Positions 1-64,000 of a stretch of DNA of 64,000 nucleotides are shown here, one piece after another (the stretch's first letter is position 1; each line of letters begins with the position of its first letter). The notes under the pieces were generated by a model. The model ran no database searches. It saw only the letters and a list, made by a program, of their open reading frames with translations, and had not been told where the DNA came from. A program made the position numbers and the translations under genes. The stretch comes from Verrucomicrobiales bacterium. Its GTDB lineage: Bacteria; Verrucomicrobiota; Verrucomicrobiia; Verrucomicrobiales; DEV007. Where the stretch lies: NCBI GenBank assembly GCA_028047635.1, contig JAOFXR010000006.1, positions 1 through 64,000 on the forward strand, written 5' to 3'.

Positions 1-251
1 CCAATGGCAGTCAAGCATCCGCCCAACATACCCACCCACGGCGGCACATACAGTTGGGTGTAGCTCTCGGTCCAGGAAAACAATACATCAGTTTCAGAGC
101 TATCATTCCGAACGGGTTCGATATCCTCTAAATAAGTCGAGTCTAATTGCTCCATCGTGAATAGCTCGGAATACCAAGGCATGAAGCAAATTACCGCCCC
201 GATTAAAATCAGGCACCATCCGAAGGTCCGCCCTTTTGTAAATTTGATCAT
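1..251 (-). CDS. Membrane protein, N-terminal part only (cut by window edge)
   Basis: An open frame runs from an ATG at 251 to the left edge without a stop (about 83 codons). It begins MIKFTKGRTFGWCLILIGAV, a basic n-region followed by a hydrophobic segment (about residues 10-24) that can be a signal anchor or first membrane helix. A polar stretch rich in Asp, Glu and Ser follows (about 28-55), then a second hydrophobic segment begins (VPPWVGMLGGCLTAI) as the window ends. An in-frame TGA lies just upstream of the ATG, so this start is the only ATG option. Topology looks like helix, short extracytoplasmic loop, helix. I do not recognise a family. It is the last gene before pnp on the same strand, more than 300 bases away and behind the pnp terminator, so it is probably transcribed separately. 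Confidence 0.6.
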   Translation of the reverse strand, partial: MIKFTKGRTFGWCLILIGAVICFMPWYSELFTMEQLDSTYLEDIEPVRNDSSETDVLFSWTESYTQLYVPPWVGMLGGCLTAI

Positions 252-499
252 CGGTTCGTATTGGATTCATCTGGAATCTCTCGCGAGGTCGTCTCAACAC
301 AACAAGGCCCTTTCAACGTCTTCTCTTCTTAGCTTCTCTCGAGAGCCTTGCAAAAAGCACCTCTATACAACAAGCGTTTTCAGCACCTTGAGGCGCCCCA
401 GGAAGTAATTTCGTCCATTCCCCGAACCAAATGGACGGGATCACCTAAGCTCAAGCGTCACCTATTCCGCCTTCAGGTCCGACGCGCCCAAAAGCCCAC

Positions 500-533
500 A
501 AAAAAAGCCTGCCTCCGAATCCGGAAGCAGGCT
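500..533 (-). terminator. Rho-independent terminator of pnp
   Basis: Read on the minus strand, a GC-rich hairpin (AGCCTGC / GCAGGCT arms with an inner TCCGG/CGGA-type pairing) is followed directly by a run of seven T. It sits about 30 bases after the pnp stop codon. The rest of the gap 252-563 shows nothing else I can support. Confidence 0.85.
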
Positions 534-563
534 CTTTGAAAAAGAAACGTGGAGTCTCAGCGA

Positions 564-2678
564 TTAAGCCTCATCATCCATTTCAGCCATCGCAGCCTTG
601 CGGCTAAGCTTAACGCGTCCTCGCTCGTCAACACCGATACACTTGGCGTGCACCATGTCACCGACCTTGACGACGTCTTCCACCTTCTCAACACGGAAGT
701 CCGCGAGTTCGGAGATGTGAATCATGCCGTCTTTGCCCGGAAGCACCTGAACGAAGGCACCGAAGTTAGTCGTGCTGACCACTTTGCCGTGATAAGTCGT
801 TCCCACTTCGATCTCAGCAGTCGTGCGCTTCACAAGTTCGATCGCACGGTTAAGCGCCTCTTCGTGTGCCGCGTAGATGCTGACCATGCCGTCGTCGGCG
901 ATGTTGATATCCGCACCGGTCTCGGCCTGGATACCTTTGATGTTTTTGCCGCCAGGTCCAATAAGCTCACCGATCTTCTGAGGATCGATCTTGAAACTCT
1001 CAATACGTGGCGCGTGCTCACTGAGCTCTTTCGGCTCACTGATAACAGCATTCATGACGTCGAGCACCTGATGACGACCCTTAGCAGCCTTATCAACACC
1101 TTCGAGGAAGATGTCGAGTGAAAGTCCGCGAAGCTTAAGATCGAGCTGGAAACCAGTAACCCCTTCGCTTGTTCCGCAAAGTTTGAAGTCCATGTCACCC
1201 ATGAAGTCTTCGTTGCCAATGATGTCGAGCATCGTCACGTAGCGCTTAATGTCCTCGCCTTCGAACTCAGTAACGAGTCCGCAGGAGATACCGGCAACAG
1301 GACGCTTAAGTGGAACACCCGCATCAAGCAGAGCCATAACACCTGAGCAAACAGAGGCCATTGAAGTCGAGCCGTTTGACTCCATCACTTCGCTGGAAAG
1401 GCGGATCGCATAAGGAAAATCAGCTTCATCAGGGATGACGGGCTTGATTGAACGCTCAGCAAGGTCGCCATGACCGATCTCACGACGGTTGATTCCACCC
1501 ATACGGCCGGTCTCACCCACGCTGAAAGGAGGGAAATGATAGTGAAGAATGAAGCTCTTCGTATCTTCGCCACCTGCGTAGTTGTCGAGATATTGCTTCT
1601 CATCAGCAGGAGCAAGCGTTGCAATCGCAAGTGCCTGAGTCTCACCACGAGCAAACAAAGCTGAGCCGTGTGTGCGAGGAAGAAGTGCTGTTTCACCGGA
1701 AAGTGGGCGAATCGTGTCGATGTCGCGTCCATCACAGCGCTGTCCCTTGTCAAGAATACTGATACGGAATGCTTTTTTCTGGAGGAAATCGAATGCCTGG
1801 GACATCGCAAAATCGTTCGCCTCAGGGAATTTCTCGAGGATCTTCGCTTCCACTTCTTTACGAAGCGCACCAACAGCAGCGCCACGAGCGTGCTTACTTG
1901 GCTGATAGATAGCGGCTTCGATGCGGTCACCGGCTACTTCGTAGGCGATTTCGAGCATTTCGTCGTGCACTTCAAGAAGAACCGGAGTCCGCTTCTCTTT
2001 TCCAGCAAGCTTTACGAGCTCATCCTGAGCATCGAGAAGAGGCGTGATAGCGTTCTGAGCAAAAATGAGGGACTCCTTGAACTTTTCGTCAGGGATCTCA
2101 TTAGCACCACCTTCGATCATGATGACCTTGTCACGAAGACCTGCATAAACGAGGTCAAGTGAGCTTTCAGCACGCTGCTCGAAAGTAGGGTTAACGATGA
2201 ACTCGTCATTTACGAGGCCAATACGAACGGCTCCGATAGGACCCGCGAAAGGAATGTCGGAAACCATGAGCGCTGCGGAAGCACCATTCATGCTGAGAAT
2301 ATCAGAATCATTCACTCCGTCAGCACTGAGGAGGAGAGATACAACCTGTGTATCATAGAGATAACCTTTCGGGAAAAGAGGACGCAAAGGGCGATCCGTC
2401 ATCCGGCAGGTAAGAATTTCTTTCTCTGTGGGGCGACCTTCACGCTTAAAGTAACCACCGGGAAAGCGACCTGCAGCGGCAGCCTTCTCTTTATATTCCA
2501 CGGAAAGTGGGAACCAGTCCTGGCCCTCACGAACCTTTGTCTGTGACACTGCGGTCACCATTACGACGGTATCTCCGACCTGAACAGTGACTGCGCCATC
2601 GGCGAGCTTGCCCATTTTACCGGTTTCAAACGTCATTTCCTGCGCACCGACCTGGCACGTTAGTTTTTCTATACTCAT
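564..2678 (-). CDS. pnp: Polyribonucleotide nucleotidyltransferase (PNPase)
   Basis: PNPase is the cytoplasmic trimeric exoribonuclease that degrades RNA 3' to 5' by phosphorolysis and is a degradosome component. The 704-residue product has the full family layout: two RNase PH domains (about 1-220 and 310-540) separated by an all-alpha linker, a KH domain with the GxxGxxG loop (IGPGGKNIKGI, near 555-565), and a C-terminal S1 domain (GKVVSTTNFGAFVQVLPGKD, near 625-645). Length matches the usual 690-720 residues. The FFSVGE-like and GxRxxGHGxLAER motifs of the catalytic second PH core are intact (MGGINRREIGHGDLAERS). It follows rpsO on the same strand, the common bacterial rpsO-pnp order, but a hairpin between the two genes suggests partial termination. 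The reading frame is complete with no oddities. Confidence 0.98.
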   Translation of the reverse strand: MSIEKLTCQVGAQEMTFETGKMGKLADGAVTVQVGDTVVMVTAVSQTKVREGQDWFPLSVEYKEKAAAAGRFPGGYFKREGRPTEKEILTCRMTDRPLRPLFPKGYLYDTQVVSLLLSADGVNDSDILSMNGASAALMVSDIPFAGPIGAVRIGLVNDEFIVNPTFEQRAESSLDLVYAGLRDKVIMIEGGANEIPDEKFKESLIFAQNAITPLLDAQDELVKLAGKEKRTPVLLEVHDEMLEIAYEVAGDRIEAAIYQPSKHARGAAVGALRKEVEAKILEKFPEANDFAMSQAFDFLQKKAFRISILDKGQRCDGRDIDTIRPLSGETALLPRTHGSALFARGETQALAIATLAPADEKQYLDNYAGGEDTKSFILHYHFPPFSVGETGRMGGINRREIGHGDLAERSIKPVIPDEADFPYAIRLSSEVMESNGSTSMASVCSGVMALLDAGVPLKRPVAGISCGLVTEFEGEDIKRYVTMLDIIGNEDFMGDMDFKLCGTSEGVTGFQLDLKLRGLSLDIFLEGVDKAAKGRHQVLDVMNAVISEPKELSEHAPRIESFKIDPQKIGELIGPGGKNIKGIQAETGADINIADDGMVSIYAAHEEALNRAIELVKRTTAEIEVGTTYHGKVVSTTNFGAFVQVLPGKDGMIHISELADFRVEKVEDVVKVGDMVHAKCIGVDERGRVKLSRKAAMAEMDDEA

Positions 2679-2808
2679 ATATTTCTTTCGGTTAAAAATT
2701 GAACGTACCCAGAGAGTGACCGAAGACCCTGTATGGGATCAAACGACTTTTTACTCCGATTGTAGAGTTTCTCTCAACAGGGCCCAATGAGGCCCTGAAG
2801 CAGATACG

Positions 2809-2837
2809 AAAAAGCGCCGGGGTAAACCGACGCTTCC
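2809..2837 (-). terminator. Terminator or attenuator between rpsO and pnp
   Basis: On the minus strand the sequence after rpsO forms AAGCGTCGG - loop - CCCGGCGCTT followed by five T. One G-T wobble is present in the stem. It lies about 13-40 bases after the rpsO stop and 130 bases before the pnp start, so it probably terminates part of the rpsO transcription. In other bacteria RNA processing in this interval regulates pnp; that role here is inference. Confidence 0.75.
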
Positions 2838-2849
2838 AAAAAAGGGAAT

Positions 2850-3107
2850 CTATCGGCGAAGGCCGAGGGTGGACAATACTTTCTCGTAACGATCGTGTTC
2901 AGTCCGAGCCAGGTAGTCTAACAACTTCCGGCGACGCGCAACGAGCCGAAGAAGCCCGCGGCGAGAGGATAAATCTTTCTTATTCTCTGACATATGGTCA
3001 GTAAGATGCAGAATACGCTCAGTGAGACGAACGATTTGAACGTCGGCACTGCCGGTATCTCCTTTGTGGAGCTTGAGATCTGCGGTTGGTTTGCTGGAAT
3101 CAGTCAT
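2850..3107 (-). CDS. rpsO: 30S ribosomal protein S15
   Basis: S15 is a primary 16S rRNA-binding protein of the small subunit platform. The 85-residue product has the family signature: GDTGSADVQIVRLTERI (residues 16-32), then LTDHMSENKKDLSSRRGLLRLVARRRKLLDYL, the conserved helix pair with the SRRGLL and RRRKLLDYL segments that contact rRNA. Length is slightly under the usual 88-90 residues because the N-terminal helix is short. The ATG at 3107 is the only start that preserves the N-terminal region; I see no strong Shine-Dalgarno sequence before it. It is divergent from the LON-domain gene on the right and precedes pnp. Confidence 0.97.
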   Translation of the reverse strand: MTDSSKPTADLKLHKGDTGSADVQIVRLTERILHLTDHMSENKKDLSSRRGLLRLVARRRKLLDYLARTEHDRYEKVLSTLGLRR

Positions 3108-3121
3108 TATATTCGAATTGG

Positions 3122-3138
3122 GGTGTCACCTTGACACC
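3122..3138. promoter_or_regulatory. Inverted repeat in the rpsO / LON-gene divergent spacer
   Basis: GGTGTCA-CCT-TGACACC forms a perfect 7-base inverted repeat with a 3-base centre, about 15-30 bases upstream of the rpsO start. Its spacing resembles a dimeric regulator site, but a short RNA hairpin in a leader is equally possible. Function is inference. Confidence 0.35.
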
Positions 3139-3278
3139 AAAGTTTGGGCGTGTGTTTCAGTGCGCAAACTCAATCACAAATTGAGACTGATGCAATGAAA
3201 AATATGCCCCAATGTCGAGTTTTTTCGATTAAAGTGGAGACTTGTTTCGATCTGATACGTAAACACCTCAAACAGGAA

Positions 3279-3911
3279 ATGGTAGAAGAAGAGGTAATTA
3301 TCCCAAACACCGTCCCGGTGATGGTTTTGAGCTGCGCGACATTATATCCCCATAGTTACATGCCGCTGTTCATATTCGAGGAACGCTATCGTTCCATGCT
3401 GAAGTATGCACTGCAACATGACCGTATGGTTTGTATTGGGAATGCACTTCCCGGGATCGATGCCGATACCCACCCGAACCCAGTCCATCCTGTCACCACA
3501 GCAGGCCTCGTTCGGGCATGCGTGACACATGAGGACGGAACTTCGCATCTCATGCTGTCGGGGATACAGCGGGTGGAGATCATCGGTTGGGAGCAAGTCG
3601 CACCATTCCGCGTAGCCACAATCATCGCACGCCCCTGCTTTCATTCTGACGAGTCGCTTTCCCGATCGCTCGCACTCGAATTGATAGATCTGGGCAGTCA
3701 AATGAGCGGTGAAGGCCAACCCATGTCCGAACCGATGCGAGATCACCTGCGTGGAATCAAGGATCCGGCCGCTATCGCGGACGTAGTGGCCCATACTTTT
3801 CTCAATGACCCCGTGCAACGTCAACAGTTGCTTGAGATGGAAGATGTCTCTGAGCGGCTCGGACATCTCGTCCATCACCTCACTCACTGTATCACGAGTG
3901 GAGAAATCTAG
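3279..3911 (+). CDS. LON substrate-binding domain protein (stand-alone)
   Basis: The product (210 residues from this start) matches the N-terminal LON domain of Lon protease without the AAA+ or protease domains. The domain signature is at the beginning: IPNTVPVMVLSCATLYPHSYMPLFIFEERYR, followed by MLKYAL, a conserved GLVRACVTHEDG strand and LMLSGIQRVEI. Such stand-alone proteins are widespread; their function is poorly known, with roles proposed in protein quality control. The start is uncertain: the frame is open from 3144, with ATGs at 3144, 3195 and 3279. I chose 3279 because the domain starts immediately after it, although the AGGA before it is very close; 3195 would add 28 residues with no domain match. 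It lies divergent from rpsO and about 180 bases before amt. Confidence 0.8.
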   Translation: MVEEEVIIPNTVPVMVLSCATLYPHSYMPLFIFEERYRSMLKYALQHDRMVCIGNALPGIDADTHPNPVHPVTTAGLVRACVTHEDGTSHLMLSGIQRVEIIGWEQVAPFRVATIIARPCFHSDESLSRSLALELIDLGSQMSGEGQPMSEPMRDHLRGIKDPAAIADVVAHTFLNDPVQRQQLLEMEDVSERLGHLVHHLTHCITSGEI

Positions 3912-4087
3912 GCCGATTCTTCGGGTGGATTTTGTGCTTTTCTTTAAAGCTTTTTGCGCATATTCTGCGTCCGCGCTTGGCATGAATAATGCTTCATAGT
4001 CGCCTGATAATGATCCATTTCGGACGCACCCCCGCGTTCTGGATTCACTTATCGGTTTCATCATAAATTCATCAACTGAACAACCCT

Positions 4088-5398
4088 ATGTCTAATTCAC
4101 TGACCTCATACCACCATCTCAAAAAGCTAATTCTAGTGGCCTTCGCGCTGCTGGTCTCAGCTCCGTTATTTGCTCAAGAGAGCGCCGTCGATTCAGGCGA
4201 TACCGCCTGGATGCTGACCGCGACTTGTCTCGTGCTCATCATGACGCTCCCCGGCCTCGCGCTTTTCTACGCCGGCCTCGTTCGCTCGAAGAACATTCTC
4301 TCGGTTCTGATGCATTGTTTCGCGATTGCCTGCCTAGCCTCCATTATGTGGGTCGCCTTCCTTTACAGCTTCGCCTTTAAAGGAACGAACCCCTTCGTTG
4401 GTGATTTCAGTGCCGCCTTTCTCAAAGGAGTCACTTCGGACAGCACCGTCGGAACGATTCCCGAGACCGTTTTCATCATGTTCCAAATGACCTTTGCGAT
4501 CATTACTCCGGCCCTGATCATCGGTGCCTTTGTCGAACGCATGAAATTCGCAGCCGTGATGCTCTTTTCAGCTCTCTGGCTCGTCCTCGTCTACGCCCCG
4601 GCAGTTCACTGGGTTTGGTCTGATGCGGGTTGGATGCTGAACAATGGCACGATCGACCTTGCCGGCGGAATCGTCGTTCATGCGACGGCTGCTATCTCCG
4701 CTCTCATTTTAGCAAAAATGGTCGGTCCTCGCCGTGGATTCCCGAAAACACTCACACCTCCCCACAGCCCAAGTCTGGTCATGATCGGAGCGTCATTGCT
4801 CTGGTTTGGCTGGTTCGGATTTAACGCTGGCAGCCAGCTCTCCGCTGGAGGATCCGCTGGTATGACCATGCTCGTGACTCACATCTCAGCTGCTACCGCC
4901 TCACTCACCTGGATGGTAGTGGAAAGGATCCGAACGGGCAAGGCAGGACTCGTTGGTATCGTCACCGGCATGGTCGCAGGACTCGCCTCGATCACTCCGG
5001 CTTCAGGTAACGTTGGCCCAATGGGCGCGATCATTATCGGGCTTCTCGCTGGTGTTATCTGCTACTTCGCTTGCGACATCGTGAAGAGCAAATTCAGGAT
5101 TGATGACAGCCTCGACGTCTTCGCAGTTCACGGAATCGGCGGAATCATGGGAACACTCCTTGTTTCCTTCCTCGCCAGCGAAGCTCTCGGTGGTAGCGGA
5201 GTGAGCGACGGGAAAAACGCCATGCAGCAATTCGCGACTCAGGCGCTCGGCGTTGGAGTCACTCTTGTCTGGTCTGCCATCGCTACCATTATCATCGTGA
5301 TCATCTGCAAGGCCACCGTTGGTCTTCGTGTCGACGTTGAGACCGAAGAACAAGGCCTCGACCTCGCCGAGCACGGTGAGAAAGATTATAACCTCTAG
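4088..5398 (+). CDS. amt: Ammonium transporter (Amt/MEP/Rh family)
   Basis: This is an inner-membrane channel that conducts ammonium/ammonia. The 436-residue product begins with a signal peptide (about residues 10-30, ending APLFAQES), then 11 hydrophobic segments. Family hallmarks seen: DTAWMLTATCLVLIMTLPGLALFYAGLVR (first helix, split in the protein as usual), HWVWSDAGWM, the signature around IDLAGGIVVHATAAISAL with the first pore histidine, WFGWFGFNAGS, and DVFAVHGIGGIMGTLL with the second pore histidine. A cytoplasmic tail of about 25 residues follows the last helix. In many bacteria amt is paired with a glnB/glnK PII gene; none is present here. A strong terminator follows directly. Ends in TAG. 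Confidence 0.96.
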   Translation: MSNSLTSYHHLKKLILVAFALLVSAPLFAQESAVDSGDTAWMLTATCLVLIMTLPGLALFYAGLVRSKNILSVLMHCFAIACLASIMWVAFLYSFAFKGTNPFVGDFSAAFLKGVTSDSTVGTIPETVFIMFQMTFAIITPALIIGAFVERMKFAAVMLFSALWLVLVYAPAVHWVWSDAGWMLNNGTIDLAGGIVVHATAAISALILAKMVGPRRGFPKTLTPPHSPSLVMIGASLLWFGWFGFNAGSQLSAGGSAGMTMLVTHISAATASLTWMVVERIRTGKAGLVGIVTGMVAGLASITPASGNVGPMGAIIIGLLAGVICYFACDIVKSKFRIDDSLDVFAVHGIGGIMGTLLVSFLASEALGGSGVSDGKNAMQQFATQALGVGVTLVWSAIATIIIVIICKATVGLRVDVETEEQGLDLAEHGEKDYNL

Positions 5399-5428
5399 GA
5401 TTTATTCCTGAGATTCTCTTTTGAATTT

Positions 5429-5462
5429 GCCCCGGTTAGCTTTCGCTGATCGGGGCTTTTTT
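5429..5462 (+). terminator. Rho-independent terminator of amt
   Basis: GCCCCG...CGGGGC stem, with an inner TAGC/GCTG pairing around a TTT loop, is followed by six T. It starts 31 bases after the amt stop codon. Confidence 0.9.
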
Positions 5463-5505
5463 GTGCCTTGGCATAGAGGGGCGACTTCCTTAGGGTCAAG
5501 GCCTC

Positions 5506-6666
5506 ATGAAGCTGTATTTCCAAGCTATATTCTACCTTATCGCGCTTCATTGCTTCGCTCTGAGTGCGATGGCGCAGAAACCCGACATCATATCAGTCAA
5601 TAACCCGGTTCCTTTCTCCAAAGAGTCCCTTCCCCTATCCGAATTGAATATCGTTGAGGCGATACGTAATCACATCATCGATACGGCCGAAAAAAAACAG
5701 GCCCCCGCGCGCACCAACTACTCAGCAACAGTTCCGAAAACAGGAGCCAAATACACCATGCTCGCCGTCAGTGGCGGAGAAGTTCTCATGGGCAGCCCCG
5801 ATGACGAAAAAGGGCGCTTAGCGGACGAAGGCCCTCAATATAAAGCAAAGGTTGATCCGTTCTGGATGGGAAAATATGAAGTCACGTGGGACGAATTCAA
5901 ACCGTTCCTCATCACTAGAACGGCCCGCAAGAGAGACGGCTATATTCTCAAACAGAAATACGCCGATGATTTCATGGATCTCATCTCATCACCAACCAGC
6001 CCTTACACAGAGATGTCTTTTGGTATGGGGCTCGAAGGATTTCCAGCCATCTGTATGACGCATCATGCCGCTAGCAAATATTGCCAATGGCTCTCTTCTC
6101 AAACCGGTCACTTCTACCGACTTCCTACCGAAGCAGAATGGGAATACGCCTGCCGCGCGGGAACGACTTCGGCCTACTGGTGCGGAGAGGACGAAGAAAC
6201 CGCGAACCGACTTGAGATTATGGACCCCGAAGAAAAACGGTTCGGCTACGAGAAGATTGGAAGCACAAAACCCAATCCGCTCGGACTTTACGACATGCAC
6301 GGAAACGTCATGGAATGGTGCCTCGACGGCTACGTCGAAGATCGAAAGGAAGTCCTGATGAAGCAAGATCCCGACACCAACGTGTTTGTGAATCCCTACA
6401 TCCCTGCGACGACCCGTTACCCACGAGTAGCGCGTGGGGGAAGTTGGTATGATTATCCAGAATTATGCCGCAGCGCTTCAAGAGCCGCGTCATCCTCAGA
6501 CTGGATAGTCCAAGATCCACAAAAGCCGCAAAGCCTGTGGCATCTTTCCGACGCCCATTGGCTCGGTTTTCGCCTCGTAAGATCCCCACAGATTCCGTCT
6601 GCGGAGGAAATGATGCAGATCTGGAACTCAGGAAACGTCCATCATGAAGAGAAGAAAAAGAAGTAG
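5506..6666 (+). CDS. Secreted SUMF1/FGE-fold protein (copy 1)
   Basis: The 386-residue product has a signal peptide (about 1-22, ending SAMAQKP) and a formylglycine-generating-enzyme-type domain (about 80-375). Visible motifs: GGEVLMGSPDDEKGRLADEGPQ, PFWMGKYEVTWDEF, LPTEAEWEYACRAGT, GLYDMHGNVMEWCLDGY, ARGGSW and LGFRLVRS. True FGE oxidises the sulfatase active-site cysteine using two cysteines in the GGSYxCxxxxC region. Here the matching stretch is GGSWYDYPELC, so the first cysteine is Asp and only the second remains. Catalytic FGE activity is therefore doubtful; a binding or structural role is equally likely. A near-identical domain follows in the next gene, with overlapping ends, so the pair is a tandem duplication and probably one operon. 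The location near many sulfatases is suggestive but they are over 12 kb away. Confidence 0.88.
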   Translation: MKLYFQAIFYLIALHCFALSAMAQKPDIISVNNPVPFSKESLPLSELNIVEAIRNHIIDTAEKKQAPARTNYSATVPKTGAKYTMLAVSGGEVLMGSPDDEKGRLADEGPQYKAKVDPFWMGKYEVTWDEFKPFLITRTARKRDGYILKQKYADDFMDLISSPTSPYTEMSFGMGLEGFPAICMTHHAASKYCQWLSSQTGHFYRLPTEAEWEYACRAGTTSAYWCGEDEETANRLEIMDPEEKRFGYEKIGSTKPNPLGLYDMHGNVMEWCLDGYVEDRKEVLMKQDPDTNVFVNPYIPATTRYPRVARGGSWYDYPELCRSASRAASSSDWIVQDPQKPQSLWHLSDAHWLGFRLVRSPQIPSAEEMMQIWNSGNVHHEEKKKK

Positions 6667-7813
6667 GGCCATGGGGCAACTTTTCAGATCTTTCATTGCA
6701 GGATTGTTTGCGATCGAGGCATGCCTGCTAGTTCAGGCCGAAGATCCTGTAATCAAGGCAGTTCCGCTGGATCGCGAAAAGTTCCCTGAATCCGAAAAGG
6801 AAATTGTCGGCCAAATTCGGCGCCACATCCTCGTCACTCAGGTTATTGAAGCGAGAATGGCAAACTATGAGGCGAAGGTTCCTCAGACCGGGGTGCCCTT
6901 CAGCATGATCGCGCTCAAGGGCGGCGAAGTGATCATGGGCTCTCCAGTTAGTGAAACGGGCCGAAACGAGGACGAAGGCCCGCAATACCGCGCCAAAGTA
7001 AGCCCCTTCTGGATTGGAAAATACGAAGTGACCTGGGATGAGTTTGAACCCTTTATGATCACGTCCGTCCCCCGAAAAAAGGATGGCACCCGGGTTGTTC
7101 CTCAATCGGCTGACACTTTCGCTGACTTGATATCATCACCGACGTCGCCCTACACCGAGATGTCATTTGGCATGGGGGTCGAAGGTTTTCCCGCAATAAA
7201 CATGACTCACCTCGCGGCAAGTAAGTATTGCCAGTGGCTCTCTGCCCAAACGGGGCACTTTTACCGGCTCCCCACCGAAGCCGAGTGGGAATATGCCTGC
7301 AGGGCGGGAACAACCACGCCCTATTGGTTCGGAAGCGATCCTGAAACGTTATTAAAATATGACGTCGTTGATCCCGACCAGTTCAGGGTTGGATATGAGA
7401 AAATTGGCACCGGCGAACCCAATCCATGGGGACTCTACAACATTCATGGAAACGTCATGGAATGGTGTCTCGACGGCTACGCCAAAGACCGGCTCGCGAC
7501 TCTGCGCCGACAATTTCCCGATGAACCTGAAAAGCCCGTTTTCACGAATCCCTATATTCCAGCAACAACCCGTTTCACGCGCTCTGCACGGGGAGGGAGC
7601 TGGTATGATCCCCCCGAGCTATGCCGATCAGCTTCCCGTGTCTTTTCCGCGCCCGAGTGGATGTCATCAGACGCGCAATTACCAAAAAGTCTCTGGTATC
7701 TCACGGATGCCCACTGGCTCGGCTTTCGCCTCGTCCGCTCCGTCGAAATTCCAAGTGCCGACGAAATGATGCACATCTGGAACTCCGGCAACTTACATCG
7801 GAAAAAGGATTGA
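6644..7813 (+). CDS. Secreted SUMF1/FGE-fold protein (copy 2)
   Basis: A 389-residue paralog of the preceding protein, sharing nearly the same motifs: GGEVIMGSPVSETGRNEDEGPQ, PFWIGKYEVTWDEF, SSPTSPYTEMSFGMG, LPTEAEWEYACRAGT, NIHGNVMEWCLDGY, RGGSWYDPPELCRSASR and LGFRLVRS. As in copy 1 the first of the two FGE catalytic cysteine positions is Asp. Two starts are possible: ATG 6644, overlapping the upstream gene by 23 bases, or ATG 6671 (MGQLFRSF...), which gives a tidier signal peptide and has an AGGG just before it. The signal peptide ends near VQAEDP. A long palindrome downstream (7922-7977) may end the transcript. Function of the pair is unknown; both are predicted to be exported. Confidence 0.88.
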   Translation: MKRRKRSRAMGQLFRSFIAGLFAIEACLLVQAEDPVIKAVPLDREKFPESEKEIVGQIRRHILVTQVIEARMANYEAKVPQTGVPFSMIALKGGEVIMGSPVSETGRNEDEGPQYRAKVSPFWIGKYEVTWDEFEPFMITSVPRKKDGTRVVPQSADTFADLISSPTSPYTEMSFGMGVEGFPAINMTHLAASKYCQWLSAQTGHFYRLPTEAEWEYACRAGTTTPYWFGSDPETLLKYDVVDPDQFRVGYEKIGTGEPNPWGLYNIHGNVMEWCLDGYAKDRLATLRRQFPDEPEKPVFTNPYIPATTRFTRSARGGSWYDPPELCRSASRVFSAPEWMSSDAQLPKSLWYLTDAHWLGFRLVRSVEIPSADEMMHIWNSGNLHRKKD

Positions 7814-7921
7814 AATCCCGTTTATCACACGCCCCCAGCCCTCTTGCATTCTTTATCCCTTTAAGCTGCAATCCTACAATCGTCATCGTCCCTCCCCCTG
7901 CTGGTCGCAGGGCAAAGCTTA

Positions 7922-7977
7922 GAATCGTCACTCGGAGAGTGACGAGCACGTGCCCATCACTCTCCAAGTGATGATTC
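7922..7977. repeat. 56-base near-perfect palindrome (REP-like)
   Basis: The segment runs from GAATCGTCAC to GTGATGATTC. The two halves pair over almost 28 bases around the central GCACGTGC, with only wobble-type differences (CGTCACTCGGAGAGTGACGAG against the complement of CATCACTCTCCAAGTGATG). Each half also contains its own smaller palindrome (TCACTCGGAGAGTGA and ATCACTCTCCAAGTGAT). It lies between two convergent genes, so it may serve as a bidirectional terminator, but there is no T run and the nested structure is more like a REP/REPIN element. I see only this copy in the window. Confidence 0.7.
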
Positions 7978-8082
7978 AGAGAATCCGGGTTTCATCAGCA
8001 CAACCATCATTAAATCATTCTTAGCGAACTACTTTGCGAATGTCCACGTATCCGGCACCGGAGGATCATAGGTAATAACGCT

Positions 8083-9408
8083 TTAATACGCACCGCAGTG
8101 ATCCAGCACCTCTCTAGTGAGAGCGCGAGACTGCTCCGTGTCCTCGCGTTGCAGTATACTCGTGACGCGATAGGTCATGATTTGCCGATTGTTCACGACG
8201 GGAGACAACTTCGTGAAACCCACCATGGGAAAACGGATTTCACCTTTCACATCGAGAAGCATTCTCTCATTGGAAACCGCGAACCCATTCTCCGGATCGA
8301 CATCCCAACAGAAGAGTGGATTGCGTTTCGTATTCCCTCCTCCGAGATGCCCGCTCATGACGCGAAGAACACCATCAGGACATAGGTGGGAAGGTTTTGG
8401 GCAATAACTCGAAGGAACCTTCGTGTAAGTCGATTCTCCAAATCCGGCAAAGGGATCAGAAGTGCGATACCAGGCAACGCAATACCCGTAAGCACCTTTT
8501 CCCCAGTGGTGCCCACGCGCCCTTGCACCCAGAACCCAATCATCAGGACCAAGACGATTCAACGAACCTTCCATCAGCTTCCCCCGCACGTGCTCATTCA
8601 CCAACTTCCCCGTTCGTACCCACTGGTAGAGTCGAGACGCCTCATCAAAAGCGATCTCCACGGCGGCGATCCCTTTCCCAAAATGATAAGTGTCTACCCA
8701 TCGAGTTTTCCGCTCATCCAAAGCAGTTGCCGGAACGAGCCATTGGTTCACCGAAGTCTGACGAGGTTCGACCGAACAAACAATTCCCCCGCGTTCGAAT
8801 CCCTTTTCCCGCCAGATCGTTATTTCATCATCGAGAAACTCGATATCGCTCTCCTCGTCATTGAGACGAAAATGAATAGACTCTAACTGATTGGCATCGA
8901 CGCGATCAACCACTCCGGTCTGAAGATCTCTCGTCGCCGGAATCACATACCAGGTAGCGAGAAACATATTTTCCGAGGGATAAGCTCGCCCTTTATCATC
9001 GACGACCCCTTTCGGAACACCCGTGACGTTAGGATGTCCGTGGCTCTTAATAAACTTGCGCCCGTCGCGATGAACTTCCCAGTCTTCGCGGTAGCGGGAA
9101 ATAAAGCCCTCCTTTAGAAACGGGCCGTCAGGAGTATCGGATCGAAGCTGGTAAATAATCAAGTGCTCAGAATCCACTCCCGAGAATCCGCGAGTCTGAT
9201 AGATCCAGAGAAAACGCCCGGCACTCAACTGAGCGCAATACGGATGCGAAGGATGAAGCCAATCCTTCTTTTGCTCACCTTCGAGAGTGCAGTCATCAAT
9301 TAATTTGCCCCGGGCCTCAATATTGATCTCGGCGACGAGTAAGCTGGAACTAAAAATGACGAAAAGTGAGAGGCAAAAGAATTTCATCTGGAACCGAATT
9401 CTGCGCAT
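8083..9408 (-). CDS. Secreted protein of unknown function, probable beta-propeller
   Basis: The 441-residue product starts with a signal peptide (about 1-27, ...SSSLLVAEINI). The remainder has repeated aromatic- and Asp-rich strands such as YCAQLSAGRFLWIYQTRG, LIIYQLRSDTPDGPF, YCVAWYRTSDPFAGF and LFCWDVDPENGF, and a GVLRVMSGHLGGGNTKRNPLF segment. This resembles the sialidase/glycosidase-type propellers common in these genomes, but I cannot assign a family. The ATG at 9408 has GGGG eight bases upstream; ATG 9426 and ATG 9387 are alternatives in the same frame. It is convergent with the FGE pair and divergent from the alcohol dehydrogenase gene. No catalytic residues can be named with confidence. 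Confidence 0.7.
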   Translation of the reverse strand: MRRIRFQMKFFCLSLFVIFSSSLLVAEINIEARGKLIDDCTLEGEQKKDWLHPSHPYCAQLSAGRFLWIYQTRGFSGVDSEHLIIYQLRSDTPDGPFLKEGFISRYREDWEVHRDGRKFIKSHGHPNVTGVPKGVVDDKGRAYPSENMFLATWYVIPATRDLQTGVVDRVDANQLESIHFRLNDEESDIEFLDDEITIWREKGFERGGIVCSVEPRQTSVNQWLVPATALDERKTRWVDTYHFGKGIAAVEIAFDEASRLYQWVRTGKLVNEHVRGKLMEGSLNRLGPDDWVLGARARGHHWGKGAYGYCVAWYRTSDPFAGFGESTYTKVPSSYCPKPSHLCPDGVLRVMSGHLGGGNTKRNPLFCWDVDPENGFAVSNERMLLDVKGEIRFPMVGFTKLSPVVNNRQIMTYRVTSILQREDTEQSRALTREVLDHCGAY

Positions 9409-9556
9409 CCTGTCGCCCCAAGTCAAGATGAGCCACCGCCACAGGATTGACCATCATTCATCAAAACCTACAATGATAATCAACCATCGGGTGGCGATTC
9501 ATAAGCTTCGCCTATTCGCCCCAATAAGACGTATTCTACGAAACAAACTCCACCTC

Positions 9557-10576
9557 ATGAGCAACACCACGACCATCAATGCCTTCGCCGCCAATCAAGC
9601 AGGCGGGTCACTCGAGCCCTTTACCTACGAAGTCGGCGCCCTCGAGCCTAATGAAGTCGAGCTTGATGTTCTCTACTGCGGGATCTGCCACAGTGACCTC
9701 AGCATGATCAACAATGAGTGGGGAATGTCAGAGTATCCGCTCGTTGGAGGTCACGAAGTCATAGGAAAGGTCGCCATTGTTGGCGCCGATGTCGAGCACC
9801 TCACCGTCGGCACAGTGGTAGGGCTGGGCTGGCAATCCGCTTATTGCGGGCATTGCGAATCCTGTGATTCCGGCGACGAAAACCTTTGCTCGACCGCTCA
9901 AGGGACCATTGTTGCCCGTCATGGCGGGTTCGCCGACAAAGTGCGTGCGGATGCCGACAGTGTTATTCCGGTTCCGGATGGGATTGATCTCGAATCTGCC
10001 GGGCCACTTCTCTGCGGAGGAATCACCGTGTTCAATCCCCTTGTCCAGTTTGAAGTGAAGTCGACTGATAAGGTCGCCGTCATTGGCATCGGCGGACTTG
10101 GCCACATCGCGCTCAAGTTTCTGAGTAATTGGGGGTGCGAAGTCACCGCTTTTACCTCAAGCGATTCGAAACGCGATGAGGCCCTCAGTATGGGCGCCCA
10201 TAAGACACTGAACTCCCGCGATGAGGCAGAAATTGAGGCAGCAGCGAACCGCTTCGATTTCATCATCTCAACCGTGAACGTGAAACTTGATTGGAATCGT
10301 TACGTCAACACGCTGAGGCCCAAGGGGAGATTGCACTTCGTCGGTGCCGCTCTTGAACCTCTCGACATCGGAGCCATGTCCCTAATCATGGGGCAACGCT
10401 CCATTTCAGGCTCTCCTGTCGGAAGCCCCTCCACCATAGGAAAGATGTTCGACTTCGCCAATCGTCACCAGATCCAGCCTCAGGTTGAGATGTTTCCCAT
10501 GAGCCGCATTAACGAAGCGATTGCCCGGCTTAAATCCGGTGAGGCGCGCTATAGAATCGTGCTGTCGAACGAGTAA
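9557..10576 (+). CDS. Zinc-dependent alcohol dehydrogenase (YahK/cinnamyl-type)
   Basis: A 339-residue medium-chain dehydrogenase/reductase, cytoplasmic, expected to interconvert aldehydes and alcohols with NAD(P)H. Seen in the sequence: catalytic zinc cysteine in LYCGICHSDLS (about 38-44), the GHEVIGKV histidine-glutamate motif (about 62), four structural-zinc cysteines in CGHCESCDSGDENLC (about 97-111), the Rossmann loop GIGGLGHIALKF (about 178-189), and the C-terminal GSPVGSPSTIGKMFDFA segment typical of the YahK/AdhC subgroup. The frame is open upstream to 9287, but that part overlaps the divergent gene; ATG 9557 is where family similarity begins and gives normal length. Physiological substrate cannot be read from context. 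Confidence 0.92.
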   Translation: MSNTTTINAFAANQAGGSLEPFTYEVGALEPNEVELDVLYCGICHSDLSMINNEWGMSEYPLVGGHEVIGKVAIVGADVEHLTVGTVVGLGWQSAYCGHCESCDSGDENLCSTAQGTIVARHGGFADKVRADADSVIPVPDGIDLESAGPLLCGGITVFNPLVQFEVKSTDKVAVIGIGGLGHIALKFLSNWGCEVTAFTSSDSKRDEALSMGAHKTLNSRDEAEIEAAANRFDFIISTVNVKLDWNRYVNTLRPKGRLHFVGAALEPLDIGAMSLIMGQRSISGSPVGSPSTIGKMFDFANRHQIQPQVEMFPMSRINEAIARLKSGEARYRIVLSNE

Positions 10577-10637
10577 CGACACATCCAGAAGTGAAATATT
10601 AAATAGCGGCTTCATTCATCCACGCTATGATCGAACA

Positions 10638-11297
10638 ATGATTTCACCCCTACAGGAAACTAAACATGTCTTTCAAAAGGTTTATGCCCGGGAGCCATTT
10701 CTAAAGTGTCTGTCTTGCGCGATAATCCCCGGCGTGTTGCTGTATACCATAGTGTTTCTCGTATTGAAGTCATTTGGCTTCACTACGATTGAGATCATTC
10801 GAGATCCCGCACAACTGAACGAGTCATCGAGTTTCCTCGGTCTCATCTCGAATCTCGGCAATGCCTTCTGGATTAGTTCCGCTGCAATTGCCTTGTTCAC
10901 CGCGTTTACAAGCGGCTCAAATTTTTCCAAGCCTCGAAGAGAACTCTTGATTCTTGCAGGACTACTGTCGTTGCTTCTCGGAGTGGACGACTTTTTCATG
11001 CTTCATGATCGATACATCAAGCAGAATGTCTGCTATGCCACTTACGCCATCCTCGCGATCACGCTTTTGCTGAGACATTACCGGATGATTTTGAAAAATT
11101 ACGCCACGGCTTTCTTTTTCGCCGGCACCTTCCTCGCCTTGTCTATCCTCGTAGACCTCAGGCAGGGCGCCATTCCCATGAGCTACGACAAACTTCAAAT
11201 TATCGAAGAGGCATTCAAATTCGTCGGTGCATTCGTTTGGCTCTATTTTGTGGGAGTAGTCGCTGCAAAAGAGCCTGAGGAAGAAGAGCCCACCTAA
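10638..11297 (+). CDS. Multi-pass membrane protein of unknown function
   Basis: A 219-residue protein with about five or six hydrophobic segments (LSCAIIPGVLLYTIVFLVL; FWISSAAIALFTAFT; LLILAGLLSLLLG; CYATYAILAITLLL; ATAFFFAGTFLALSILVDL; GAFVWLYFVGVVA) and an acidic tail ending EPEEEEPT. A GVDDFFMLHD segment (about 116-126) sits between helices and carries conserved-looking acidic and His residues, perhaps a metal or substrate site; this is inference. ATG 10638 was chosen over the longer open frame because the extension overlaps the dehydrogenase gene. It follows that gene by 61 bases on the same strand and may be co-transcribed. No family recognised. Confidence 0.75.
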   Translation: MISPLQETKHVFQKVYAREPFLKCLSCAIIPGVLLYTIVFLVLKSFGFTTIEIIRDPAQLNESSSFLGLISNLGNAFWISSAAIALFTAFTSGSNFSKPRRELLILAGLLSLLLGVDDFFMLHDRYIKQNVCYATYAILAITLLLRHYRMILKNYATAFFFAGTFLALSILVDLRQGAIPMSYDKLQIIEEAFKFVGAFVWLYFVGVVAAKEPEEEEPT

Positions 11298-11411
11298 GCC
11301 CCCCCTCGTCGCTTCGGCGGGATAAAGCGGCGGCAATCCCCTTGATGCGGGAAAGCTGAAAGTACCCCTTCAAGCCAGATGATTCTTTCATTTTCTAGCG
11401 GAGAATGAGAT

Positions 11412-14400
11412 GTGGTTTCATTTCGTTCAGACTATCCTTTACCCGGGTTCGCGGTCGGCCTTGCCGTTCTCCTCTTTTGCGATATCGCGAGTTCCGGTGA
11501 GATTGATTACAATCGGGACATCCGCCCTATACTATCCAACAAGTGCTTCCAATGCCACGGGCCTGACGAAGAGACGCTTGAGGCCGATCTCCGGCTTGAC
11601 CTCCCTTCGGACCACTCCGTGGAAGGCAGCGTCATTGTTCCCGGAGCCCCCGAGGCGAGCGAGCTGATCTTTCGCCTCACGACAAACGATTCTTCGGATG
11701 TGATGCCTCCTCCGAAAACGAAGAAGCCCATTACAAAAGAGGAAACGGCACTGCTGAAGCAATGGGTGAAAGAAGGGGCCAAATACCAAAGCCATTGGTC
11801 ATTCGAACCGATTGATTTAGAGGTCACTCCTCCCGTTCTAGCGGACTCCCAATGGCAAAAAAACGGAGTCGATCGTTTTATCCTCGAATCGCTTCAGGAT
11901 AAAAACATTACCCCATCTTCTGAAGCTCAACCGGAAACGCTGGCTCGCCGTATTGCCATCGACCTCACAGGACTGCTACCTTCTCCGGAAGAAGTCGATG
12001 TATTCATAAAAGCCTACCAGACTGATCCAGATCCTGCGGTCAAAGAATTCATCGAATCGCAACTCGCCTCACCTCATTACGGAGAGCGTTGGGGACGACA
12101 CTGGCTCGACCAGGCACGCTATGCAGATTCCAGCGGCTACACAATTGATGGAGAAAGAACGATGTGGCCCTACCGCGATTGGGTCATCAAGGCTCTAAAC
12201 GAGGACCGCCCCTTCGACCAGTTTACGATTGAACAACTTGCCGGTGACCTGCTCGAATCACCGAAAAAGGAACAGCTCATCGCTTCCGCGTTTCATCGAA
12301 ACACGCTCATCAATCAGGAAGGAGGAACCGACGACGAGCAGTTCCGAAATGAAGAGGTCGTCGATCGCGTCAACACCACCGGAGCGGTTTGGCTCGGACT
12401 AACCGTTGGATGTGCTCAATGCCACACCCACAAATTCGATCCCATCACTCACAAGGAATACTTCGAGTTCTTCGCCTTCTTCAATCAAGGCACAGATGTG
12501 AACAACACCGGATCAACCATCCCCGTCGCGGAAGGTGAACTGTTTTCCGAAGAGGTCGATCCGGCGCTCCTCGCTGCTCATGCGAAAGCGAAGGGCCACT
12601 TCGATAAGATCAACGCCCAAACCAAAACGCGGAGAGAAGAGTGGGAAAAGCTCACATTGACGTCACTCAAAGAAAATCCCAGATCTGGCTCTGCCTCTTG
12701 GCTGCCCCAAAAGCCTTATGACTTCGAGGCCGAAGGCGGCGCTCCGCTCAAACTCCTCGAAGATGACTCTCTCCTCGCAGGCATAGGTGCCCCCAAAGAA
12801 GTGTATCACCTAGCACTCCCAGGACAATCGCAGCCCACCGCAGCGATTCGCCTGCGAATTCTCCCGGATCCTTCGCTCCCCAAAAACGGACCTGGGCTCG
12901 CCGGAAACGGAAACATTGTTCTCAACCGCGTCGAGTTCTATCAAAACGACAAACGTATCGCTATTTCCTCGGCCGATCACGATCACGCTCAGCCGGGATT
13001 TTCGGCGGCCTTCCTCATTGATGACAATCCCGCAACGGGCTGGGCCATCAATGTGGGAAAAGGATCCGCCCCCGGCGCGAAGATGAACACCCCTCATGAA
13101 GTCCATTTCATTCTTTCAAAACCTGTTGCCGTAGGAGTCCCGATCAAAGTCGTGATGCGACACGAACAAAACGCAAATTACAACGTAGGTCGATTCGCTT
13201 TTGACACCTCATCCACCGCTCCTCCGTCCCCCGATACAGCAAAGTTTCTTGCCGCTCTTGAAACCGCCGTCGAGAAGCGTGACGCCAATGCCAAGACACT
13301 ATTGGATCAACGGTTCGCGGGAGAAGACACTGACTTACTCGATGCCAAAAGTAAACTCGCCTCCGTCGCGAAAGCGGCCGGACTGGGCAAAGAGGTAAAA
13401 CTCATGGTGATGAAGGACCTCGCGAATTCGCCCCGTGAAACCCACATCCACATTCGAGGCGATTTCCTGAGAAAGGACAAAAAAACCGGAACTCTATTCC
13501 CCGACGTTCCCGCCGTATTCCCCGAACTACCGCTCTTGAAAACGGGCCAGTCACGGAACCGTCTCGACCTTGCAAAGTGGCTCGTGAGTCCAGAGAACCC
13601 GCTCACGGCGCGCGTTACAGTCAATCGCCTCTGGATGAGATATTTCGGAAAAGGCATCGTCGAAACGGAGAACGATTTTGGGACTCAAGGATCGTTTCCG
13701 AGTCACCCGGAACTTCTCGATTGGCTCGCGACTCAATTTGTCGAAGGAGGATGGTCCATGAAAAATCTTCACCGGCTCATTCTCAACTCCGCCACCTACC
13801 GCCAGGCCTCACACGCGCGGCCGGACCTAGTTGAATTGGATCCACTCAATCATCTCCTCGCGAAACAAAATCGTATTCGCTTCGATGCCGAGATCGTTCG
13901 AGACGCAGCTCTCAGCGCGAGCGGTCTTCTTGAACCAAAACTGGGTGGACCAAGCGTGATGCCCCCGCAGCCCGAGGGCATCTATTCATTTACTCAACGC
14001 AAGACAAGTTGGGTCGTTCCTAACAACGAAAACCGGTTCCGGAGAGCGCTCTATGTGAAATTCATACGCAGTGCCCCCTACCCACTTTTTACGACTTTTG
14101 ATTCTCCTGACTTCCAGAGCGTCTGCACCTCCCGCGCACGATCCAATACGCCGCTGCAGTCGCTCACTCTCGCGAATGACGCTGCGCTTTTCGAACTGGC
14201 GCAGGGACTCGCCGAACGACTTTTAGAAGGAATTCCCTCAGAGGGTGATTCATCCGATCTGGAGCGTATCAAGTTGGGTTTCAAACTGTGTTACTCACGC
14301 GAACCCACCGAAAAAGAACAGCAACTTCTCACAACCTTTCGCTCAAATCAGGAAGCCAGCTTTGCCTCGAACGAAGAAGCCGCGCAATCCGTCGCGCCCA

Positions 14401-14498
14401 AACGTATCCCCAAAGATCTTTCCCCGGCAACGGCAGCGTCCTGGACCAGCCTGGCACGGACACTCATGAACACGGACGAATTTATCACCCGCGAATGA
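11412..14498 (+). CDS. PSD1-type planctomycete cytochrome (PSCyt1-DUF1549-DUF1553)
   Basis: A 1028-residue exported protein with the domain order typical of PVC bacteria: signal peptide (1-29), planctomycete cytochrome C domain with CFQCHG (C45-C48-H49) and the MPPP motif, DUF1549 (about 150-350) with HYGERWGRHWLDQARYADS, EQLAGDLL and a second heme-type motif CAQCHTHKFDP (C334-C337-H338), a middle region resembling a carbohydrate-binding or LamG-like fold (about 420-600), and DUF1553 (about 710-1010) with NPLTARVTVNRLWMRYFGKGIV and the C-terminal CYSREPTEKE segment. The family's biochemical activity is not established; heme-binding redox roles in polysaccharide breakdown are proposed. It overlaps the following DUF1501 gene by four bases (ATGA), so the two are translationally coupled. 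Confidence 0.93.
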   Translation: MVSFRSDYPLPGFAVGLAVLLFCDIASSGEIDYNRDIRPILSNKCFQCHGPDEETLEADLRLDLPSDHSVEGSVIVPGAPEASELIFRLTTNDSSDVMPPPKTKKPITKEETALLKQWVKEGAKYQSHWSFEPIDLEVTPPVLADSQWQKNGVDRFILESLQDKNITPSSEAQPETLARRIAIDLTGLLPSPEEVDVFIKAYQTDPDPAVKEFIESQLASPHYGERWGRHWLDQARYADSSGYTIDGERTMWPYRDWVIKALNEDRPFDQFTIEQLAGDLLESPKKEQLIASAFHRNTLINQEGGTDDEQFRNEEVVDRVNTTGAVWLGLTVGCAQCHTHKFDPITHKEYFEFFAFFNQGTDVNNTGSTIPVAEGELFSEEVDPALLAAHAKAKGHFDKINAQTKTRREEWEKLTLTSLKENPRSGSASWLPQKPYDFEAEGGAPLKLLEDDSLLAGIGAPKEVYHLALPGQSQPTAAIRLRILPDPSLPKNGPGLAGNGNIVLNRVEFYQNDKRIAISSADHDHAQPGFSAAFLIDDNPATGWAINVGKGSAPGAKMNTPHEVHFILSKPVAVGVPIKVVMRHEQNANYNVGRFAFDTSSTAPPSPDTAKFLAALETAVEKRDANAKTLLDQRFAGEDTDLLDAKSKLASVAKAAGLGKEVKLMVMKDLANSPRETHIHIRGDFLRKDKKTGTLFPDVPAVFPELPLLKTGQSRNRLDLAKWLVSPENPLTARVTVNRLWMRYFGKGIVETENDFGTQGSFPSHPELLDWLATQFVEGGWSMKNLHRLILNSATYRQASHARPDLVELDPLNHLLAKQNRIRFDAEIVRDAALSASGLLEPKLGGPSVMPPQPEGIYSFTQRKTSWVVPNNENRFRRALYVKFIRSAPYPLFTTFDSPDFQSVCTSRARSNTPLQSLTLANDAALFELAQGLAERLLEGIPSEGDSSDLERIKLGFKLCYSREPTEKEQQLLTTFRSNQEASFASNEEAAQSVAPKRIPKDLSPATAASWTSLARTLMNTDEFITRE

Positions 14499-15916
14499 TG
14501 AACCCATTGCTGGACCAGACAAGACGTCATTTTTTCGAACGCTGCGGCGTCGGCCTCGGGTCAATCGCCCTGGGAGACATTCTCGCAAGCGGGAGTGACC
14601 GCTCCTTTAATCCGATGGCGCCCCGGCAGCCGCACTTTCCCGCCAAAGCGAAAAATGTGATCTTCCTGTTCATGGCAGGAGGTCCAAGCCACCTCGACCT
14701 TTTTGAGCAGAAGCCAATGCTCCAAAAATATCACGCCCAGTTGCCGCCTCAATCACTTGTCCAAGGAAAGCGCTTCGCCTTCCTCGGCAAGGATGCAAAA
14801 ATCCTTGGGTCGGATCGCAAGTTCGCCAAATACGGTGAATGCCAAATGCAACTAAGCGAATTGCTTCCACATCACCGCGAGATCGTCGATGACGTTTGCT
14901 GGCTCCGCGGAATGAAAACCGACGTCTTCAACCACGGCCCCGCCAAGCTTTTCATGAACACCGGCTTTCAAGTTCCCGGACGGCCCAGCCTCGGCTCATG
15001 GGTCACTTATGGGATCGGAAGCGAGTCAGAGAATTTACCCGGCTTTGTCGTGCTTCAGTCAGGACCTCGAGGCCCGCGCGCCGGGAATGCCCTATGGTCA
15101 TCCGGGTTTCTCCCTTCCAGCTATCAGGGCGTGCCATTTCGAGGCAAAGGCGATCCTATCGTCAACCTCACCTCGCCGGAAGGATTCGACACCGGAAGAC
15201 AGGGCCAATTTAAAGACGTCGTCGCTGACCTCAACCGCGAACGCCTTAACCTCACCGGCGATCCCGAAATCGCGACGAGAATCAATGCCTCCGAAATGGC
15301 CTACCGTATGCAAACGAGTGCGCCGGAGCTGATGGATATTGGCGGCGAATCAAAAGCGACCTTGGAGAAATACGGTGCTGAACCCGGTGGTAATTCCTAC
15401 GCCAACAACTGCCTCCTTGCGCGTCGTCTCGTCGAGCGCGGGACTCGCTTTGTGCAACTCTATCACACTGACTGGGATCACCATGGCGGCAAAGGACAAA
15501 CCCTCGGAACCGACCTTGAACGCGTCACCAAACAAGTCGATCAAGCGTCCGCCGCACTGGTTAGCGACCTCAAAGAGCGCGGCCTTCTCGATGACACCAT
15601 TGTCGTCTGGGGCGGCGAATTTGGCCGAACCCCCATGGGAGAAACCCGCGACAACAAAGTCGGAGGCCGCGATCACCACATCGACGCTTTCACCATGTGG
15701 GTCGCCGGAGGCGGATTCAAAAAAGGATTCACTTACGGGAAAACCGACGACTTCGGCTACGAGGTCATCGACGAAAAGATTCACGTCCACGATCTGCACG
15801 CCACGATACTGAACCAACTGGGCTTCGACCACGAAAACCTCACCTACCGGTTCCAGGGCCGCGACTTCCGCCTCACTGACGTCCACGGAAAGGTCGTCCA
15901 GGAGATTCTGGCGTGA
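14495..15916 (+). CDS. DUF1501 protein, partner of PSD1 cytochrome
   Basis: A 473-residue exported protein of the DUF1501 family, which has an alkaline-phosphatase/sulfatase-like fold. The N-terminus LDQTRRHFFERCGVGLGSIAL is a twin-arginine (Tat) type signal. Family motifs: AKAKNVIFLFMAGGPSHLDLFEQKP (about 45-70), the RPSLGSWVTYGIGSE segment, GTRFVQLYHTDWDHHGG, VVWGGEFGRTP and GGRDHHIDAFTMWVAGGG. Those Asp and His clusters could bind metal, but no enzyme activity is established for the family. ATG 14495 overlaps the PSD1 stop; the frame is open further upstream but would only overlap the neighbour. DUF1501 plus PSD1 is a recurrent PVC gene pair, here in the order PSD1 then DUF1501; a second pair occurs at 39831-44522. 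Confidence 0.93.
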   Translation: MMNPLLDQTRRHFFERCGVGLGSIALGDILASGSDRSFNPMAPRQPHFPAKAKNVIFLFMAGGPSHLDLFEQKPMLQKYHAQLPPQSLVQGKRFAFLGKDAKILGSDRKFAKYGECQMQLSELLPHHREIVDDVCWLRGMKTDVFNHGPAKLFMNTGFQVPGRPSLGSWVTYGIGSESENLPGFVVLQSGPRGPRAGNALWSSGFLPSSYQGVPFRGKGDPIVNLTSPEGFDTGRQGQFKDVVADLNRERLNLTGDPEIATRINASEMAYRMQTSAPELMDIGGESKATLEKYGAEPGGNSYANNCLLARRLVERGTRFVQLYHTDWDHHGGKGQTLGTDLERVTKQVDQASAALVSDLKERGLLDDTIVVWGGEFGRTPMGETRDNKVGGRDHHIDAFTMWVAGGGFKKGFTYGKTDDFGYEVIDEKIHVHDLHATILNQLGFDHENLTYRFQGRDFRLTDVHGKVVQEILA

Positions 15917-15931
15917 TCTGGTTACAAGCTC

Positions 15932-16591
15932 TCAAGGAAGAGCCAAAAAAGCAGCCATCCACTTGTCGGCCATCTTCCTTGCTCCCGCCGCATTGGGATG
16001 CACTTTGTCGCTGACGGTATCGGTCTTCCAGTCAAAACCGTCAGCGTGATCGACCAACACGATATTATCGCCACGAGTCGAAAGTCGCGACGCAAGATCT
16101 GCCAACTCCACGTTCAGTTCAGGGATATAGGAATACTTGGGAAGTTTTCCTGCCGGTATGACCTGAGCCAAAAGAATCGTCACCTCGGGATTTGCCGCGA
16201 GGGCGTTTTCGATGATCGCTTCCGTGTCGCGAATAATCCCGGCGACAGGCTTGTCTTTGCTAAAACTATTGTGCCCCGAATGGATCATCACAATATCAGC
16301 GGGATAGGCCGCAAAAACTTTCTCCGAAATCTTGAGCAAGGCCTTCGTGTTCTTCCCTCCGTATCCAGCATGAGCTGAAGCCTCATCTTTTTCCGGTCCA
16401 ATAAATTGGAATCCGTCATCTCTCTTTTTGAGTTCCTGAACCAGTACCTCGCGGTAGCAGACAAAACTTTTACCTCCACTCGTAATCGAATCGCCCAGAG
16501 CCAAAACCGTTCGAGCCTCCCCCGCCATCACTGAAAAGCCAGCCGTGTATAAAGCTATCAGAATAAGGTGCCAAAGTTTGATCATAATCAT
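15932..16591 (-). CDS. Secreted SGNH/GDSL-type hydrolase
   Basis: A 219-residue protein with a signal peptide (about 1-25, ...GFSVMAGEA) and an SGNH-hydrolase domain. Block I is VLALGDSITSGG with the nucleophile Ser, a GYGGKNT segment stands for block II, HSGHNSF for block III (Asn of the oxyanion hole), and DKVHPNAAG holds the catalytic Asp-x-x-His. Members are esterases or lipases; in glycan-degrading bacteria many are carbohydrate acetyl-esterases, which would fit this neighbourhood, but the substrate is not visible. It is convergent with the DUF1501 gene, 15 bases apart. Confidence 0.88.
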   Translation of the reverse strand: MIMIKLWHLILIALYTAGFSVMAGEARTVLALGDSITSGGKSFVCYREVLVQELKKRDDGFQFIGPEKDEASAHAGYGGKNTKALLKISEKVFAAYPADIVMIHSGHNSFSKDKPVAGIIRDTEAIIENALAANPEVTILLAQVIPAGKLPKYSYIPELNVELADLASRLSTRGDNIVLVDHADGFDWKTDTVSDKVHPNAAGARKMADKWMAAFLALP

Positions 16592-16675
16592 ATTTCCTTT
16601 TCAAAACTAACAACACAAAACCATTGATTCAATTAAGACAAATGTGCCATCAGATTGGACACATTTGCACTCGGA

Positions 16676-16933
16676 TCAATCGTCATCATCTACGATATAG
16701 TTTCGAGGTCCTGAACCGAGCAAACCGAAGCCTTCATCACCGTGATCATGTCGCTGGGCCCGGCGCAAGGCTTGCTTCGCCAATCTGAGTCGATTATCAA
16801 GCCACTCGGCCTCTGACGGACTGAGCCGCATTCCCTCCGGCAACTCCTGACGACAAGCAGGGCAATGACCAAGCCTGCGAGAGAGAATTGGCTCTCCGCA
16901 CTCCAGACACTTCATCCCTTCTTTCTCTCTCAT
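16676..16933 (-). CDS. Small zinc-ribbon protein
   Basis: An 85-residue product with two CxxC pairs, CLECGEPI and CPACRQEL (13 residues between pairs), the pattern of a zinc ribbon. A helical Arg/Leu-rich segment follows (EAEWLDNRLRLAKQALRRAQRHDHGDEG), and the tail ends in an acidic patch VDDDD. It could bind nucleic acid or protein. The start is unclear: ATG 16933 or 16915 (MKCLEC), or GTG/ATG further upstream to 17002 overlapping the previous gene. First in position among small minus-strand genes (16676-18930). No family name assigned. Confidence 0.55.
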   Translation of the reverse strand: MREKEGMKCLECGEPILSRRLGHCPACRQELPEGMRLSPSEAEWLDNRLRLAKQALRRAQRHDHGDEGFGLLGSGPRNYIVDDDD

Positions 16934-16964
16934 TTCAATGATTCGTTGCGCTGAAGAAGCGCCA

Positions 16965-17405
16965 TTAACGATCGGGATGCCCGTCGAGGCGGATGTCCTC
17001 ACGACTGATCCCCGCAGCGATGAGACAATCGATATAGGACTCCCTCTTCATCTTAAACAAATCCCCACCCAGCCGAAACTCATATTGCGCGGGATCGTGC
17101 CCCGGCAAGACCGACAAAACGGTGACGCCTACCGGAGAGAGAAAGCAAATAGTGCCTATCGAACCACATTTGTGATCCCGTCCCGACTTCGCCTCGGATA
17201 GACTTTCAACTAAAGCAGAAATAGCCTCAGGATCAGAAATAGTTCTCTCCACAATAAGATCGCCACCATAGGGTTCATTGAGCGAGATCGTCACCCGAGT
17301 CGGGGAAGCGGGAAGAGCAGGTGATTCGCCACGGCCAAAAAGGGCCATCAACCCGATCCCAACCGCGACAGTCAAAATCACCCAAAGCCATTGTCTCTTT
17401 TTCAT
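16965..17405 (-). CDS. Small membrane-anchored protein of unknown function
   Basis: A 146-residue product: MKKRQWLWVILTVAVGIGLMALFG is a single N-terminal membrane helix or uncleaved signal, followed by a polar domain. The domain contains two Cys (CGSIGTICF) that may form a disulfide, and VTISLNEPYGGDLIVERTI, LSVLPGHDPAQYEFRLGG. The shape suggests a periplasmic beta-rich domain on a helix anchor. No family recognised. It is upstream of the zinc-ribbon gene on the same strand, about 30 bases apart, so they may be one transcript. Confidence 0.65.
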   Translation of the reverse strand: MKKRQWLWVILTVAVGIGLMALFGRGESPALPASPTRVTISLNEPYGGDLIVERTISDPEAISALVESLSEAKSGRDHKCGSIGTICFLSPVGVTVLSVLPGHDPAQYEFRLGGDLFKMKRESYIDCLIAAGISREDIRLDGHPDR

Positions 17406-17576
17406 TCGATGCTAAACCAAAGTGCCTCCGGTTCATGCGCATTCTCTTCCTCGAATGGATCGAAAGCCGTCGACTCCTCATTTTAGAGGCTAAAAATTCC
17501 AGTTAGCAAAGTCAATCCGCTCCGAACATTTTGTGAGTGCCCCAGCCCCAGCGCACCGCCAGTTGAATCAACGTCG

Positions 17577-17825
17577 TTACATGCCCCAAATAAGTATTCC
17601 AGTTAAGATAATTACCTGAAGTATAAAGGAGAATATCAAAACGCGGTGATGAAGACCTCTCACAGAGGTAACAATCGCGACTACTCCTAAAATCATCAAC
17701 GCTATTCCTCCGCCTAAACAACAACTTTGCTCAAAAGGTGACGTGTCGCTTTGAGAACCAGCAAACGCGATCAGAAAACCGACGATTCCTCCGGCGATAC
17801 AAATCAGAGTCAAAACCGCTTTCAT
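17577..17825 (-). CDS. Small two- or three-helix membrane protein
   Basis: An 82-residue, strongly hydrophobic product with three hydrophobic segments (LTLICIAGGIVGFLIAFAG, GGGIALMILGVVAIVTSV, VLIFSFILQVIILTGILIWGM) and a QSCC pair in the first loop. Features resemble small integral membrane proteins. Family not recognised. Same strand as its neighbours; 170 bases downstream is the next gene, with nothing I can name between. Confidence 0.55.
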   Translation of the reverse strand: MKAVLTLICIAGGIVGFLIAFAGSQSDTSPFEQSCCLGGGIALMILGVVAIVTSVRGLHHRVLIFSFILQVIILTGILIWGM

Positions 17826-17922
17826 GAAGCTTTTGCCGCACCAGGTTTAAAACATGCCGATCGAATCCGACGTCGAGAGTCGCCGACAGGAGGGAAGCTG
17901 CCATTAGAAAATGCCTTCCAAC

Positions 17923-18408
17923 TCATTGCGGGATTTGATTGGCATCTTCGCCCTTCCGGGCTTCTTGAATCCGACTTTTCAGCTTCGAGCCTAACATTGA
18001 CATGACAGGACCCGGCATTTTCTCGTAAATAGTTTGATTAACCGCGACCGGCTTGCGGCAGCTGAAAATGCTAATGCTTCCCGAGACCTCATCACCCTCA
18101 TACATGAAAATAAGGTCACTTTCGGTCGCGAGCCAGACCTCGTCAAAATCAACCACGTAGACGAACCAACTTGATTCTTCCGCAACGATCCCCTCCACCC
18201 ATTCTGCCATATTTCCGTTCCGCCTTGTATGACGAAAATTCAGGAGATCATTTTCATCCCGAAAGATTTCCAACGAAGCCCCCTTCCCTAACTCATAAGT
18301 TCCCCGAGTCTGAATGAAACTTCCATCTTCAGAGCCCTTTTCTCCGCAGCTACACAAGATCAACAAACTGAGGGCGAAACTTGCGGTTAATCGATTCATT
18401 TTCTTCAC
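17923..18408 (-). CDS. Probable lipoprotein of unknown function
   Basis: A 161-residue product with a lipoprotein signal: basic n-region, hydrophobic core LTASFALSLLILCSC, and a lipobox-like LCSC followed by Gly-Glu. The mature part has TRGTYELGKGASLEIFRDENDLLNFRHTRRNGNMAEWVEGI, reading as a small beta-rich domain. No family recognised. Start could be the first ATG or MNRL three codons later. Confidence 0.6.
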   Translation of the reverse strand: MKKMNRLTASFALSLLILCSCGEKGSEDGSFIQTRGTYELGKGASLEIFRDENDLLNFRHTRRNGNMAEWVEGIVAEESSWFVYVVDFDEVWLATESDLIFMYEGDEVSGSISIFSCRKPVAVNQTIYEKMPGPVMSMLGSKLKSRIQEARKGEDANQIPQ

Positions 18409-18549
18409 AACGTTAAACTACAGCGCCATCGCCACGGGTGTGCGTGAACAATCTTAGTTCCAGTAGCGAATTGACAACCTGCTTCGAACGTAGAGCGCTT
18501 CGATACTAACGTGCCATACATGATGGCTGACGAGGATACCACGTAACAC

Positions 18550-18930
18550 TCACTTAGACTCGCCTGGAAGAAGCGATGCCTGATCAGTTACGCCGGACTC
18601 ATCGAAGCAGAGAACATCAGCGAAAATCATCATATCCATGAATACCTTTAACATCTCGTCGTTCTCGCCAACCCGATTCCAATGATCCACAAACTCCTGT
18701 GCCGAACACTCACCCTCCATCGTGATGGTCATATTGGCGGTATCAGGAGGGCTGATCATCCGTTGGTTTTTAAAGAGCTCAACAACCTCTGACACAAACT
18801 CGCCGAATGAATCAGGATCATGAATGTTCAGTCCTATTACAATGGCATCGAACTCACCCGCCTCATTTTCAAACCGATTCGTCGCGACGTTATGAACTTC
18901 GTTTTTCTTTTTCTGCCAGGGAAATCGCAT
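18550..18930 (-). CDS. Small acidic cytoplasmic protein of unknown function
   Basis: A 126-residue product starting with a basic stretch (MRFPWQKKKNEVHNVATN), with no signal or membrane helix. It contains a run of hydrophobic-acidic helices: DSFGEFVSEVVELFKNQ, SAQEFVDHWNRVGE and DEMLKVFMDMMIFADVLCF. A MTITMEGECS strand sits in the middle. Overall acidic, probably alpha/beta. Not recognised. Ends in a patch of small genes that may be a strain-specific cargo region. Confidence 0.55.
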   Translation of the reverse strand: MRFPWQKKKNEVHNVATNRFENEAGEFDAIVIGLNIHDPDSFGEFVSEVVELFKNQRMISPPDTANMTITMEGECSAQEFVDHWNRVGENDEMLKVFMDMMIFADVLCFDESGVTDQASLLPGESK

Positions 18931-19011
18931 GTCTTTCTGAATAACGTTTTTAAGATCCGAGCTCGATCAGTGAAATGATCGTGGAATAAGAATTCCAATC
19001 AGTAAAACCAA

Positions 19012-19278
19012 TTAACGAGGAACATAACCGACCGCTGAGTTCTCGTCACTTTCGGTCGTAACAAATGTAGCGGGTCTTTCGCGATCATAAGATACCCCCA
19101 TGGTGAGTAGCCCAAAATAGAGTGCCGGATACAAACGGGTGAACGTTTCCAAAGCGAAGGTTTCAGAAATCGCAGTTTCAGCTGGGAACGCGGAAACCAT
19201 TTCAGGAACGGCCCCATCCAGGACTGACGGAATATTCGAATGCAACGCTCTACTCCTGAGAGTGAATCGCAAAGTCAT
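19012..19278 (-). CDS. Doubtful short ORF, unknown
   Basis: An 88-codon frame fills most of the gap between two clearer minus-strand genes. Codons read naturally (VLDGAVPEMVSAFPAETAIS, ALYFGLLTMGVSYDRERPA), unlike obvious noise, but no motif, signal or family is visible, and the first ATG overlaps the end of the preceding gene by 29 bases. An internal ATG at 19200 is an alternative. It may be the tail of a degraded gene. The gap 18931-19249 holds nothing else I can support. Confidence 0.3.
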   Translation of the reverse strand: MTLRFTLRSRALHSNIPSVLDGAVPEMVSAFPAETAISETFALETFTRLYPALYFGLLTMGVSYDRERPATFVTTESDENSAVGYVPR

Positions 19279-19840
19279 CGAACAAAACGCCCTCGCCTTT
19301 GATGATGAGTCGATAGCCTGTCTTCTCCATTTTCAACAATTCGTGAGAACCTTCCACTTTCACTCCGTTATCAAACTCGAAGCTAGCGGTGTCGCCTTTC
19401 ATCGCAAAATTCATCGTGTAGGTCTTTCCCTGTTCAAAAGTGCCCTCGACGGTATTCAAATTAATCGACTTCGATTCAGGATCTTTCTTGTCCTTATCAG
19501 TGCGAAGGCTGGCGCTCTTTTCGCTCACGATGATGCGAAAGAGGTGCCCTTTGGGGTGATTGAAGCTCAAATGAAATCCCGTGCTGCCATTCAGCTGAAA
19601 CTTAATCTCGCCGGTGGCGTCGTGATGAGGCGCTTTATAAGTCAGAACAGCAGCGTGTTTATCTGACTCCAGTTCAGCACCACTGAGCTTGCCATCCTCG
19701 ATTTTCCAATCGCCTTTGGCAGCCGCCCAGCTTGGGGATAGCGCATCACCGGAGAAATCATCAGAGATCACATCTTCGCCAACAGCGATGGAAGATAAGC
19801 CAAGAGCGACAAAAGAGAGTGCGAGTAAAGTTCGTTTCAT
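19250..19840 (-). CDS. Secreted DUF1080-like (GH16-fold) protein
   Basis: A 196-residue product with a signal peptide (about 1-21, ...SSIAVGEDV) and a single jelly-roll domain like the 3-keto-disaccharide hydrolase (DUF1080) group. Typical features: DDFSGDALSPSWAAAKGDWKIEDGKLSG at the start, NGSTGFHLSFNHPKGHLFRI, and a closing VLFDDFAIH strand. Proteins of this family bind or hydrolyse oxidised sugars and are abundant in PVC bacteria. A paralog of similar size is at 29032-29706. Catalytic residues cannot be named here. Confidence 0.75.
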   Translation of the reverse strand: MKRTLLALSFVALGLSSIAVGEDVISDDFSGDALSPSWAAAKGDWKIEDGKLSGAELESDKHAAVLTYKAPHHDATGEIKFQLNGSTGFHLSFNHPKGHLFRIIVSEKSASLRTDKDKKDPESKSINLNTVEGTFEQGKTYTMNFAMKGDTASFEFDNGVKVEGSHELLKMEKTGYRLIIKGEGVLFDDFAIHSQE

Positions 19841-19903
19841 GGATGCAGAGTAGCGGGCTCCCCCATTCTAGCAACGAAATGAAAAGCACGGATTCAAGTG
19901 AAA

Positions 19904-20011
19904 CTATAGCCGGTCGCCGTGAGACCAGTTCAGATTTCCTGCGCTTCGAATCGAGCTGGACGGCGACGATATCCGAACGCTTCCGAGGTCAAGGCCCTCA
20001 GCTACAGGCAA
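19904..20011. repeat. Dispersed intergenic repeat, copy 1
   Basis: Two blocks lie between divergent genes: a block CTATAGCC-GGTCGCCGTGAGACC-AGTTCAG (19904-19933) and a block CGAACGC-TTCCGAGGTCAAGGCCCTCAGCTACAGG (19974-20009). Both reappear with changes, in swapped order, at 47096-47198, and less clearly at 39682-39757. Sharing of GGTCGCCGTGAG and GAGGTC(A/G)AGGCCCTCA supports common ancestry. No coding potential seen. Confidence 0.6.
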
Positions 20012-20114
20012 CGCCATGTCCGAAAACAGTATCGACCACTCGCATGGCCATCATCTGTCATCGCGCCAAAGAAAAAGATTCCCGCCGCGGGCGTTGCGGG
20101 TTGGAATAGCGGTC

Positions 20115-21671
20115 ATGATTTCTAGGTTTCCTCTTTTTCTGCTCGTGCTCCCTGCGCTGGTTCTTTCGACAGTGCTGGAAGCATCCCCAAAGCACCCGAA
20201 CATCATCTACATTCTCGCGGATGACCTTGGCTATGGCGATGTCTCTTCTTACAATCCTGAATCCCGAATCCAGACACCCCACGTGGATCGGCTTGCTGCT
20301 GAGGGAATGCGCTTTACTGATGCTCATACCCCTTCGGCCGTGTGCACTCCGACGCGCTATGGAATCCTGACCGGTCGCTACAGCTGGCGCACCCGGCTGA
20401 AATACCGCGTCCTCGATGGCTTTGACCCTCCTCTCATTGAGTCGGATCGCATCACCGTTCCCGGTTTCCTTCGCGACGCCGGCTACGATACGGCTTGCGT
20501 TGGGAAATGGCATCTCGGAATGGAGTGGACGGATAAAAAAGGCGAACCACTTCCAGCCGTTTCAATCGATCGGCGTATGCCTCCCCGCCCCGGTTTTGAT
20601 GTCGACTTTTCCGTCCCCGTCAAAGGCGGTCCCACAGCAGTGGGATTTGACCACTTCTTCGGAATCTCCGCTTCTCTCAACATGTCGCCGTTCTGCTACC
20701 TCGTCGACGACCTGCCCTATCAAATCCCCGACCTTAAACAAGAGGCGATTCGGACAGAGTTCATCGTCGTCGATGAGGGCGTTCGATCACCCGACTTCAC
20801 GATTGCAGGAGTGATGCCCCGCCTCACCGGAGAAGCGGTTCGCATCATCGAGGAACAGGGAGCGGAACGCCCTGACACGCCCTTTTTTCTCTATGCACCA
20901 CTAACCTCTCCTCATCTTCCCGTGATTCCCAATGCTGAGTTTCGCGGAACGAGCGAGGCGGGTGACTACGGAGATTTCGTGGTCGAGACCGATGCCTTTG
21001 TTGGAGCGGTTCTCGACGCGCTCGATCGAACTGAACTCGCAGACAACACTCTAGTCATTTTCACCTCGGACAACGGTGGTCTCTATCACTGGTGGGATGC
21101 CAAGGAAGCAGACGATCTGAAGCACTACCAAATCAAAGGGCGAGGCGCAGCGATGAAAGAATTTGGTCATCAGGGCAATGCTCAACTACGGGGCACGAAA
21201 GCAGACATCTGGGAGGGCGGTCATCGCGTGCCATTTGTCGTGCGCTGGCCTGGATTTACTCCGGCGGGAACGGTGAATAACGAACTCGTTGAACTGACCG
21301 ATTTGCTCGCGACCTGCGCTGCTATCTCCGGGGGTAAATTGCCGGAGGGAGCAGGGCCTGACAGTGTAAATATTTTGCCCGCTTTGAGGAAAGCGAAAAC
21401 CGACGAGCCATTGCGGGACTTCGCGATACACCATTCGCTGTGGGGAACTTTCGCGGCTCGTCAGGGGCCTTGGAAGATGATTCCCCATCGCGGGTCAGGT
21501 GGCTTCACCCAGCCACGAGATCTCGATCCCGAAAAGGAAGGTGGTCCAGCAGGACAACTTTACCACTTGGACAACGATCCTGCAGAAACGCAAAACCTCT
21601 GGAACAAACATCCTGAGATTGTCGAGAAGTTGCAAGCACTGCTGAAAGACGTCAAGGACGCTGAGAAATGA
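20115..21671 (+). CDS. Secreted sulfatase (formylglycine type)
   Basis: A 518-residue exported type I sulfatase, hydrolysing a sulfate ester after conversion of Cys to formylglycine. Signal peptide about 1-23 (...LSTVLEASP). Motifs: NIIYILADDLGYGDVSS (metal-binding Asp pair, about 29-45), SAVCTPTRYGILTGRYSWRT with the CxPxR core (about 74-90), GKWHLGMEW, and FTSDNGG (about 315) with metal Asp-Asn. The start ATG 20115 puts the signal peptide at the very N-terminus; upstream ATGs would add a non-signal extension. The TGA overlaps the ATG of the DUF4838 gene by four bases, so the pair is translationally coupled. Closest relative in the window is the sulfatase at 52740, sharing TPTRYxxLTGRYxWRT. 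Confidence 0.95.
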   Translation: MISRFPLFLLVLPALVLSTVLEASPKHPNIIYILADDLGYGDVSSYNPESRIQTPHVDRLAAEGMRFTDAHTPSAVCTPTRYGILTGRYSWRTRLKYRVLDGFDPPLIESDRITVPGFLRDAGYDTACVGKWHLGMEWTDKKGEPLPAVSIDRRMPPRPGFDVDFSVPVKGGPTAVGFDHFFGISASLNMSPFCYLVDDLPYQIPDLKQEAIRTEFIVVDEGVRSPDFTIAGVMPRLTGEAVRIIEEQGAERPDTPFFLYAPLTSPHLPVIPNAEFRGTSEAGDYGDFVVETDAFVGAVLDALDRTELADNTLVIFTSDNGGLYHWWDAKEADDLKHYQIKGRGAAMKEFGHQGNAQLRGTKADIWEGGHRVPFVVRWPGFTPAGTVNNELVELTDLLATCAAISGGKLPEGAGPDSVNILPALRKAKTDEPLRDFAIHHSLWGTFAARQGPWKMIPHRGSGGFTQPRDLDPEKEGGPAGQLYHLDNDPAETQNLWNKHPEIVEKLQALLKDVKDAEK

Positions 21672-24193
21672 AGCGATTGCTACTTATCATCGCCCTGCTA
21701 GTGGGCACAGAACTTTTTACCGCAGCCGGAGAAGAAATTACTCTCACCTCCGACGGTAAGGTAAACTTGCCGATCCTCTTCGAAGACGAATCTCTGAGAG
21801 AACACGCTGAGACGCTCGGTTCGATCTTAAGCGAAATCTCGGGCGCAGCCTTTGCGATTTCTGACAAACCGGTGAAGCCGGCCATCACCTTGAGTCTGTC
21901 GACGAGCGAAGCAGTCGGAACGCTCGAAAGAGAAAACTACTCTCTCAAAACCGATTCAGCGAACGGACTCGCGATCGCAGGAACCACGCCACTCGCGGTG
22001 AGGCATGGGGTCTGGGATGTTCTTCATCGGCTGGGTTACCGGCAATTCTTTCCCGGAAACACCTGGGAAGTGATTCCTAAGCACCCCTCTCTCAAGCTCC
22101 ACTGTGACCAGATTGAATCTCCTGATTATGCTTCCCGCCGCATCTGGTATGGCTACGGCTTCTGGGATCACAACCGCGAGGCGTGGACCGATTGGACCAT
22201 CAAAAATCGGATGGAGGAAGGCTTCAAGCTCAACACGGGTCATGCCTATGGGCACCTCATTCGCTCCCAACAAGTCGAGTTTGAGCAACACCCCGAATAC
22301 TATGCCCTCGTGAAAGGAGAACGCCATGTCGCGCCTCAGGCGAAACTGTGTGTATCGAATCGAGGAGTGAAGCAGGCTGCGATTCGCTATGCCTTAGGCT
22401 TTTTTGAAAAATACTCAGAGGCAGACAGTGTTTCTATCGATCCGAGCGACGGAGGTAATTGGTGTGAATGTGAGAACTGCGCCGCGATCGGTCCGCCGAA
22501 TGAACTTGCGGTCGAACTCGCCAACACGGTTGCGAGGGCAGTGGTCGAACACTTAGGCAAAGACAAGTATGTCGGGATGTATGCCTACAACTATCATTCG
22601 CCGCCACCTCAAACGGAGGTCCACCCGAACGTGATCATCAGCGTGGCGACTGGCTTTATCAAAGGCGGGCTCTCCTCCGATCAAATCATCGCAGGCTGGG
22701 CTGAACGCGGAGCGAGGATCGGGATCCGCGAGTATTACAGCGTCAACACCTGGGACCGCGATCTTCCCGGAAAAGCACGAGGCAGCAATCTCGACTACCT
22801 CACGGAAACAATCCCCCATTTCTACGAATCAGGTGCACGATTCATGTCAGCAGAGTCGAGTGACAACTGGGGATGCAATGGGCTCGGCTACTACCTCGCC
22901 TCACGCGTGCTCTGGGATGTGGATGAAGCGCAGAATAGTGAAGCGATCACGACCGATTTTCTCGAAAAGGCATTCGGCCCTGCCTCTGAGGAAATGCGCA
23001 CTTTCTTCACCCTCATTGATGGGTCGAACGAAAGCGCGCGACTGGTCTTCAACGACCTCCTTGCGCGGATGTATCGAAGCCTCGAAAAAGCAACCAGGAC
23101 AGCCGCCGGAGACAACCTTGTCACGAAACGCATCAACGAACTCATTCTCTACACCCACTATGCTGAGCTATACGACACCTACCACAGGTCAAAAGGGCCG
23201 GATCGACAGGAGAAATTCGAATCACTCCTGCAATACAGTTTTCGGATTCGAAACACCTTCATGGTTCACAGCTACGCGCACTGGCGGGACATCGCGAACC
23301 GGGATCGCAGCGTTCATTTCCCCGAGACTGAGAGCGAGACAGTTTTCTGGAGAATTCCGGAAAATGAGAATCCCTGGAAATCAAGCAAACCATTCACGAC
23401 TGCGGAAATTAACGAATTCCTCGCCGCTGGTATCGTTAATTTCGAACCCGTCGAACTGGGATTCACCCCCCAATTATTTCCCTCCGAGAATCTTACGTCA
23501 GTCCTCGACTTGTATCCCGGTCTAAAGAGTGAATCGCGACCGGGATCCGCGGCATCAGGCAGAGGCAGCCGATCATTTTACACGGTGGTCGGAGATGAAG
23601 CCCCTGTCGAGAGAGAGTTGACCATTACAGGAGGACTGATTGAACACTACCGAGATCGTGGCAACGTAAAAGTATCTCTGTGGAAACTCGGTGGCGCCAG
23701 TGAAACCGGTGAACTGGAGACGCTCATCACTGAAGACAACACCGTGCCTCCTGATGGGGAGGCACGAACCATCACCCTCACCTGCCCCACCCCCGGAACC
23801 TACCGAATCGATCTCGATGACGGCCGCGACTCGACAAGTGTCAACTGGCCGACAGGCACCCCCATGAGTTGGAAAATGGCAGCGGATGAACATCCCCATC
23901 AAATGACGGGACGATGGTCACTCTACTTTTTCGTTCCCAAAGGAACCACTAAGATCGGGCTCTACGCCAGCACGAAAACCGCAGCAGGAAGTCAGCTACT
24001 AGGCCCCGATGACAGCAAGTCTTTTGACCTGACTTCAACCGGAGGGCAATTCTTCAGCGCCGAAGTCGATGAAGACTCAACCGACCGTCTCTGGAAACTC
24101 CACAACATTGCGGGAAACATCCAACTTCTGACAATCCCCCCGTTTCTCGCGCGCTCAGCGGAAGAATTAGTCTTACCTCAATCTCTCGACTAG
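21668..24193 (+). CDS. DUF4838 glycoside-hydrolase-like protein
   Basis: An 841-residue exported protein: signal peptide (about 1-21), an N-terminal domain of the alpha-glucuronidase/GH20b type (about 25-145), and a DUF4838 TIM-barrel-like domain (about 150-430). Recognisable segments: AVRHGVWDVLHRLGYRQFFP, VSIDPSDGGNWCECENCAAIG with its three cysteines, NELAVELANTVARAV and YMYAYNYHSPP-like strands. The C-terminal third (about 560-841) holds beta-rich segments with a TGGLIEHYRDRGNVKVSLW strand. The family is believed to act on glycans but no activity is settled. Translational coupling to the sulfatase suggests desulfation and sugar cleavage on the same substrate. Confidence 0.88.
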   Translation: MKRLLLIIALLVGTELFTAAGEEITLTSDGKVNLPILFEDESLREHAETLGSILSEISGAAFAISDKPVKPAITLSLSTSEAVGTLERENYSLKTDSANGLAIAGTTPLAVRHGVWDVLHRLGYRQFFPGNTWEVIPKHPSLKLHCDQIESPDYASRRIWYGYGFWDHNREAWTDWTIKNRMEEGFKLNTGHAYGHLIRSQQVEFEQHPEYYALVKGERHVAPQAKLCVSNRGVKQAAIRYALGFFEKYSEADSVSIDPSDGGNWCECENCAAIGPPNELAVELANTVARAVVEHLGKDKYVGMYAYNYHSPPPQTEVHPNVIISVATGFIKGGLSSDQIIAGWAERGARIGIREYYSVNTWDRDLPGKARGSNLDYLTETIPHFYESGARFMSAESSDNWGCNGLGYYLASRVLWDVDEAQNSEAITTDFLEKAFGPASEEMRTFFTLIDGSNESARLVFNDLLARMYRSLEKATRTAAGDNLVTKRINELILYTHYAELYDTYHRSKGPDRQEKFESLLQYSFRIRNTFMVHSYAHWRDIANRDRSVHFPETESETVFWRIPENENPWKSSKPFTTAEINEFLAAGIVNFEPVELGFTPQLFPSENLTSVLDLYPGLKSESRPGSAASGRGSRSFYTVVGDEAPVERELTITGGLIEHYRDRGNVKVSLWKLGGASETGELETLITEDNTVPPDGEARTITLTCPTPGTYRIDLDDGRDSTSVNWPTGTPMSWKMAADEHPHQMTGRWSLYFFVPKGTTKIGLYASTKTAAGSQLLGPDDSKSFDLTSTGGQFFSAEVDEDSTDRLWKLHNIAGNIQLLTIPPFLARSAEELVLPQSLD

Positions 24194-24311
24194 AACGGTA
24201 ACCTTCCCACGAACACTCGCTCACTTCTCTCTCTCGTCGGAATAGCGATCAAAATAGGTATACCAGGCGCGAACACTTGCCTTTCCCCCTGTTCTCTCTT
24301 CTACTAACTAA

Positions 24312-25700
24312 ATGAAACGCGTCTTCGTTATTCTCGTTATCACACTGCTTGCGGGGTTTTACCCCACCTTTTCATCGGCTCAGGAACAGACCATTCCTCA
24401 GCCAACTTTTGATGACCTCAAGCAAGAGCTAAACAGCGCGCCGACCATTCCCTCCAAACGAGAATTCCTACGGTTATTCGCCGATCACGACCATCTCGAT
24501 ACGGCCACTTATCTGATCGCTTTGCTGAACGATAAAAAGGCCGTGCCGTCCCTAAAAAAAGAAGCGATAGCGGTTTTGTCAGGACTTAAAAACAGTGACG
24601 CACGAGTTGCCGTCAAAGAAGCCGCTACGTCAGCAAGAGAGATTTCCAAGCACATCCTCGAAGCCTACATCGGCCAGGGCGATCCCGACTCCCGTATTTT
24701 TCTGCTTCACTTAATCAAAGAAACCGGTTCCCCCCGACTTCAGGCACTAGCGATCCACGGGGTCTCCCAACTCGGAGCAGACGCTATTTCGGAAGGCTAC
24801 ATCAAAGCATTGGTCGATTTGATGAAAGATGAAGAAGCGTTCCATGGCACGCGTCGTGCCGCTGCGAAGGCTCTCGGAACTATTCCAGCCACCACTGCCA
24901 TTCCCGAATTAATTCTTCTCCTTCCCGATCCTCTCCTCACCTATGAAGCTCGCGACTCCCTCCTTCGCCTCACCGGAGAGAAGCACTGGACCGACCAGGA
25001 TGACTGGATCGAGTGGTGGAGAAATAATCGAGAAGCCTTCCAGCCGGAGATGCTCTCAACACGTTCCTTTAACTACCAAAGGCAAAAACTAGCTGCGCTA
25101 CTTGGGGCTGGCAGCGATTTCGCCGCCTCATTTTATGGACGCAATATCGTAGGTAAGAGGATCCTCTTCATCCTCGATACCAGCGGAAGCATGTATTCCT
25201 ATGATCGCATTGTTGTCCTTCGCTCGGAAATGACCGGAATTATCCAAAGCCTGAGCGAAGCCTATGAGATTGGGATTCTCACCTTTCCAAAAACCCGTTT
25301 CCCCGGAAAGGACTTTGGAATCGCTGATGAGAAATTTCGCGAGAGGAGTGTTTAGTTCATTGAAGAGATGCCCCCGAAAGGAACAACACCGATGGTGGAA
25401 GCGTTAGAGTATGCCTTTGAGAGCATCATTCCCCGAAACGCAGTCGATACCGTTTACCTCCTTAGTGACGGACAACCATCAGACCTCGGTAACAAAGATC
25501 TCCACGATCTTGTTCTTGGATTAAACGAGGAAACGGATGCGACGATTCACACTGTTTTTATCAATACGAGAGACATTCCTGTGCCTATTGCGGGACAACC
25601 TCAGCCGTTGAGGCTTACCAATTCGATGACGTCAAAAGCGCAGAGCGACATGGCTCAAATCGCCAAATATTCAGGTGGCTCATTCCCCGCAATCGAGTAG
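24312..25700 (+). pseudogene. HEAT-repeat/VWA-domain protein interrupted by TAG
   Basis: One reading frame spans 24312-25700 except for a single in-frame TAG at 25353-25355; without it the product is 462 residues. Signal peptide 1-24, HEAT-like repeats (about 30-230), then a von Willebrand factor A domain. The VWA metal site spans the stop: DTSGSM (MIDAS first motif) lies before it, while the Thr motif PPKGTTPMVEAL and the LLSDGQP Asp motif lie after it. The text reads FRERSV*FIEEMPPKG, where the expected residue would be Glu, Gln or Lys by one base change. So it is a recent pseudogene, a sequencing error, or a readthrough product. Other genes here use TAG as a normal stop, so a recoded code is unlikely. 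Ends in TAG. Confidence 0.8.
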
Positions 25701-25768
25701 CGATCCACCGTAAACTCCGTTCACGCCGGCAAGCGGCGACACGACTCAATCACCCACTGATACAAAAT

Positions 25769-26707
25769 ATGCGCCGACGGATCCTGAAAATACTACTCTA
25801 TACGGCGCTGGCCTTCTCCCTCATCGCCGCGGCACTTTGGATCTACTTTCACCCGCCCGTGAAACAGGAATCCACGGTCGGCTACACGAACCGAAACGGA
25901 ACCGAGCTCAGATACGACGTTATCGTGCCCCGAGAGCCGAACGGTGCCGCGGTTATCGTACTTGTTAGCGGGAGCTGGAGATCAGACCAGGGCCCCTTTC
26001 GCCGTTGGCTGGTTGCCCCCATCCTCCGTCGGGGATACACCGTTTTTGCGGTGAGACATCTCTCGCAACCCAAGGCTACTATCACTGAAATCGTCGAAGA
26101 CGTTCATCATGCCGTTCGCCATATTCGATTTCACTCCGCCAATTTTGACATCGATAAAGATAGCATCGGTATCGCGGGTAGCAGCTCTGGAGGTCACCTT
26201 TCTCTCATGATAGCTGCCGGAGCAGGCAAGGCACCCCCGACAGATAGCGACGATGCTATCGATCTCGAATCGAGTGCGGTTCAGGCCGCCGCCGTCTTTT
26301 TTCCTGTTACCGATCTGGTTGACCTCGGCCCGTCGACTCAGAATCCCGGAGACGGCGGACCGCCCACGAGTTATGTCGCAGGCTTTGGATTCACTCCAAA
26401 AAAGGGTGACCGCAAGCGGATCGCGAAGGCCGACATGTCCGAATGGAAAGAATTAGCACATGCGCTTTCCCCTATTCACCAACTGGAAAATGGCCTTGCC
26501 CCGGTTCGTATTATTCACGGTGACGCAGACACGCTTGTTCCCCTCGATCAATCACTGCGCTTTCTGGAAAGGGCGAAAGAACTCCAGCTCGGTAACCGGA
26601 TTGATTTGCAAATACGCGAAGGCAAAGGCCACGGCTGGATTGCGATGATTTTTGATCTGCCGAAGTTCGCCGATTGGTTTGATGAACATCTCGCCCCGGC
26701 TTCGTAA
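25769..26707 (+). CDS. Membrane-anchored alpha/beta hydrolase (BAAT/dienelactone type)
   Basis: A 312-residue protein with a basic start and one membrane helix (ILLYTALAFSLIAAALWIYF, about 7-28) that may be an uncleaved anchor. The alpha/beta hydrolase core follows: VIVLVSGSWRSD (oxyanion strand), GIAGSSSGGHLSL with the GxSxG nucleophile elbow, HGDADTLVPLDQS with the acid Asp, and GKGHGW with the catalytic His. Substrates could be esters of glycans or small acids; not visible. Located between two broken genes; its own frame is intact. The end overlaps the start of the following alkA-like frame by 26 bases. Confidence 0.85.
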   Translation: MRRRILKILLYTALAFSLIAAALWIYFHPPVKQESTVGYTNRNGTELRYDVIVPREPNGAAVIVLVSGSWRSDQGPFRRWLVAPILRRGYTVFAVRHLSQPKATITEIVEDVHHAVRHIRFHSANFDIDKDSIGIAGSSSGGHLSLMIAAGAGKAPPTDSDDAIDLESSAVQAAAVFFPVTDLVDLGPSTQNPGDGGPPTSYVAGFGFTPKKGDRKRIAKADMSEWKELAHALSPIHQLENGLAPVRIIHGDADTLVPLDQSLRFLERAKELQLGNRIDLQIREGKGHGWIAMIFDLPKFADWFDEHLAPAS

Positions 26708-27323
26708 AAATCGGCCCCTCCTCAACCTCGTGCCGTCCAAAACAACTATCATCAAATCCGAAGCCGATCTGGATCGGGGAATGAGGTATCTCGCCAGGAT
26801 CGAGCCGCGATTTGCTGCCGCCTGAAAAGAAACGGGACCGCTTCCTCTGCGCCTTCGTCCGCAGGGATTTGCTACCGTTCTTGATGCCATCATCAGCCAG
26901 CAACTTTCGGTCGCCTCGGCCAACTCGATTAAAGTGCGAATGAAAGCGGTCGGAGCCTACGATTCAGCGACACTGATGGAGCTCAGTGATGATGATTTGC
27001 GACCCGCTGGCATGTCCCGTCAAAAAGTCCGCTACGCACGCGCCCTTGCTGAAGCGAATCTCCCCTACCGGCAGTTTCCGAAAATGAGTGATGAGGAAGT
27101 GACTCGCGCTCTTACCGCAGTCCTTGGTGTTGGGCAATGGACTGCCGACATCTATCTCAAATTCGCTCTCGGGCGCGCCGACGCATTTGCCACCGGAGAC
27201 CTCGCCTTGCAGGAGTCCGCGCGCGTCCTCCTCGAACTCAACGCTCGTCCGACCGCGAGAGAACTGGAGTCACTTGCCGAAAACTGGCGCCCCTGGAGAG
27301 GGGTAGCCGCCAGATTACTCTGA
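26682..27323 (+). pseudogene. AlkA-type DNA-3-methyladenine glycosylase interrupted by TGA
   Basis: The frame from ATG 26682 to 27323 codes a 213-residue AlkA-like protein except for TGA at 26823-26825. Before it: DLDRGMRYLARIEPRFAAA. After it: KETGPLPLRLRPQGFATVLD, then AIISQQLSVASANSI (the helix-hairpin-helix family entry), LGVGQWTADIYLKFALG (HhH-GPD motif) and the catalytic Asp in GRADAFATGDLALQ. The junction falls in a loop before the conserved core, where alignments continue without a gap, so one base change explains it. A downstream GTG at 26934 could start a shorter 129-residue product, but it would lack about half the fold. No selenocysteine insertion element is obvious. Interpreted as a pseudogene or a sequence error. 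Confidence 0.75.
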
Positions 27324-27372
27324 AGCTAATATCACATCGCCAAGAAACGCGAGGGAATCTAGGCGGCGGCCC

Positions 27373-28794
27373 CTACACCTCAACCTGTCGAAGCTGCAGT
27401 GTATCGATAATTTGGTCACTCGCGAGAGCATTGGTAATCACGACGAGCCATTGACCGTTTTTGGTCCAGCCTTTCTCGGCGAGCACCTTCATCGACGTCT
27501 GAATTGTCACTTCAGGATCGTCAGCAAATTCAATCAGGAAAGGTTCCACTCCCCAGGGCAGCATCAACTGACGAAAAAGCGGCTCCTCATCGGTAAAGGC
27601 AAAAATGGGAACACCAAACGGTCTCAACGCTCCAAGCACGTAGGGAAGAAAACCACTTCTCGTGAAGACAATGATTCCCGATTCACCGAGGTCTCGAGAA
27701 AGCAAGGCCGCCGACCGAAGCATCTTTGCCTTGGGAGTTTTCAAGACGATGGTCTCGTTCAATGGGCGATTCACTGAGGGCTCAATGCTCTCGATAATGT
27801 TTTTGAAAACTTGAACCGACTCGAGCGGGTAGGCACCGGTCGTGGTTTCGCCTGAAAGCATCACCGCATCGGCCTGCTCGCGAACCGCATGGGAGACGTC
27901 CGAAACCTCAGCCCGCGTCGGCATCGGCGAACTGATCATCGACTCCAGCATGTGTGTTGCTACAATGACCGGCTTACCTTCCGCCTGACAGGCTTGAATC
28001 AATTCTGACTGAACGAGCGGAAGCTTGTGATAATCGATCTCCACCCCGAGGTCACCGCGAGCCACCATGATCCCGTCGGCCTCACAGACGATTGCCTTCA
28101 TGTTACGCACTCCGGCCTGATCTTCGATTTTAGCAATGATACGGGCCTTTGAACCAAGCTCATCCAGGAACTTGCGAAGCGTTCCCACATCCTCCGCCTC
28201 CCGCACGAATGAAAGGGCGACAAAATCGATTCCCGCCGACACTCCGGCCCGGAGATCATTCTCATCCTTTTCCGTGAGCGCAGGGAGATCCACCTGAATA
28301 CCCGGAAGATTGATATGCCGACGTGAGCCGAGACTTCCTGCAGTAAGCACTTCAAAACGTATCTTAGCTGACTCACTATCAATCACTTTCAACTGGATTA
28401 AACCGCTATCAACGAGCACCACGTCCCCGGCCTTTACCTCCCCAGGAAGTCCGGTGTAGTTCACCGTCACCGCCGGCACATCGCCGCTGGGCTTTCCGCG
28501 TTTCGTGAAAAACTCGATGACGTCTCCGACCGCCAGCTCTATGGGAGATTCGACTTCTCCTGTCCGAATCTCGGGACCTTTCACGTCCATCATCACTGCG
28601 ACATGCCTATCCACTTCAGTTGAGGCTTCGCGGATGTGCCACATCGCATCTTCAACCCACTTGTGCGAGGCGTGAGCCATATTGAGACGAAGGATATCAA
28701 CCCCTTCCTGAATCAGCTTCGAGAGCATTTCCTTGGAGTCCGTTGCAGGTCCGAGGGTTGCAATAATTTTGGTGTGTCGATAGGAGTCAGCCAT
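27373..28794 (-). CDS. pyk: Pyruvate kinase
   Basis: A 473-residue cytoplasmic glycolytic enzyme converting phosphoenolpyruvate and ADP to pyruvate and ATP. Motifs: TKIIATLGPATDS (about 8-20), RLNMAHAS, AKIEDQAGVRNM with the catalytic lysine, GIMVARGDLGVE (metal binding), PVIVATHMLESM, PTRAEVSDVSHAVREQADAVMLSGETTTGAYPLESV. The C-terminal domain is intact. Length is normal for a bacterial single-subunit form; the usual Ser of RLNxSH is Ala here. ATG 28794 is the only sensible start. A 237-base spacer with nothing I can name separates it from the next gene. Confidence 0.97.
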   Translation of the reverse strand: MADSYRHTKIIATLGPATDSKEMLSKLIQEGVDILRLNMAHASHKWVEDAMWHIREASTEVDRHVAVMMDVKGPEIRTGEVESPIELAVGDVIEFFTKRGKPSGDVPAVTVNYTGLPGEVKAGDVVLVDSGLIQLKVIDSESAKIRFEVLTAGSLGSRRHINLPGIQVDLPALTEKDENDLRAGVSAGIDFVALSFVREAEDVGTLRKFLDELGSKARIIAKIEDQAGVRNMKAIVCEADGIMVARGDLGVEIDYHKLPLVQSELIQACQAEGKPVIVATHMLESMISSPMPTRAEVSDVSHAVREQADAVMLSGETTTGAYPLESVQVFKNIIESIEPSVNRPLNETIVLKTPKAKMLRSAALLSRDLGESGIIVFTRSGFLPYVLGALRPFGVPIFAFTDEEPLFRQLMLPWGVEPFLIEFADDPEVTIQTSMKVLAEKGWTKNGQWLVVITNALASDQIIDTLQLRQVEV

Positions 28795-29031
28795 TGCGCG
28801 GATAGTAGAGTAGGATAAACGCCATCACAAAGGGGAGTTTTTGTCACTTGCCCCTCCGTTTTTCAGGCCTATTTCGCTGACTTGGCACCTGGGAGAGAGT
28901 CACTGCTCCTTGCACTCAAAAAGTAATTTCGAACTCTTCAAGGGTTGCGTAGCAAAGCACGTTAGTGCCACGTGGATATTGACCAGTGAAGTCAAGGCGA
29001 CAAGTAATCTTCAAACAGGTTGAAAATTTAA

Positions 29032-29706
29032 TCACTGTCCTGCCCATATCTTGATGTGATCGATGTCGCAGGTTCCGAGGTCGATTCCTTTGAAATCAAT
29101 CTGGCTGTGTCCGGTCATATCAATATATTCGCTCTCAAATACGTGCTTTTTGCCATTTACCGAAAAGTGAATCACGCCCTTCTTGAGCGCAATGGTGACA
29201 TCAGCCCATTCGTTCAGTGGCATGAGCGGCGCTTCCACTTTCATCTTCGCCTTGTCTTTCAAAATCGTCAAAGAGGTCATCTTCTCACCGAGGTGAAAAG
29301 TATGAATATGATGCCCCACATCAAAAAGAGGAAATTTTGCATGAGGTTTTTCAGCACTGTATCGAACCCGCATCTCGCACACAAAATTCTCAGGCACCTG
29401 CTTCAGCCAAATCACCGGTTTGAAACCGGCATGAGCCTTGTCGCCAGCGGCAATCTTCTTTGCCTGAAACGCTTTCGAAGACTGACTGCCCTTCAGAATT
29501 CCATCTTCAATTTTCCAGGTGCTGTTTTGTCTAATCTCCCAGAAGTCCAAATTCAACTCCCCGTCGAAATCATCTTCATACACAAGCTTCGTTTTCTCGA
29601 ACAAAGCCGAATCGGCTTTTGACTTCTCTGCGCGAAGCGCCGGCAAGAGCACCAACCAAACCAAGAGAACGAGAGAGGCGCAGGGGCAAAAATGGGATTT
29701 CATCAT
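29032..29706 (-). CDS. Secreted DUF1080-like (GH16-fold) protein
   Basis: A 224-residue product with a signal peptide (about 1-26, ...LLPALRAEKS) and one beta-jelly-roll domain: YEDDFDGELNLDFWEIRQNSTWKIEDGILKGS, FVCEMRVRYSAEKPHAKFPLF, ADVTIALKKGVIHFSVNGK, and DIDHIKIWAG at the end. It resembles the protein at 19250-19840 and the DUF1080 family of sugar-active jelly-rolls. It sits directly downstream of the GH16 gene (37 bases), on the same strand, so is probably in the same operon. Confidence 0.75.
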   Translation of the reverse strand: MMKSHFCPCASLVLLVWLVLLPALRAEKSKADSALFEKTKLVYEDDFDGELNLDFWEIRQNSTWKIEDGILKGSQSSKAFQAKKIAAGDKAHAGFKPVIWLKQVPENFVCEMRVRYSAEKPHAKFPLFDVGHHIHTFHLGEKMTSLTILKDKAKMKVEAPLMPLNEWADVTIALKKGVIHFSVNGKKHVFESEYIDMTGHSQIDFKGIDLGTCDIDHIKIWAGQ

Positions 29707-29743
29707 CTGAATATTCGATACAGTTTAGCCGTGGAAACTTCAA

Positions 29744-31522
29744 TCATTCGATTGCGAATACCGTGGCGCATTCGGGGATCGAAGGGACATCAGAAATGCG
29801 ATCAGACTCCCATCTTCCCACTTCGGCTCCATTGCAATAGTAGACTGCCAGTTCAGGTAGCCATAGCAATCCAGTCGTAAAAAAGCCCTCGTCGTCGCTT
29901 TGAAAATAGATATCCGAGGTTCCGGCCTGAAGATGCTTTTCTCCGTATCCGTCCCAGTGAAAAGCCACGTTGTACTGGTATGGCCCCCAACCGGAGAGAT
30001 GCTCCATGATATCAAACTCCATGCCACCACTAGTGGTCTGCTCTCTTTTCCATCTCGGAGCGGTTGAAGGACCTCGATCCGGCATCATCCAAAACGCAGG
30101 CCAGAGCCCTGGCGCTTTAGGCAACTTCATCCTTGCCTCGAAATACCCGTAACGTTGCGTCCACTTGCCAAAGGTATCGAGGAAGCCAGTCGTATACGCC
30201 TTTTCCCCGCCTTCAGGATCATCGTTATGCCTTGAACTCCGTTGCTCGAAACGAAGGCGGGCGACTCCGTCAGAAACGGTAACATTTTTGCGACTGAATC
30301 CCGAGCGCTTATCCCAGTGATTGACCGCCCCGGTATTCCAGACGGACTCGTTGAGGTCCGCCGCATCGAATTCCTCGCTCAACGTCTGAACCCAGTCGCC
30401 TTCCACAGGTGGTCGTTTTCCCACCCATTCCGGAAACGTCGCAGTCGCTACAACCGCTTCGATGCGACTGATCTCAAATAATTGAACCTCCCCCTTGCCC
30501 GGCAAGCCATGGAAACTGATCGCGGTGACTTTCTTACTTTGCCAGTCCGGTGCCTCATGACCAATAGGTAATCTGCTCCCGTCTCCCGTTATTAGTGGCC
30601 GCCACGGAATCTGAGAGCCGAAGGGAATCTGAATCAATACTTTCTCGCCAGCCGCAGCGTGAACTTCTTGACTTGCTCCATAGGAAGAGGTCAGACCATT
30701 ATCGATATGAATCTGAGGCCAAATCGTATCCTGCCCTGTGTTGCCGAGCGCGACCTCCACAGCATTAGCATCGCTTAAATCCCACTTTGCTTGAAGGGCC
30801 CGGAATTTGGCAACCTGCCCTTCAGCAGTGAATTGAATCTTGAGCTTATCCCCGGACTCCGTCCCTGTGATCGAAGCGCCACCATATCCGGTAAGCTGTG
30901 AAGAAGATATTAATGGCAACTCTTTCGACAGCATCAGTCTATTTGCTGCCATCGCGCTCTCGCTAGTCATCCATGTCTCAGGCGTCTCATCGGGATCACC
31001 GAGCGCGCCAATCGATTTCACAACAAAACGCCGGCTTTGCTCAGCACCCGGAGCAAAGAACAACAACTGAGTCACCTCGGAACGATCCAACGCGAAAGAA
31101 GGTTTCATCCCATGCGAACGTCCAAAAAACACCACGACAGTTGACGTCTGCCCGGGCTGAAGCCTCACTGATTCAGTGCTCCACGGGGCGTCTCTCCAAT
31201 GGCCTTGATTATCAATGCGCAGGGAAACTGGAATAGGATGATCTCCGGTATTTTGAATGACCGCTTCAATCCGGCTGAACCTCGAAAAGTCCCAGGCTTT
31301 TCCTGAGGAAGGCAAAACAATTGCGCCGGGTGAGCCCTTAAATCCCGCTGCCAAATCAATCTGAAGTGATCCATCAGGAAGCCCTTCTGTCAGGACCTCG
31401 GTGCTGCTACTTCTAAAATGCTCTAACGATACACTCTCAACCGCAACCGCTTTGCTCATCACCGCAGCGCCGGCCAATGTCAGAAAAATCAATCGACAGA
31501 AAAAAGCAGCGGGAGAAAACAT
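29744..31522 (-). CDS. Exported GH16 glycoside hydrolase, C-terminus shortened
   Basis: A 592-residue protein. Signal peptide (about 1-30, ...SKAVAVES), two tandem N-terminal beta domains of unknown type (about 30-360), then a GH16 catalytic domain (about 365-592) with LSEEFDAADLNESVWNTG, RYGYFEARMKLPKAPGLWPAFWMMPD, and the catalytic core EFDIME within GGMEFDIMEHLSGWG (ExDxxE type). Enzymes of this family cleave beta-1,3/1,4 glucans, agar, carrageenan or porphyran. The usual last strands, ending in a DYVRVW-type motif, are missing: after ESDRISDVPSIPECATVFAIE the frame stops. ATG 31522 was chosen for the signal peptide; the ORF is open to 31573. Confidence 0.88.
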   Translation of the reverse strand: MFSPAAFFCRLIFLTLAGAAVMSKAVAVESVSLEHFRSSSTEVLTEGLPDGSLQIDLAAGFKGSPGAIVLPSSGKAWDFSRFSRIEAVIQNTGDHPIPVSLRIDNQGHWRDAPWSTESVRLQPGQTSTVVVFFGRSHGMKPSFALDRSEVTQLLFFAPGAEQSRRFVVKSIGALGDPDETPETWMTSESAMAANRLMLSKELPLISSSQLTGYGGASITGTESGDKLKIQFTAEGQVAKFRALQAKWDLSDANAVEVALGNTGQDTIWPQIHIDNGLTSSYGASQEVHAAAGEKVLIQIPFGSQIPWRPLITGDGSRLPIGHEAPDWQSKKVTAISFHGLPGKGEVQLFEISRIEAVVATATFPEWVGKRPPVEGDWVQTLSEEFDAADLNESVWNTGAVNHWDKRSGFSRKNVTVSDGVARLRFEQRSSRHNDDPEGGEKAYTTGFLDTFGKWTQRYGYFEARMKLPKAPGLWPAFWMMPDRGPSTAPRWKREQTTSGGMEFDIMEHLSGWGPYQYNVAFHWDGYGEKHLQAGTSDIYFQSDDEGFFTTGLLWLPELAVYYCNGAEVGRWESDRISDVPSIPECATVFAIE

Positions 31523-31611
31523 CGCAAAGACCTGAGTTTGTGCGCTGCGATCTCCGGTCCATTTGCTTATCATACCGATTGATAGGTCACCTTACTCAAA
31601 CACAATCTCAA

Positions 31612-32025
31612 TCAGAAATGAATGATATTCAGACACCCAGTCCTTTTGAATACTCCGCTATCCGTCGATAGCATCACTTCTCCCATGTCCGCCGCAATGC
31701 GCTTCAAATGTTCTGAGCGCTCACCTGCAAAGCGACTGTAGATCGTTTCGTCAAACAACTCCAGCCAACGCTCAAAGCGTTCGCGGGTCATCTCCGTTTT
31801 CTCGCTGAGCGCCAAATGCGGATGCAGCGGGCTGCCGCGATAAGCGCCGCGCCTAAACAGAACAGTCTCCCAGAAGTCGACAATTTTGGGGATGTGAGAG
31901 GTCCAGTCGACTTTGGCAACCTCGTCAAAGACCGGGCCAATGAGCAAATCGTCCCTTACTCTCGAATAAAAATCGTTCACCAGAATCTCGAGTTCGGCGC
32001 GGCCCTCTATATCGGTCTTTTCCAT
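31612..32025 (-). CDS. Group III truncated hemoglobin
   Basis: A 137-residue cytoplasmic globin with the short 2-over-2 fold. Seen: LVNDFYSRVRDDLLIGPVFDEV, a WTSHIPKIVDFWETVLFR segment, HPHLALSE with the likely proximal His, and FERWLELFDETIYSRFAGE with the conserved Trp. Group III globins bind oxygen, NO or peroxide; a detoxification or redox role is inferred. It lies between a GH16 and a DUF4886 gene on the same strand with gaps of about 90 bases, so it could belong to the same operon, an unusual neighbour for glycan genes. Confidence 0.85.
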   Translation of the reverse strand: MEKTDIEGRAELEILVNDFYSRVRDDLLIGPVFDEVAKVDWTSHIPKIVDFWETVLFRRGAYRGSPLHPHLALSEKTEMTRERFERWLELFDETIYSRFAGERSEHLKRIAADMGEVMLSTDSGVFKRTGCLNIIHF

Positions 32026-32115
32026 TCAGCTGCACTCTCGGTCGATAAACCTGTACGGCAAATATATCATCATCCTCCCTCAGGAACGCTTTATCACTCA
32101 ATCAGGATATTCGCG

Positions 32116-33036
32116 CTATTGGGCCGACACCACCGCATGAGACGTTTTTCGAAGAAAGGCGGCATAGCCGGGATCCATCCCTTCAGGAACAAAGGCATTA
32201 TCGAGAACCGATTCGCCAAACAGTTTCTCAAACCAAACGCAACCGAGCAGGTATTCACCCGCTCGATTGGCGTGGTGACCATCCAGTTTGAGAAAGCACT
32301 CTTCGCCCTGCTTCTTCCAAAACCAGCCCGTATGCAGAGAATGGTCCTGATTAGGAAGGAGCGGCGACTTTGCCGCTTTGAAGTCAAATGCGGTCTCCGG
32401 CTTGTATCCCCATTTTGGATCCGTATCCGCGACAAACATCGCATCTCCGCTGGGAAGAATTCCAAGGTCCCATTTCTTCGCAAAGGTATGATAAGCCGCA
32501 CGCACCTGCTCATACATCTCTTCATGGGTATGTGGCTCGACACCGTCATTCGCGGGAACAAAGCGAGGGTCGTCCAACCGGTAGGCCCAAATCTGATGCA
32601 CGAGAATCGTCGCTTTCGGAGCACGCTCCTTTATGTAGTGATATAGGTTATCAGCGTAGGGCTGATAAGTCTTCAGATCATGACTCAAATAGCTCACCTG
32701 CTGCATTGTCACGAAATCCCACTCACGACTTCTGAGTAAATGATCAAGCGACTTTGTTCCCTTGAGATAAGGTGAGCCGTCTTTACTGGTCGGATCCTTT
32801 TCGTAAGCGGCAACGTGATTCCAATGCCTTTCGAAGGTACACCCTCCCAAATTGGCGCGCACCGCAATTAGCGGTCGGTTCGCCTCTTCCGCCAAAGCGG
32901 GAAGAAAATTGAGGGCGTTGTCGGCAAAGCTATTCCCCACCGTTAAAACGGACACCGCCTCTGATTCTCCTCGCACATCAAATATAGATGCGGTTACGAG
33001 AGTAATACCTAACAGGATTCTGACGAGTCGATTCAT
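32116..33036 (-). CDS. Secreted DUF4886 (SGNH-like) protein
   Basis: A 306-residue product with a signal peptide (about 1-24, ...FDVRGESEA) and a DUF4886 domain. The start VLTVGNSFADNA replaces the GDS motif of SGNH esterases with GNSF. Further segments: EWDFVTMQQVSYLSHD, ILVHQIWAYRLDDPRF, and DGHHANRAGEYLLGCVWFEKLFG holding an Asp-x-His that fits the catalytic Asp-x-x-His area. The family is exported and probably carbohydrate-esterase-like; activity is not established. Oriented with the minus-strand glycan genes. Confidence 0.85.
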   Translation of the reverse strand: MNRLVRILLGITLVTASIFDVRGESEAVSVLTVGNSFADNALNFLPALAEEANRPLIAVRANLGGCTFERHWNHVAAYEKDPTSKDGSPYLKGTKSLDHLLRSREWDFVTMQQVSYLSHDLKTYQPYADNLYHYIKERAPKATILVHQIWAYRLDDPRFVPANDGVEPHTHEEMYEQVRAAYHTFAKKWDLGILPSGDAMFVADTDPKWGYKPETAFDFKAAKSPLLPNQDHSLHTGWFWKKQGEECFLKLDGHHANRAGEYLLGCVWFEKLFGESVLDNAFVPEGMDPGYAAFLRKTSHAVVSAQ

Positions 33037-33090
33037 TATCTAACCAGTGCCCAGCTCAACCCCGCCATCAAGTGTTTTATGCTCTCAGGC

Positions 33091-34443
33091 TCAACGAGCT
33101 GCCGCGGCATGGGATCGGTCGACCTCTTCCTCCCACTTGTCGAGCAAAGCACTGAGTTCACTGACGAGCGCTTCGTGTTGATCTACGAGATTAGTCGTTT
33201 CGCCACTGTCTGAATCCAAATCAAAAAGCGCCAGCCCACTTTCGGCAGACTCCGTCAACTTCCACTTCCCCCGCCTTACCGAACGCCCCTCTTCAAAGCC
33301 TTTTCGCCTCGGCCCTATTTTGCGCCGCCAGAAAAGCGTTCGCTCAACCTCTTCCCGCTCACCGGTGAGAGTCGGCAGCAAATCGATTCCATCGGCATCC
33401 TCCTGCACTGCGTCCTCTCCCGCAAGCCCGAGAAAAGTAGCCGTCCAATCCATCGTAATCCCCAACTGACCAGAGACGGCTCGCGGCTCGATTTTGCGAG
33501 GCCATCTCGCAATACAGGGAACCCGAATCCCTCCCTCCCAAAGTGAGGACTTGCCTCCCTGCAGAGGCGCATTTCGTGAGTAGGTGGAACCTCCGTTGTC
33601 TGAAGTAAACACCACGAGAGTCCGCTTTTTCAAATCAAGAGAATCGAGCAGTGCCAGAACCTCCCCTATTCCTTCATCCATTCGCTCAACCATCGCGATG
33701 TAAGTTTCGCGATCTCCTGTTTGCCATGACTTCTTCTTGGGCTCGACGAGCCTTTCCGCATCATCAGGCCCCTGCCACGGAAAGTGCGGTGCGGCATGAG
33801 AGAGATACAAAAAGAAGGGATGAGACTGATTTTTCTTAATAAATGCCAGAGCATCGTTGGTGATCAAGTCAGTCGAATAGCCTTCCCGATCAATCGCTTC
33901 ATTGCCAAACCAAAGATCAGGAACCCCGATGCGGTCCATGTGCTCAAAGTAATGATGATTCCCCCCGAGAAGTCCGAAGAAATGATCAAAGCCCTGCTGA
34001 AGTGGCTGACGCCCGCGATCATATCCGACATGCCACTTCCCCGAGAGCCCTGTCACGTAGCCGGCTGACTTGAGGCGATTTGCAAGCGTTTCGCCCGGAA
34101 CCGGCAATCCACGCCCCAGTTCCTGATAAGTGAGTGCATTGTCCATTCCGAAGCGCTGCTGATATTGCCCTGTTAGAAAAGCCATTCGAGTAGGCGAGCA
34201 AACAGCACCATTGGCATAGAAATCGGTGAATCGCATTCCCTCCCTGGCGAGCTGATCAAGATGAGGCGTCGAGATATCATCAGCCCCGTAGCAGCCGAGA
34301 TCGCCGTAGCCAAGATCGTCCGCAAGGATGAATACGATGTTGGGAGGTTCGCTTTCGGCGGCGTGCAGCAGAAACGAGAAGCCGAATAGAGAAAAGCCAA
34401 ATGCCAACGCTAAAAGACAATGGGAATACAGGGGCCGACACAT
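33091..34443 (-). CDS. Secreted sulfatase (formylglycine type)
   Basis: A 450-residue exported sulfatase. Signal peptide about 1-30 (...SFLLHAAESEP). Motifs: NIVFILADDLGYGDLGCYGAD, NGAVCSPTRMAFLTGQYQQRFG with the CxPxR core, GKWHVGYDRG, VVFTSDNGGSTYS. C-terminal region carries FDLDSDSGETTNLVDQHE, the usual subdomain of this family. ATG 34443 leaves the signal peptide first; an upstream ATG (34470) adds nine residues. Divergent from the BNR protein gene that starts at 34630. Confidence 0.94.
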   Translation of the reverse strand: MCRPLYSHCLLALAFGFSLFGFSFLLHAAESEPPNIVFILADDLGYGDLGCYGADDISTPHLDQLAREGMRFTDFYANGAVCSPTRMAFLTGQYQQRFGMDNALTYQELGRGLPVPGETLANRLKSAGYVTGLSGKWHVGYDRGRQPLQQGFDHFFGLLGGNHHYFEHMDRIGVPDLWFGNEAIDREGYSTDLITNDALAFIKKNQSHPFFLYLSHAAPHFPWQGPDDAERLVEPKKKSWQTGDRETYIAMVERMDEGIGEVLALLDSLDLKKRTLVVFTSDNGGSTYSRNAPLQGGKSSLWEGGIRVPCIARWPRKIEPRAVSGQLGITMDWTATFLGLAGEDAVQEDADGIDLLPTLTGEREEVERTLFWRRKIGPRRKGFEEGRSVRRGKWKLTESAESGLALFDLDSDSGETTNLVDQHEALVSELSALLDKWEEEVDRSHAAAAR

Positions 34444-34629
34444 GCGGAAAAAAACGACTGACTCGGGCATTGCTCAAGCGCTTTGTCTCCCTAAGCGCGT
34501 CCATCAATCCAGTGACTCCTTCTTTGCCAATTAGAAATCAATCTAATAAGCTCGGCTACAGAATGCAGACTAAACACTCTATCGAGAGTGATCATCTGGA
34601 GCTGAGCCAAAACGTAAGATTCCTAACCT

Positions 34630-35844
34630 ATGACTAACCAATTTTGCCGTTCCATCCTGAAACTCGTTCTAATACCGATCTCATTGACTAATTTAGGGAT
34701 CTCAGCCAAAGCAAGCGAATCGCCACATCCTGTGAGCAATCCCACGTCGCCACGCATGCTCGCTTGCGAGTCACTCCCGTCCGATCCCGGCGCGATCGAT
34801 TTCAAAAACCTCCCTCGACTCCCTTCGCAGCATGCGGTGCTCAGCGACGTTCGCAACGAGGCTGGAACTAAGGTTCATCAACACGCCTACCTCGCCCATC
34901 ACAAGGGTCGTTACTGGGCGATGTGGAGCGACGGCCCCGGCGGTCCGATCAAGAATGTCAGCGCTGAGAAACATCGTAACGTCGTGCCCCATCACGATCT
35001 CGCCAATACGCGAGTGTCGTACGCTACCAGCAAAGATGGCGTTAACTGGAGCTCACCAGGTGATCTTTCCGGGCCGCCACAAAAAGAGGGTTACGGATGG
35101 ATTGCGCGTGGATTGTGGCAGCGTGACGGTGAATTACTGGCACTGGCCACTCACTTCGACGCACCCGGTTACGCGGGAGACGGGCTCAGCCTCGAAGCAT
35201 TCCGCTGGGATGACTCCGCTGGTAAATGGCAGCCTCACGGCCAGGTGCGAAATGACTCAATGAACAATTTTCCACCCAAAAAACTGCCGGACAGTGATCA
35301 GTGGATGATGACCCGACGCGATGGAAAAAGACAGGTGTCTGTCATGATCGGTGGAGACAAAAGCTTCAATGACTGGAAAGTCCTTCCGATGGCGAGCTAC
35401 AACGGCGACGGACGCCCCGAAGAGCCATACTGGTATGTGCTGCCGGATGGCAAAAACCTGGTCGGTCTGATTCGGGATAACGGACGCTCTGGACGTTTAC
35501 TACGAACCTTTTCGACAGACAACGGACGGAGTTGGAGCGAAATCACCCGCACCGATTTCCCCGACGCGACGAGCAAGTTTTACGTGCTCCGAACTTCACG
35601 AGGATACTACGCGCTCGTCTCGAATTCGAATCCCAAGCGCCGTGATCCGCTTACCCTCGCGATCAGTACTGATGGACTTGTTTTCACCCATCTGTTTTTC
35701 CTCGTCGGAGGTCGCCATATCGATTATCCCCATCTCATCGAACACGACGGTCATCTCATAGTCGCCTTTTCCGGTGCCAAGCAAACCATGGAAGTGCTGA
35801 AAATTTCGCTCGATGATATTGATGACGCTCTCAGCAAACCGTAA
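34630..35844 (+). CDS. Secreted BNR/sialidase-like propeller protein
   Basis: A 404-residue product with a signal peptide (about 1-28, ...GISAKASES). The rest reads as a six-bladed sialidase-type propeller with Asp-box-like segments such as STDNGRSWSEI, SKDGVNWSSPGD and STDGLVFTH, plus PHHDLANTRVSYATSKDG and HQHAYLAHHKGRYWAMWSD. The BNR_2/exo-alpha-sialidase fold includes sialidases and unrelated glycosidases and lyases, so the sugar is open. First gene of a plus-strand operon with two sulfatases (stop 13 bases before the next start). Confidence 0.82.
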   Translation: MTNQFCRSILKLVLIPISLTNLGISAKASESPHPVSNPTSPRMLACESLPSDPGAIDFKNLPRLPSQHAVLSDVRNEAGTKVHQHAYLAHHKGRYWAMWSDGPGGPIKNVSAEKHRNVVPHHDLANTRVSYATSKDGVNWSSPGDLSGPPQKEGYGWIARGLWQRDGELLALATHFDAPGYAGDGLSLEAFRWDDSAGKWQPHGQVRNDSMNNFPPKKLPDSDQWMMTRRDGKRQVSVMIGGDKSFNDWKVLPMASYNGDGRPEEPYWYVLPDGKNLVGLIRDNGRSGRLLRTFSTDNGRSWSEITRTDFPDATSKFYVLRTSRGYYALVSNSNPKRRDPLTLAISTDGLVFTHLFFLVGGRHIDYPHLIEHDGHLIVAFSGAKQTMEVLKISLDDIDDALSKP

Positions 35845-35857
35845 TTCTCAGCGAACG

Positions 35858-37216
35858 ATGAGTCTCCGTATCCCTGCCCTTCTAGCCCTGCTCGCAGCAA
35901 TTAGTATTTCTGCGAAGTCAGCGGATCAGCGACCCAACATCGTTTTGATCATGGCAGATGATCTCGGCTACGGTGATGTCGGGTGTTACGGATCAACGAC
36001 GAGCCGCACCCCCAATATAGACAAGCTCGCAACCGGCGGACTGCGCCTCACCGACTTCCATACGAATGGGCCAATGTGCTCGCCGACTCGGGCGGCAACG
36101 CTCACAGGAATGTATCAAAGTCGATTTGGCCGCCGCTTCGAAAGCGCTCTCAGCGGAGCAACCAAGGAAGCCGGTCTTCCACAGAAGGCACTGACGATTG
36201 CGGAGCTTCTTGGAAAAAACGGCTATGCCACGGGCATGTTTGGGAAGTGGCATCTCGGCTACGAGGAACCTTATCTTCCCACCCAACAGGGGTTCGACGA
36301 GTTCCGGGGACTGGTCTCCGGAGATGGCGATTTTCACACCCGTGTTGATCGCTCCGGCAACGCCGACTGGTGGGAGAACCAAGCACTCAGAGCAGAAAAA
36401 GAGGGCTACACGACCGACCTCATTACTCAAGACAGCATCGACTTTATTGAACGGCACTCCGAAGAGCCCTTCTTTCTCTACGTCCCGCATCTCGCGATTC
36501 ACTTCCCATGGCAGGGTCCGGAAGACCCGCCTCACCGGGAAGTGGGAGCGAATTACCTGAAAGACAAATGGGGAATCATTCCGGATCGAACAAACGTCAG
36601 CCCTCACGTCACCGCCATGATTGAGAGCCTCGATCAAAGCGTCGGAGAAATCGTTTCTGCATTACAGAAAGCCGGTCTATCAGAGAATACCCTCGTCATT
36701 TTCACTTCCGACAACGGAGGCTATCGGGACTACGCCGGAGGATTCAAAAACATTTCCAACATGGGTCCCCTGCGCGGGCAAAAAGCGACTCTTTACGAAG
36801 GGGGGCATCGTGTTCCCGCCATCTTTTCCTGGCCGGGAAAAATTGACCCTGCGGTCAATAATGAGCTCATCATGACGTTTGACCTCTTTTCCACCTTCGC
36901 TGAACTCGCCGGAATCCCCCCTACCACAACAAAAAATCTCGATGGACTCAATTTGACTAAGTTCCTCTTTTCCGGAGAATCCGTGGCCAACCGAACGATC
37001 TATTGGCGGATGCGAGCAGACAAGGCAGTTCGCCGGGGACCATGGAAACTCGTCCAACGAGGCAGACAGCCAGTTGAACTTTACCATCTCGAGAAAGACA
37101 TCGGAGAAACTACCAATCTTGCCGGCGCCAAGCCCGACCTTGTCAAAGAACTCCTCGAAGGATTGGCCCAATGGGAATCTGAGGTGGATGAATCGGCCCA
37201 CGCTTTTGAAAACTGA
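35858..37216 (+). CDS. Secreted sulfatase (formylglycine type)
   Basis: A 452-residue exported sulfatase. Signal peptide about 1-22 (MSLRIPALLALLAAISISAKSA). Motifs: NIVLIMADDLGYGDVGCYGSTTS, GPMCSPTRAATLTGMYQSRFG with CxPxR, GKWHLGYEEP, VIFTSDNGGYRDYAG. C-terminal subdomain contains LYHLEKDIGETTNLAG. An ATG at 35813 lies inside the end of the previous gene and is not used. The stop is directly followed by the start of the sulfatase-BNR fusion, with no gap. Probably acts on the same glycan as its neighbours. Confidence 0.94.
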   Translation: MSLRIPALLALLAAISISAKSADQRPNIVLIMADDLGYGDVGCYGSTTSRTPNIDKLATGGLRLTDFHTNGPMCSPTRAATLTGMYQSRFGRRFESALSGATKEAGLPQKALTIAELLGKNGYATGMFGKWHLGYEEPYLPTQQGFDEFRGLVSGDGDFHTRVDRSGNADWWENQALRAEKEGYTTDLITQDSIDFIERHSEEPFFLYVPHLAIHFPWQGPEDPPHREVGANYLKDKWGIIPDRTNVSPHVTAMIESLDQSVGEIVSALQKAGLSENTLVIFTSDNGGYRDYAGGFKNISNMGPLRGQKATLYEGGHRVPAIFSWPGKIDPAVNNELIMTFDLFSTFAELAGIPPTTTKNLDGLNLTKFLFSGESVANRTIYWRMRADKAVRRGPWKLVQRGRQPVELYHLEKDIGETTNLAGAKPDLVKELLEGLAQWESEVDESAHAFEN

Positions 37217-39670
37217 ATGACTATGAAACACTTTGCTATCATCTGTTCACTCTTCGTCGCGGCACTCGCTCAGTTATCAGCCGAGGAAAGACCGCCGAAC
37301 CTCATCTTCATCATGGCCGATGATCTTGGCTACGGCGATCTCGGCTGCTACGGGCAGGAGCTGATCGAAACCCCGAATATTGATCGGCTCGCCCGCGAAG
37401 GCATTCGTTTTACACAAGCCTATGCCGGAGGCTCAGTTTGCACGCCCTCACGCAGTGTGCTCATGACAGGTCTCCATGCAGGTCACACTGTAGCCCGCGA
37501 CAACGTGCCGCATTATCCCACCTACCTTGAAGACGAAGACATTACCGTAGCCGAAGTGCTGGGGGATGCCGGTTACCGGTGTGGAGGAATCGGAAAATGG
37601 TCATTGGGTGATGCCAACACCGCCGGACGCGCGACCAACCAGGGGTTCGATAGTTGGCTCGGCTATCAAAACCAGGACCACGCGCACTACTACTGGCCCG
37701 AATATCTCGATGACGACGAAGGGCGAGTCGAGTTCGCAAACAACACCGCGCTCCGATCCCACTACAGCCACGACATCATGACAGAAGGCGCCCTCGATTT
37801 CATTCGTGAATCGAAGGACAAGCCCTTCTTCTTCTATGCCGCCTACACCCTTCCCCACTTCTCTTCGAAAGAAGAGGATAAGGATGGACTCGCGATTCCT
37901 TCGACACACCCCTACACCGATCGGGAGTGGGAGGAGAAGGCAAAAAAATACGCGGCAATGGTGCATCGCCTGGATCGGGATGTCGGACGAATCGTGGCTC
38001 AAGTGGATCAACTCGGTCTCGGTAAAAACACCCTCATCATCTTCACGAGCGACAATGGCGGTCACTCCACCGTCGCGAAACGCTTCAACACGAGCGGCCC
38101 ACTTCGTGGCTTCAAACGTGACCTGACCGAGGGTGGCATTCGCGTTCCTTTCATTGCACGGTGGCCGGGGGCTATTCCGGAGGGAACCACCTCAGATGAA
38201 GTCGTCGCCTTTCAGGACATGATGCCGACTTTTGCCGAACTAGCAGGGGGAACCGCCCCGGCAGATACCGACGGCCTATCCGTCATCGACGCACTCAAGG
38301 GAGGAAAAATTGCCGCCGAACGCAACTACCTCTACTGGGACTATGGACACTGCCGGCGCTACTACGATCAGGCAGTGCGATGGAAAAACTGGAAAGCGAT
38401 TCGCTCCGGTCGCAACGAGCGCCGAATCGAACTCTACGATCTCGATGCTGACATTGGTGAAGCGAATGACCTCGCAGCGCAATATCCTGACATCGTCGTA
38501 AAACTGGGTGCAATGATGGATTCCGCGACCACCCCGAGTGAACTCTACCCCGTCGGAGAAATCTACAAGGGAGGCCCCATCTGGACCCGTGAGAAAGACG
38601 GTATGGTTGCCCTTCCTCCTCTCGCAAAGGCAGACACCCCTGCCATCATCGCCGCCGAATTTATTTACAAAGTGGGTGAAGGCCCCACACCCTCCTGCCA
38701 TTCATCAACGATTGTTGAAACGCCAAACGGACTCGTCACCGCATGGTTTGGCGGAACGAATGAACCGCACATCGACAACTCCATCTGGCTATCCCGTCAG
38801 GTCGAAGGCAAGTGGACCAAACCACTCGAAGTCGTCGACGGCACCGAAGGCGAAAGCGAAGATCACCGCACCGGAAATCCGGTTTTGTTTCAACCCACTG
38901 ACGGGCCCCTCATGCTTTTCTACAAAGTCGTTGATCCCGAAGTCGGTCGCGCAAGCCATTGGTGGGGAATGCTCACGACCTCAGAAGACGGAGGAAAGAC
39001 CTGGTCGAAGCCCTGGCGTCTTGGTCAGGATAAAAAACTGGGAACCGGTAATCCCAACCTTCTCGGACCCGTGAAGAACAAACCAATCCAACTCGCCGAC
39101 GGCGCCATCCTTTGCCCGAGCAGCACCGAACATGACGGCTGGAGGGTCCACTTCGAAGTCACGCGTGACTTTGGAAAATCATGGGAAGTGATTGGCCCTA
39201 TCAATGACGCCTCTCGTTACAATGCAATCCAACCCAGCCTTTTGATCCATCCCGACAATCGTCTGCAGATTCTCTGTCGCAGCAAGGAAGGAGTCCTCGT
39301 GCAAGGATGGTCGAATGATGGCGGAAAATCATGGGCCGAGCTCAGCGCTACGAACCTACCGAATCCCAACTCGGGAACGGATGCGGGTACTTTAAAAGAC
39401 GGACGGCATCTCGTGATCTACAATCACACCGTGCGGAAGAAAGGCTTCAAAGGAAGCCGCGGCATGCTCAATCTTGCGATTTCAAAGGACGGTGACGTCT
39501 GGAATCCGATCATGACGTTAGAGGACGGCGAAGACGAATTCTCCTATCCAGCCATCATACAGACGAGCGATGGTAACGTTCACATCACCTACACCTGGAA
39601 GCGCGAGACGATTCGCCACCTCGTAATCGATCCGAACGAAATCCCGTGCGCTCGGTCGCATGGCCTTTGA
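37217..39670 (+). CDS. Sulfatase fused to a BNR/sialidase-like domain
   Basis: An 817-residue exported protein with two full enzyme-type domains. Signal peptide (about 1-22, ...AQLSAEERP). Sulfatase domain about 26-465: NLIFIMADDLGYGDLGCYGQ, GGSVCTPSRSVLMTGLHAG with CxPxR, IIFTSDNGGHSTVAK. Its GKW motif reads GKWSLGDA, without the histidine most paralogs have. Then a BNR/sialidase-like domain about 475-817: SSTIVETPNGLVTAWFGGTNEP, TSEDGGKTWSKPW, SNDGGKSWAELSA, GYPAIIQT-like, with Asp-box segments. Both parts have counterparts as separate genes just upstream, so a single polypeptide here carries both chemistries. Linker about residues 440-480. Confidence 0.92.
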   Translation: MTMKHFAIICSLFVAALAQLSAEERPPNLIFIMADDLGYGDLGCYGQELIETPNIDRLAREGIRFTQAYAGGSVCTPSRSVLMTGLHAGHTVARDNVPHYPTYLEDEDITVAEVLGDAGYRCGGIGKWSLGDANTAGRATNQGFDSWLGYQNQDHAHYYWPEYLDDDEGRVEFANNTALRSHYSHDIMTEGALDFIRESKDKPFFFYAAYTLPHFSSKEEDKDGLAIPSTHPYTDREWEEKAKKYAAMVHRLDRDVGRIVAQVDQLGLGKNTLIIFTSDNGGHSTVAKRFNTSGPLRGFKRDLTEGGIRVPFIARWPGAIPEGTTSDEVVAFQDMMPTFAELAGGTAPADTDGLSVIDALKGGKIAAERNYLYWDYGHCRRYYDQAVRWKNWKAIRSGRNERRIELYDLDADIGEANDLAAQYPDIVVKLGAMMDSATTPSELYPVGEIYKGGPIWTREKDGMVALPPLAKADTPAIIAAEFIYKVGEGPTPSCHSSTIVETPNGLVTAWFGGTNEPHIDNSIWLSRQVEGKWTKPLEVVDGTEGESEDHRTGNPVLFQPTDGPLMLFYKVVDPEVGRASHWWGMLTTSEDGGKTWSKPWRLGQDKKLGTGNPNLLGPVKNKPIQLADGAILCPSSTEHDGWRVHFEVTRDFGKSWEVIGPINDASRYNAIQPSLLIHPDNRLQILCRSKEGVLVQGWSNDGGKSWAELSATNLPNPNSGTDAGTLKDGRHLVIYNHTVRKKGFKGSRGMLNLAISKDGDVWNPIMTLEDGEDEFSYPAIIQTSDGNVHITYTWKRETIRHLVIDPNEIPCARSHGL

Positions 39671-39681
39671 TCTTCGAGGGG

Positions 39682-39757
39682 GCGAAGAGCGAAGTCGAGG
39701 CCATCGCCTACAGAAATACACGCCAGCGTTGTAGCCGCTTCCCGCGGGAGCGGTCGC
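39682..39757. repeat. Dispersed intergenic repeat, copy 3 (degenerate)
   Basis: Between convergent genes: GAAGTCGAGGCCATCGCCTACAG (39691-39713) matches the GAGGTC(A/G)AGGCCCTCAnCTACAG block of copies 1 and 2, and GTTGTAGCCGCTTCCCGCGGGAGCGGTCGC (39728-39757) matches the CTGTAGCC...GGTCGC block. The second block is itself a hairpin (CCGCT-CCCGCGGG-AGCGG). Divergent, so lower confidence than the pair above. Confidence 0.45.
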
Positions 39758-39830
39758 ATGCTCTGTGATGCTAAAACCCTCGAAAAGAGAGAGCACGCAG
39801 CCCTAACCCACCAAATTAAAGACCGCCCCG

Positions 39831-41300
39831 TCACGCAATGATCTCTTTTATCGGACTTCCAAAATCAATATCCAGTCGCTTGTGCCCGGGAACCTCAAGA
39901 TGATGAGAATGTAGCCCTAACTGGTGCAAAATCGTCGCGTGCACATCCGTCACATAATGCGGACTCTCCACCGCGTGAAACCCGAGTTCATCCGTCGCAC
40001 CATGAACAACGCCTCCTTTGATTCCTCCGCCGGCCATCCAGACACTGAAGCCAAAAGGATGATGGTCCCGACCATCGCTTCCCTGCGTTCCGGGAGTCCG
40101 TCCAAACTCAGTCGCGAATACGACAATCGTGTCATCGAGTTGCCCGCGCTGCTTCAGGTCCTTTAACAAACCCGCAACCGGTTTATCAACCTGCCCTGCC
40201 AACTTCGAGTGCATCTTCTTCAGCCCCGAATGCTGATCCCACGCGCCAGCAGCTCCATCTCCGTGCATGATCTGAACAAAGCGAACCCCGCGCTCTGTGA
40301 GGCGACGCGCCGCCAGTAACTGCTCACCGAACGGCTTCGTCTCTTTGTGATCCAGCCCATACAGTTTTTTTGTTTCTTCGGACTCGCTATCAAAATTGAT
40401 CACATCCGGCACCGCCGTTTGCATGCGATAGCCGAGCTCGTAGGATTTGATCCGGGCCTCCAGCGCAGGATCATTCGGATACTGATTCTTTGCCAGATGA
40501 TTAAGACGGTTCACCAATCCAAACCCTAGTTTTTGTTCCTCGCGAGTCAGGTCACCTTCGGGCTTCGCAAATTCGAGCGGATTCTCCAGATCGATCTTCA
40601 GTTTCACCGAGTCATAGGCCGGCCCAAGATAATGGCCATCCTTCTTATCAAAATACCGGGGCCCCATCGTGACGAACTGAGGCAGATTATCGTTAAGAGA
40701 TCCCAGCCCGTAGTTCACCCAGGCCCCTATCGTCGGAGCCGGTGGATCAAGCCTATGTTTCCCCGAATGAAACTGAACCTGAGCACCATGGTTATCATCC
40801 GTCGTGTACATCGAACGAATCACCGAAATGTCATCGACACAGGATCCAATATGAGGAAACCAATCGCTCACTTCGGTTCCACTCTGCCCATATTTTTTTG
40901 AACCGACCTGCAAGGGGTAGATCACATTCCGCTGCTGTCCGTTGGCATCATTCACCACAACCACCCGGACGTTTTTCAACTTCGATGGATCCTGCACAGA
41001 AGCATACGGCGTCTCATCAATCGTCTTCCCGCCATACTTTGTTAGCATCGGCTTGGGATCAAAACTCTCCATGTGACTGACCCCGCCACGCATGAAGAGC
41101 CAAATCACATTCTTCGCCTTGGGAGCAAACTGAGGCTTCCCGTCAAAATGAGAAAAAGCCTTCGCCCCGGACTCAGCGCCAAATCCATCACGCTGAAGTA
41201 ACGCCTGCAAAGCGACGCTGCCAAATCCGAGTCCGGCCTGATGAAGAAAATGCCTCCGGCGCATTGCGGAGTTGGAAAAGGATTGGAATGGCTCACTCAT
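39831..41300 (-). CDS. DUF1501 protein, partner of PSD1 cytochrome (second pair)
   Basis: A 489-residue exported DUF1501 protein. N-terminus [20 protein letters not shown] (from residue 13) is a Tat-type signal. Motifs: [86 protein letters not shown]. Homologous to the protein at 14495-15916. The six-base gap behind the preceding PSD1 gene shows the same order (PSD1 then DUF1501) as the first pair, on the opposite strand. Activity unknown. Confidence 0.92.
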
Positions 41301-41306
41301 AATTAT

Positions 41307-44300
41307 CTAGCGAATCGTGACAAAATCATTGTGGTTAATCAGTGCGTGAACCAACTGACTGCGATAACGAAACTCATCTGTTTCCTCTACTTTTTCTGAC
41401 AAAGCTCTCAGCTCCGCAAGATACTCAAGGCACTCCGATATCTCATCCCCACCGGGAGGACGCGCAAGAATCGCCCGAAAAGCGAGTTCAATGAATTTCT
41501 CAGTTTGAGCTTCCGTCCCCAGAGTCTCGGCGATCGCCTGGGAACTTTCGAGAGCAAGTTTGCTATTGGAAAGCGCAAGCGCCTGCTGCGGAACGACGCT
41601 TTCACTTCGACGATAACATTGCAATAAATCAGCATCATCAAACGTCTTCAGGAACGGATCAATCGCATCGGGTGAATGCGTAAAATAGAGGCTCCTCCGA
41701 TTCCCGGCCTTTTCGTATTTCATCGAGGGCCCTCCCATCGTGAGATCAAGCTTTCCGGCCAACTGAAGCAAACTATCGCGAACCACCTGAGATTCCATCC
41801 GCCTCGGATTCATTCGCCAGTAGAACAGATTGTTAGGATCTTTCTCCAGAGATTCGGACGGCGCTCCCGCATTCGACGAGGACCGCCGATAGGTCTCAGA
41901 GGTCACAAGGAGTCGATGAAGATGACGAAAGCTCCAACCCGATTCCATGAACTCTGCTGCGAGAAAATCCAACAACGCTTGGTGAATCGGCGCCGGCGCC
42001 TGTCGCCCGAAATCTGACACCGTCGCAACGAGAGGTTCGCCGAAATGCCTCAGCCAAACGTGATTCACCGCGACGCGGGCCGTCAGCGGATTCTCGGGAG
42101 ACACGATCCAATTAGCGAGCATTGTTCGGCGACCAGAGGATTGTTTGGGATAAACCGCCGGGTAATCAGGCTCTTTGTGGGCCGGTGTCTCCAGCGATTT
42201 CCGGCTCGCCCTGAGAGAGGCATACGCTCCTTGTCCCTTTTTAAAATCAGCCTCCTTCGTCTTCGCTGACTTCTCCAGCGCTACCGCCGCTTTTTGCTTC
42301 TTCGCATCTCCGCCCTCGTAGAGAAACAGGTCGTGAGCGGCTCGAGCTTTCAGGGCAGCAATCTGCCGTTCAAGCGCTGTCTGCTCCTCCGCTTCATTTG
42401 GCCTCTCCTCGATATAACGAGCCTTGTCGGCCGCTATGGTCGCTTTCACCGATGCCTCTTCCGCGATGACTGCGGCAAGTTCCAGCTCCGCGAGTTGAAG
42501 CGCTCTCTCAGTAGAGCCACCCTCTTCCACCTCTTTCGCCGATTGGTTTTTTGCCTCGGTTAGTTTCAGCTCCTTCGGCAGGGGCTCAATGCGAATCGAA
42601 TGAAACTGGGCCGTCGCATCGAAAGCAGATAGCGAGAACCGACCGCCCTCGATCCGGTTGGGGAACTCGTAGGCCAGCACAAACTCCCCATCGAGCCAGA
42701 CATTCGCGAGACGATCCCGCACAGCGATACGCAATTCCTGAGGACGCCCCACCGCATCCGTCTTGCCGATCCGACCATCGCCTGGATACGAGGTCTTTCC
42801 CCTGCGCGTGAATGCCGCTTGAACCTTGGGGCCCGGACCGTGTTCGCTCGTGTAGATAAGATTGCTATGCTTGCCCTCGTCTCTTGAATCAAAACGAAAC
42901 GAGACTGACTTGAAAGTCGCACCACCTGTCGTGGTGTATCGACAAGTCATCTCGAAATCCCGCGGTAGTGGTAATTTTGAAACAAGCCGCCCCGGTTCGC
43001 GACTCGACTCCGCCTGCTCCAGTCCCCCATCACGATACTCAAGCCCACTTCCTTGAAGTTCCCAAACCTCAGGCTTCAGGGTAGAGAAATCATCTTCGAC
43101 CGGCAATTTCAGCGTCTCTAGGCCCGCGCCTTCATCCTCCTCATCAGGAACAGACTCCGCCTCTGCCACAGCCTTCCTCGCTTTAACGAAAGCCGCCTTT
43201 GCCACTTGAACCTTTTGCGCCGCCTCCACAAGTCGGTCCGCCTGCGCAAACGAACGCGTCCCCGGGGCGAATGCAGAAGTCGGCAGAGCAACCGGTTCAA
43301 TCTTCGATGCAAATTGCGAAAGGAAGCCCGGGACAGCCGGAACGATTTCGGTCTCCTTGTCCTCGTTCGCAGGATTCCCCTTGAGATGCACATAGGTCGG
43401 CAAATCGAGATGCTCGTCAAAAACACGAGGCAATCCGCCCTTATCAAAATCAGTCACACCTCGAACCGGGTCGAGCCTCACCTGATGAGGTTCGAAGATC
43501 GCGCGGAAGCGGTAATAGTCCTCAAAATCGATTGGATCGTATTTGTGATCGTGGCATTTCGCGCAGTTAAAAGTCAGCCCGAGAAATGCCTTCCCCGTGT
43601 GCTCAACCGTGCTGTCGAGCCAGGTCGTGCGATTAAACAGGAAGTAATTTCTCGCAAGAAAGCCCGTCGCCCTCAAGGTATCCGGATCCTCTGGAGCGAG
43701 TTCATCCCCCGCGAGCATTTCACGAATCATTTGGTCGTAGCCCTTGTCCTCGTTGAGCGACTCTACGATCCAGTCACGCCAGTGCCAGAGATGCTTCTGC
43801 GAATAGCGGAGCTGACTTCCCAGCCCATACCAATCCGAGTAGCGCCAGACATCCATCCAATGCCGCCCCCAGCGCTCACCGTGCTGAGGGCTTTGCAGAA
43901 GCTCGTCGACAATAAGTTCCCAGGGACGATCATCGTCCAGTTGCCCACTCGTAGGAGCCAATCCTGTGAGATCGAGATAAACCCGGCGAAGCAAAATGGA
44001 TCGCTCCGGAGAAGGTTGACCGGAGATGCCTTTCTCTTGTTGCTTTACGGCGAGAAAAGCGTCGACCGGATGAGTGACACCCGCTATCTGCGGAACAGCC
44101 GGCTTCTCGATCGTTTGAAAAGACCAATGCGACCGGGGATCATCTTCAGCGACTTCGTTTTCAGGGTGAGGTGCCCCTGCTTTAATCCAATCACGAACCG
44201 CAGCAATTTGTGACTCCGTTAGAGCATGCCCCTCCGGCGGCATACGATCGTCATCGTCCTCACTCGTGATGCGAAGAAACAATTCACTCTCATCGACCGC

Positions 44301-44522
44301 GCCGGGAATGATCACTTTCGCCCCTATCATCTCCGCTGCCGTGTCGAGGCGAAGATCAGCCTTTTGCTTGAGCGCACCATGACAGGAATAGCACCGCTCC
44401 TTTAGAACCGGTTTAATGTCCTTCAAATAATCAGCAGCGACAGTGAATGAAGTAGGCACGAGGAGACTCACCGCAAAAAAACAGTAAGACACACGCAGAA
44501 AACCTAACTTTGAAAGCAACAT
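41307..44522 (-). CDS. PSD1-type cytochrome with inserted LamG-like and coiled-coil region
   Basis: A 1071-residue exported protein. Signal peptide about 1-29, planctomycete cytochrome C domain with CYSCHG (C44-C47-H48) and DDRMPPEG, DUF1549 with HGERWGRHWMDVWRYSDWYG and NCAKCHDHKYDPIDF, then an insert (about 430-770) absent from the first copy's organisation. The insert starts with coiled-coil-like VKARKAVAEAES, has a LamG/DUF1080-like jelly-roll (PREFEMTCRYTTTGG-type strand, ...FSLSAFDATAQFHSIRIEP), and ends with Ala/Glu/Lys-rich coiled coil. DUF1553 follows (about 790-1060): NPLTARVAVNHVWLRHFGE and LARPPGGDEISECL. Overall architecture is recognised in this phylum; the insert likely binds a sugar. 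Confidence 0.9.
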   Translation of the reverse strand: MLLSKLGFLRVSYCFFAVSLLVPTSFTVAADYLKDIKPVLKERCYSCHGALKQKADLRLDTAAEMIGAKVIIPGAVDESELFLRITSEDDDDRMPPEGHALTESQIAAVRDWIKAGAPHPENEVAEDDPRSHWSFQTIEKPAVPQIAGVTHPVDAFLAVKQQEKGISGQPSPERSILLRRVYLDLTGLAPTSGQLDDDRPWELIVDELLQSPQHGERWGRHWMDVWRYSDWYGLGSQLRYSQKHLWHWRDWIVESLNEDKGYDQMIREMLAGDELAPEDPDTLRATGFLARNYFLFNRTTWLDSTVEHTGKAFLGLTFNCAKCHDHKYDPIDFEDYYRFRAIFEPHQVRLDPVRGVTDFDKGGLPRVFDEHLDLPTYVHLKGNPANEDKETEIVPAVPGFLSQFASKIEPVALPTSAFAPGTRSFAQADRLVEAAQKVQVAKAAFVKARKAVAEAESVPDEEDEGAGLETLKLPVEDDFSTLKPEVWELQGSGLEYRDGGLEQAESSREPGRLVSKLPLPRDFEMTCRYTTTGGATFKSVSFRFDSRDEGKHSNLIYTSEHGPGPKVQAAFTRRGKTSYPGDGRIGKTDAVGRPQELRIAVRDRLANVWLDGEFVLAYEFPNRIEGGRFSLSAFDATAQFHSIRIEPLPKELKLTEAKNQSAKEVEEGGSTERALQLAELELAAVIAEEASVKATIAADKARYIEERPNEAEEQTALERQIAALKARAAHDLFLYEGGDAKKQKAAVALEKSAKTKEADFKKGQGAYASLRASRKSLETPAHKEPDYPAVYPKQSSGRRTMLANWIVSPENPLTARVAVNHVWLRHFGEPLVATVSDFGRQAPAPIHQALLDFLAAEFMESGWSFRHLHRLLVTSETYRRSSSNAGAPSESLEKDPNNLFYWRMNPRRMESQVVRDSLLQLAGKLDLTMGGPSMKYEKAGNRRSLYFTHSPDAIDPFLKTFDDADLLQCYRRSESVVPQQALALSNSKLALESSQAIAETLGTEAQTEKFIELAFRAILARPPGGDEISECLEYLAELRALSEKVEETDEFRYRSQLVHALINHNDFVTIR

Positions 44523-44803
44523 CAGAGATCTCTACTATCGCTGTTTCGCAAACCTAAACGCAACCCTATCCCGTTCATGATCACGCCAACGCAGTATCCC
44601 TATCCACCGACTACTACCCGTACCAAGGAGTGGCTGCATCTTGCTGCCAACGGAGCCGCGAGCCAGAAGCCATGTCCTCGAGCGCCCCCAACGAACTCTT
44701 CGCCAAATCTCTCAGAGCGGGATTGCCTCGATCGGAGTCTCTGTCGTGAGTCTTATCAGGCGGCTGGAAGCACGCCTCTCCTTGGCCCTTTTGCCCTATC
44801 GAT

Positions 44804-46912
44804 CTATTCAACCAAAACAAGCTGCAAACCATCGACTGAGACAATTCCATCAGCACCCCGATTGAACAGGGTTAGGTTAACCTCCATACCCTGTTCAATC
44901 GTAAAAACGCCAAGAGACCGGGCTTTGCCATCCACGACATTGGGGAGGCGTTGGTTCATCTGCAAATCGTGGAGTTCATCTCCTATCGCCAGAACAATCG
45001 GGGCATTGGTCGCCCGGTTCTCATGAGCGGAATAGAGCAAACGCACATCATATCGGCCCGAAGCTTCGATGCTTCGGGTAAAGGAAACGGATTTATTGCC
45101 CCGCTCCCGGCCTGCATCATGATGATAGCTCGAGCCGGAGAGCGAACCCGCCGCATTGCTCTTCGTCCACGTTCCTCTAAAAGTAGCCTCTGCATCATCA
45201 ATCACGATGCCGGTCAGTGTCGGGCGCGGCTTCCGCTTCGCCCCTTTCAGAATCTGCCCGTCTTTTAGCAATTGCTTCTTGAGCCGCACGTAGTCCACAG
45301 CTTGAACAGGCGTGCTTTCATCAATCGCAATACTGGCAGCCGTCGCCGCGCTCTGACTCGTGACCATAAAGGGCGGTTCCATCCGGATGCTGGCGAAGGC
45401 GGAATGGCTCGCGGAAAGGGCAAAAGTCACGAGGAGATTCTCGCACTCATCCGCCTTCGGAACGATCGCGTCGTATCCGATCTGATAGGGCCCGAAACCG
45501 CCACGCCCTCCGGCAATTTTCCCTTCACGGGCAACGACGCCGTCTTTCACAATGCGTCGGATCTCATGAGCATCCGTTCCGTAACTCCCAAGGCTGATCG
45601 ACTTTGGTGCAATCTCGCGACCAAAGGTATGGTCTTCAGTCAAAACCAGATCACTCACCATACGCCTGCCTTCGCGAACGTAGACCTGATGAGGCCAGCC
45701 GCCGGTGTCAGTGAATTCGTCCTTCGGCAAGCCGAAGCGTTCAACATCCTCTTTCACTTTCTTCGGCACTCGTGGATCGGTACGGAGGAAATGAAACAAA
45801 CCGCGATGGTAATTCTCCAACTCTTTCGAAAGCTTGTCCCGCTCCGCATAAGAAGCCTCCGGCCACGCCCAACTCAATCCCGGAAGATTCCCGCCAAAGG
45901 TAGCGGTGTTGAAATCCCATTTCTCATTCGGCAGTTCATCGTGTTTGGAAAACCAGCGAAGGTCCATCTCATCACCATTCGCGAGACAGGCTTCGACGAA
46001 TCTACCGACCAGCTCGTAGCGCTTTGGATCGTAATTCGGCGGCGCCGAAATAGGAATCATGTTAGACTTATCAGTCGTGAGGCAAAGGCGAAAGCAATAG
46101 GCCTGAATCCCGGGAGTCGGCTCGCCGGGGATTCCAGGCTCGCCTTCACTGATGAGTGGAAGCAAGCCACTCCCCGGATCACCTTTCACCACGTAGGGAT
46201 CGAGTGGAAAATCTCTATCCCAGGCTCCCTGCCCCCCTTTGACACGCCCATTCGCGCCCGGCTCCAAATGTCCCGTTCGGGGTTGATACTGCGGAGTGTA
46301 AAAAATGCCGTTGTATCTCTCGCCATACTTCGCATTCCCTTCGCGAGTCACTGTATAGCTGACACCCGCTCCGGCCATGAGATCGCCTTCGTAAGTGGTG
46401 TCGATGAACATCTTCCCGCTTACACTTCGCCCATCTTCAAAGAGTAGCGTCGTGATTCTCGCTCCATCCTTAATCACTGATTTCAACCGAGCCTCGCGCA
46501 GAACGACGACACCCGCTTCGGAAGCCATTTCATCGAAAACTGTTTCAGCGACGTGTGGTTCGATCGAGTAGGCGCCACCCGTTGCCGGTCCCCCGCGCCC
46601 GTGGCTTTCGAATGCTTCGCCCCAGTTGAGTTCCTTTCCGTAGTGCGCCACGAGCCGTGTAAAATACTCACGCGCGATTCCCCCGACACTGCGTGGATCG
46701 CCAATATCGACAGCACTAAGCCCACCGGATGTCATTCCCCCTAGATGCCTTCCCGGCTCGACGAGGACAACATGCTTGCCCATACGAGCCGCCTGAACCG
46801 CCGCAGAGACTCCACCAGAAGTCCCGCCGTAGACGACGATATCGAATTCCTCAGCCTTAGATTGCTCAAACAAGGTCGCGGCACACAGAATACAAAGTAT
46901 AGGAATTCTCAT
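44804..46912 (-). CDS. Exported FAD-dependent oxidoreductase with C-terminal golvesin/CBM-like domain
   Basis: A 702-residue product with a short signal (about 1-20), an FAD_oxidored domain with the dinucleotide motif DIVVYGGTSGGVSAAVQAARMGK (about 24-46), HLGGMTSGGLSAVDIG, and a MFIDTTYEGDLMAGAGV segment typical of this family. A C-terminal beta domain (about 570-702) has DDAEATFRGTWTKSN...DAGRERGNKSVSFTRSIEASGRYDVRLLYSAHENRATNAP, like golvesin/CBM-type modules. Family members are often found with sulfatases and xanthan-lyase genes; substrate is presumed to be a sugar or sugar acid. The C-terminal codons contain an unusual palindrome (44859-44901). Confidence 0.9.
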   Translation of the reverse strand: MRIPILCILCAATLFEQSKAEEFDIVVYGGTSGGVSAAVQAARMGKHVVLVEPGRHLGGMTSGGLSAVDIGDPRSVGGIAREYFTRLVAHYGKELNWGEAFESHGRGGPATGGAYSIEPHVAETVFDEMASEAGVVVLREARLKSVIKDGARITTLLFEDGRSVSGKMFIDTTYEGDLMAGAGVSYTVTREGNAKYGERYNGIFYTPQYQPRTGHLEPGANGRVKGGQGAWDRDFPLDPYVVKGDPGSGLLPLISEGEPGIPGEPTPGIQAYCFRLCLTTDKSNMIPISAPPNYDPKRYELVGRFVEACLANGDEMDLRWFSKHDELPNEKWDFNTATFGGNLPGLSWAWPEASYAERDKLSKELENYHRGLFHFLRTDPRVPKKVKEDVERFGLPKDEFTDTGGWPHQVYVREGRRMVSDLVLTEDHTFGREIAPKSISLGSYGTDAHEIRRIVKDGVVAREGKIAGGRGGFGPYQIGYDAIVPKADECENLLVTFALSASHSAFASIRMEPPFMVTSQSAATAASIAIDESTPVQAVDYVRLKKQLLKDGQILKGAKRKPRPTLTGIVIDDAEATFRGTWTKSNAAGSLSGSSYHHDAGRERGNKSVSFTRSIEASGRYDVRLLYSAHENRATNAPIVLAIGDELHDLQMNQRLPNVVDGKARSLGVFTIEQGMEVNLTLFNRGADGIVSVDGLQLVLVE
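44859..44901. repeat. Palindromic repeat, copy A (inside coding sequence)
   Basis: Arms CGATTGAACAGGGT and ACCCTGTTCAATCG, 14 bases each, enclose a centre that includes the palindrome AGGTTAACCT. The strand AACAGGGTTAGGT (13 bases) and ACCCTGTT (8 bases) with the same spacing recur at 50998-51030. Located near the 3' end of the FAD oxidoreductase gene, in coding frame. Confidence 0.6.
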
Positions 46913-47095
46913 AGTGATGTGGCAATTCGACCACTGTAATCGTTATTTCAAAACTCAATTGAACTCACCGACGACGCACAGAGTTGCGCGGCACCGGAGA
47001 GAAGAAACAGGATGACCGAATCCAGTGAAAGGGAAACCGGCATGATTGTGCCTTACCATCGGCGCGAACTGAATATCGACGACGACTCGGACGCC

Positions 47096-47198
47096 CGAAC
47101 GAGGTCGAGGCCCTCATCTACAGGCAAGTAAATCTCAAACGTAAAACTGTAGCCGGGACGCAGCCTCCCCCCCGGCGGTCGCCGTGAGGCCGGTTCAG
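47096..47198. repeat. Dispersed intergenic repeat, copy 2
   Basis: In the 358-base gap 46913-47270: CGAACGAGGTCGAGGCCCTCATCTACAGG (47096-47124) and CTGTAGCC...CGGTCGCCGTGAGGCCGGTTCAG (47147-47198). These correspond to both blocks of the copy at 19904-20011, in opposite relative order. The second block includes a CCGGG/CCCGG hairpin with a C-rich run. The rest of the gap shows no gene. Confidence 0.6.
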
Positions 47199-47270
47199 AA
47201 GCCCCGTTCTCAGTATCTTTCCCCAGCCATCGATATTCGAACCGAGACACGCCGGCAAAAAGAGCGCTGA

Positions 47271-49340
47271 CTACCTCGCTGAGAGGACGACGTATTCTTC
47301 ACGCGTCACCTTGCCGTCACCATTATGATCGAATCGCTTGTAACGTGCTTCAAGATTCTCTCCGGTCTGACCAGCCAGATATTCGGCCAATGTCAGGATA
47401 TCGTCTTTATTTGCATCCCAGCGATTGAACGGAGCATTACGATCCCCTTTCGCCACTTTCTTAGGCATCTCTTTCTTCTCCACATCAGCAACGCTCAACG
47501 CAGAATCGATAAAAGATTTCCCTTTCTTCACCACTTCCGGATAGCTGCGGAGAAACTGATTTTCATCGACCAGATTCAGGTAGTAGTGCGTGGTCCCTTT
47601 CGGGAGTTGAGCAGTGACGCGTCCGGAGCCCGTCAATGATGCCGGCATCCGAAACCACTCTTCGTAGCGATCGCCTCCGTTGAGTGTGTAGATCAAATCG
47701 GCATGAACGACCTTGGCTCCATTCACTTGATACGCGAACTCAACCGATTGCTCCTCACGGGTCGCTGCAGTAACCGTCGGCACCTTTTCCTTATTCAGCA
47801 GCGGAGCCGCCGTGTTGGGATTGTAGTAAGGATAGCTTGCTTTCATTTCCTCGAGACGCTCCGTGAGGTGCTTATTCATCTCCTGCGTTTTCTCCGGCAT
47901 CGACTCAGCAAGGTTTACCGCCTCCTCAATATCAACACGGGTTTGCTCACCGCCCTTGGTTTCGTAGAGACGGAACAGTTCCAACTCAGGCGTCTCGGGA
48001 TTATTGACGTGATCGTAGTTGCGGATCAGTTTGTAGTCACCGGTCCGAATCGTGCTCTCCAGTGCCCCGCCATGAGGAAAATGCCAGACCATCGTTTCGC
48101 GGGCTGAACCGTCCGCATGTTTCACGAGCGTCGGATCCCCGGGATCGCCATGCAGGAGCGGCAGAAGGTCACAGCCGTCGAGGTTCTTCCCTTCCGGTCG
48201 ATCCGCTCCTACCATAGACAGAATCGTTGGGTAAAAGTCGAGCCCGTTCGCAAGGACATCCGTTTGAACTCCTGCCGGAATCTGAGGGCCCGTGATGATG
48301 AGCGGGACACGGGTTCCGCCTTCCTTCGCGGAAATCTTCCCCCGGTCTAGCGGATTGTTGTCGGTGTAACGCTCTTTGGGGCCTCCTTCCATCCCCCCGT
48401 TGTCCGAGGTGAAAATCAGATAAGTATTCTCGCTCAACTTATGCCCCGGCCACCGTGGGTCATCGGTATTGTCGAGATAGTTAAAAACCGTTCCGAGGTA
48501 ATAATCGAGTTCTTCCACCATCGCCGCGAAGAAAGGGTTTTGCTGCCCCGGCACTTCCTTCTTCGGAGTGTGAGCGGGATCTATTCCTAGTCTCTCTGTG
48601 TATTTCTTAAGTCGCTCTTCCGACCGCGTGTGGATCGGAGCGTGCACAAGCCAGGTCGCGTAGTAGAGAAAAAACGGCTTCTCTTTGTTTTCTTTCAGAA
48701 ACGTCAGCGCATCCTCATTTGTCTCGTGAAAAGGAAATCCATTTTCATCGAGTCTAAAAGGATCATCCGCCTCATCCGTTGCAAAATCTTTGAGCCGATC
48801 ATCCATTCCGCCCCTCGAACCGCGGCTCGCTCTTGTGTAGTCGAATCCGACGTCTTCCGGCTGAGGAAAAGCATGATGATCAATCGCCATGTGCCACTTG
48901 CCCGAATGCCCTGTCGTGTAGCCATCTTCCTTGAGCGCTTTCGCGAGGGTGAACTCATCCGCCGGAATCCGCCCGCTATACCATGGGTCCATCATCCTCC
49001 AATTCTTGCTAATAGGCGCAGGCGGAGCCCCACCCACAACGTGCGTTTTCTGAGCACGCGCCGAGTGGTTTCCACTCATAATCGCACAGCGGGAAGGCGC
49101 GCAAGTCGGTGACGGAGAATACGCCTGCCAAAACAGAACACCCTTCTTGGCCAAAGCATCGATGTTAGGGGTCTCGTAGGGTGAAGGCTCATCAATGTCG
49201 TAACACTTCACATCCTGCCAACCGAGATCGTCAGTCAAAATGAGAACCACGTTGGGCTTTTCGGGGCGACCATCTTCGGCACCTAATAAAGGAAAACAAC
49301 TCAGTAGAATTGCGAGAGGGAGAATTACTTGTTTCATCAT
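47271..49340 (-). CDS. Secreted sulfatase with C-terminal EF-hand calcium-binding domain
   Basis: A 689-residue exported sulfatase. Signal peptide about 1-21. Sulfatase motifs: NVVLILTDDLGWQDVKCYDID, SPSPTCAPSRCAIMSGNHSA with CxPxR, SGKWHMAIDHH, LIFTSDNGGMEGG; the subdomain continues to about residue 500. Then a beta region (about 510-620) and two EF-hand-like loops at the C-terminus: DANKDDILTLAEYL and DHNGDGKVTREEY (about 648-689). The EF-hands suggest calcium-dependent folding, dimerisation or dockerin-like attachment, but no cohesin is seen. A 24-base gap follows the upstream PQQ-like gene end. Confidence 0.92.
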   Translation of the reverse strand: MMKQVILPLAILLSCFPLLGAEDGRPEKPNVVLILTDDLGWQDVKCYDIDEPSPYETPNIDALAKKGVLFWQAYSPSPTCAPSRCAIMSGNHSARAQKTHVVGGAPPAPISKNWRMMDPWYSGRIPADEFTLAKALKEDGYTTGHSGKWHMAIDHHAFPQPEDVGFDYTRASRGSRGGMDDRLKDFATDEADDPFRLDENGFPFHETNEDALTFLKENKEKPFFLYYATWLVHAPIHTRSEERLKKYTERLGIDPAHTPKKEVPGQQNPFFAAMVEELDYYLGTVFNYLDNTDDPRWPGHKLSENTYLIFTSDNGGMEGGPKERYTDNNPLDRGKISAKEGGTRVPLIITGPQIPAGVQTDVLANGLDFYPTILSMVGADRPEGKNLDGCDLLPLLHGDPGDPTLVKHADGSARETMVWHFPHGGALESTIRTGDYKLIRNYDHVNNPETPELELFRLYETKGGEQTRVDIEEAVNLAESMPEKTQEMNKHLTERLEEMKASYPYYNPNTAAPLLNKEKVPTVTAATREEQSVEFAYQVNGAKVVHADLIYTLNGGDRYEEWFRMPASLTGSGRVTAQLPKGTTHYYLNLVDENQFLRSYPEVVKKGKSFIDSALSVADVEKKEMPKKVAKGDRNAPFNRWDANKDDILTLAEYLAGQTGENLEARYKRFDHNGDGKVTREEYVVLSAR

Positions 49341-49363
49341 TCAGGAGGGGAATAAAATCGGTG

Positions 49364-50971
49364 TTAAGGCTCTGCTCCAATGCAAAGCAGTTCTTTCAAC
49401 GTTCGGTGGTAAAGGCGACCCTTTGAATAGCTGGGAGTACTGGCTGTCCAGGTCTTGCCGAAAGCACCGAGATCATTCAACGCGACAAGCGCCGTCTCAT
49501 CAAAGTTTTTCGCCTGCCCGTCGAGCACCTGCACTTTGCCACACATGAACGTAAAATAGAGATACTGATTCACTGCAATAGTATTTCCGTTAAAACACCA
49601 CCACCATCCGCTCCGGCCGGAACGGCGATCTTCAGCGACATCAACGCCACGGCTGTTAATCGTCATTTCGGGATAAAAAAGTTCCGTGTTTTTCAGGGTC
49701 TCACCCTCTACTTCAGGAACCGGGAACGGTAATTGCAGATACTCGACGTTCTCAGTCTCCACATTGATCCGGGCAATGCTATTACGCGGCCCATGATTCC
49801 AGGACTGACGGCGTTGCTTCCCTTGAAAATCAAAGCACGCAAAATAGACATACGGATAGATCACCATGTTGGAGTGCCATGCAGGAAATACGGTCATGGC
49901 GGGCTCCTCCTCACTCAGGTCAACTCCTTTGCGAGTAATGAAGCCATTGGTCTCCGCGTCGTAAGACGTCAACGTGACATTTTTGATCCATGAAATGCGT
50001 TTGGCTTCACTTCCGTCGATAGAGTTAAGTATTACGAGATCGGTTCGCGTTTCATCGAGCCAGTAAGCAAACTTCTCGTCCCAGAACTGAGTGACGAGAC
50101 ACTTACCTTCCGCTTCGGCCTCCCAACTCCAGAGCGCTTTCCCGGCATCGGCACCATCGACACGAGTCAGCGTGATTCCAGCAGGTCCTTCCGGCGTACC
50201 GTGATGGGCGCCACGCCCTGACATAACAGCATACCCTCCACCTGGCAGTTCATTCAAAACGGGCGTGTTGTAATGCGTGAGTCCTTCCGGAGCGATCCAC
50301 AAAGGCTCGCCTGTTTTCGCATCGAACCCACGGAGGTAATTCCACGCATCGTCGCGTCGTGCGGGATCATCTGGATCACGAGGCTCGACGTTAAGGAGCG
50401 TGTCGCCAACCTTGATCGGCTCATATTGCTTGTTAAAGGGGCGATCCAGAGTGGGTGTCCATTTTCGAGTCCACACCTCCTTGCCTTCCATCGTCCAGCA
50501 TCCCATCTGACCGCTCGCATTCCAAAACCAGACATGTTTACCGTCGGTGATCGGAGTCGGACTGCTGCTCGTGCTGAACCCATAAGCATACTGGCTCTTT
50601 GCCTTGGGATCGCCAGCGAGATCCCGTTGCCAATGAACCGAACCATCCTCCGCGCTGATGCAGTAGAGAACGATATCAGTCCCCTGCAATTCCGTCGCGT
50701 CAGCGGCTAGCGGTTTCATCGTCGTCAGAAAAAGTCGATCTTCCCAGACCGCGATTCCACTCTGACCGGACTCAGGCAAATCGATCCGCCAGCGGATGTT
50801 CTCATCCTTCTTCACACTCCATTTGAGTGGGACAGGCCGATTCGTTTTGACGGTCCAATTCTGATTAGGCCCCGCTGCTTGTGGCCAATTCCCGCTCGAC
50901 TCTTCCTGAGAAAAACCCAACGAGGGTAGAACAAACAACAGTGGACAAAGCACGGGGATCACTTTTTCCAT
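49364..50971 (-). CDS. Exported PQQ-like beta-propeller protein
   Basis: A 535-residue protein with a signal peptide (about 1-22, ...LGFSQEES). A repeat pattern of WD40/PQQ-type blades: NWTVKTNRPVPLKWSVKKDENIRWRIDLPESGQSGIAVWEDRLFLTT, DIVLYCISAEDGSVHWQRDL, VWTRKWTP, LRGFDAKTGEPLWIAPEG, ALWSWEAEAEGK. Eight-bladed PQQ dehydrogenase relatives usually show a PQQ-binding Glu/Lys set that I cannot confirm here, so a non-catalytic propeller is equally possible. The upstream hairpin (50998-51030) lies in its leader. Same strand and close spacing with the sulfatase downstream. Confidence 0.82.
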   Translation of the reverse strand: MEKVIPVLCPLLFVLPSLGFSQEESSGNWPQAAGPNQNWTVKTNRPVPLKWSVKKDENIRWRIDLPESGQSGIAVWEDRLFLTTMKPLAADATELQGTDIVLYCISAEDGSVHWQRDLAGDPKAKSQYAYGFSTSSSPTPITDGKHVWFWNASGQMGCWTMEGKEVWTRKWTPTLDRPFNKQYEPIKVGDTLLNVEPRDPDDPARRDDAWNYLRGFDAKTGEPLWIAPEGLTHYNTPVLNELPGGGYAVMSGRGAHHGTPEGPAGITLTRVDGADAGKALWSWEAEAEGKCLVTQFWDEKFAYWLDETRTDLVILNSIDGSEAKRISWIKNVTLTSYDAETNGFITRKGVDLSEEEPAMTVFPAWHSNMVIYPYVYFACFDFQGKQRRQSWNHGPRNSIARINVETENVEYLQLPFPVPEVEGETLKNTELFYPEMTINSRGVDVAEDRRSGRSGWWWCFNGNTIAVNQYLYFTFMCGKVQVLDGQAKNFDETALVALNDLGAFGKTWTASTPSYSKGRLYHRTLKELLCIGAEP

Positions 50972-50997
50972 ATCGAAAGGAAACTCGATCTTCGATC

Positions 50998-51030
50998 CAA
51001 CAGGGTTAGGTCACTGCACCTACCCTGTTG
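50998..51030. repeat. Palindromic repeat, copy B (leader of PQQ-like gene)
   Basis: CAACAGGGT-T-AGGT-CACTGC-ACCT-ACCCTGTTG: 9-base outer arms and 4-base inner arms. Lies 27 bases before the start of the PQQ-like gene and 44 bases after the end of the propeller gene. AACAGGGTTAGGT and ACCCTGTT occur at exactly the same distance from each other as in copy A. No T run follows, so a plain terminator is unlikely. Confidence 0.65.
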
Positions 51031-51073
51031 AACGAAAAAACCATCGTAGTCGAAGCGTTGCGTCACCACGAGT

Positions 51074-52600
51074 CTACTCAAACGAGAGACTCAAGGCTTC
51101 GATAATCGGCTTCGATTTATTCTCAGTGGAGTCTTCGATTTTCAGCTCCACTTGAAATCCGAAACCTTCGGGCAATTTGGAGAGATCCAACTCAGCGGGA
51201 GTCTTCTCAATCTGCTTGGAAAAACCGGGAATATAATCGTAGGACTCTTTGACCTCGGTCCACTCGGTCCACTCATCGATTTTTTGATCATTGTCAGTAT
51301 CGACTCCGACACGAGCCGATACCGTCTCAACCCACGGGCCGGGGCTCGTGAAATCCGTTTTCTGCTGAGTCGCGAGATAGAATTTCCCTTCGGCAAAAGC
51401 AATGTCGGGATCAGGGTGACCTTTGCCAATGTTGTCGCACCAGGTAAACGGCTCATCAATCGAAGACGAGGTGAACCAGCCCACGCTCATTTGATGCCCT
51501 TCAGCAGGATCGTAGTCGCCGAAAAGATAATACTGACCGCCAATCGCGATCGCCGCCCAATCACCATAGGCTTCCTGCACTGGCTCATGGATCTCGTATT
51601 CAGCGACACTGGTTTTGTAATTGGCAGGATCTTCTTTCGCCCAATGAGGATGATTGTAGGTCCCAATCTTCCCGGTTGGCTTCGTTCTATTATCGACAGG
51701 CGGCGCTTTGAAAACAAAACCACTGATTCCGTCAGGACTGGCGGCATGACCGGCGAGCGGTGAATCCCATGAACGTTTGTTCGCCGAAATCGGACTCCAG
51801 TCTTCGATGATGACATGCATGTTGCCATCGAGATCACGGATAAAACCGGCGTCAGAGCCATGTGAAGGATCCTTCACCGCCATTCCCATATTCTCACCCG
51901 GCTCTCCGTCAGTAAGATCGCTGTCGACGTAAACGTGCGGGTCCTGATCATTCGGGAAGTCGTAGTAGATCAAGGCTTTGCCATCCACGTATTCGGCGCT
52001 GGTCACCCATTTGGAGAACCCTTCAGTGACAGGACCGTGATGAACCCAGTTTTTCATATCGCGACTTTGCCATGCATGATAGCCGCCCTTACCCGGCTTG
52101 AGACCACCAGGTGCATTGTAAACGTTCGGAAAAGGCGTTGTCTTGAGAGGAGTATCAAATCCCTCAAGCGAGGCATCCTCCGCAGAGAACTGCGGCTGAG
52201 GCTTCGCCTTCTCTCCCTTTTTTGGTCGAGGCTTACCACTCCCGTAACGGCCGAAAATCCAGTAGTCGTTTGGACCTTTCGTGAGCAGGACAGGAGCGTC
52301 CTGAAGATTCGCTGGACCTAGATTCTCAATGGGATTCCAGTTCTGCCAGATCGTAGATTGCTTCAATGTCAGGGACTTGGCGGAGCGCTTGCTATCGAGC
52401 GACTGGAGTTTTGTCAAAACCGTGGCTTCCTTTCCCTCAGGAGAAACAGAGCCTTTCTCGACCACGGCTCCTTCCGACGATTCGATATTCTTTTTCCATT
52501 CCTTCTGGCTGTCGACTTTCCATGCCGATTCCTCAGCATGAACAAGCGAAGCTCCAAGCAAAGTGGAAAGTGTTAAAGTGCTGAGACGTCTCAAAATCAT
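51074..52600 (-). CDS. Exported GH43/62-like five-bladed propeller protein
   Basis: A 508-residue product from ATG 52600 with a signal peptide (about 1-23, ...SLVHAEESA). Repeated propeller strands with aromatic and Asp residues: DAPVLLTKGPNDYWIFGRYGSG, GYHAWQSRDMKNWVHHGPV, ALIYYDFPNDQDPHVYVDSDL, GDWAAIAIGGQYYLFGDYDPAE, VGWFTSSSIDEPFTW, FAEGKFYLATQQK. These match the glycosyl hydrolase 43-type fold without a clear family assignment; the PNDQDP segment is reminiscent of the general GH43 Asp region. Acts on an extracellular glycan by inference. ATG 52636 is an alternative. Confidence 0.72.
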   Translation of the reverse strand: MILRRLSTLTLSTLLGASLVHAEESAWKVDSQKEWKKNIESSEGAVVEKGSVSPEGKEATVLTKLQSLDSKRSAKSLTLKQSTIWQNWNPIENLGPANLQDAPVLLTKGPNDYWIFGRYGSGKPRPKKGEKAKPQPQFSAEDASLEGFDTPLKTTPFPNVYNAPGGLKPGKGGYHAWQSRDMKNWVHHGPVTEGFSKWVTSAEYVDGKALIYYDFPNDQDPHVYVDSDLTDGEPGENMGMAVKDPSHGSDAGFIRDLDGNMHVIIEDWSPISANKRSWDSPLAGHAASPDGISGFVFKAPPVDNRTKPTGKIGTYNHPHWAKEDPANYKTSVAEYEIHEPVQEAYGDWAAIAIGGQYYLFGDYDPAEGHQMSVGWFTSSSIDEPFTWCDNIGKGHPDPDIAFAEGKFYLATQQKTDFTSPGPWVETVSARVGVDTDNDQKIDEWTEWTEVKESYDYIPGFSKQIEKTPAELDLSKLPEGFGFQVELKIEDSTENKSKPIIEALSLSFE

Positions 52601-52739
52601 ATCATTGATTGAGGCTTCGAGAGCCCTTGTTGTCAAGGCTAGATGAGCACCTTAAACAGCAAAAATCGCCCTCCTGAAAAGGCCATCATCGAGCAAAATT
52701 TCATATATTTGAGCAGTTAGAACGAAAGAGACTCACTTG

Positions 52740-54254
52740 TCACGGCTCGCTGCGTCCGGAATTGATCGCCTTCTGAATCTCTTCGGTGAGAGCTGTCACT
52801 TTAGCGGGCTTCTCTTCGTAAAGGTTCGTCTGCTCGTAAGGATCTTCTGCCAGGTTGTAAAGTTGTCCGGTTTGGCTCAAATCCATCCGCCAGGGAGCCA
52901 TCACGCTTGTTGATTCTACAGCGTCTGAATATTTGTAGAAGCCTCCGGAACTCAGCGTGTCGAAAATCAGCTTCCAGTTGTCCCGTCGGATCGAGAGGAT
53001 GCCAGTGTAGGATTGTGTGATCATTGAGTGGCGAACCGGCTCCGCATTTGCATCCAGAAATTGCGCAGATTGGTCGATCCCATCCTCCGCCGCCCACTCT
53101 GGAAGCGAGGCACCTGCAATCGAGGCCGCGGTTGGCATGAGATCGGTTAGGGACATGAGATTGTCGTTCACTTCATTGGCAGGAACTTTGCCGGGCCAGC
53201 GAACGATGAAAGGAACCCGGGAACCGCCATCCCAAGCGTCGGTTTTATATCCACGAAACGGGCCTGACGCATCGTGGCCATCAGCTAATTCCTTCTTCGT
53301 AAATTTCGGTCCGTTGTCTGAGGTGAAGACAACAAGCGTATTCTCCGAGATTCCAGCGCCATCGAGAAATCTAGAGATTTTGTCGACACTCTCATCCACC
53401 CAAAGACAGCGATCGCCTCTTGGCCCGATGCCTGATTTCCCTACAAAACGCTTGGGGGGTAATACCGCTCCATGCGCTGCGTTCAACGCCAGGTAAACAA
53501 AGAACGGCTCATTCTTCTCGACTGCTGTCTCGATGAACTTCTTCGTTTCCACAACATAGAGATCGTCAACCGTGTCCCGAAACAACGTGGGATCTCGAAT
53601 CAACCCGGTCTTGTCCGGCATGGGCTCGTTGATGATTTGATTCCCACGCATAAAAACAGGAATCCGAGTGCAGTTCGACGGCGTTCCGAAGAAGGTATCG
53701 AATCCGAGCGCGAGCGGCCCGCCTTCGATTGACGCTGTGTGATCGACACGTTCACTAAGCGAAACGAGCGCCGCATTGGCTCCCGGCCCATGGATCTGCG
53801 ACCCAAAATGGTAGTCACCGGGATCGCCTTCTTTTGGCTTCCAACCCAAACCAATGTGCCATTTCCCAAAGGCGGCTGTGGCATACCCCTGCCCCTTCAA
53901 TGCCGAGGCGATCGTGACTCGAGTTGGCGGAATCAGAGGCTTTGCATACCCCGGAAGCACGCCTTCACGGACATAGGTTCGCCAGCAATAACGGCCTGTC
54001 AGCAACGAGTAACGAGTTGGCGTGCAAACCGAATGAGGTGCGTGTGCATTGGTGAAACGCATGCCTTCAGAAGCAAACTTGTCGATCGCCGGGGTGATCA
54101 CTTTTCCTTTTTCAGGCACGTTGCAACTCACATCCCCCCAACCGAGATCATCCGCGAGGATGACGATGATGTTGGGCTTAGTGCCCGTCTCTGCCTGCAA
54201 GATTCCCGCTCCGATAGCAGCAAACAGAATAATTGTAGAAAAAGTTTTTATCAT
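52740..54254 (-). CDS. Secreted sulfatase (formylglycine type)
   Basis: A 504-residue exported sulfatase. Signal peptide about 1-21 (...GAGILQAETG). Motifs: NIIVILADDLGWGDVSCNVPEKGK, HSVCTPTRYSLLTGRYCWRTYVREG with CxPxR, GKWHIGLGW, VVFTSDNGPKFTKKE (metal Asp-Asn, Gly then Pro instead of the usual Gly). C-terminal part has QLYNLAEDPYEQTNLYEEKP. Nearest paralog in the window is the one at 20115, with the same TPTRYxxLTGRYxWRT core, suggesting the same sulfatase subgroup. Same strand as the propeller gene downstream. Confidence 0.94.
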   Translation of the reverse strand: MIKTFSTIILFAAIGAGILQAETGTKPNIIVILADDLGWGDVSCNVPEKGKVITPAIDKFASEGMRFTNAHAPHSVCTPTRYSLLTGRYCWRTYVREGVLPGYAKPLIPPTRVTIASALKGQGYATAAFGKWHIGLGWKPKEGDPGDYHFGSQIHGPGANAALVSLSERVDHTASIEGGPLALGFDTFFGTPSNCTRIPVFMRGNQIINEPMPDKTGLIRDPTLFRDTVDDLYVVETKKFIETAVEKNEPFFVYLALNAAHGAVLPPKRFVGKSGIGPRGDRCLWVDESVDKISRFLDGAGISENTLVVFTSDNGPKFTKKELADGHDASGPFRGYKTDAWDGGSRVPFIVRWPGKVPANEVNDNLMSLTDLMPTAASIAGASLPEWAAEDGIDQSAQFLDANAEPVRHSMITQSYTGILSIRRDNWKLIFDTLSSGGFYKYSDAVESTSVMAPWRMDLSQTGQLYNLAEDPYEQTNLYEEKPAKVTALTEEIQKAINSGRSEP

Positions 54255-54398
54255 AACTCAAAAGTTGTAATGCACCGCCTGCTACCGTCTTCAGCAACCT
54301 TCCCACGGGAATGGTTGCCCAACATTTTTGCTATATCAAAATGCTCGGCGGATGGAGAAGATTCCATTTGATACAGGAGTGTTTGCCCCCCTCGTAAG

Positions 54399-55721
54399 CT
54401 AAGCCAATAATTCTCTAAGCGCCCCTTTTCCCGTGTCGTATTTTTCGTAGGCGCCGCCTAGATTGAAATGCTCAACCGGGTGACCCGCAGCTTCAAGTAA
54501 AGTGGCATAGAAGCTGTTGATCGGGCGATCGTTTTCGATCTTCATGTAATGACCTTCCTGCATCGTTCCTCCAAAATTACCCAGAGTCATAAAGGGCCAA
54601 CTTGCGCCATTGGTGTGCTGTTTGTCAGCATTGTTACTGGTATAAACAATCAAGGTGTTGTCCATCATAGTGCCATTACCTTCCGGCGTTTCCTCAAGGG
54701 CCTGGACCAGTTTTGACAACATTCGCATGTTATACTGTCGAATCCGTGTCCAGATATCGGATGTCATCGATAAGTGGCCCAATGAATGCCCCCTTTGGTC
54801 AATGCCTAAGCCCTCCCATGAACCATAAAATTCGCCGCAGCCTGAATTAATTGTGGCCACATTAGTGAGGCCCGCTTTCAGTGCGGCAATCGTCAAATCA
54901 AGCATCGCGTCATGCCAATCTGTTTCATGTTGGGGAGCTGAGTATTTTTCGTCAAATTCAGGCATGTAGGTTTTGAGACTGTCTGACATGGAGCTGACAC
55001 TGTCCCGAAATGTGCTGATGTCGCTGAAGGGATCTAATTTCTTCCGGCCACTCTCTGGTAACGTTCCAGCGCTTTCGGCTGAGGTTTTGGCGATGAAATC
55101 CAACATCTTGGAATTTTCATCGTAAGTCTTTCGTTGCTTGCCAGTGGCGACAGATCCAAACATGAGCCGATATAGAAATGTCGGGTCACAGATCATCGAC
55201 GCTTTATCCCCGGGGCCCCAGGCAGAGGTTGCATGGAAAATGGGAACTTGTTTCATCCGATTCAGCGATTCCATGCCGACACTCAAAAGAGGCACGGGCG
55301 CCTTGGGCAGAACCTTGCTTAGCGCGCAATCAATTGTGATGTCAAAAGGGGTGGACTTATTTCTTCTGTATCCACCGAGGCATCCGTAGTAAGCGCTGTG
55401 AGCCGGGCTGGTGTGCCTGCCGTGCAAGCCCTGGATTATCGTGAGTTTGTCACGGTGAGGGGCCAAGGGATCAATGAAAACCGGGAGGTCTTCTGATCTA
55501 AGCGATTTACCGGATGTTATTCCTTTCACTGCGCAATTAGCGTCACTGAATCCCTGGGATTGCAGGAAAAACACAACTCTCTTGGGCTGCTTGCCGCCTT
55601 GGGGCGGACTCACCTTTTTGTCCTCTGCCAATGCAGTGTAAAAGGGAGTTGCCGCACTCGCTCCGGCTGCCGCACCGAATTTTTTAATGATGTCTCGTCT
55701 GTTTAGCGTATTTATTTTCAT
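54399..55721 (-). CDS. DUF1552 protein, partner of DUF1592 cytochrome
   Basis: A 440-residue exported protein. The N-terminus LNRRDIIKKFGAAAGASAA is a Tat-type signal. Segments of the DUF1552 family: RVVFFLQSQGFSDANC, GLHGRHTSPAHSAYYGCLGG, STPFDITIDCAL, PVPLLSVGMESLNRM, TLIVYTSNNADKQHTN and NSFYATLLEAAGHPVEHFN. Function unknown; the family nearly always sits next to a DUF1592-type cytochrome gene in PVC bacteria. Start and the preceding stop overlap by one base (TAATG), so the pair is coupled. The codon use of this pair reads as more A/T-rich than its neighbours, which I did not quantify. Confidence 0.92.
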   Translation of the reverse strand: MKINTLNRRDIIKKFGAAAGASAATPFYTALAEDKKVSPPQGGKQPKRVVFFLQSQGFSDANCAVKGITSGKSLRSEDLPVFIDPLAPHRDKLTIIQGLHGRHTSPAHSAYYGCLGGYRRNKSTPFDITIDCALSKVLPKAPVPLLSVGMESLNRMKQVPIFHATSAWGPGDKASMICDPTFLYRLMFGSVATGKQRKTYDENSKMLDFIAKTSAESAGTLPESGRKKLDPFSDISTFRDSVSSMSDSLKTYMPEFDEKYSAPQHETDWHDAMLDLTIAALKAGLTNVATINSGCGEFYGSWEGLGIDQRGHSLGHLSMTSDIWTRIRQYNMRMLSKLVQALEETPEGNGTMMDNTLIVYTSNNADKQHTNGASWPFMTLGNFGGTMQEGHYMKIENDRPINSFYATLLEAAGHPVEHFNLGGAYEKYDTGKGALRELLA

Positions 55722-58156
55722 TAGTTTTGTACGGGTTTGCGATATAGAAATGAATCTGAAGTGAGCAGTGAAATAATGAGGGCCTTCATGCTCCCCCCAT
55801 TATCTTGATAAGCCTTATGTGCGGCCTGGAGGGTTGGAGCATCGTTGATCGTTTCATTGCGGCCCATCCAGTAACGGAAGGCATGCCTCACAAAAACTTG
55901 TTCCACATGCTCACTATTGGCGAGGCGATGGATGAGTTCAAAAGCATCTTCGACCTTGCCATCTAGCTCTGGAACACCACTGGCGATAATTTCCCCGCTG
56001 GCATCAACAGGATTGCCATTTTCATCGACCTGTTTTCCATCTTTGGTCTTTCGAAATTTCCCGACATGATTGAACATTTCAAAAGGAAGCCCCAGAGGAT
56101 CCATTTTCTGATGACAACGCCAGCATTCTTTCGCCCGAGTCACCCGCATGCGATGACGTAATGATTCTTTAGGTTCATCAGGTAAAACCGCATCGACTGT
56201 GATCGGCACTTCAGGCACGCCCCCACCCAATAACCGTTCTCTGATCCATCGTCCCCGAAAGACCGCGTGGTTATCCATGGCGTCCGAATGGGCAATCAAC
56301 CAACTGGGCTGTGTGAGTATCCCGCAACGTTCGGTGGCAGGAAAGGTCAACATTTCCCAGGGCGAAGGCCCCGTAACACTCGTAGACACCCAGTATTCAC
56401 GGATAAATATCGGTCGCTCGATATCTTCAATTCCAGTTTCCGATTTAGTCCATCCATCTTTTTTTCGATACTTAGAGACTGTGTTGTCGTAGAAAGAAAT
56501 CGATTTTGCATCGTTAAACGTATTAAAATAATTGTCTTCTTTGATGGTAGGCCTAACTCTTACCACACTCTTGTCCGTTGTTAAAAGTTCGCGCAAAACA
56601 TCACGGTCTGATTCAAGAATATATTCGATCAATCGATCGGTTTCAGATACCAAATAGTTCATTTGGAGATTGTAATAATTGCCATCTTCAAGAACCCCAA
56701 CTGCCTTCAGCGATTGGGTGTCCTTGCAAATCGAAGGAGCGCGGTGGTAATCAAAGTATTCCTGGAAAAACCTCAAAATGCGCGGTTTGCGAATCGAACC
56801 GTCATCCATGATCCGCGTCACCTCGCGAAGAACATCCTCGCGTGTCTTTAGTTCACCTCCCTTGAGAGCCGCCTGCAATTGAGGATCAGGCGACATGTAA
56901 GTCAACGCACCCGCAATCGAATTCGCCAACTCGTCTCCAGCAAGCATCACCCGGCCGTGTGGATCGGGCTCACCACTACCAAATTCATAGCGGTACAACG
57001 CTTCGGGGTGCAGAAAGATGGGAGCACAACCAACAATAAGCCCCTCCACTTTTCCTAATGCTTTCACTTCATTTTGAATAAATGAAATCTGCTCATTCAA
57101 CTCCTTAACCCGGGGATGTCGTCCTGTGAGGGCCTTAAAAAGGAAGGGCACCAGTTTTTCCAGTTGAGCTTGGGTGGGTAACACCTCGGTTTCCATGATG
57201 TCCATAAAGGGACTGTACTTTCGTTGATAACCTTTAATGTACAAATGGGTGCTTTCCCGATCGGCGGAAGTCTGTTTTTTGCCATCTACGATCTTGGTAC
57301 TAGTACGGCTGAGTTTGTATTTTTCCGGATCCCTCCACATGTAATCCGGTACGTCCGAGCCGACAATCATGTGCTTTAAAACTGCTTTCGCACCGGTCAC
57401 TAGCAATTGCATCTCATCACTGGTCACTTCGTACATCACGGCAAAATCCTGCAGCCCCCTCTCCTGGCTCAAACTTTGAACCGGTCTGACAGAAGGAAAA
57501 TCGCCCGTCCAACCTGAACCATTACGGATTCCCATGACTTGATCAGATCCCAATGATAATCTCAAATCCCCCGTGTCGGTGTTAACTTTCGAAACCATCA
57601 CTGGGTCACCACTGGCTAATTGCCCTGGATATTTAGGATTGTATTCTGGCGTGTTGTGAACCAGTTCGTTGAGTTTGACAAGATAAGCGGCGGGGTGAAT
57701 ACGCCACATCCTCGACGGGGTAGAAGGTGGCTCAGCGACTTTGACCGCGTCGGAAAAGAGCAGCTCGTGATCCACATAATTCCCCTTGGTGGGTAACAGA
57801 TTTTCATGAAACCCTCCCTGGTTTTTCGAAGCTTCCTGTAAGCCCGCTATCACACCGTTTACAAAGTGCATACGGTCCAGGTGAACGGGTTGTTCTTTCT
57901 TCGTGGGTGGCATTTCTTTGAGCGACACCTGCTCCCAGACTTTCTGCCATTCAACCGTATTCGCGGCCGTCACTGATGTGAGAGGCTCGATATTGAATCC
58001 TCCCTTTTCGGTGTCACTGTCATGGCATTCGATACAATGTTTCTCAATAAATGCCTGTTGAGAAACCTCGCCAGCCAGCGCGGGTCCACCATAACTCGTT
58101 GTCGCCGAAATCATTAGCAACGCGCAAATTACATGAATTAGAAATGGTCTTAACAT
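55721..58156 (-). CDS. DUF1592/DUF1588/DUF1585-type exported cytochrome
   Basis: An 811-residue exported protein from this start. Signal peptide (about 1-29, ...SATTSYGGPALAG), planctomycete-type cytochrome with CIECHDSDTEKGGFN, DUF1587-like region (AAYLVKLNELVHNTPEYNP), DUF1595/DUF1592 (ILRFFQEYFDYHRAPSICKD), DUF1588 (TERCGILTQPSWLIAHSDAMDNHAVFRGRWIRE... and a second heme-type motif CWRCHQKMDPLGLPFE), DUF1585 (VEQVFVRHAFRYWMGRNETI). Activity not established; likely redox. The frame is open 27 codons further to an ATG at 58237, and that extension (MTEFDEEEALISF...) is homologous to the start of the sigma factor at 63325 (MEDLNEEEALKRI...). The start used in vivo is therefore uncertain; the signal peptide favours 58156. 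Confidence 0.9.
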   Translation of the reverse strand: MLRPFLIHVICALLMISATTSYGGPALAGEVSQQAFIEKHCIECHDSDTEKGGFNIEPLTSVTAANTVEWQKVWEQVSLKEMPPTKKEQPVHLDRMHFVNGVIAGLQEASKNQGGFHENLLPTKGNYVDHELLFSDAVKVAEPPSTPSRMWRIHPAAYLVKLNELVHNTPEYNPKYPGQLASGDPVMVSKVNTDTGDLRLSLGSDQVMGIRNGSGWTGDFPSVRPVQSLSQERGLQDFAVMYEVTSDEMQLLVTGAKAVLKHMIVGSDVPDYMWRDPEKYKLSRTSTKIVDGKKQTSADRESTHLYIKGYQRKYSPFMDIMETEVLPTQAQLEKLVPFLFKALTGRHPRVKELNEQISFIQNEVKALGKVEGLIVGCAPIFLHPEALYRYEFGSGEPDPHGRVMLAGDELANSIAGALTYMSPDPQLQAALKGGELKTREDVLREVTRIMDDGSIRKPRILRFFQEYFDYHRAPSICKDTQSLKAVGVLEDGNYYNLQMNYLVSETDRLIEYILESDRDVLRELLTTDKSVVRVRPTIKEDNYFNTFNDAKSISFYDNTVSKYRKKDGWTKSETGIEDIERPIFIREYWVSTSVTGPSPWEMLTFPATERCGILTQPSWLIAHSDAMDNHAVFRGRWIRERLLGGGVPEVPITVDAVLPDEPKESLRHRMRVTRAKECWRCHQKMDPLGLPFEMFNHVGKFRKTKDGKQVDENGNPVDASGEIIASGVPELDGKVEDAFELIHRLANSEHVEQVFVRHAFRYWMGRNETINDAPTLQAAHKAYQDNGGSMKALIISLLTSDSFLYRKPVQN

Positions 58157-58237
58157 AATCTGATATTTCCGATAGGAGTTTACTGATACTCGATCAATAA
58201 AAGAAATGAGGGCTTCTTCTTCGTCAAATTCGGTCAT

Positions 58238-58315
58238 CAGTAGTTACGTTGCCGTAAAAGAAGATGTTCTGACATAATTCTGCAGAAAAATGCCGTTTTT
58301 TAAGATTTATGATTC
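58238..58315 (-). promoter_or_regulatory. Duplicated ECF-type promoter and leader upstream of DUF1592
   Basis: On the minus strand, TGTCAGAACATCTT (from about 58274), then GGCAACGTAACTACTG directly before an ATG at 58237. The same elements stand before the sigma gene at 63326-63360. GAACAT and CGTAAC are 15 bases apart in both, consistent with an ECF-type -35/-10 pair. Expected start of transcription would be close to the conserved ATG (leaderless or nearly so). Inference, from the duplication and known ECF promoter geometry. Confidence 0.6.
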
Positions 58316-58390
58316 CAGTTACAAAAAACGGATATAGAAGCCACGTCATCTGACATCAAAGTTGCCTGCAGTTTACCCACCATTCAAAAT

Positions 58391-61114
58391 TTACTTCAAC
58401 ACTGCGGCAGGTTTCTTCACCGCCTTCTTTTTGTCCTTACCTTTTTTGAGATTACGCTTTTTCGGTTTTACCATCATGTAGGCGATAAGATCCGCCATCT
58501 CTTCAGGCTTCTGAACGAGACTGGCCGGCATCATGGACTGTTCACTGGCCTCCTGCTTGGCAATGTGGCTTTTCACCAACTCCGTGGTCGCACCGGTAAT
58601 GCCGCGAAGATTGATCATACCCGCTTCAGCCCCGGGCTCGACAAATCCTGTGTGAACCGCGCCGTCATTCATCGTCACGGTATTGGGATGGAAGTTCGGC
58701 GACACGGTAAGGTTCGGGACAAGAATCGACGCAGCCAGATAACTGGGTGGAAAACGGCTTCCCACATCAACCAAAGTCGGTCCAATCGCGCCGCCAGCTC
58801 CCGTGTCAGGTGCCAAGTGACAAGCAACGCAGCCGCGTTGAGTAAAAAGTTCTTTGCCTTTTGCTGCATCGCCTTTGGGAGCCGTCGCGGCATCCCAATC
58901 AATTTTTCGAAACGCTTCGGGGATTTCTGTGCCGGTGGAGAGCTTGGCACCTTTGAGCGCAAGGAGGGCTTTTTTCAGATCCGCTTTATTCGCCTGACCA
59001 GCAGCCATGGAGAGTGCGGTTTCGCTGTTTCCGAGAACGGCGATCGCTTTGGCATCCGCTCGATCATCTTTTAGAAAAAAGAGCCCGGTTGCGGCGGTGT
59101 TGGCAACCGTTTTGTCGTCATCTGCCAGAGCATTCAGCAAGCGGTCAAACTCGACCTGGTTGGCTTTCTTAACTTCAGCATCCCTCCACCAATCGCTCAT
59201 GCGAAAGGTTCCAATGGGCGCTCCCAAATCGCTGAGATCAATTGGCCCTTCAGGATGCAGCAGCTTCATCATTTTTTCGACTGCGACCGTGCCAGAGACA
59301 GGTAATTGAGTGACGGTTTCAGCCCGCTGCCACACTTTAAAAACCGTGGCGAGAGTAGCGGCGAGACGTTGATCCGGGGATCCATCCGCGAGGGCTGCCA
59401 GCTGATCATTCGGAGCCTGCCGGGCGAGAAGAATCGCTGCAGATTGCCTGACAAAGGGATCTTCGTGTGCTGCGAGCACGGCTACCGAGGCAGGGATTAC
59501 TCGCTTTGCGGCGTGAAGAAATTCGAGAAGACCAACCTGCAATTTGGCATCGTCCCTCTTTGCTGCGGCGGCATTGATCATCTCATCCGAAAGGCTCGGG
59601 AACTTATCGGGATATGTCGCTGCGGCTCGCCATGCCAGAGAGGCCGCGCGTCCTTCGCCCTGAGCGAGTGAGATGATTCGCTCAATTGAATCATCATCGC
59701 CATGAGCAGCCGCAAGAAAAACGAGACTTGAGAACGCCGGTGAGTCAGGGGTTGTCTTGCCAAAAGCATCGCCAGCTTCAGCAAGCAGATCGCCTCCCTG
59801 ACGAAGAATTTCTCGGTGCGCTTTTGCCCGGATCTGGATAGATTCAGAAAGCAAATCGACCATCGATTTGTCAGAATATTTAAAGGTGGAAGTTGCCTGC
59901 TGCTTGCGAGGGGAGATCAGCAACAAATCCGTCTGCGACTTGGGCGATGGCTCGTTGCCCATCATATAGCAAACTGAGACAATGAGGTTCCCCTCATTAG
60001 TAGGCATCGCCGAAACCGGACGCCGGTCTCCCGCAACTTGCAGCAGCGGCTTGGCTTTGGATTGAAACCCCGCCCCGTCGGCGTGGAGCGGGTATGAAGT
60101 GACATTTCGTCCGCCCCAATTCGCGACAAACAGTGAGCCCTGATAGTCTTTCCCAAAGCTCGTATGATCGTAATATCCCTGGCCCACCGGCACATCGAGG
60201 GTCCGGTTTGCACTGGGAATCATATCGCGCCGCGCCGGATTTCGAGTCGCATCCCAACCCCGCGCCCAACCACTCCACGAGTGCTGTGGAACCGAGAGCA
60301 GTCGACCTGGCGATGCTGTGGACCCTTCCTGATCGTTGTCATTGCTGAATAGATTCCAGTCTCGATCAAAGGAAATGCCACAAGGGTTGCGAAGGCCACT
60401 CGCATAGACAGAGAAATCGTAGGAGTCCAGATTCAGCCGCATCACCGCGCCGACTCCGGCATAGGGAACTTTGCGCTTTTCTGGCCCAACATACCACGTC
60501 CACAGCCAGAGATGATCCGGACGAGTCTTGTCCAAATGTACGCCGGGGTGCGGGTCACCCATGCAGATCAGCAGATCCCCATTGGGCGCGAACTCGATGC
60601 CATGCAGGCCCTGGTGGTGATGCCCTAGCGGATTTCCCCAGAGAATTTTATCCGCCTTGATATCGGCGCGCTTTTCAACCGCTCCCGGCAACCGGTAAAG
60701 AGCTGTATTCGTCAGCACAAGGAGATCGTCCCCATAGGTTTCGACATCGTAGACCCAGGTATCAGCCGGAAACCGGTATATTTCCTGACGAGGCTGAAAT
60801 CCTCCATCAGCAGTCCGTTCATAAACAAAAAGCCCTTCGCGTCCGCCCAGAACCAAGCTCCCACTCAAATCCATATCGTGGCTGAGAAAAAACTCATCCG
60901 GGTGGGTGTCAATCTGCTCAACTTTCAGGTTCGAGTCGGTCAGAGAAACTCCGTCGACACCTGACTCGACTCCTTTAGGCAGAGCCACCGTTTGAGCGCC
61001 GGAAATCACGCTGACCCAAATTGCAAGAAGAGCGACTAGGAAACCAGACTGAACCCGGAAGAAACGATGAGTAGAAGACGACGTTTTGTCGAAAAGATGT
61101 TTGGTGAGTTTCAT
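58391..61114 (-). CDS. PVC-type membrane-bound dehydrogenase with HEAT repeats and C-terminal heme motif
   Basis: A 907-residue exported protein of the Pirellula/Verrucomicrobium-type dehydrogenase group. Signal peptide (about 15-40), a six-bladed propeller N-terminal domain (about 50-420) with GLHGIEFAPNGDLLICMGDPHPGVHLD, GVGAVMRLNLDSYDFSVYASGLRNPCGISFDRDWNLFSNDNDQEGS, HEAT-like repeats (about 430-720), and a C-terminal cytochrome-c-like region with CVACH (near residue 759) and the GAGGAIGPTLVDVGSRFPPSYL segment. The Lys-rich tail MMVKPKKRNLKKGKDKKKAVKK is unusual and may bind acidic polymers. Follows the FecR-LamG gene, so may belong to the sigma-factor transcript. Confidence 0.9.
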   Translation of the reverse strand: MKLTKHLFDKTSSSTHRFFRVQSGFLVALLAIWVSVISGAQTVALPKGVESGVDGVSLTDSNLKVEQIDTHPDEFFLSHDMDLSGSLVLGGREGLFVYERTADGGFQPRQEIYRFPADTWVYDVETYGDDLLVLTNTALYRLPGAVEKRADIKADKILWGNPLGHHHQGLHGIEFAPNGDLLICMGDPHPGVHLDKTRPDHLWLWTWYVGPEKRKVPYAGVGAVMRLNLDSYDFSVYASGLRNPCGISFDRDWNLFSNDNDQEGSTASPGRLLSVPQHSWSGWARGWDATRNPARRDMIPSANRTLDVPVGQGYYDHTSFGKDYQGSLFVANWGGRNVTSYPLHADGAGFQSKAKPLLQVAGDRRPVSAMPTNEGNLIVSVCYMMGNEPSPKSQTDLLLISPRKQQATSTFKYSDKSMVDLLSESIQIRAKAHREILRQGGDLLAEAGDAFGKTTPDSPAFSSLVFLAAAHGDDDSIERIISLAQGEGRAASLAWRAAATYPDKFPSLSDEMINAAAAKRDDAKLQVGLLEFLHAAKRVIPASVAVLAAHEDPFVRQSAAILLARQAPNDQLAALADGSPDQRLAATLATVFKVWQRAETVTQLPVSGTVAVEKMMKLLHPEGPIDLSDLGAPIGTFRMSDWWRDAEVKKANQVEFDRLLNALADDDKTVANTAATGLFFLKDDRADAKAIAVLGNSETALSMAAGQANKADLKKALLALKGAKLSTGTEIPEAFRKIDWDAATAPKGDAAKGKELFTQRGCVACHLAPDTGAGGAIGPTLVDVGSRFPPSYLAASILVPNLTVSPNFHPNTVTMNDGAVHTGFVEPGAEAGMINLRGITGATTELVKSHIAKQEASEQSMMPASLVQKPEEMADLIAYMMVKPKKRNLKKGKDKKKAVKKPAAVLK

Positions 61115-61160
61115 AAAATTATTGAAGTGGGCAAAAAAGGTACCGCGGCCGAGTTAAGGT

Positions 61161-62795
61161 TTACGATCCTATCTTACCGAATGACGGGGATATCATTTGC
61201 GGCTCAGGAGGTAGGTTCTCTTTATATAACCGCCACACCTGAACCGGCGTGAGAACCCCTTCAAAAATGTAGAGCTCATCAAGATCACCCCGAAATCCGG
61301 AGAAGTAAGGATTCGGTATTTTTTCATTTTCGGCAGAAAATTTCTTTATCGACTTGGCACTAGTGAGATGATTGCCTACCGCTAAAGGGTGACTTTCCTC
61401 ACCAGTGCTGGTCTCCACTTTTGCATGCTGAAAGCCGCTCGCATACTCAAGGCGACCGTCGACATAATGACGGATATGGGTGGCTACATCAGCATCCTCG
61501 CCACCAATAAATATACTGACGACATGATGCCACGTTCCGTCGCGTAAATCCCGAGTACCATTGACCCAGCCCGGCCCAAACTCGGTTCTTATCGCCCCGG
61601 CAACTGAGCCGGGCGACAAAGGCTGTTTCCATCTCCAGGGTTTCACCTGTGGATTCCACGACACTTGCCATTTCCGCGACTTCAAGTTACGGCCTCTTGA
61701 CTTCTGCAATCCCCAGCCGGCCCAGCCATAAGCTTCTTTGGGTCCTGCATCGCGGGGGATCCTAACCCAGGCGGCCACCGTCCGCGGACGACTGCCTGAA
61801 ACGCCTCGATAAGAAGACTCTAGGAATTCGCCGGTACCGGAAAATCTCAATGCCTGTCCGCCGCGGGCTCCTTCGATGCGATCCGGGACCCTACCCGGCA
61901 GTCCGGGTTTCAGGCCATATTCAGCAGCACGATCCGAGCCCGATGCGGAAAAATGATCTCCCTCTGTTTCTTCAAAACTCCAATGATAGAAAACGACCGA
62001 AGCCTGGTTCTCAAACTCATCGACGATAGGATTTGCGGTTTCCGACGAGAACGCCTTCATCGCACCTGAACTCATCGCAACGCTTTGCTTTTCTACCAAC
62101 TCCCGGACTTCGATTCCGGCAGTTGCGCGGACCCGTCCTTTCACGACCTGAACGGTCGACTCCCCATTACTAACCTCGATCCGGAATTCAGTTCCTAAAT
62201 CGACAATTTTCCCTTCGGGAGTCAAAACGGTGAACCCTTGACCCGATTCTTCGAAGCGCGCCTGCAGATCACCGCTTTCCAGCCGAATCAGTTTGTCATC
62301 GATGATTTCAAACACCGACGGACCTTCAATCCTTGCGGTGCCGCCAACATCGAGCGCCATAATCACTTCTCCCGTTTCGAGGTGGTAAGTTCCTGGCATC
62401 AGCCATTCCCCGATCTCAGCAACCCGGTTTCGCTCCAAACCCCAGCGTCCATTTTCCTCGTGAATCACCCGCGCAACCGCCAGCTCGATGCAATCGCCCG
62501 CCGTCGTCGACCCTGAGTTTATTCCAGCCAACCACCAGCCTGCTGCCAAAATCGCAAGAGTAGCGGCTACTCCCACGATAGCGGGAAGTCTCCGCCGCTG
62601 ACGGCTCACTTTCGGGAAACTGACTAAGTTTCCACCGGCCAGTTCTTCCTGCAGTCGACCGTGGATTTCCGCCGACGCGACAAATTCTTCGCACAGCTCA
62701 GGTTCACTCATCAAAGCTCCCTGTAACTCCCGCAGCTCCTCATCAGAAAGTTGTCCGTCGAAGTAGCGGATCATTAATTCATTTGGCGATTTCAT
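61161..62795 (-). CDS. FecR-like membrane regulator with C-terminal LamG domain
   Basis: A 544-residue protein: short cytoplasmic domain (about 1-65) with MIRYFDGQLSDEELRELQGAL, one membrane helix (about 70-90, LPAIVGVAATLAILAAGWWLA), a FecR domain (about 150-240) with FEIIDDKLIRLESGDLQARFEE and VDLGTEFRIEVSNGESTVQVVKGRV, and a LamG/concanavalin-like domain (about 270-535) with VVFYHWSFEETEGDHF, PRTVAAWVRIPRDAGP, GTWHHVVSIFIGGED. The start overlaps the sigma-factor stop by four bases (ATGA). FecR proteins transmit signals from an outer partner to the cognate ECF sigma; here the sensor end is a LamG domain, suggesting direct sensing of a polysaccharide. Inference. Confidence 0.9.
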   Translation of the reverse strand: MKSPNELMIRYFDGQLSDEELRELQGALMSEPELCEEFVASAEIHGRLQEELAGGNLVSFPKVSRQRRRLPAIVGVAATLAILAAGWWLAGINSGSTTAGDCIELAVARVIHEENGRWGLERNRVAEIGEWLMPGTYHLETGEVIMALDVGGTARIEGPSVFEIIDDKLIRLESGDLQARFEESGQGFTVLTPEGKIVDLGTEFRIEVSNGESTVQVVKGRVRATAGIEVRELVEKQSVAMSSGAMKAFSSETANPIVDEFENQASVVFYHWSFEETEGDHFSASGSDRAAEYGLKPGLPGRVPDRIEGARGGQALRFSGTGEFLESSYRGVSGSRPRTVAAWVRIPRDAGPKEAYGWAGWGLQKSRGRNLKSRKWQVSWNPQVKPWRWKQPLSPGSVAGAIRTEFGPGWVNGTRDLRDGTWHHVVSIFIGGEDADVATHIRHYVDGRLEYASGFQHAKVETSTGEESHPLAVGNHLTSAKSIKKFSAENEKIPNPYFSGFRGDLDELYIFEGVLTPVQVWRLYKENLPPEPQMISPSFGKIGS

Positions 62796-63325
62796 ACAGG
62801 CTCCCCTTCCCCGGCTATCTGCCCCTCGATGCACCCTTTCAACTTCACCCGAAGGCGGTGAAAAATCTGCTGCAGAGAAGCTTCGCTGCGATCCTCCTCA
62901 TCCGCGAGAGCCCTGATTGTCTGACGATCTCCGTAGTAGGCACCGAGTCGGCTGCGATCCTCGCCCTTAAGCTTGCCGAGGCAATTTCGCAGAGCATCCT
63001 GGCGGTCATTCCCCCCGCTAAACCCAACTTGTTTGTCCCACTCCTGAGCAAGGTGTTCGAGGACCGGGCCATCGCACAGAACGAGGCGATCGCGACCGAG
63101 CTTGCGCAGGCACTGTTTTGCCTGATTCTTGGCGACCCCATACACATATGCCTCGAAGTTTTCAACCCCGCCTGCCTTGACCGCTTTCCAAACCCCAAGC
63201 ACCACCTCCTGAAACACCGCTTCCACATCAGCCTCCGGCGGCAGGAGCATGACCAAAAACGAGAAAAGAGACGACCTCATTTCCATGATTCGCTTGAGCG
63301 CTTCTTCTTCGTTCAGATCCTCCAT
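62792..63325 (-). CDS. ECF sigma factor, Rhodopirellula/Verrucomicrobium type
   Basis: A 177-residue extracytoplasmic-function sigma factor of the group described as Rhodopirellula/Verrucomicrobium family. Region 2: MLLPPEADVEAVFQEVVLGVWKAVKAGGVENFEAYVYGVAKNQAKQCLRK (about 28-77). Region 4: LKGEDRSRLGAYYGDRQTIRALADEEDRSEASLQQIFHRLRVKLKGCIEG (about 116-165), with the helix-turn-helix QTIRALADEE. Start at ATG 63325 is conserved with the copy at 58237. No anti-sigma in the form of a zinc-binding ASD is seen; the FecR-LamG protein is the likely partner. Autoregulation is implied by the upstream elements. Confidence 0.92.
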   Translation of the reverse strand: MEDLNEEEALKRIMEMRSSLFSFLVMLLPPEADVEAVFQEVVLGVWKAVKAGGVENFEAYVYGVAKNQAKQCLRKLGRDRLVLCDGPVLEHLAQEWDKQVGFSGGNDRQDALRNCLGKLKGEDRSRLGAYYGDRQTIRALADEEDRSEASLQQIFHRLRVKLKGCIEGQIAGEGEPV

Positions 63326-63410
63326 CAGTAGTTATGTTGCCGCCCAAAAAGATGTTCTGACAGAATTATGTGAAAAATATTCCATTTTTGCGATTTACGG
63401 ACAGAGTCGC
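63326..63410 (-). promoter_or_regulatory. ECF-type promoter and leader of the sigma-factor operon
   Basis: On the minus strand: CTGTCAGAACATCTT (to about 63351) and GGCAACATAACTACTG directly before the sigma ATG at 63325. GAACAT (63352-63357) and CATAAC (63331-63336) are 15 bases apart. The upstream part (CGTAAATCGCAAAAATGGAA) also matches the DUF1592 leader. The likely transcription start is at or near the ATG, so a leaderless mRNA is possible. Based on pattern only. Confidence 0.6.
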
Positions 63411-63653
63411 CGAATTTTCAAACTGCTTCGGTTTGAATTAAGCCTTCTTTCCGAAAGATTAACTGGCCCCCGGTAATTCAAGCGAAAGGGTGTGAGCTAT
63501 GGCGCAGCAGCCTGATTCTTCACATCCTTCTTTTTCTTCTTACTCTTTTTTGGAACTAGCCCTCGTCGGCTTCAGCAATACCAGTGCCGACCTATTAAAC
63601 TGAACAAAATATCCTGCGCCAATCCAGAACGTCTTTGCCATCCTCTATGGAAG

Positions 63654-64000
63654 TCACCGTGCCGTGTTCGTCCTAATAAAATCAAGGACCGGCGCCGGGT
63701 CTTTCATGCCGTGGGAGTGGCCCTTGTCCTCCACAATTACTTTTATGGACCCGCCGAGTTTCTTATAACGAGCTTCCATGATGGCATCGTTCTCTTCGTA
63801 CGGGACGGCGGGATCTTTACTGCCACAAACCATCAGAATTGGCACACCGGCTTTGGCAAGCGGTTCAAGCTTATCAATCGGGCTCACCTTGGCGTTGAGC
63901 AATTCCTGATCGGTGGTGAAGCCGTAAACAGCCTTCATTCCTTCCCAGGATTTTGGAGCACCACTTGCGACGGAACCGCTGCCGGCCACCAGTGCGCCTC
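63654..64000 (-). CDS. Dienelactone-hydrolase-like alpha/beta hydrolase, C-terminal part (cut by window edge)
   Basis: The frame is open to the right edge (115 codons). It contains GVPILMVCGSKDPAVPYEENDAIMEARY, where the Asp in GSKDPAVP is the expected acid residue, and a DKGHSHGMKDPAPVLDF segment with the catalytic His (GHSHG). The nucleophile elbow is outside the window. An ATG-like GTG at 63989 is not the true start because the frame continues upstream. 177 bases separate it from the sigma promoter, and nothing else is seen there. Confidence 0.8.
   Translation of the reverse strand, partial: GALVAGSGSVASGAPKSWEGMKAVYGFTTDQELLNAKVSPIDKLEPLAKAGVPILMVCGSKDPAVPYEENDAIMEARYKKLGGSIKVIVEDKGHSHGMKDPAPVLDFIRTNTAR

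Follow-up and report, generated by a model that had tools for sequence, protein, structure and literature searches.

The locus and its genes

The window, i.e., the whole stretch of 64,000 nucleotides analyzed here (contig JAOFXR010000006.1 of a Verrucomicrobiales bacterium, positions 1 to 64,000), carries toward its right end a series of genes that are all read from the minus strand. An ECF-type sigma factor gene and a FecR-domain gene are followed by a gene for a heme-binding protein and afterward by a DUF1592-DUF1552 gene pair. The sulfatase gene downstream of this pair possibly belongs to the same operon. The features are listed below in the direction of reading; positions relative to a gene are counted from the A of its ATG, and wS and wD denote the copies of one sequence block that lie before the sigma gene and the DUF1592 gene, respectively.

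63497..63578, minus strand: 3' end of a decayed cytochrome gene upstream of the sigma gene, recognized by alignment with the cytochrome 3' end and spacer of the sister genome G005 and with the end of the window's own cytochrome gene
63295..63415, minus strand: sigma 5' block, copy wS, from about -90 to +30 (profile match 63296-63401, 93.9 bits)
63352..63357, minus strand: putative -35 box GAACAT of wS (5 of 6 positions invariant in six copies)
63331..63336, minus strand: putative -10 box CATAAC of wS (3 of 6 positions invariant in six copies)
62792..63325, minus strand: ECF-type sigma factor gene, 177 aa (PF04542, TIGR02937)
61161..62795, minus strand: FecR-LamG gene, putative anti-sigma (PF04773 FecR, PF13385), its start overlapping the sigma stop
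58391..61114, minus strand: PVC-type heme-binding CxxCH protein, 907 aa (PF00034; TIGR02603 above its cut-off, TIGR02604 below)
58207..58315, minus strand: copied sigma 5' block before the DUF1592 gene, copy wD (profile match 58208-58311, 97 bits)
58264..58269, minus strand: putative -35 box GAACAT of wD
58243..58248, minus strand: putative -10 box CGTAAC of wD
58184..58207, minus strand: interval with the junction between sigma-derived sequence and the DUF1592 gene's own 5' part (sigma similarity stops at +31; similarity to the homolog in genome G041 starts at 58184)
55721..58237, minus strand: PSCyt1/DUF1592/DUF1588/DUF1585 gene, 838 aa counted from the copied ATG
54399..55721, minus strand: DUF1552 gene (PF07586)
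52740..54254, minus strand: sulfatase gene (PF00884)

The sigma factor belongs to the ECF type, as it matches PF04542 (region 2) at 32.8 bits against a cut-off of 24; it also matches TIGR02937 (sigma70-ECF) at 49.0 bits against 42.9, over residues 21-164. Its best match is TIGR02989, the Rhodopirellula/Verrucomicrobium sigma subfamily, of which profile positions 2-158 of 158 are covered, yet at 101.2 bits it stays below the cut-off of 124.55 and is not a filed member. A sequence search of the PDB with this sigma factor returned no matches. The adjoining gene encodes a FecR domain (PF04773, 30.5 bits against a cut-off of 24), and the FecR-LamG protein is the putative anti-sigma of the window sigma.

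One 5' region before two genes

An earlier note on this DNA had claimed that the regions upstream of the DUF1592 and sigma genes match over roughly 100 bases, and they do. The local alignment of wD with wS covers about -70 to +31, and 76 of its 96 columns agree (counted on the printed alignment); it scores 83, whereas 1000 dinucleotide-preserving shuffles average 16.8 and reach 28 at most, so the likeness is not due to chance. Both copies have GAACAT at -32..-27 and C(A/G)TAAC at -11..-6, and the 15 bases that the note had counted between these elements are indeed kept in each. Also common to them are the ATG and the stretch GAAGAAGAAGC(G/C)CTC, which codes for EEEAL. In wD the block comprises an upstream tract, the boxes, the ATG and ten codons (MTEFDEEEAL), and the reading frame from the copied ATG stays open into the DUF1592 gene, as had been stated. 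In the 838 aa read from this ATG, a signal-peptide-like stretch begins near Met28 (58156), a candidate inner start.

The description of wD as a duplicated regulatory region needs qualification. Its link to this sigma factor stands, but wD is not simply a copy of the present 5' end of the window sigma: it opens with the codons MTEF, as do two copies in the sister genome G005.

Further copies in a sister genome

Three further loci in G005 begin with the sigma 5' end, which brings along 10 to about 30 sigma codons: the DUF1592 ortholog, another DUF1552-DUF1592 operon, and the gene for a 1240-aa protein with Ig domains. Counting the one before the sigma gene itself, a near-identical, promoter-sized sequence is present there in four copies, before sigma, DUF1592, DUF1552 and Ig-domain genes, which is the pattern looked for in a mobile promoter.

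The first copy (rS) fronts an intact sigma gene, after which come FecR-LamG, DUF1552, DUF1592 and a sulfatase-like gene (the last recognized by eye). Just upstream of rS, on the opposite strand of contig C3 (L094, minus-strand 5330-11679), lies a second sigma-FecR-like-DUF1552-DUF1592 set. The second copy (rE) is found behind an intact cytochrome gene and consists of a stub of about 30 sigma codons, a 53-aa ORF with a 7-base insertion relative to sigma; it lies 187 bases upstream of the earliest possible start of a DUF1552 ORF, which is followed by a DUF1592 gene. The third (rD) stands behind a sulfatase gene and before the DUF1592 ortholog, and its boxes are changed to GAACCT and CATATC (vs. 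GAACAT and C(G/A)TAAC). The fourth (rF), on contig C184, has about 22 sigma codons in an open frame into the 1240-aa protein, which contains Ig-like and cadherin-like domains.

The DUF1592 gene behind rD is split over contigs C250 and C3, whose joint we infer; about 50 identical bases lie on both sides of the split. The start of C250 (L093 1-47) and the end of C3 (L094) carry the same adapter-like sequence, which we take to be the Nextera adapter, and these shared ends are an assembly artefact.

The sigma-derived stubs read KRIMKMRSSLFSF in rE and KRITEMGSSLFSW in rF, next to KRIMEMRSSLFSF in the sigma factor itself. Because rE and rF continue into sigma region 2 codons, the sigma gene must be the source of the copied piece. 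All four non-sigma copies face a downstream gene on the same strand, in three cases with a frame that is open into that gene; their cargo is a DUF1592/DUF1552 operon (three of the four) or the Ig-like-domain protein (one). The ATG is kept in all six copies of the two genomes, and the CTG before it is invariant too. That the 5' end of the sigma gene has been copied before other gene groups is near certain. The basis is two genomes, both of them MAGs, with rF on a separate contig for which mis-binning is possible.

Order of events and a more distant relative

The copies wD and rD have their junction with the DUF1592 gene in common (312 of 353 bases identical, from -78 to +277). This shared junction, together with the MTEF codons, dates the wD copy to before the two genomes split. 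The decayed cytochrome end and the sigma 5' region of the window, on the other hand, form a single alignment with rE (258 of 310 aligned bases, -253 to +85). Since wS and rE have the upstream cytochrome 3' end and spacer in common, we infer from the sequences that their location is the older sigma site, and we order the events accordingly. At this site, the window has a decayed cytochrome gene and an intact sigma gene; in G005 the cytochrome gene is intact, the sigma gene is reduced to a stub that precedes another operon, and an intact sigma-FecR pair is located elsewhere. Duplication of a whole operon was considered as the source of all copies and rejected, the DUF1552/DUF1592 sets differing in gene order and, by eye, in sequence.

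Genome G041, from another genus, provides a DUF1592 homolog that is 85% identical from residue 16 onward, among the matches listed. Both the locus comparison and a wider-filter profile search of G041 found this homolog to be without the block, and no close sigma was among the matches listed for that genome. At about the same point, the homolog (L095 7721-8000) is joined to a different 5' end (MSYKNLQLAFMSIMAIFSPTVRAQ...), which looks like an independent replacement of its start. Ahead of the gene, at about 7581-7630 of L095, there is a palindromic stretch of about 48 bases that recurs across G041: an L095 query gave at least 40 matches in this genome, nearly all of them on the palindrome, which appears REP-like or terminator-like. 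Searches of the G041 locus (L095) and of the C250 locus of G005 (L093) against Rfam yielded nothing.

Rarity of the block and its co-occurrence with the sigma factor

The pattern GAACAT-N12..20-TAACTACTG has two matches in the window, where none is expected, and the looser GAACAT-N10..24-TAACTACTG has the same number in the whole 3.18 Mb assembly, with no third site. A fixed-length pattern with 3 mismatches allowed adds two poor sites elsewhere in the assembly. The MAG from which the window comes (G000) measures 3,177,459 bases and is 63% complete, so further copies may be missing.

Among 386 genomes (the own genome included), GAACAT-N13..21-TAACTNCTGATG occurs only in the own genome (two matches) and in G005 (two), and the strict motif has no match in viral contigs. 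A sequence-only profile was made from the six copies, whose scores of 93.9-103.2 bits are thus to be expected; across 104 genomes, nothing beyond these six exceeds 18.9 bits, the 20 matches at 14.3-18.9 bits (in 16 genomes) being treated as noise. With a wider filter, G000, G005 and G041 show nothing else above 15.2 bits, and six matches at 12.6-15.2 bits were likewise set aside as noise.

The sigma factor itself is just as restricted. Among the matches listed for 95 genomes, the own one included, a close ortholog is found in G005 only (90% identity), and the best sigma match in any other genome is 35% identical. A promoter that is common to a sigma gene and its targets and confined to genomes with that sigma is what one looks for in a regulon, and this is the distribution found here: the motif is present in 2 of 386 genomes, the profile in the same 2 of 104, and the close sigma, among the matches listed, in these same two of 95. 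The earlier note had called for a genome scan, and in the assembly, in the 386 genomes scanned by motif and in the 104 scanned by profile, the motif does not stand before many unrelated genes without the sigma.

As a control, 19 other sigma 5' ends of the own MAG were searched for a second copy in that MAG; at BLAST sensitivity there was none, each query matching only itself. The queries, 19 of the 23 sigma matches, spanned -60..+60 around chosen starts (one was shortened by a contig end). They left out the window sigma and L007-L009, included L029 despite its score below the Pfam cut-off, and would miss promoters more than 60 bases upstream or diverged copies. In G005 the same queries gave two matches, one at the start of a sigma gene (C21) and the other on C263.

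Conservation of the block

From -39 to -1, 29 of the 39 bases are invariant in the six copies, namely 8 of the 12 box positions and 21 of the 27 others. The boxes are thus not conserved above their surroundings in these six copies, and the emphasis that had been placed on them was not borne out.

Between the two genomes, identity over -40..-1 amounts to 34/40 for wD-rD and 33/40 for wS-rS, at a synonymous-site difference (pS) of 0.28-0.46 in five gene pairs (dS 0.36-0.71). If the DUF1592 pair sets the neutral identity (0.62), P is 0.0014 and 0.0044, respectively; if the slowest pair, DUF1552, does so (0.716), P rises to 0.038 and 0.084, and the conservation is weak. The promoter part of wD-rD (34/40) does not exceed the tract upstream in similarity (33/38), and it falls below the first 84 coding bases (79/84, i.e., five differences). 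In seven paralog pairs, which are non-independent, the promoter is more alike than the adjoining sigma-derived codons each time (7/7; p 0.047-0.54), whereas the two ortholog pairs point in the opposite direction, with the sigma-derived codons more alike than the promoter (p 0.088 and 0.31). What is conserved is the block in its entirety.

A general ECF promoter signature was also considered and rejected, since only 6 of 51 sigma loci (22 own and 29 from relatives) had a TGTC..AA(C/T)-like box at a distance of 26-44 bases upstream of a possible start, one of the six being the G005 ortholog itself. Two ECF sigma genes of the own MAG, L019 (C13) and L027 (C35), have TCTGTCCAA(C/T)TTTT 32-33 bases before the ATG in a layout like that of the block; their transcription possibly starts at the ATG too.

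A possible regulon made by copying

In the two sister genomes, copying has placed the 5' end of the ECF sigma gene (upstream tract, -35 and -10 boxes, ATG, plus 10 to about 30 codons) before separate genes and operons, the recipients encoding exported PVC-type cytochrome, DUF1552 and related proteins. We propose that the copies serve as promoters for the same sigma factor, which would then transcribe the recipients along with its own sigma-FecR operon, while the FecR-LamG protein, as anti-sigma, would control both. Judged from sequence, this sigma factor would also be autoregulated. That the copying of an ECF promoter together with its start codon has produced a small regulon read by the same sigma is a reading to which we give slightly better than even odds. 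We would call control by this sigma fairly probable were the boxes better conserved than neighbouring bases.

The layout is ECF-like, with boxes 15 bases apart and a -10 box that ends 6 bases before the A of the ATG. Six bases is about the usual distance from a -10 box to the transcription start. With the -10 box in this position, the probable start of transcription is the ATG itself or a base close to it, which would leave the mRNAs with little or no leader; the invariance of the ATG and of the CTG ahead of it fits such a start. Leaderless mRNAs proper we consider an even call. No GGAGG-like site was seen by eye before the ATG of wS or wD. The available part of PMC3160421 contains no mention of Verrucomicrobia, Planctomycetes, Chlamydiae or Akkermansia.

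The copied ATG and first codons would hand the recipient a working translation start, of which the leftover sigma codons are the presumed scar. The first codons common to the copies may themselves be a passive residue of copying. In G041 the codon matching Met28 is ATA, so the DUF1592 gene of that genome needs an upstream start.

A wider reading would have the sigma factor build its regulon by broadcasting its own 5' end, i.e., promoter, leaderless ATG and first codons as one cassette, so that each target gains both sigma control and a translation start; rE would be the older sigma site turned into such a start for cargo genes. We regard this extension as tentative and rather unlikely.

Alternative readings

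The main rival holds that the copies are recombination debris: a rearranged cytochrome-sigma-FecR region would have left truncated sigma 5' ends without present regulatory use. The unit has been rearranged, given that the cytochrome end preceding the window sigma is decayed and that wD and rE follow intact cytochrome genes; moreover, rE is a sigma stub with an insertion, rD is altered in both boxes, and the boxes are not conserved above their surroundings. However, rD and rF lie behind unrelated genes, each of the four non-sigma copies faces a same-strand gene and keeps the ATG, and the identity retained across a dS of 0.36-0.71 exceeds most neutral expectations, though not the one from the slowest pair. 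On balance we hold this account to be unlikely, yet a serious competitor.

More doubtful still is that some other sigma factor or regulator reads the copies as working promoters, the gene of this sigma having merely donated the piece. Autoregulation is an assumption, the own MAG has 23 sigma70 region 2 matches, and a copied promoter works whoever reads it. Confinement of the block to genomes with this sigma (among the matches listed) and the ECF-like layout make such an outside reader improbable.

There is very little to recommend the view that a small element, mobile or repeated, inserted itself in front of sigma and other genes alike: there are six copies, one of them on another contig, and their left edges lie at about -71 to -110 in most pairwise alignments, but the right edges vary from +31 to about +90, two copies hold sigma region 2 codons and hence came out of the sigma gene, and no common terminal repeats were seen by eye. 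Least probable of all, and rejected, is a coding role for the conserved stretch, namely a short peptide upstream ((M/L)SEHLLLRQRNY-like) with a TGA that overlaps the ATG (TGATG) and would couple translation. Its frame is open and its stop overlaps the ATG in 6/6 copies, but 8 of the 10 variable positions fall on codon positions 1 or 2, and only 3/6 copies begin the peptide with ATG, the others with CTG.

Significance and relation to known systems

The gain of targets by a sigma factor is mostly deduced from short motifs that could arise independently, whereas here leftover codons show descent from the sigma 5' end. Two sister genomes present different states of the process, namely an open-frame fusion, a truncated sigma stub and an intact sigma elsewhere. 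Other genomes with many ECF sigmas can be screened for the signature, the first codons of a sigma factor ahead of non-sigma genes, and the block offers a testable regulatory link for DUF1592/DUF1552 operons.

No account of a sigma gene 5' end copied before other operons was found in the literature searched, which was covered as titles and starts of abstracts and included few subscription papers. The nearest concepts are promoter propagation, or mobile promoters, and horizontal regulatory transfer. In promoter propagation, a promoter-sized sequence is repeated before non-homologous genes of one genome; it has reportedly been described in prokaryotes by Matus-Garcia (2012), Nijveen (2012) and van Passel (2014). 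The concept and its references also appear in the available part of PMC9208149. Our case resembles it in that a promoter-sized sequence recurs before non-homologous genes in one genome, and differs in the unit copied, here the 5' end of a regulator gene including start codon and coding sequence, and in the recipients, which are candidate targets. In horizontal regulatory transfer, said to have been described by Oren (2014), regulatory DNA moves apart from the gene it once served. This likewise applies here, but the copies lie within one genome before different genes, unlike a swap of promoters of the same gene between strains.

As far as the available part of PMC11111574 goes, a spontaneous tandem duplication can bring a promoter to a silent gene and thereby activate it. 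Such promoter capture is a possible route for wD; it differs, in that part of the source, in being a laboratory construct under selection, with no sigma gene and no dispersed copies. FecIR-like systems, in which an autoregulated ECF sigma is paired with a FecR anti-sigma, are matched by the overlap of the sigma gene with a FecR-domain gene and by the ECF-like boxes before the sigma gene; here, on the other hand, the FecR protein has a LamG domain, and the candidate targets have a copied 5' end in common. Relative to promoter propagation, what sets the case apart is that a regulator gene has had its own 5' end copied, and that the copies stand before probable targets of that regulator.
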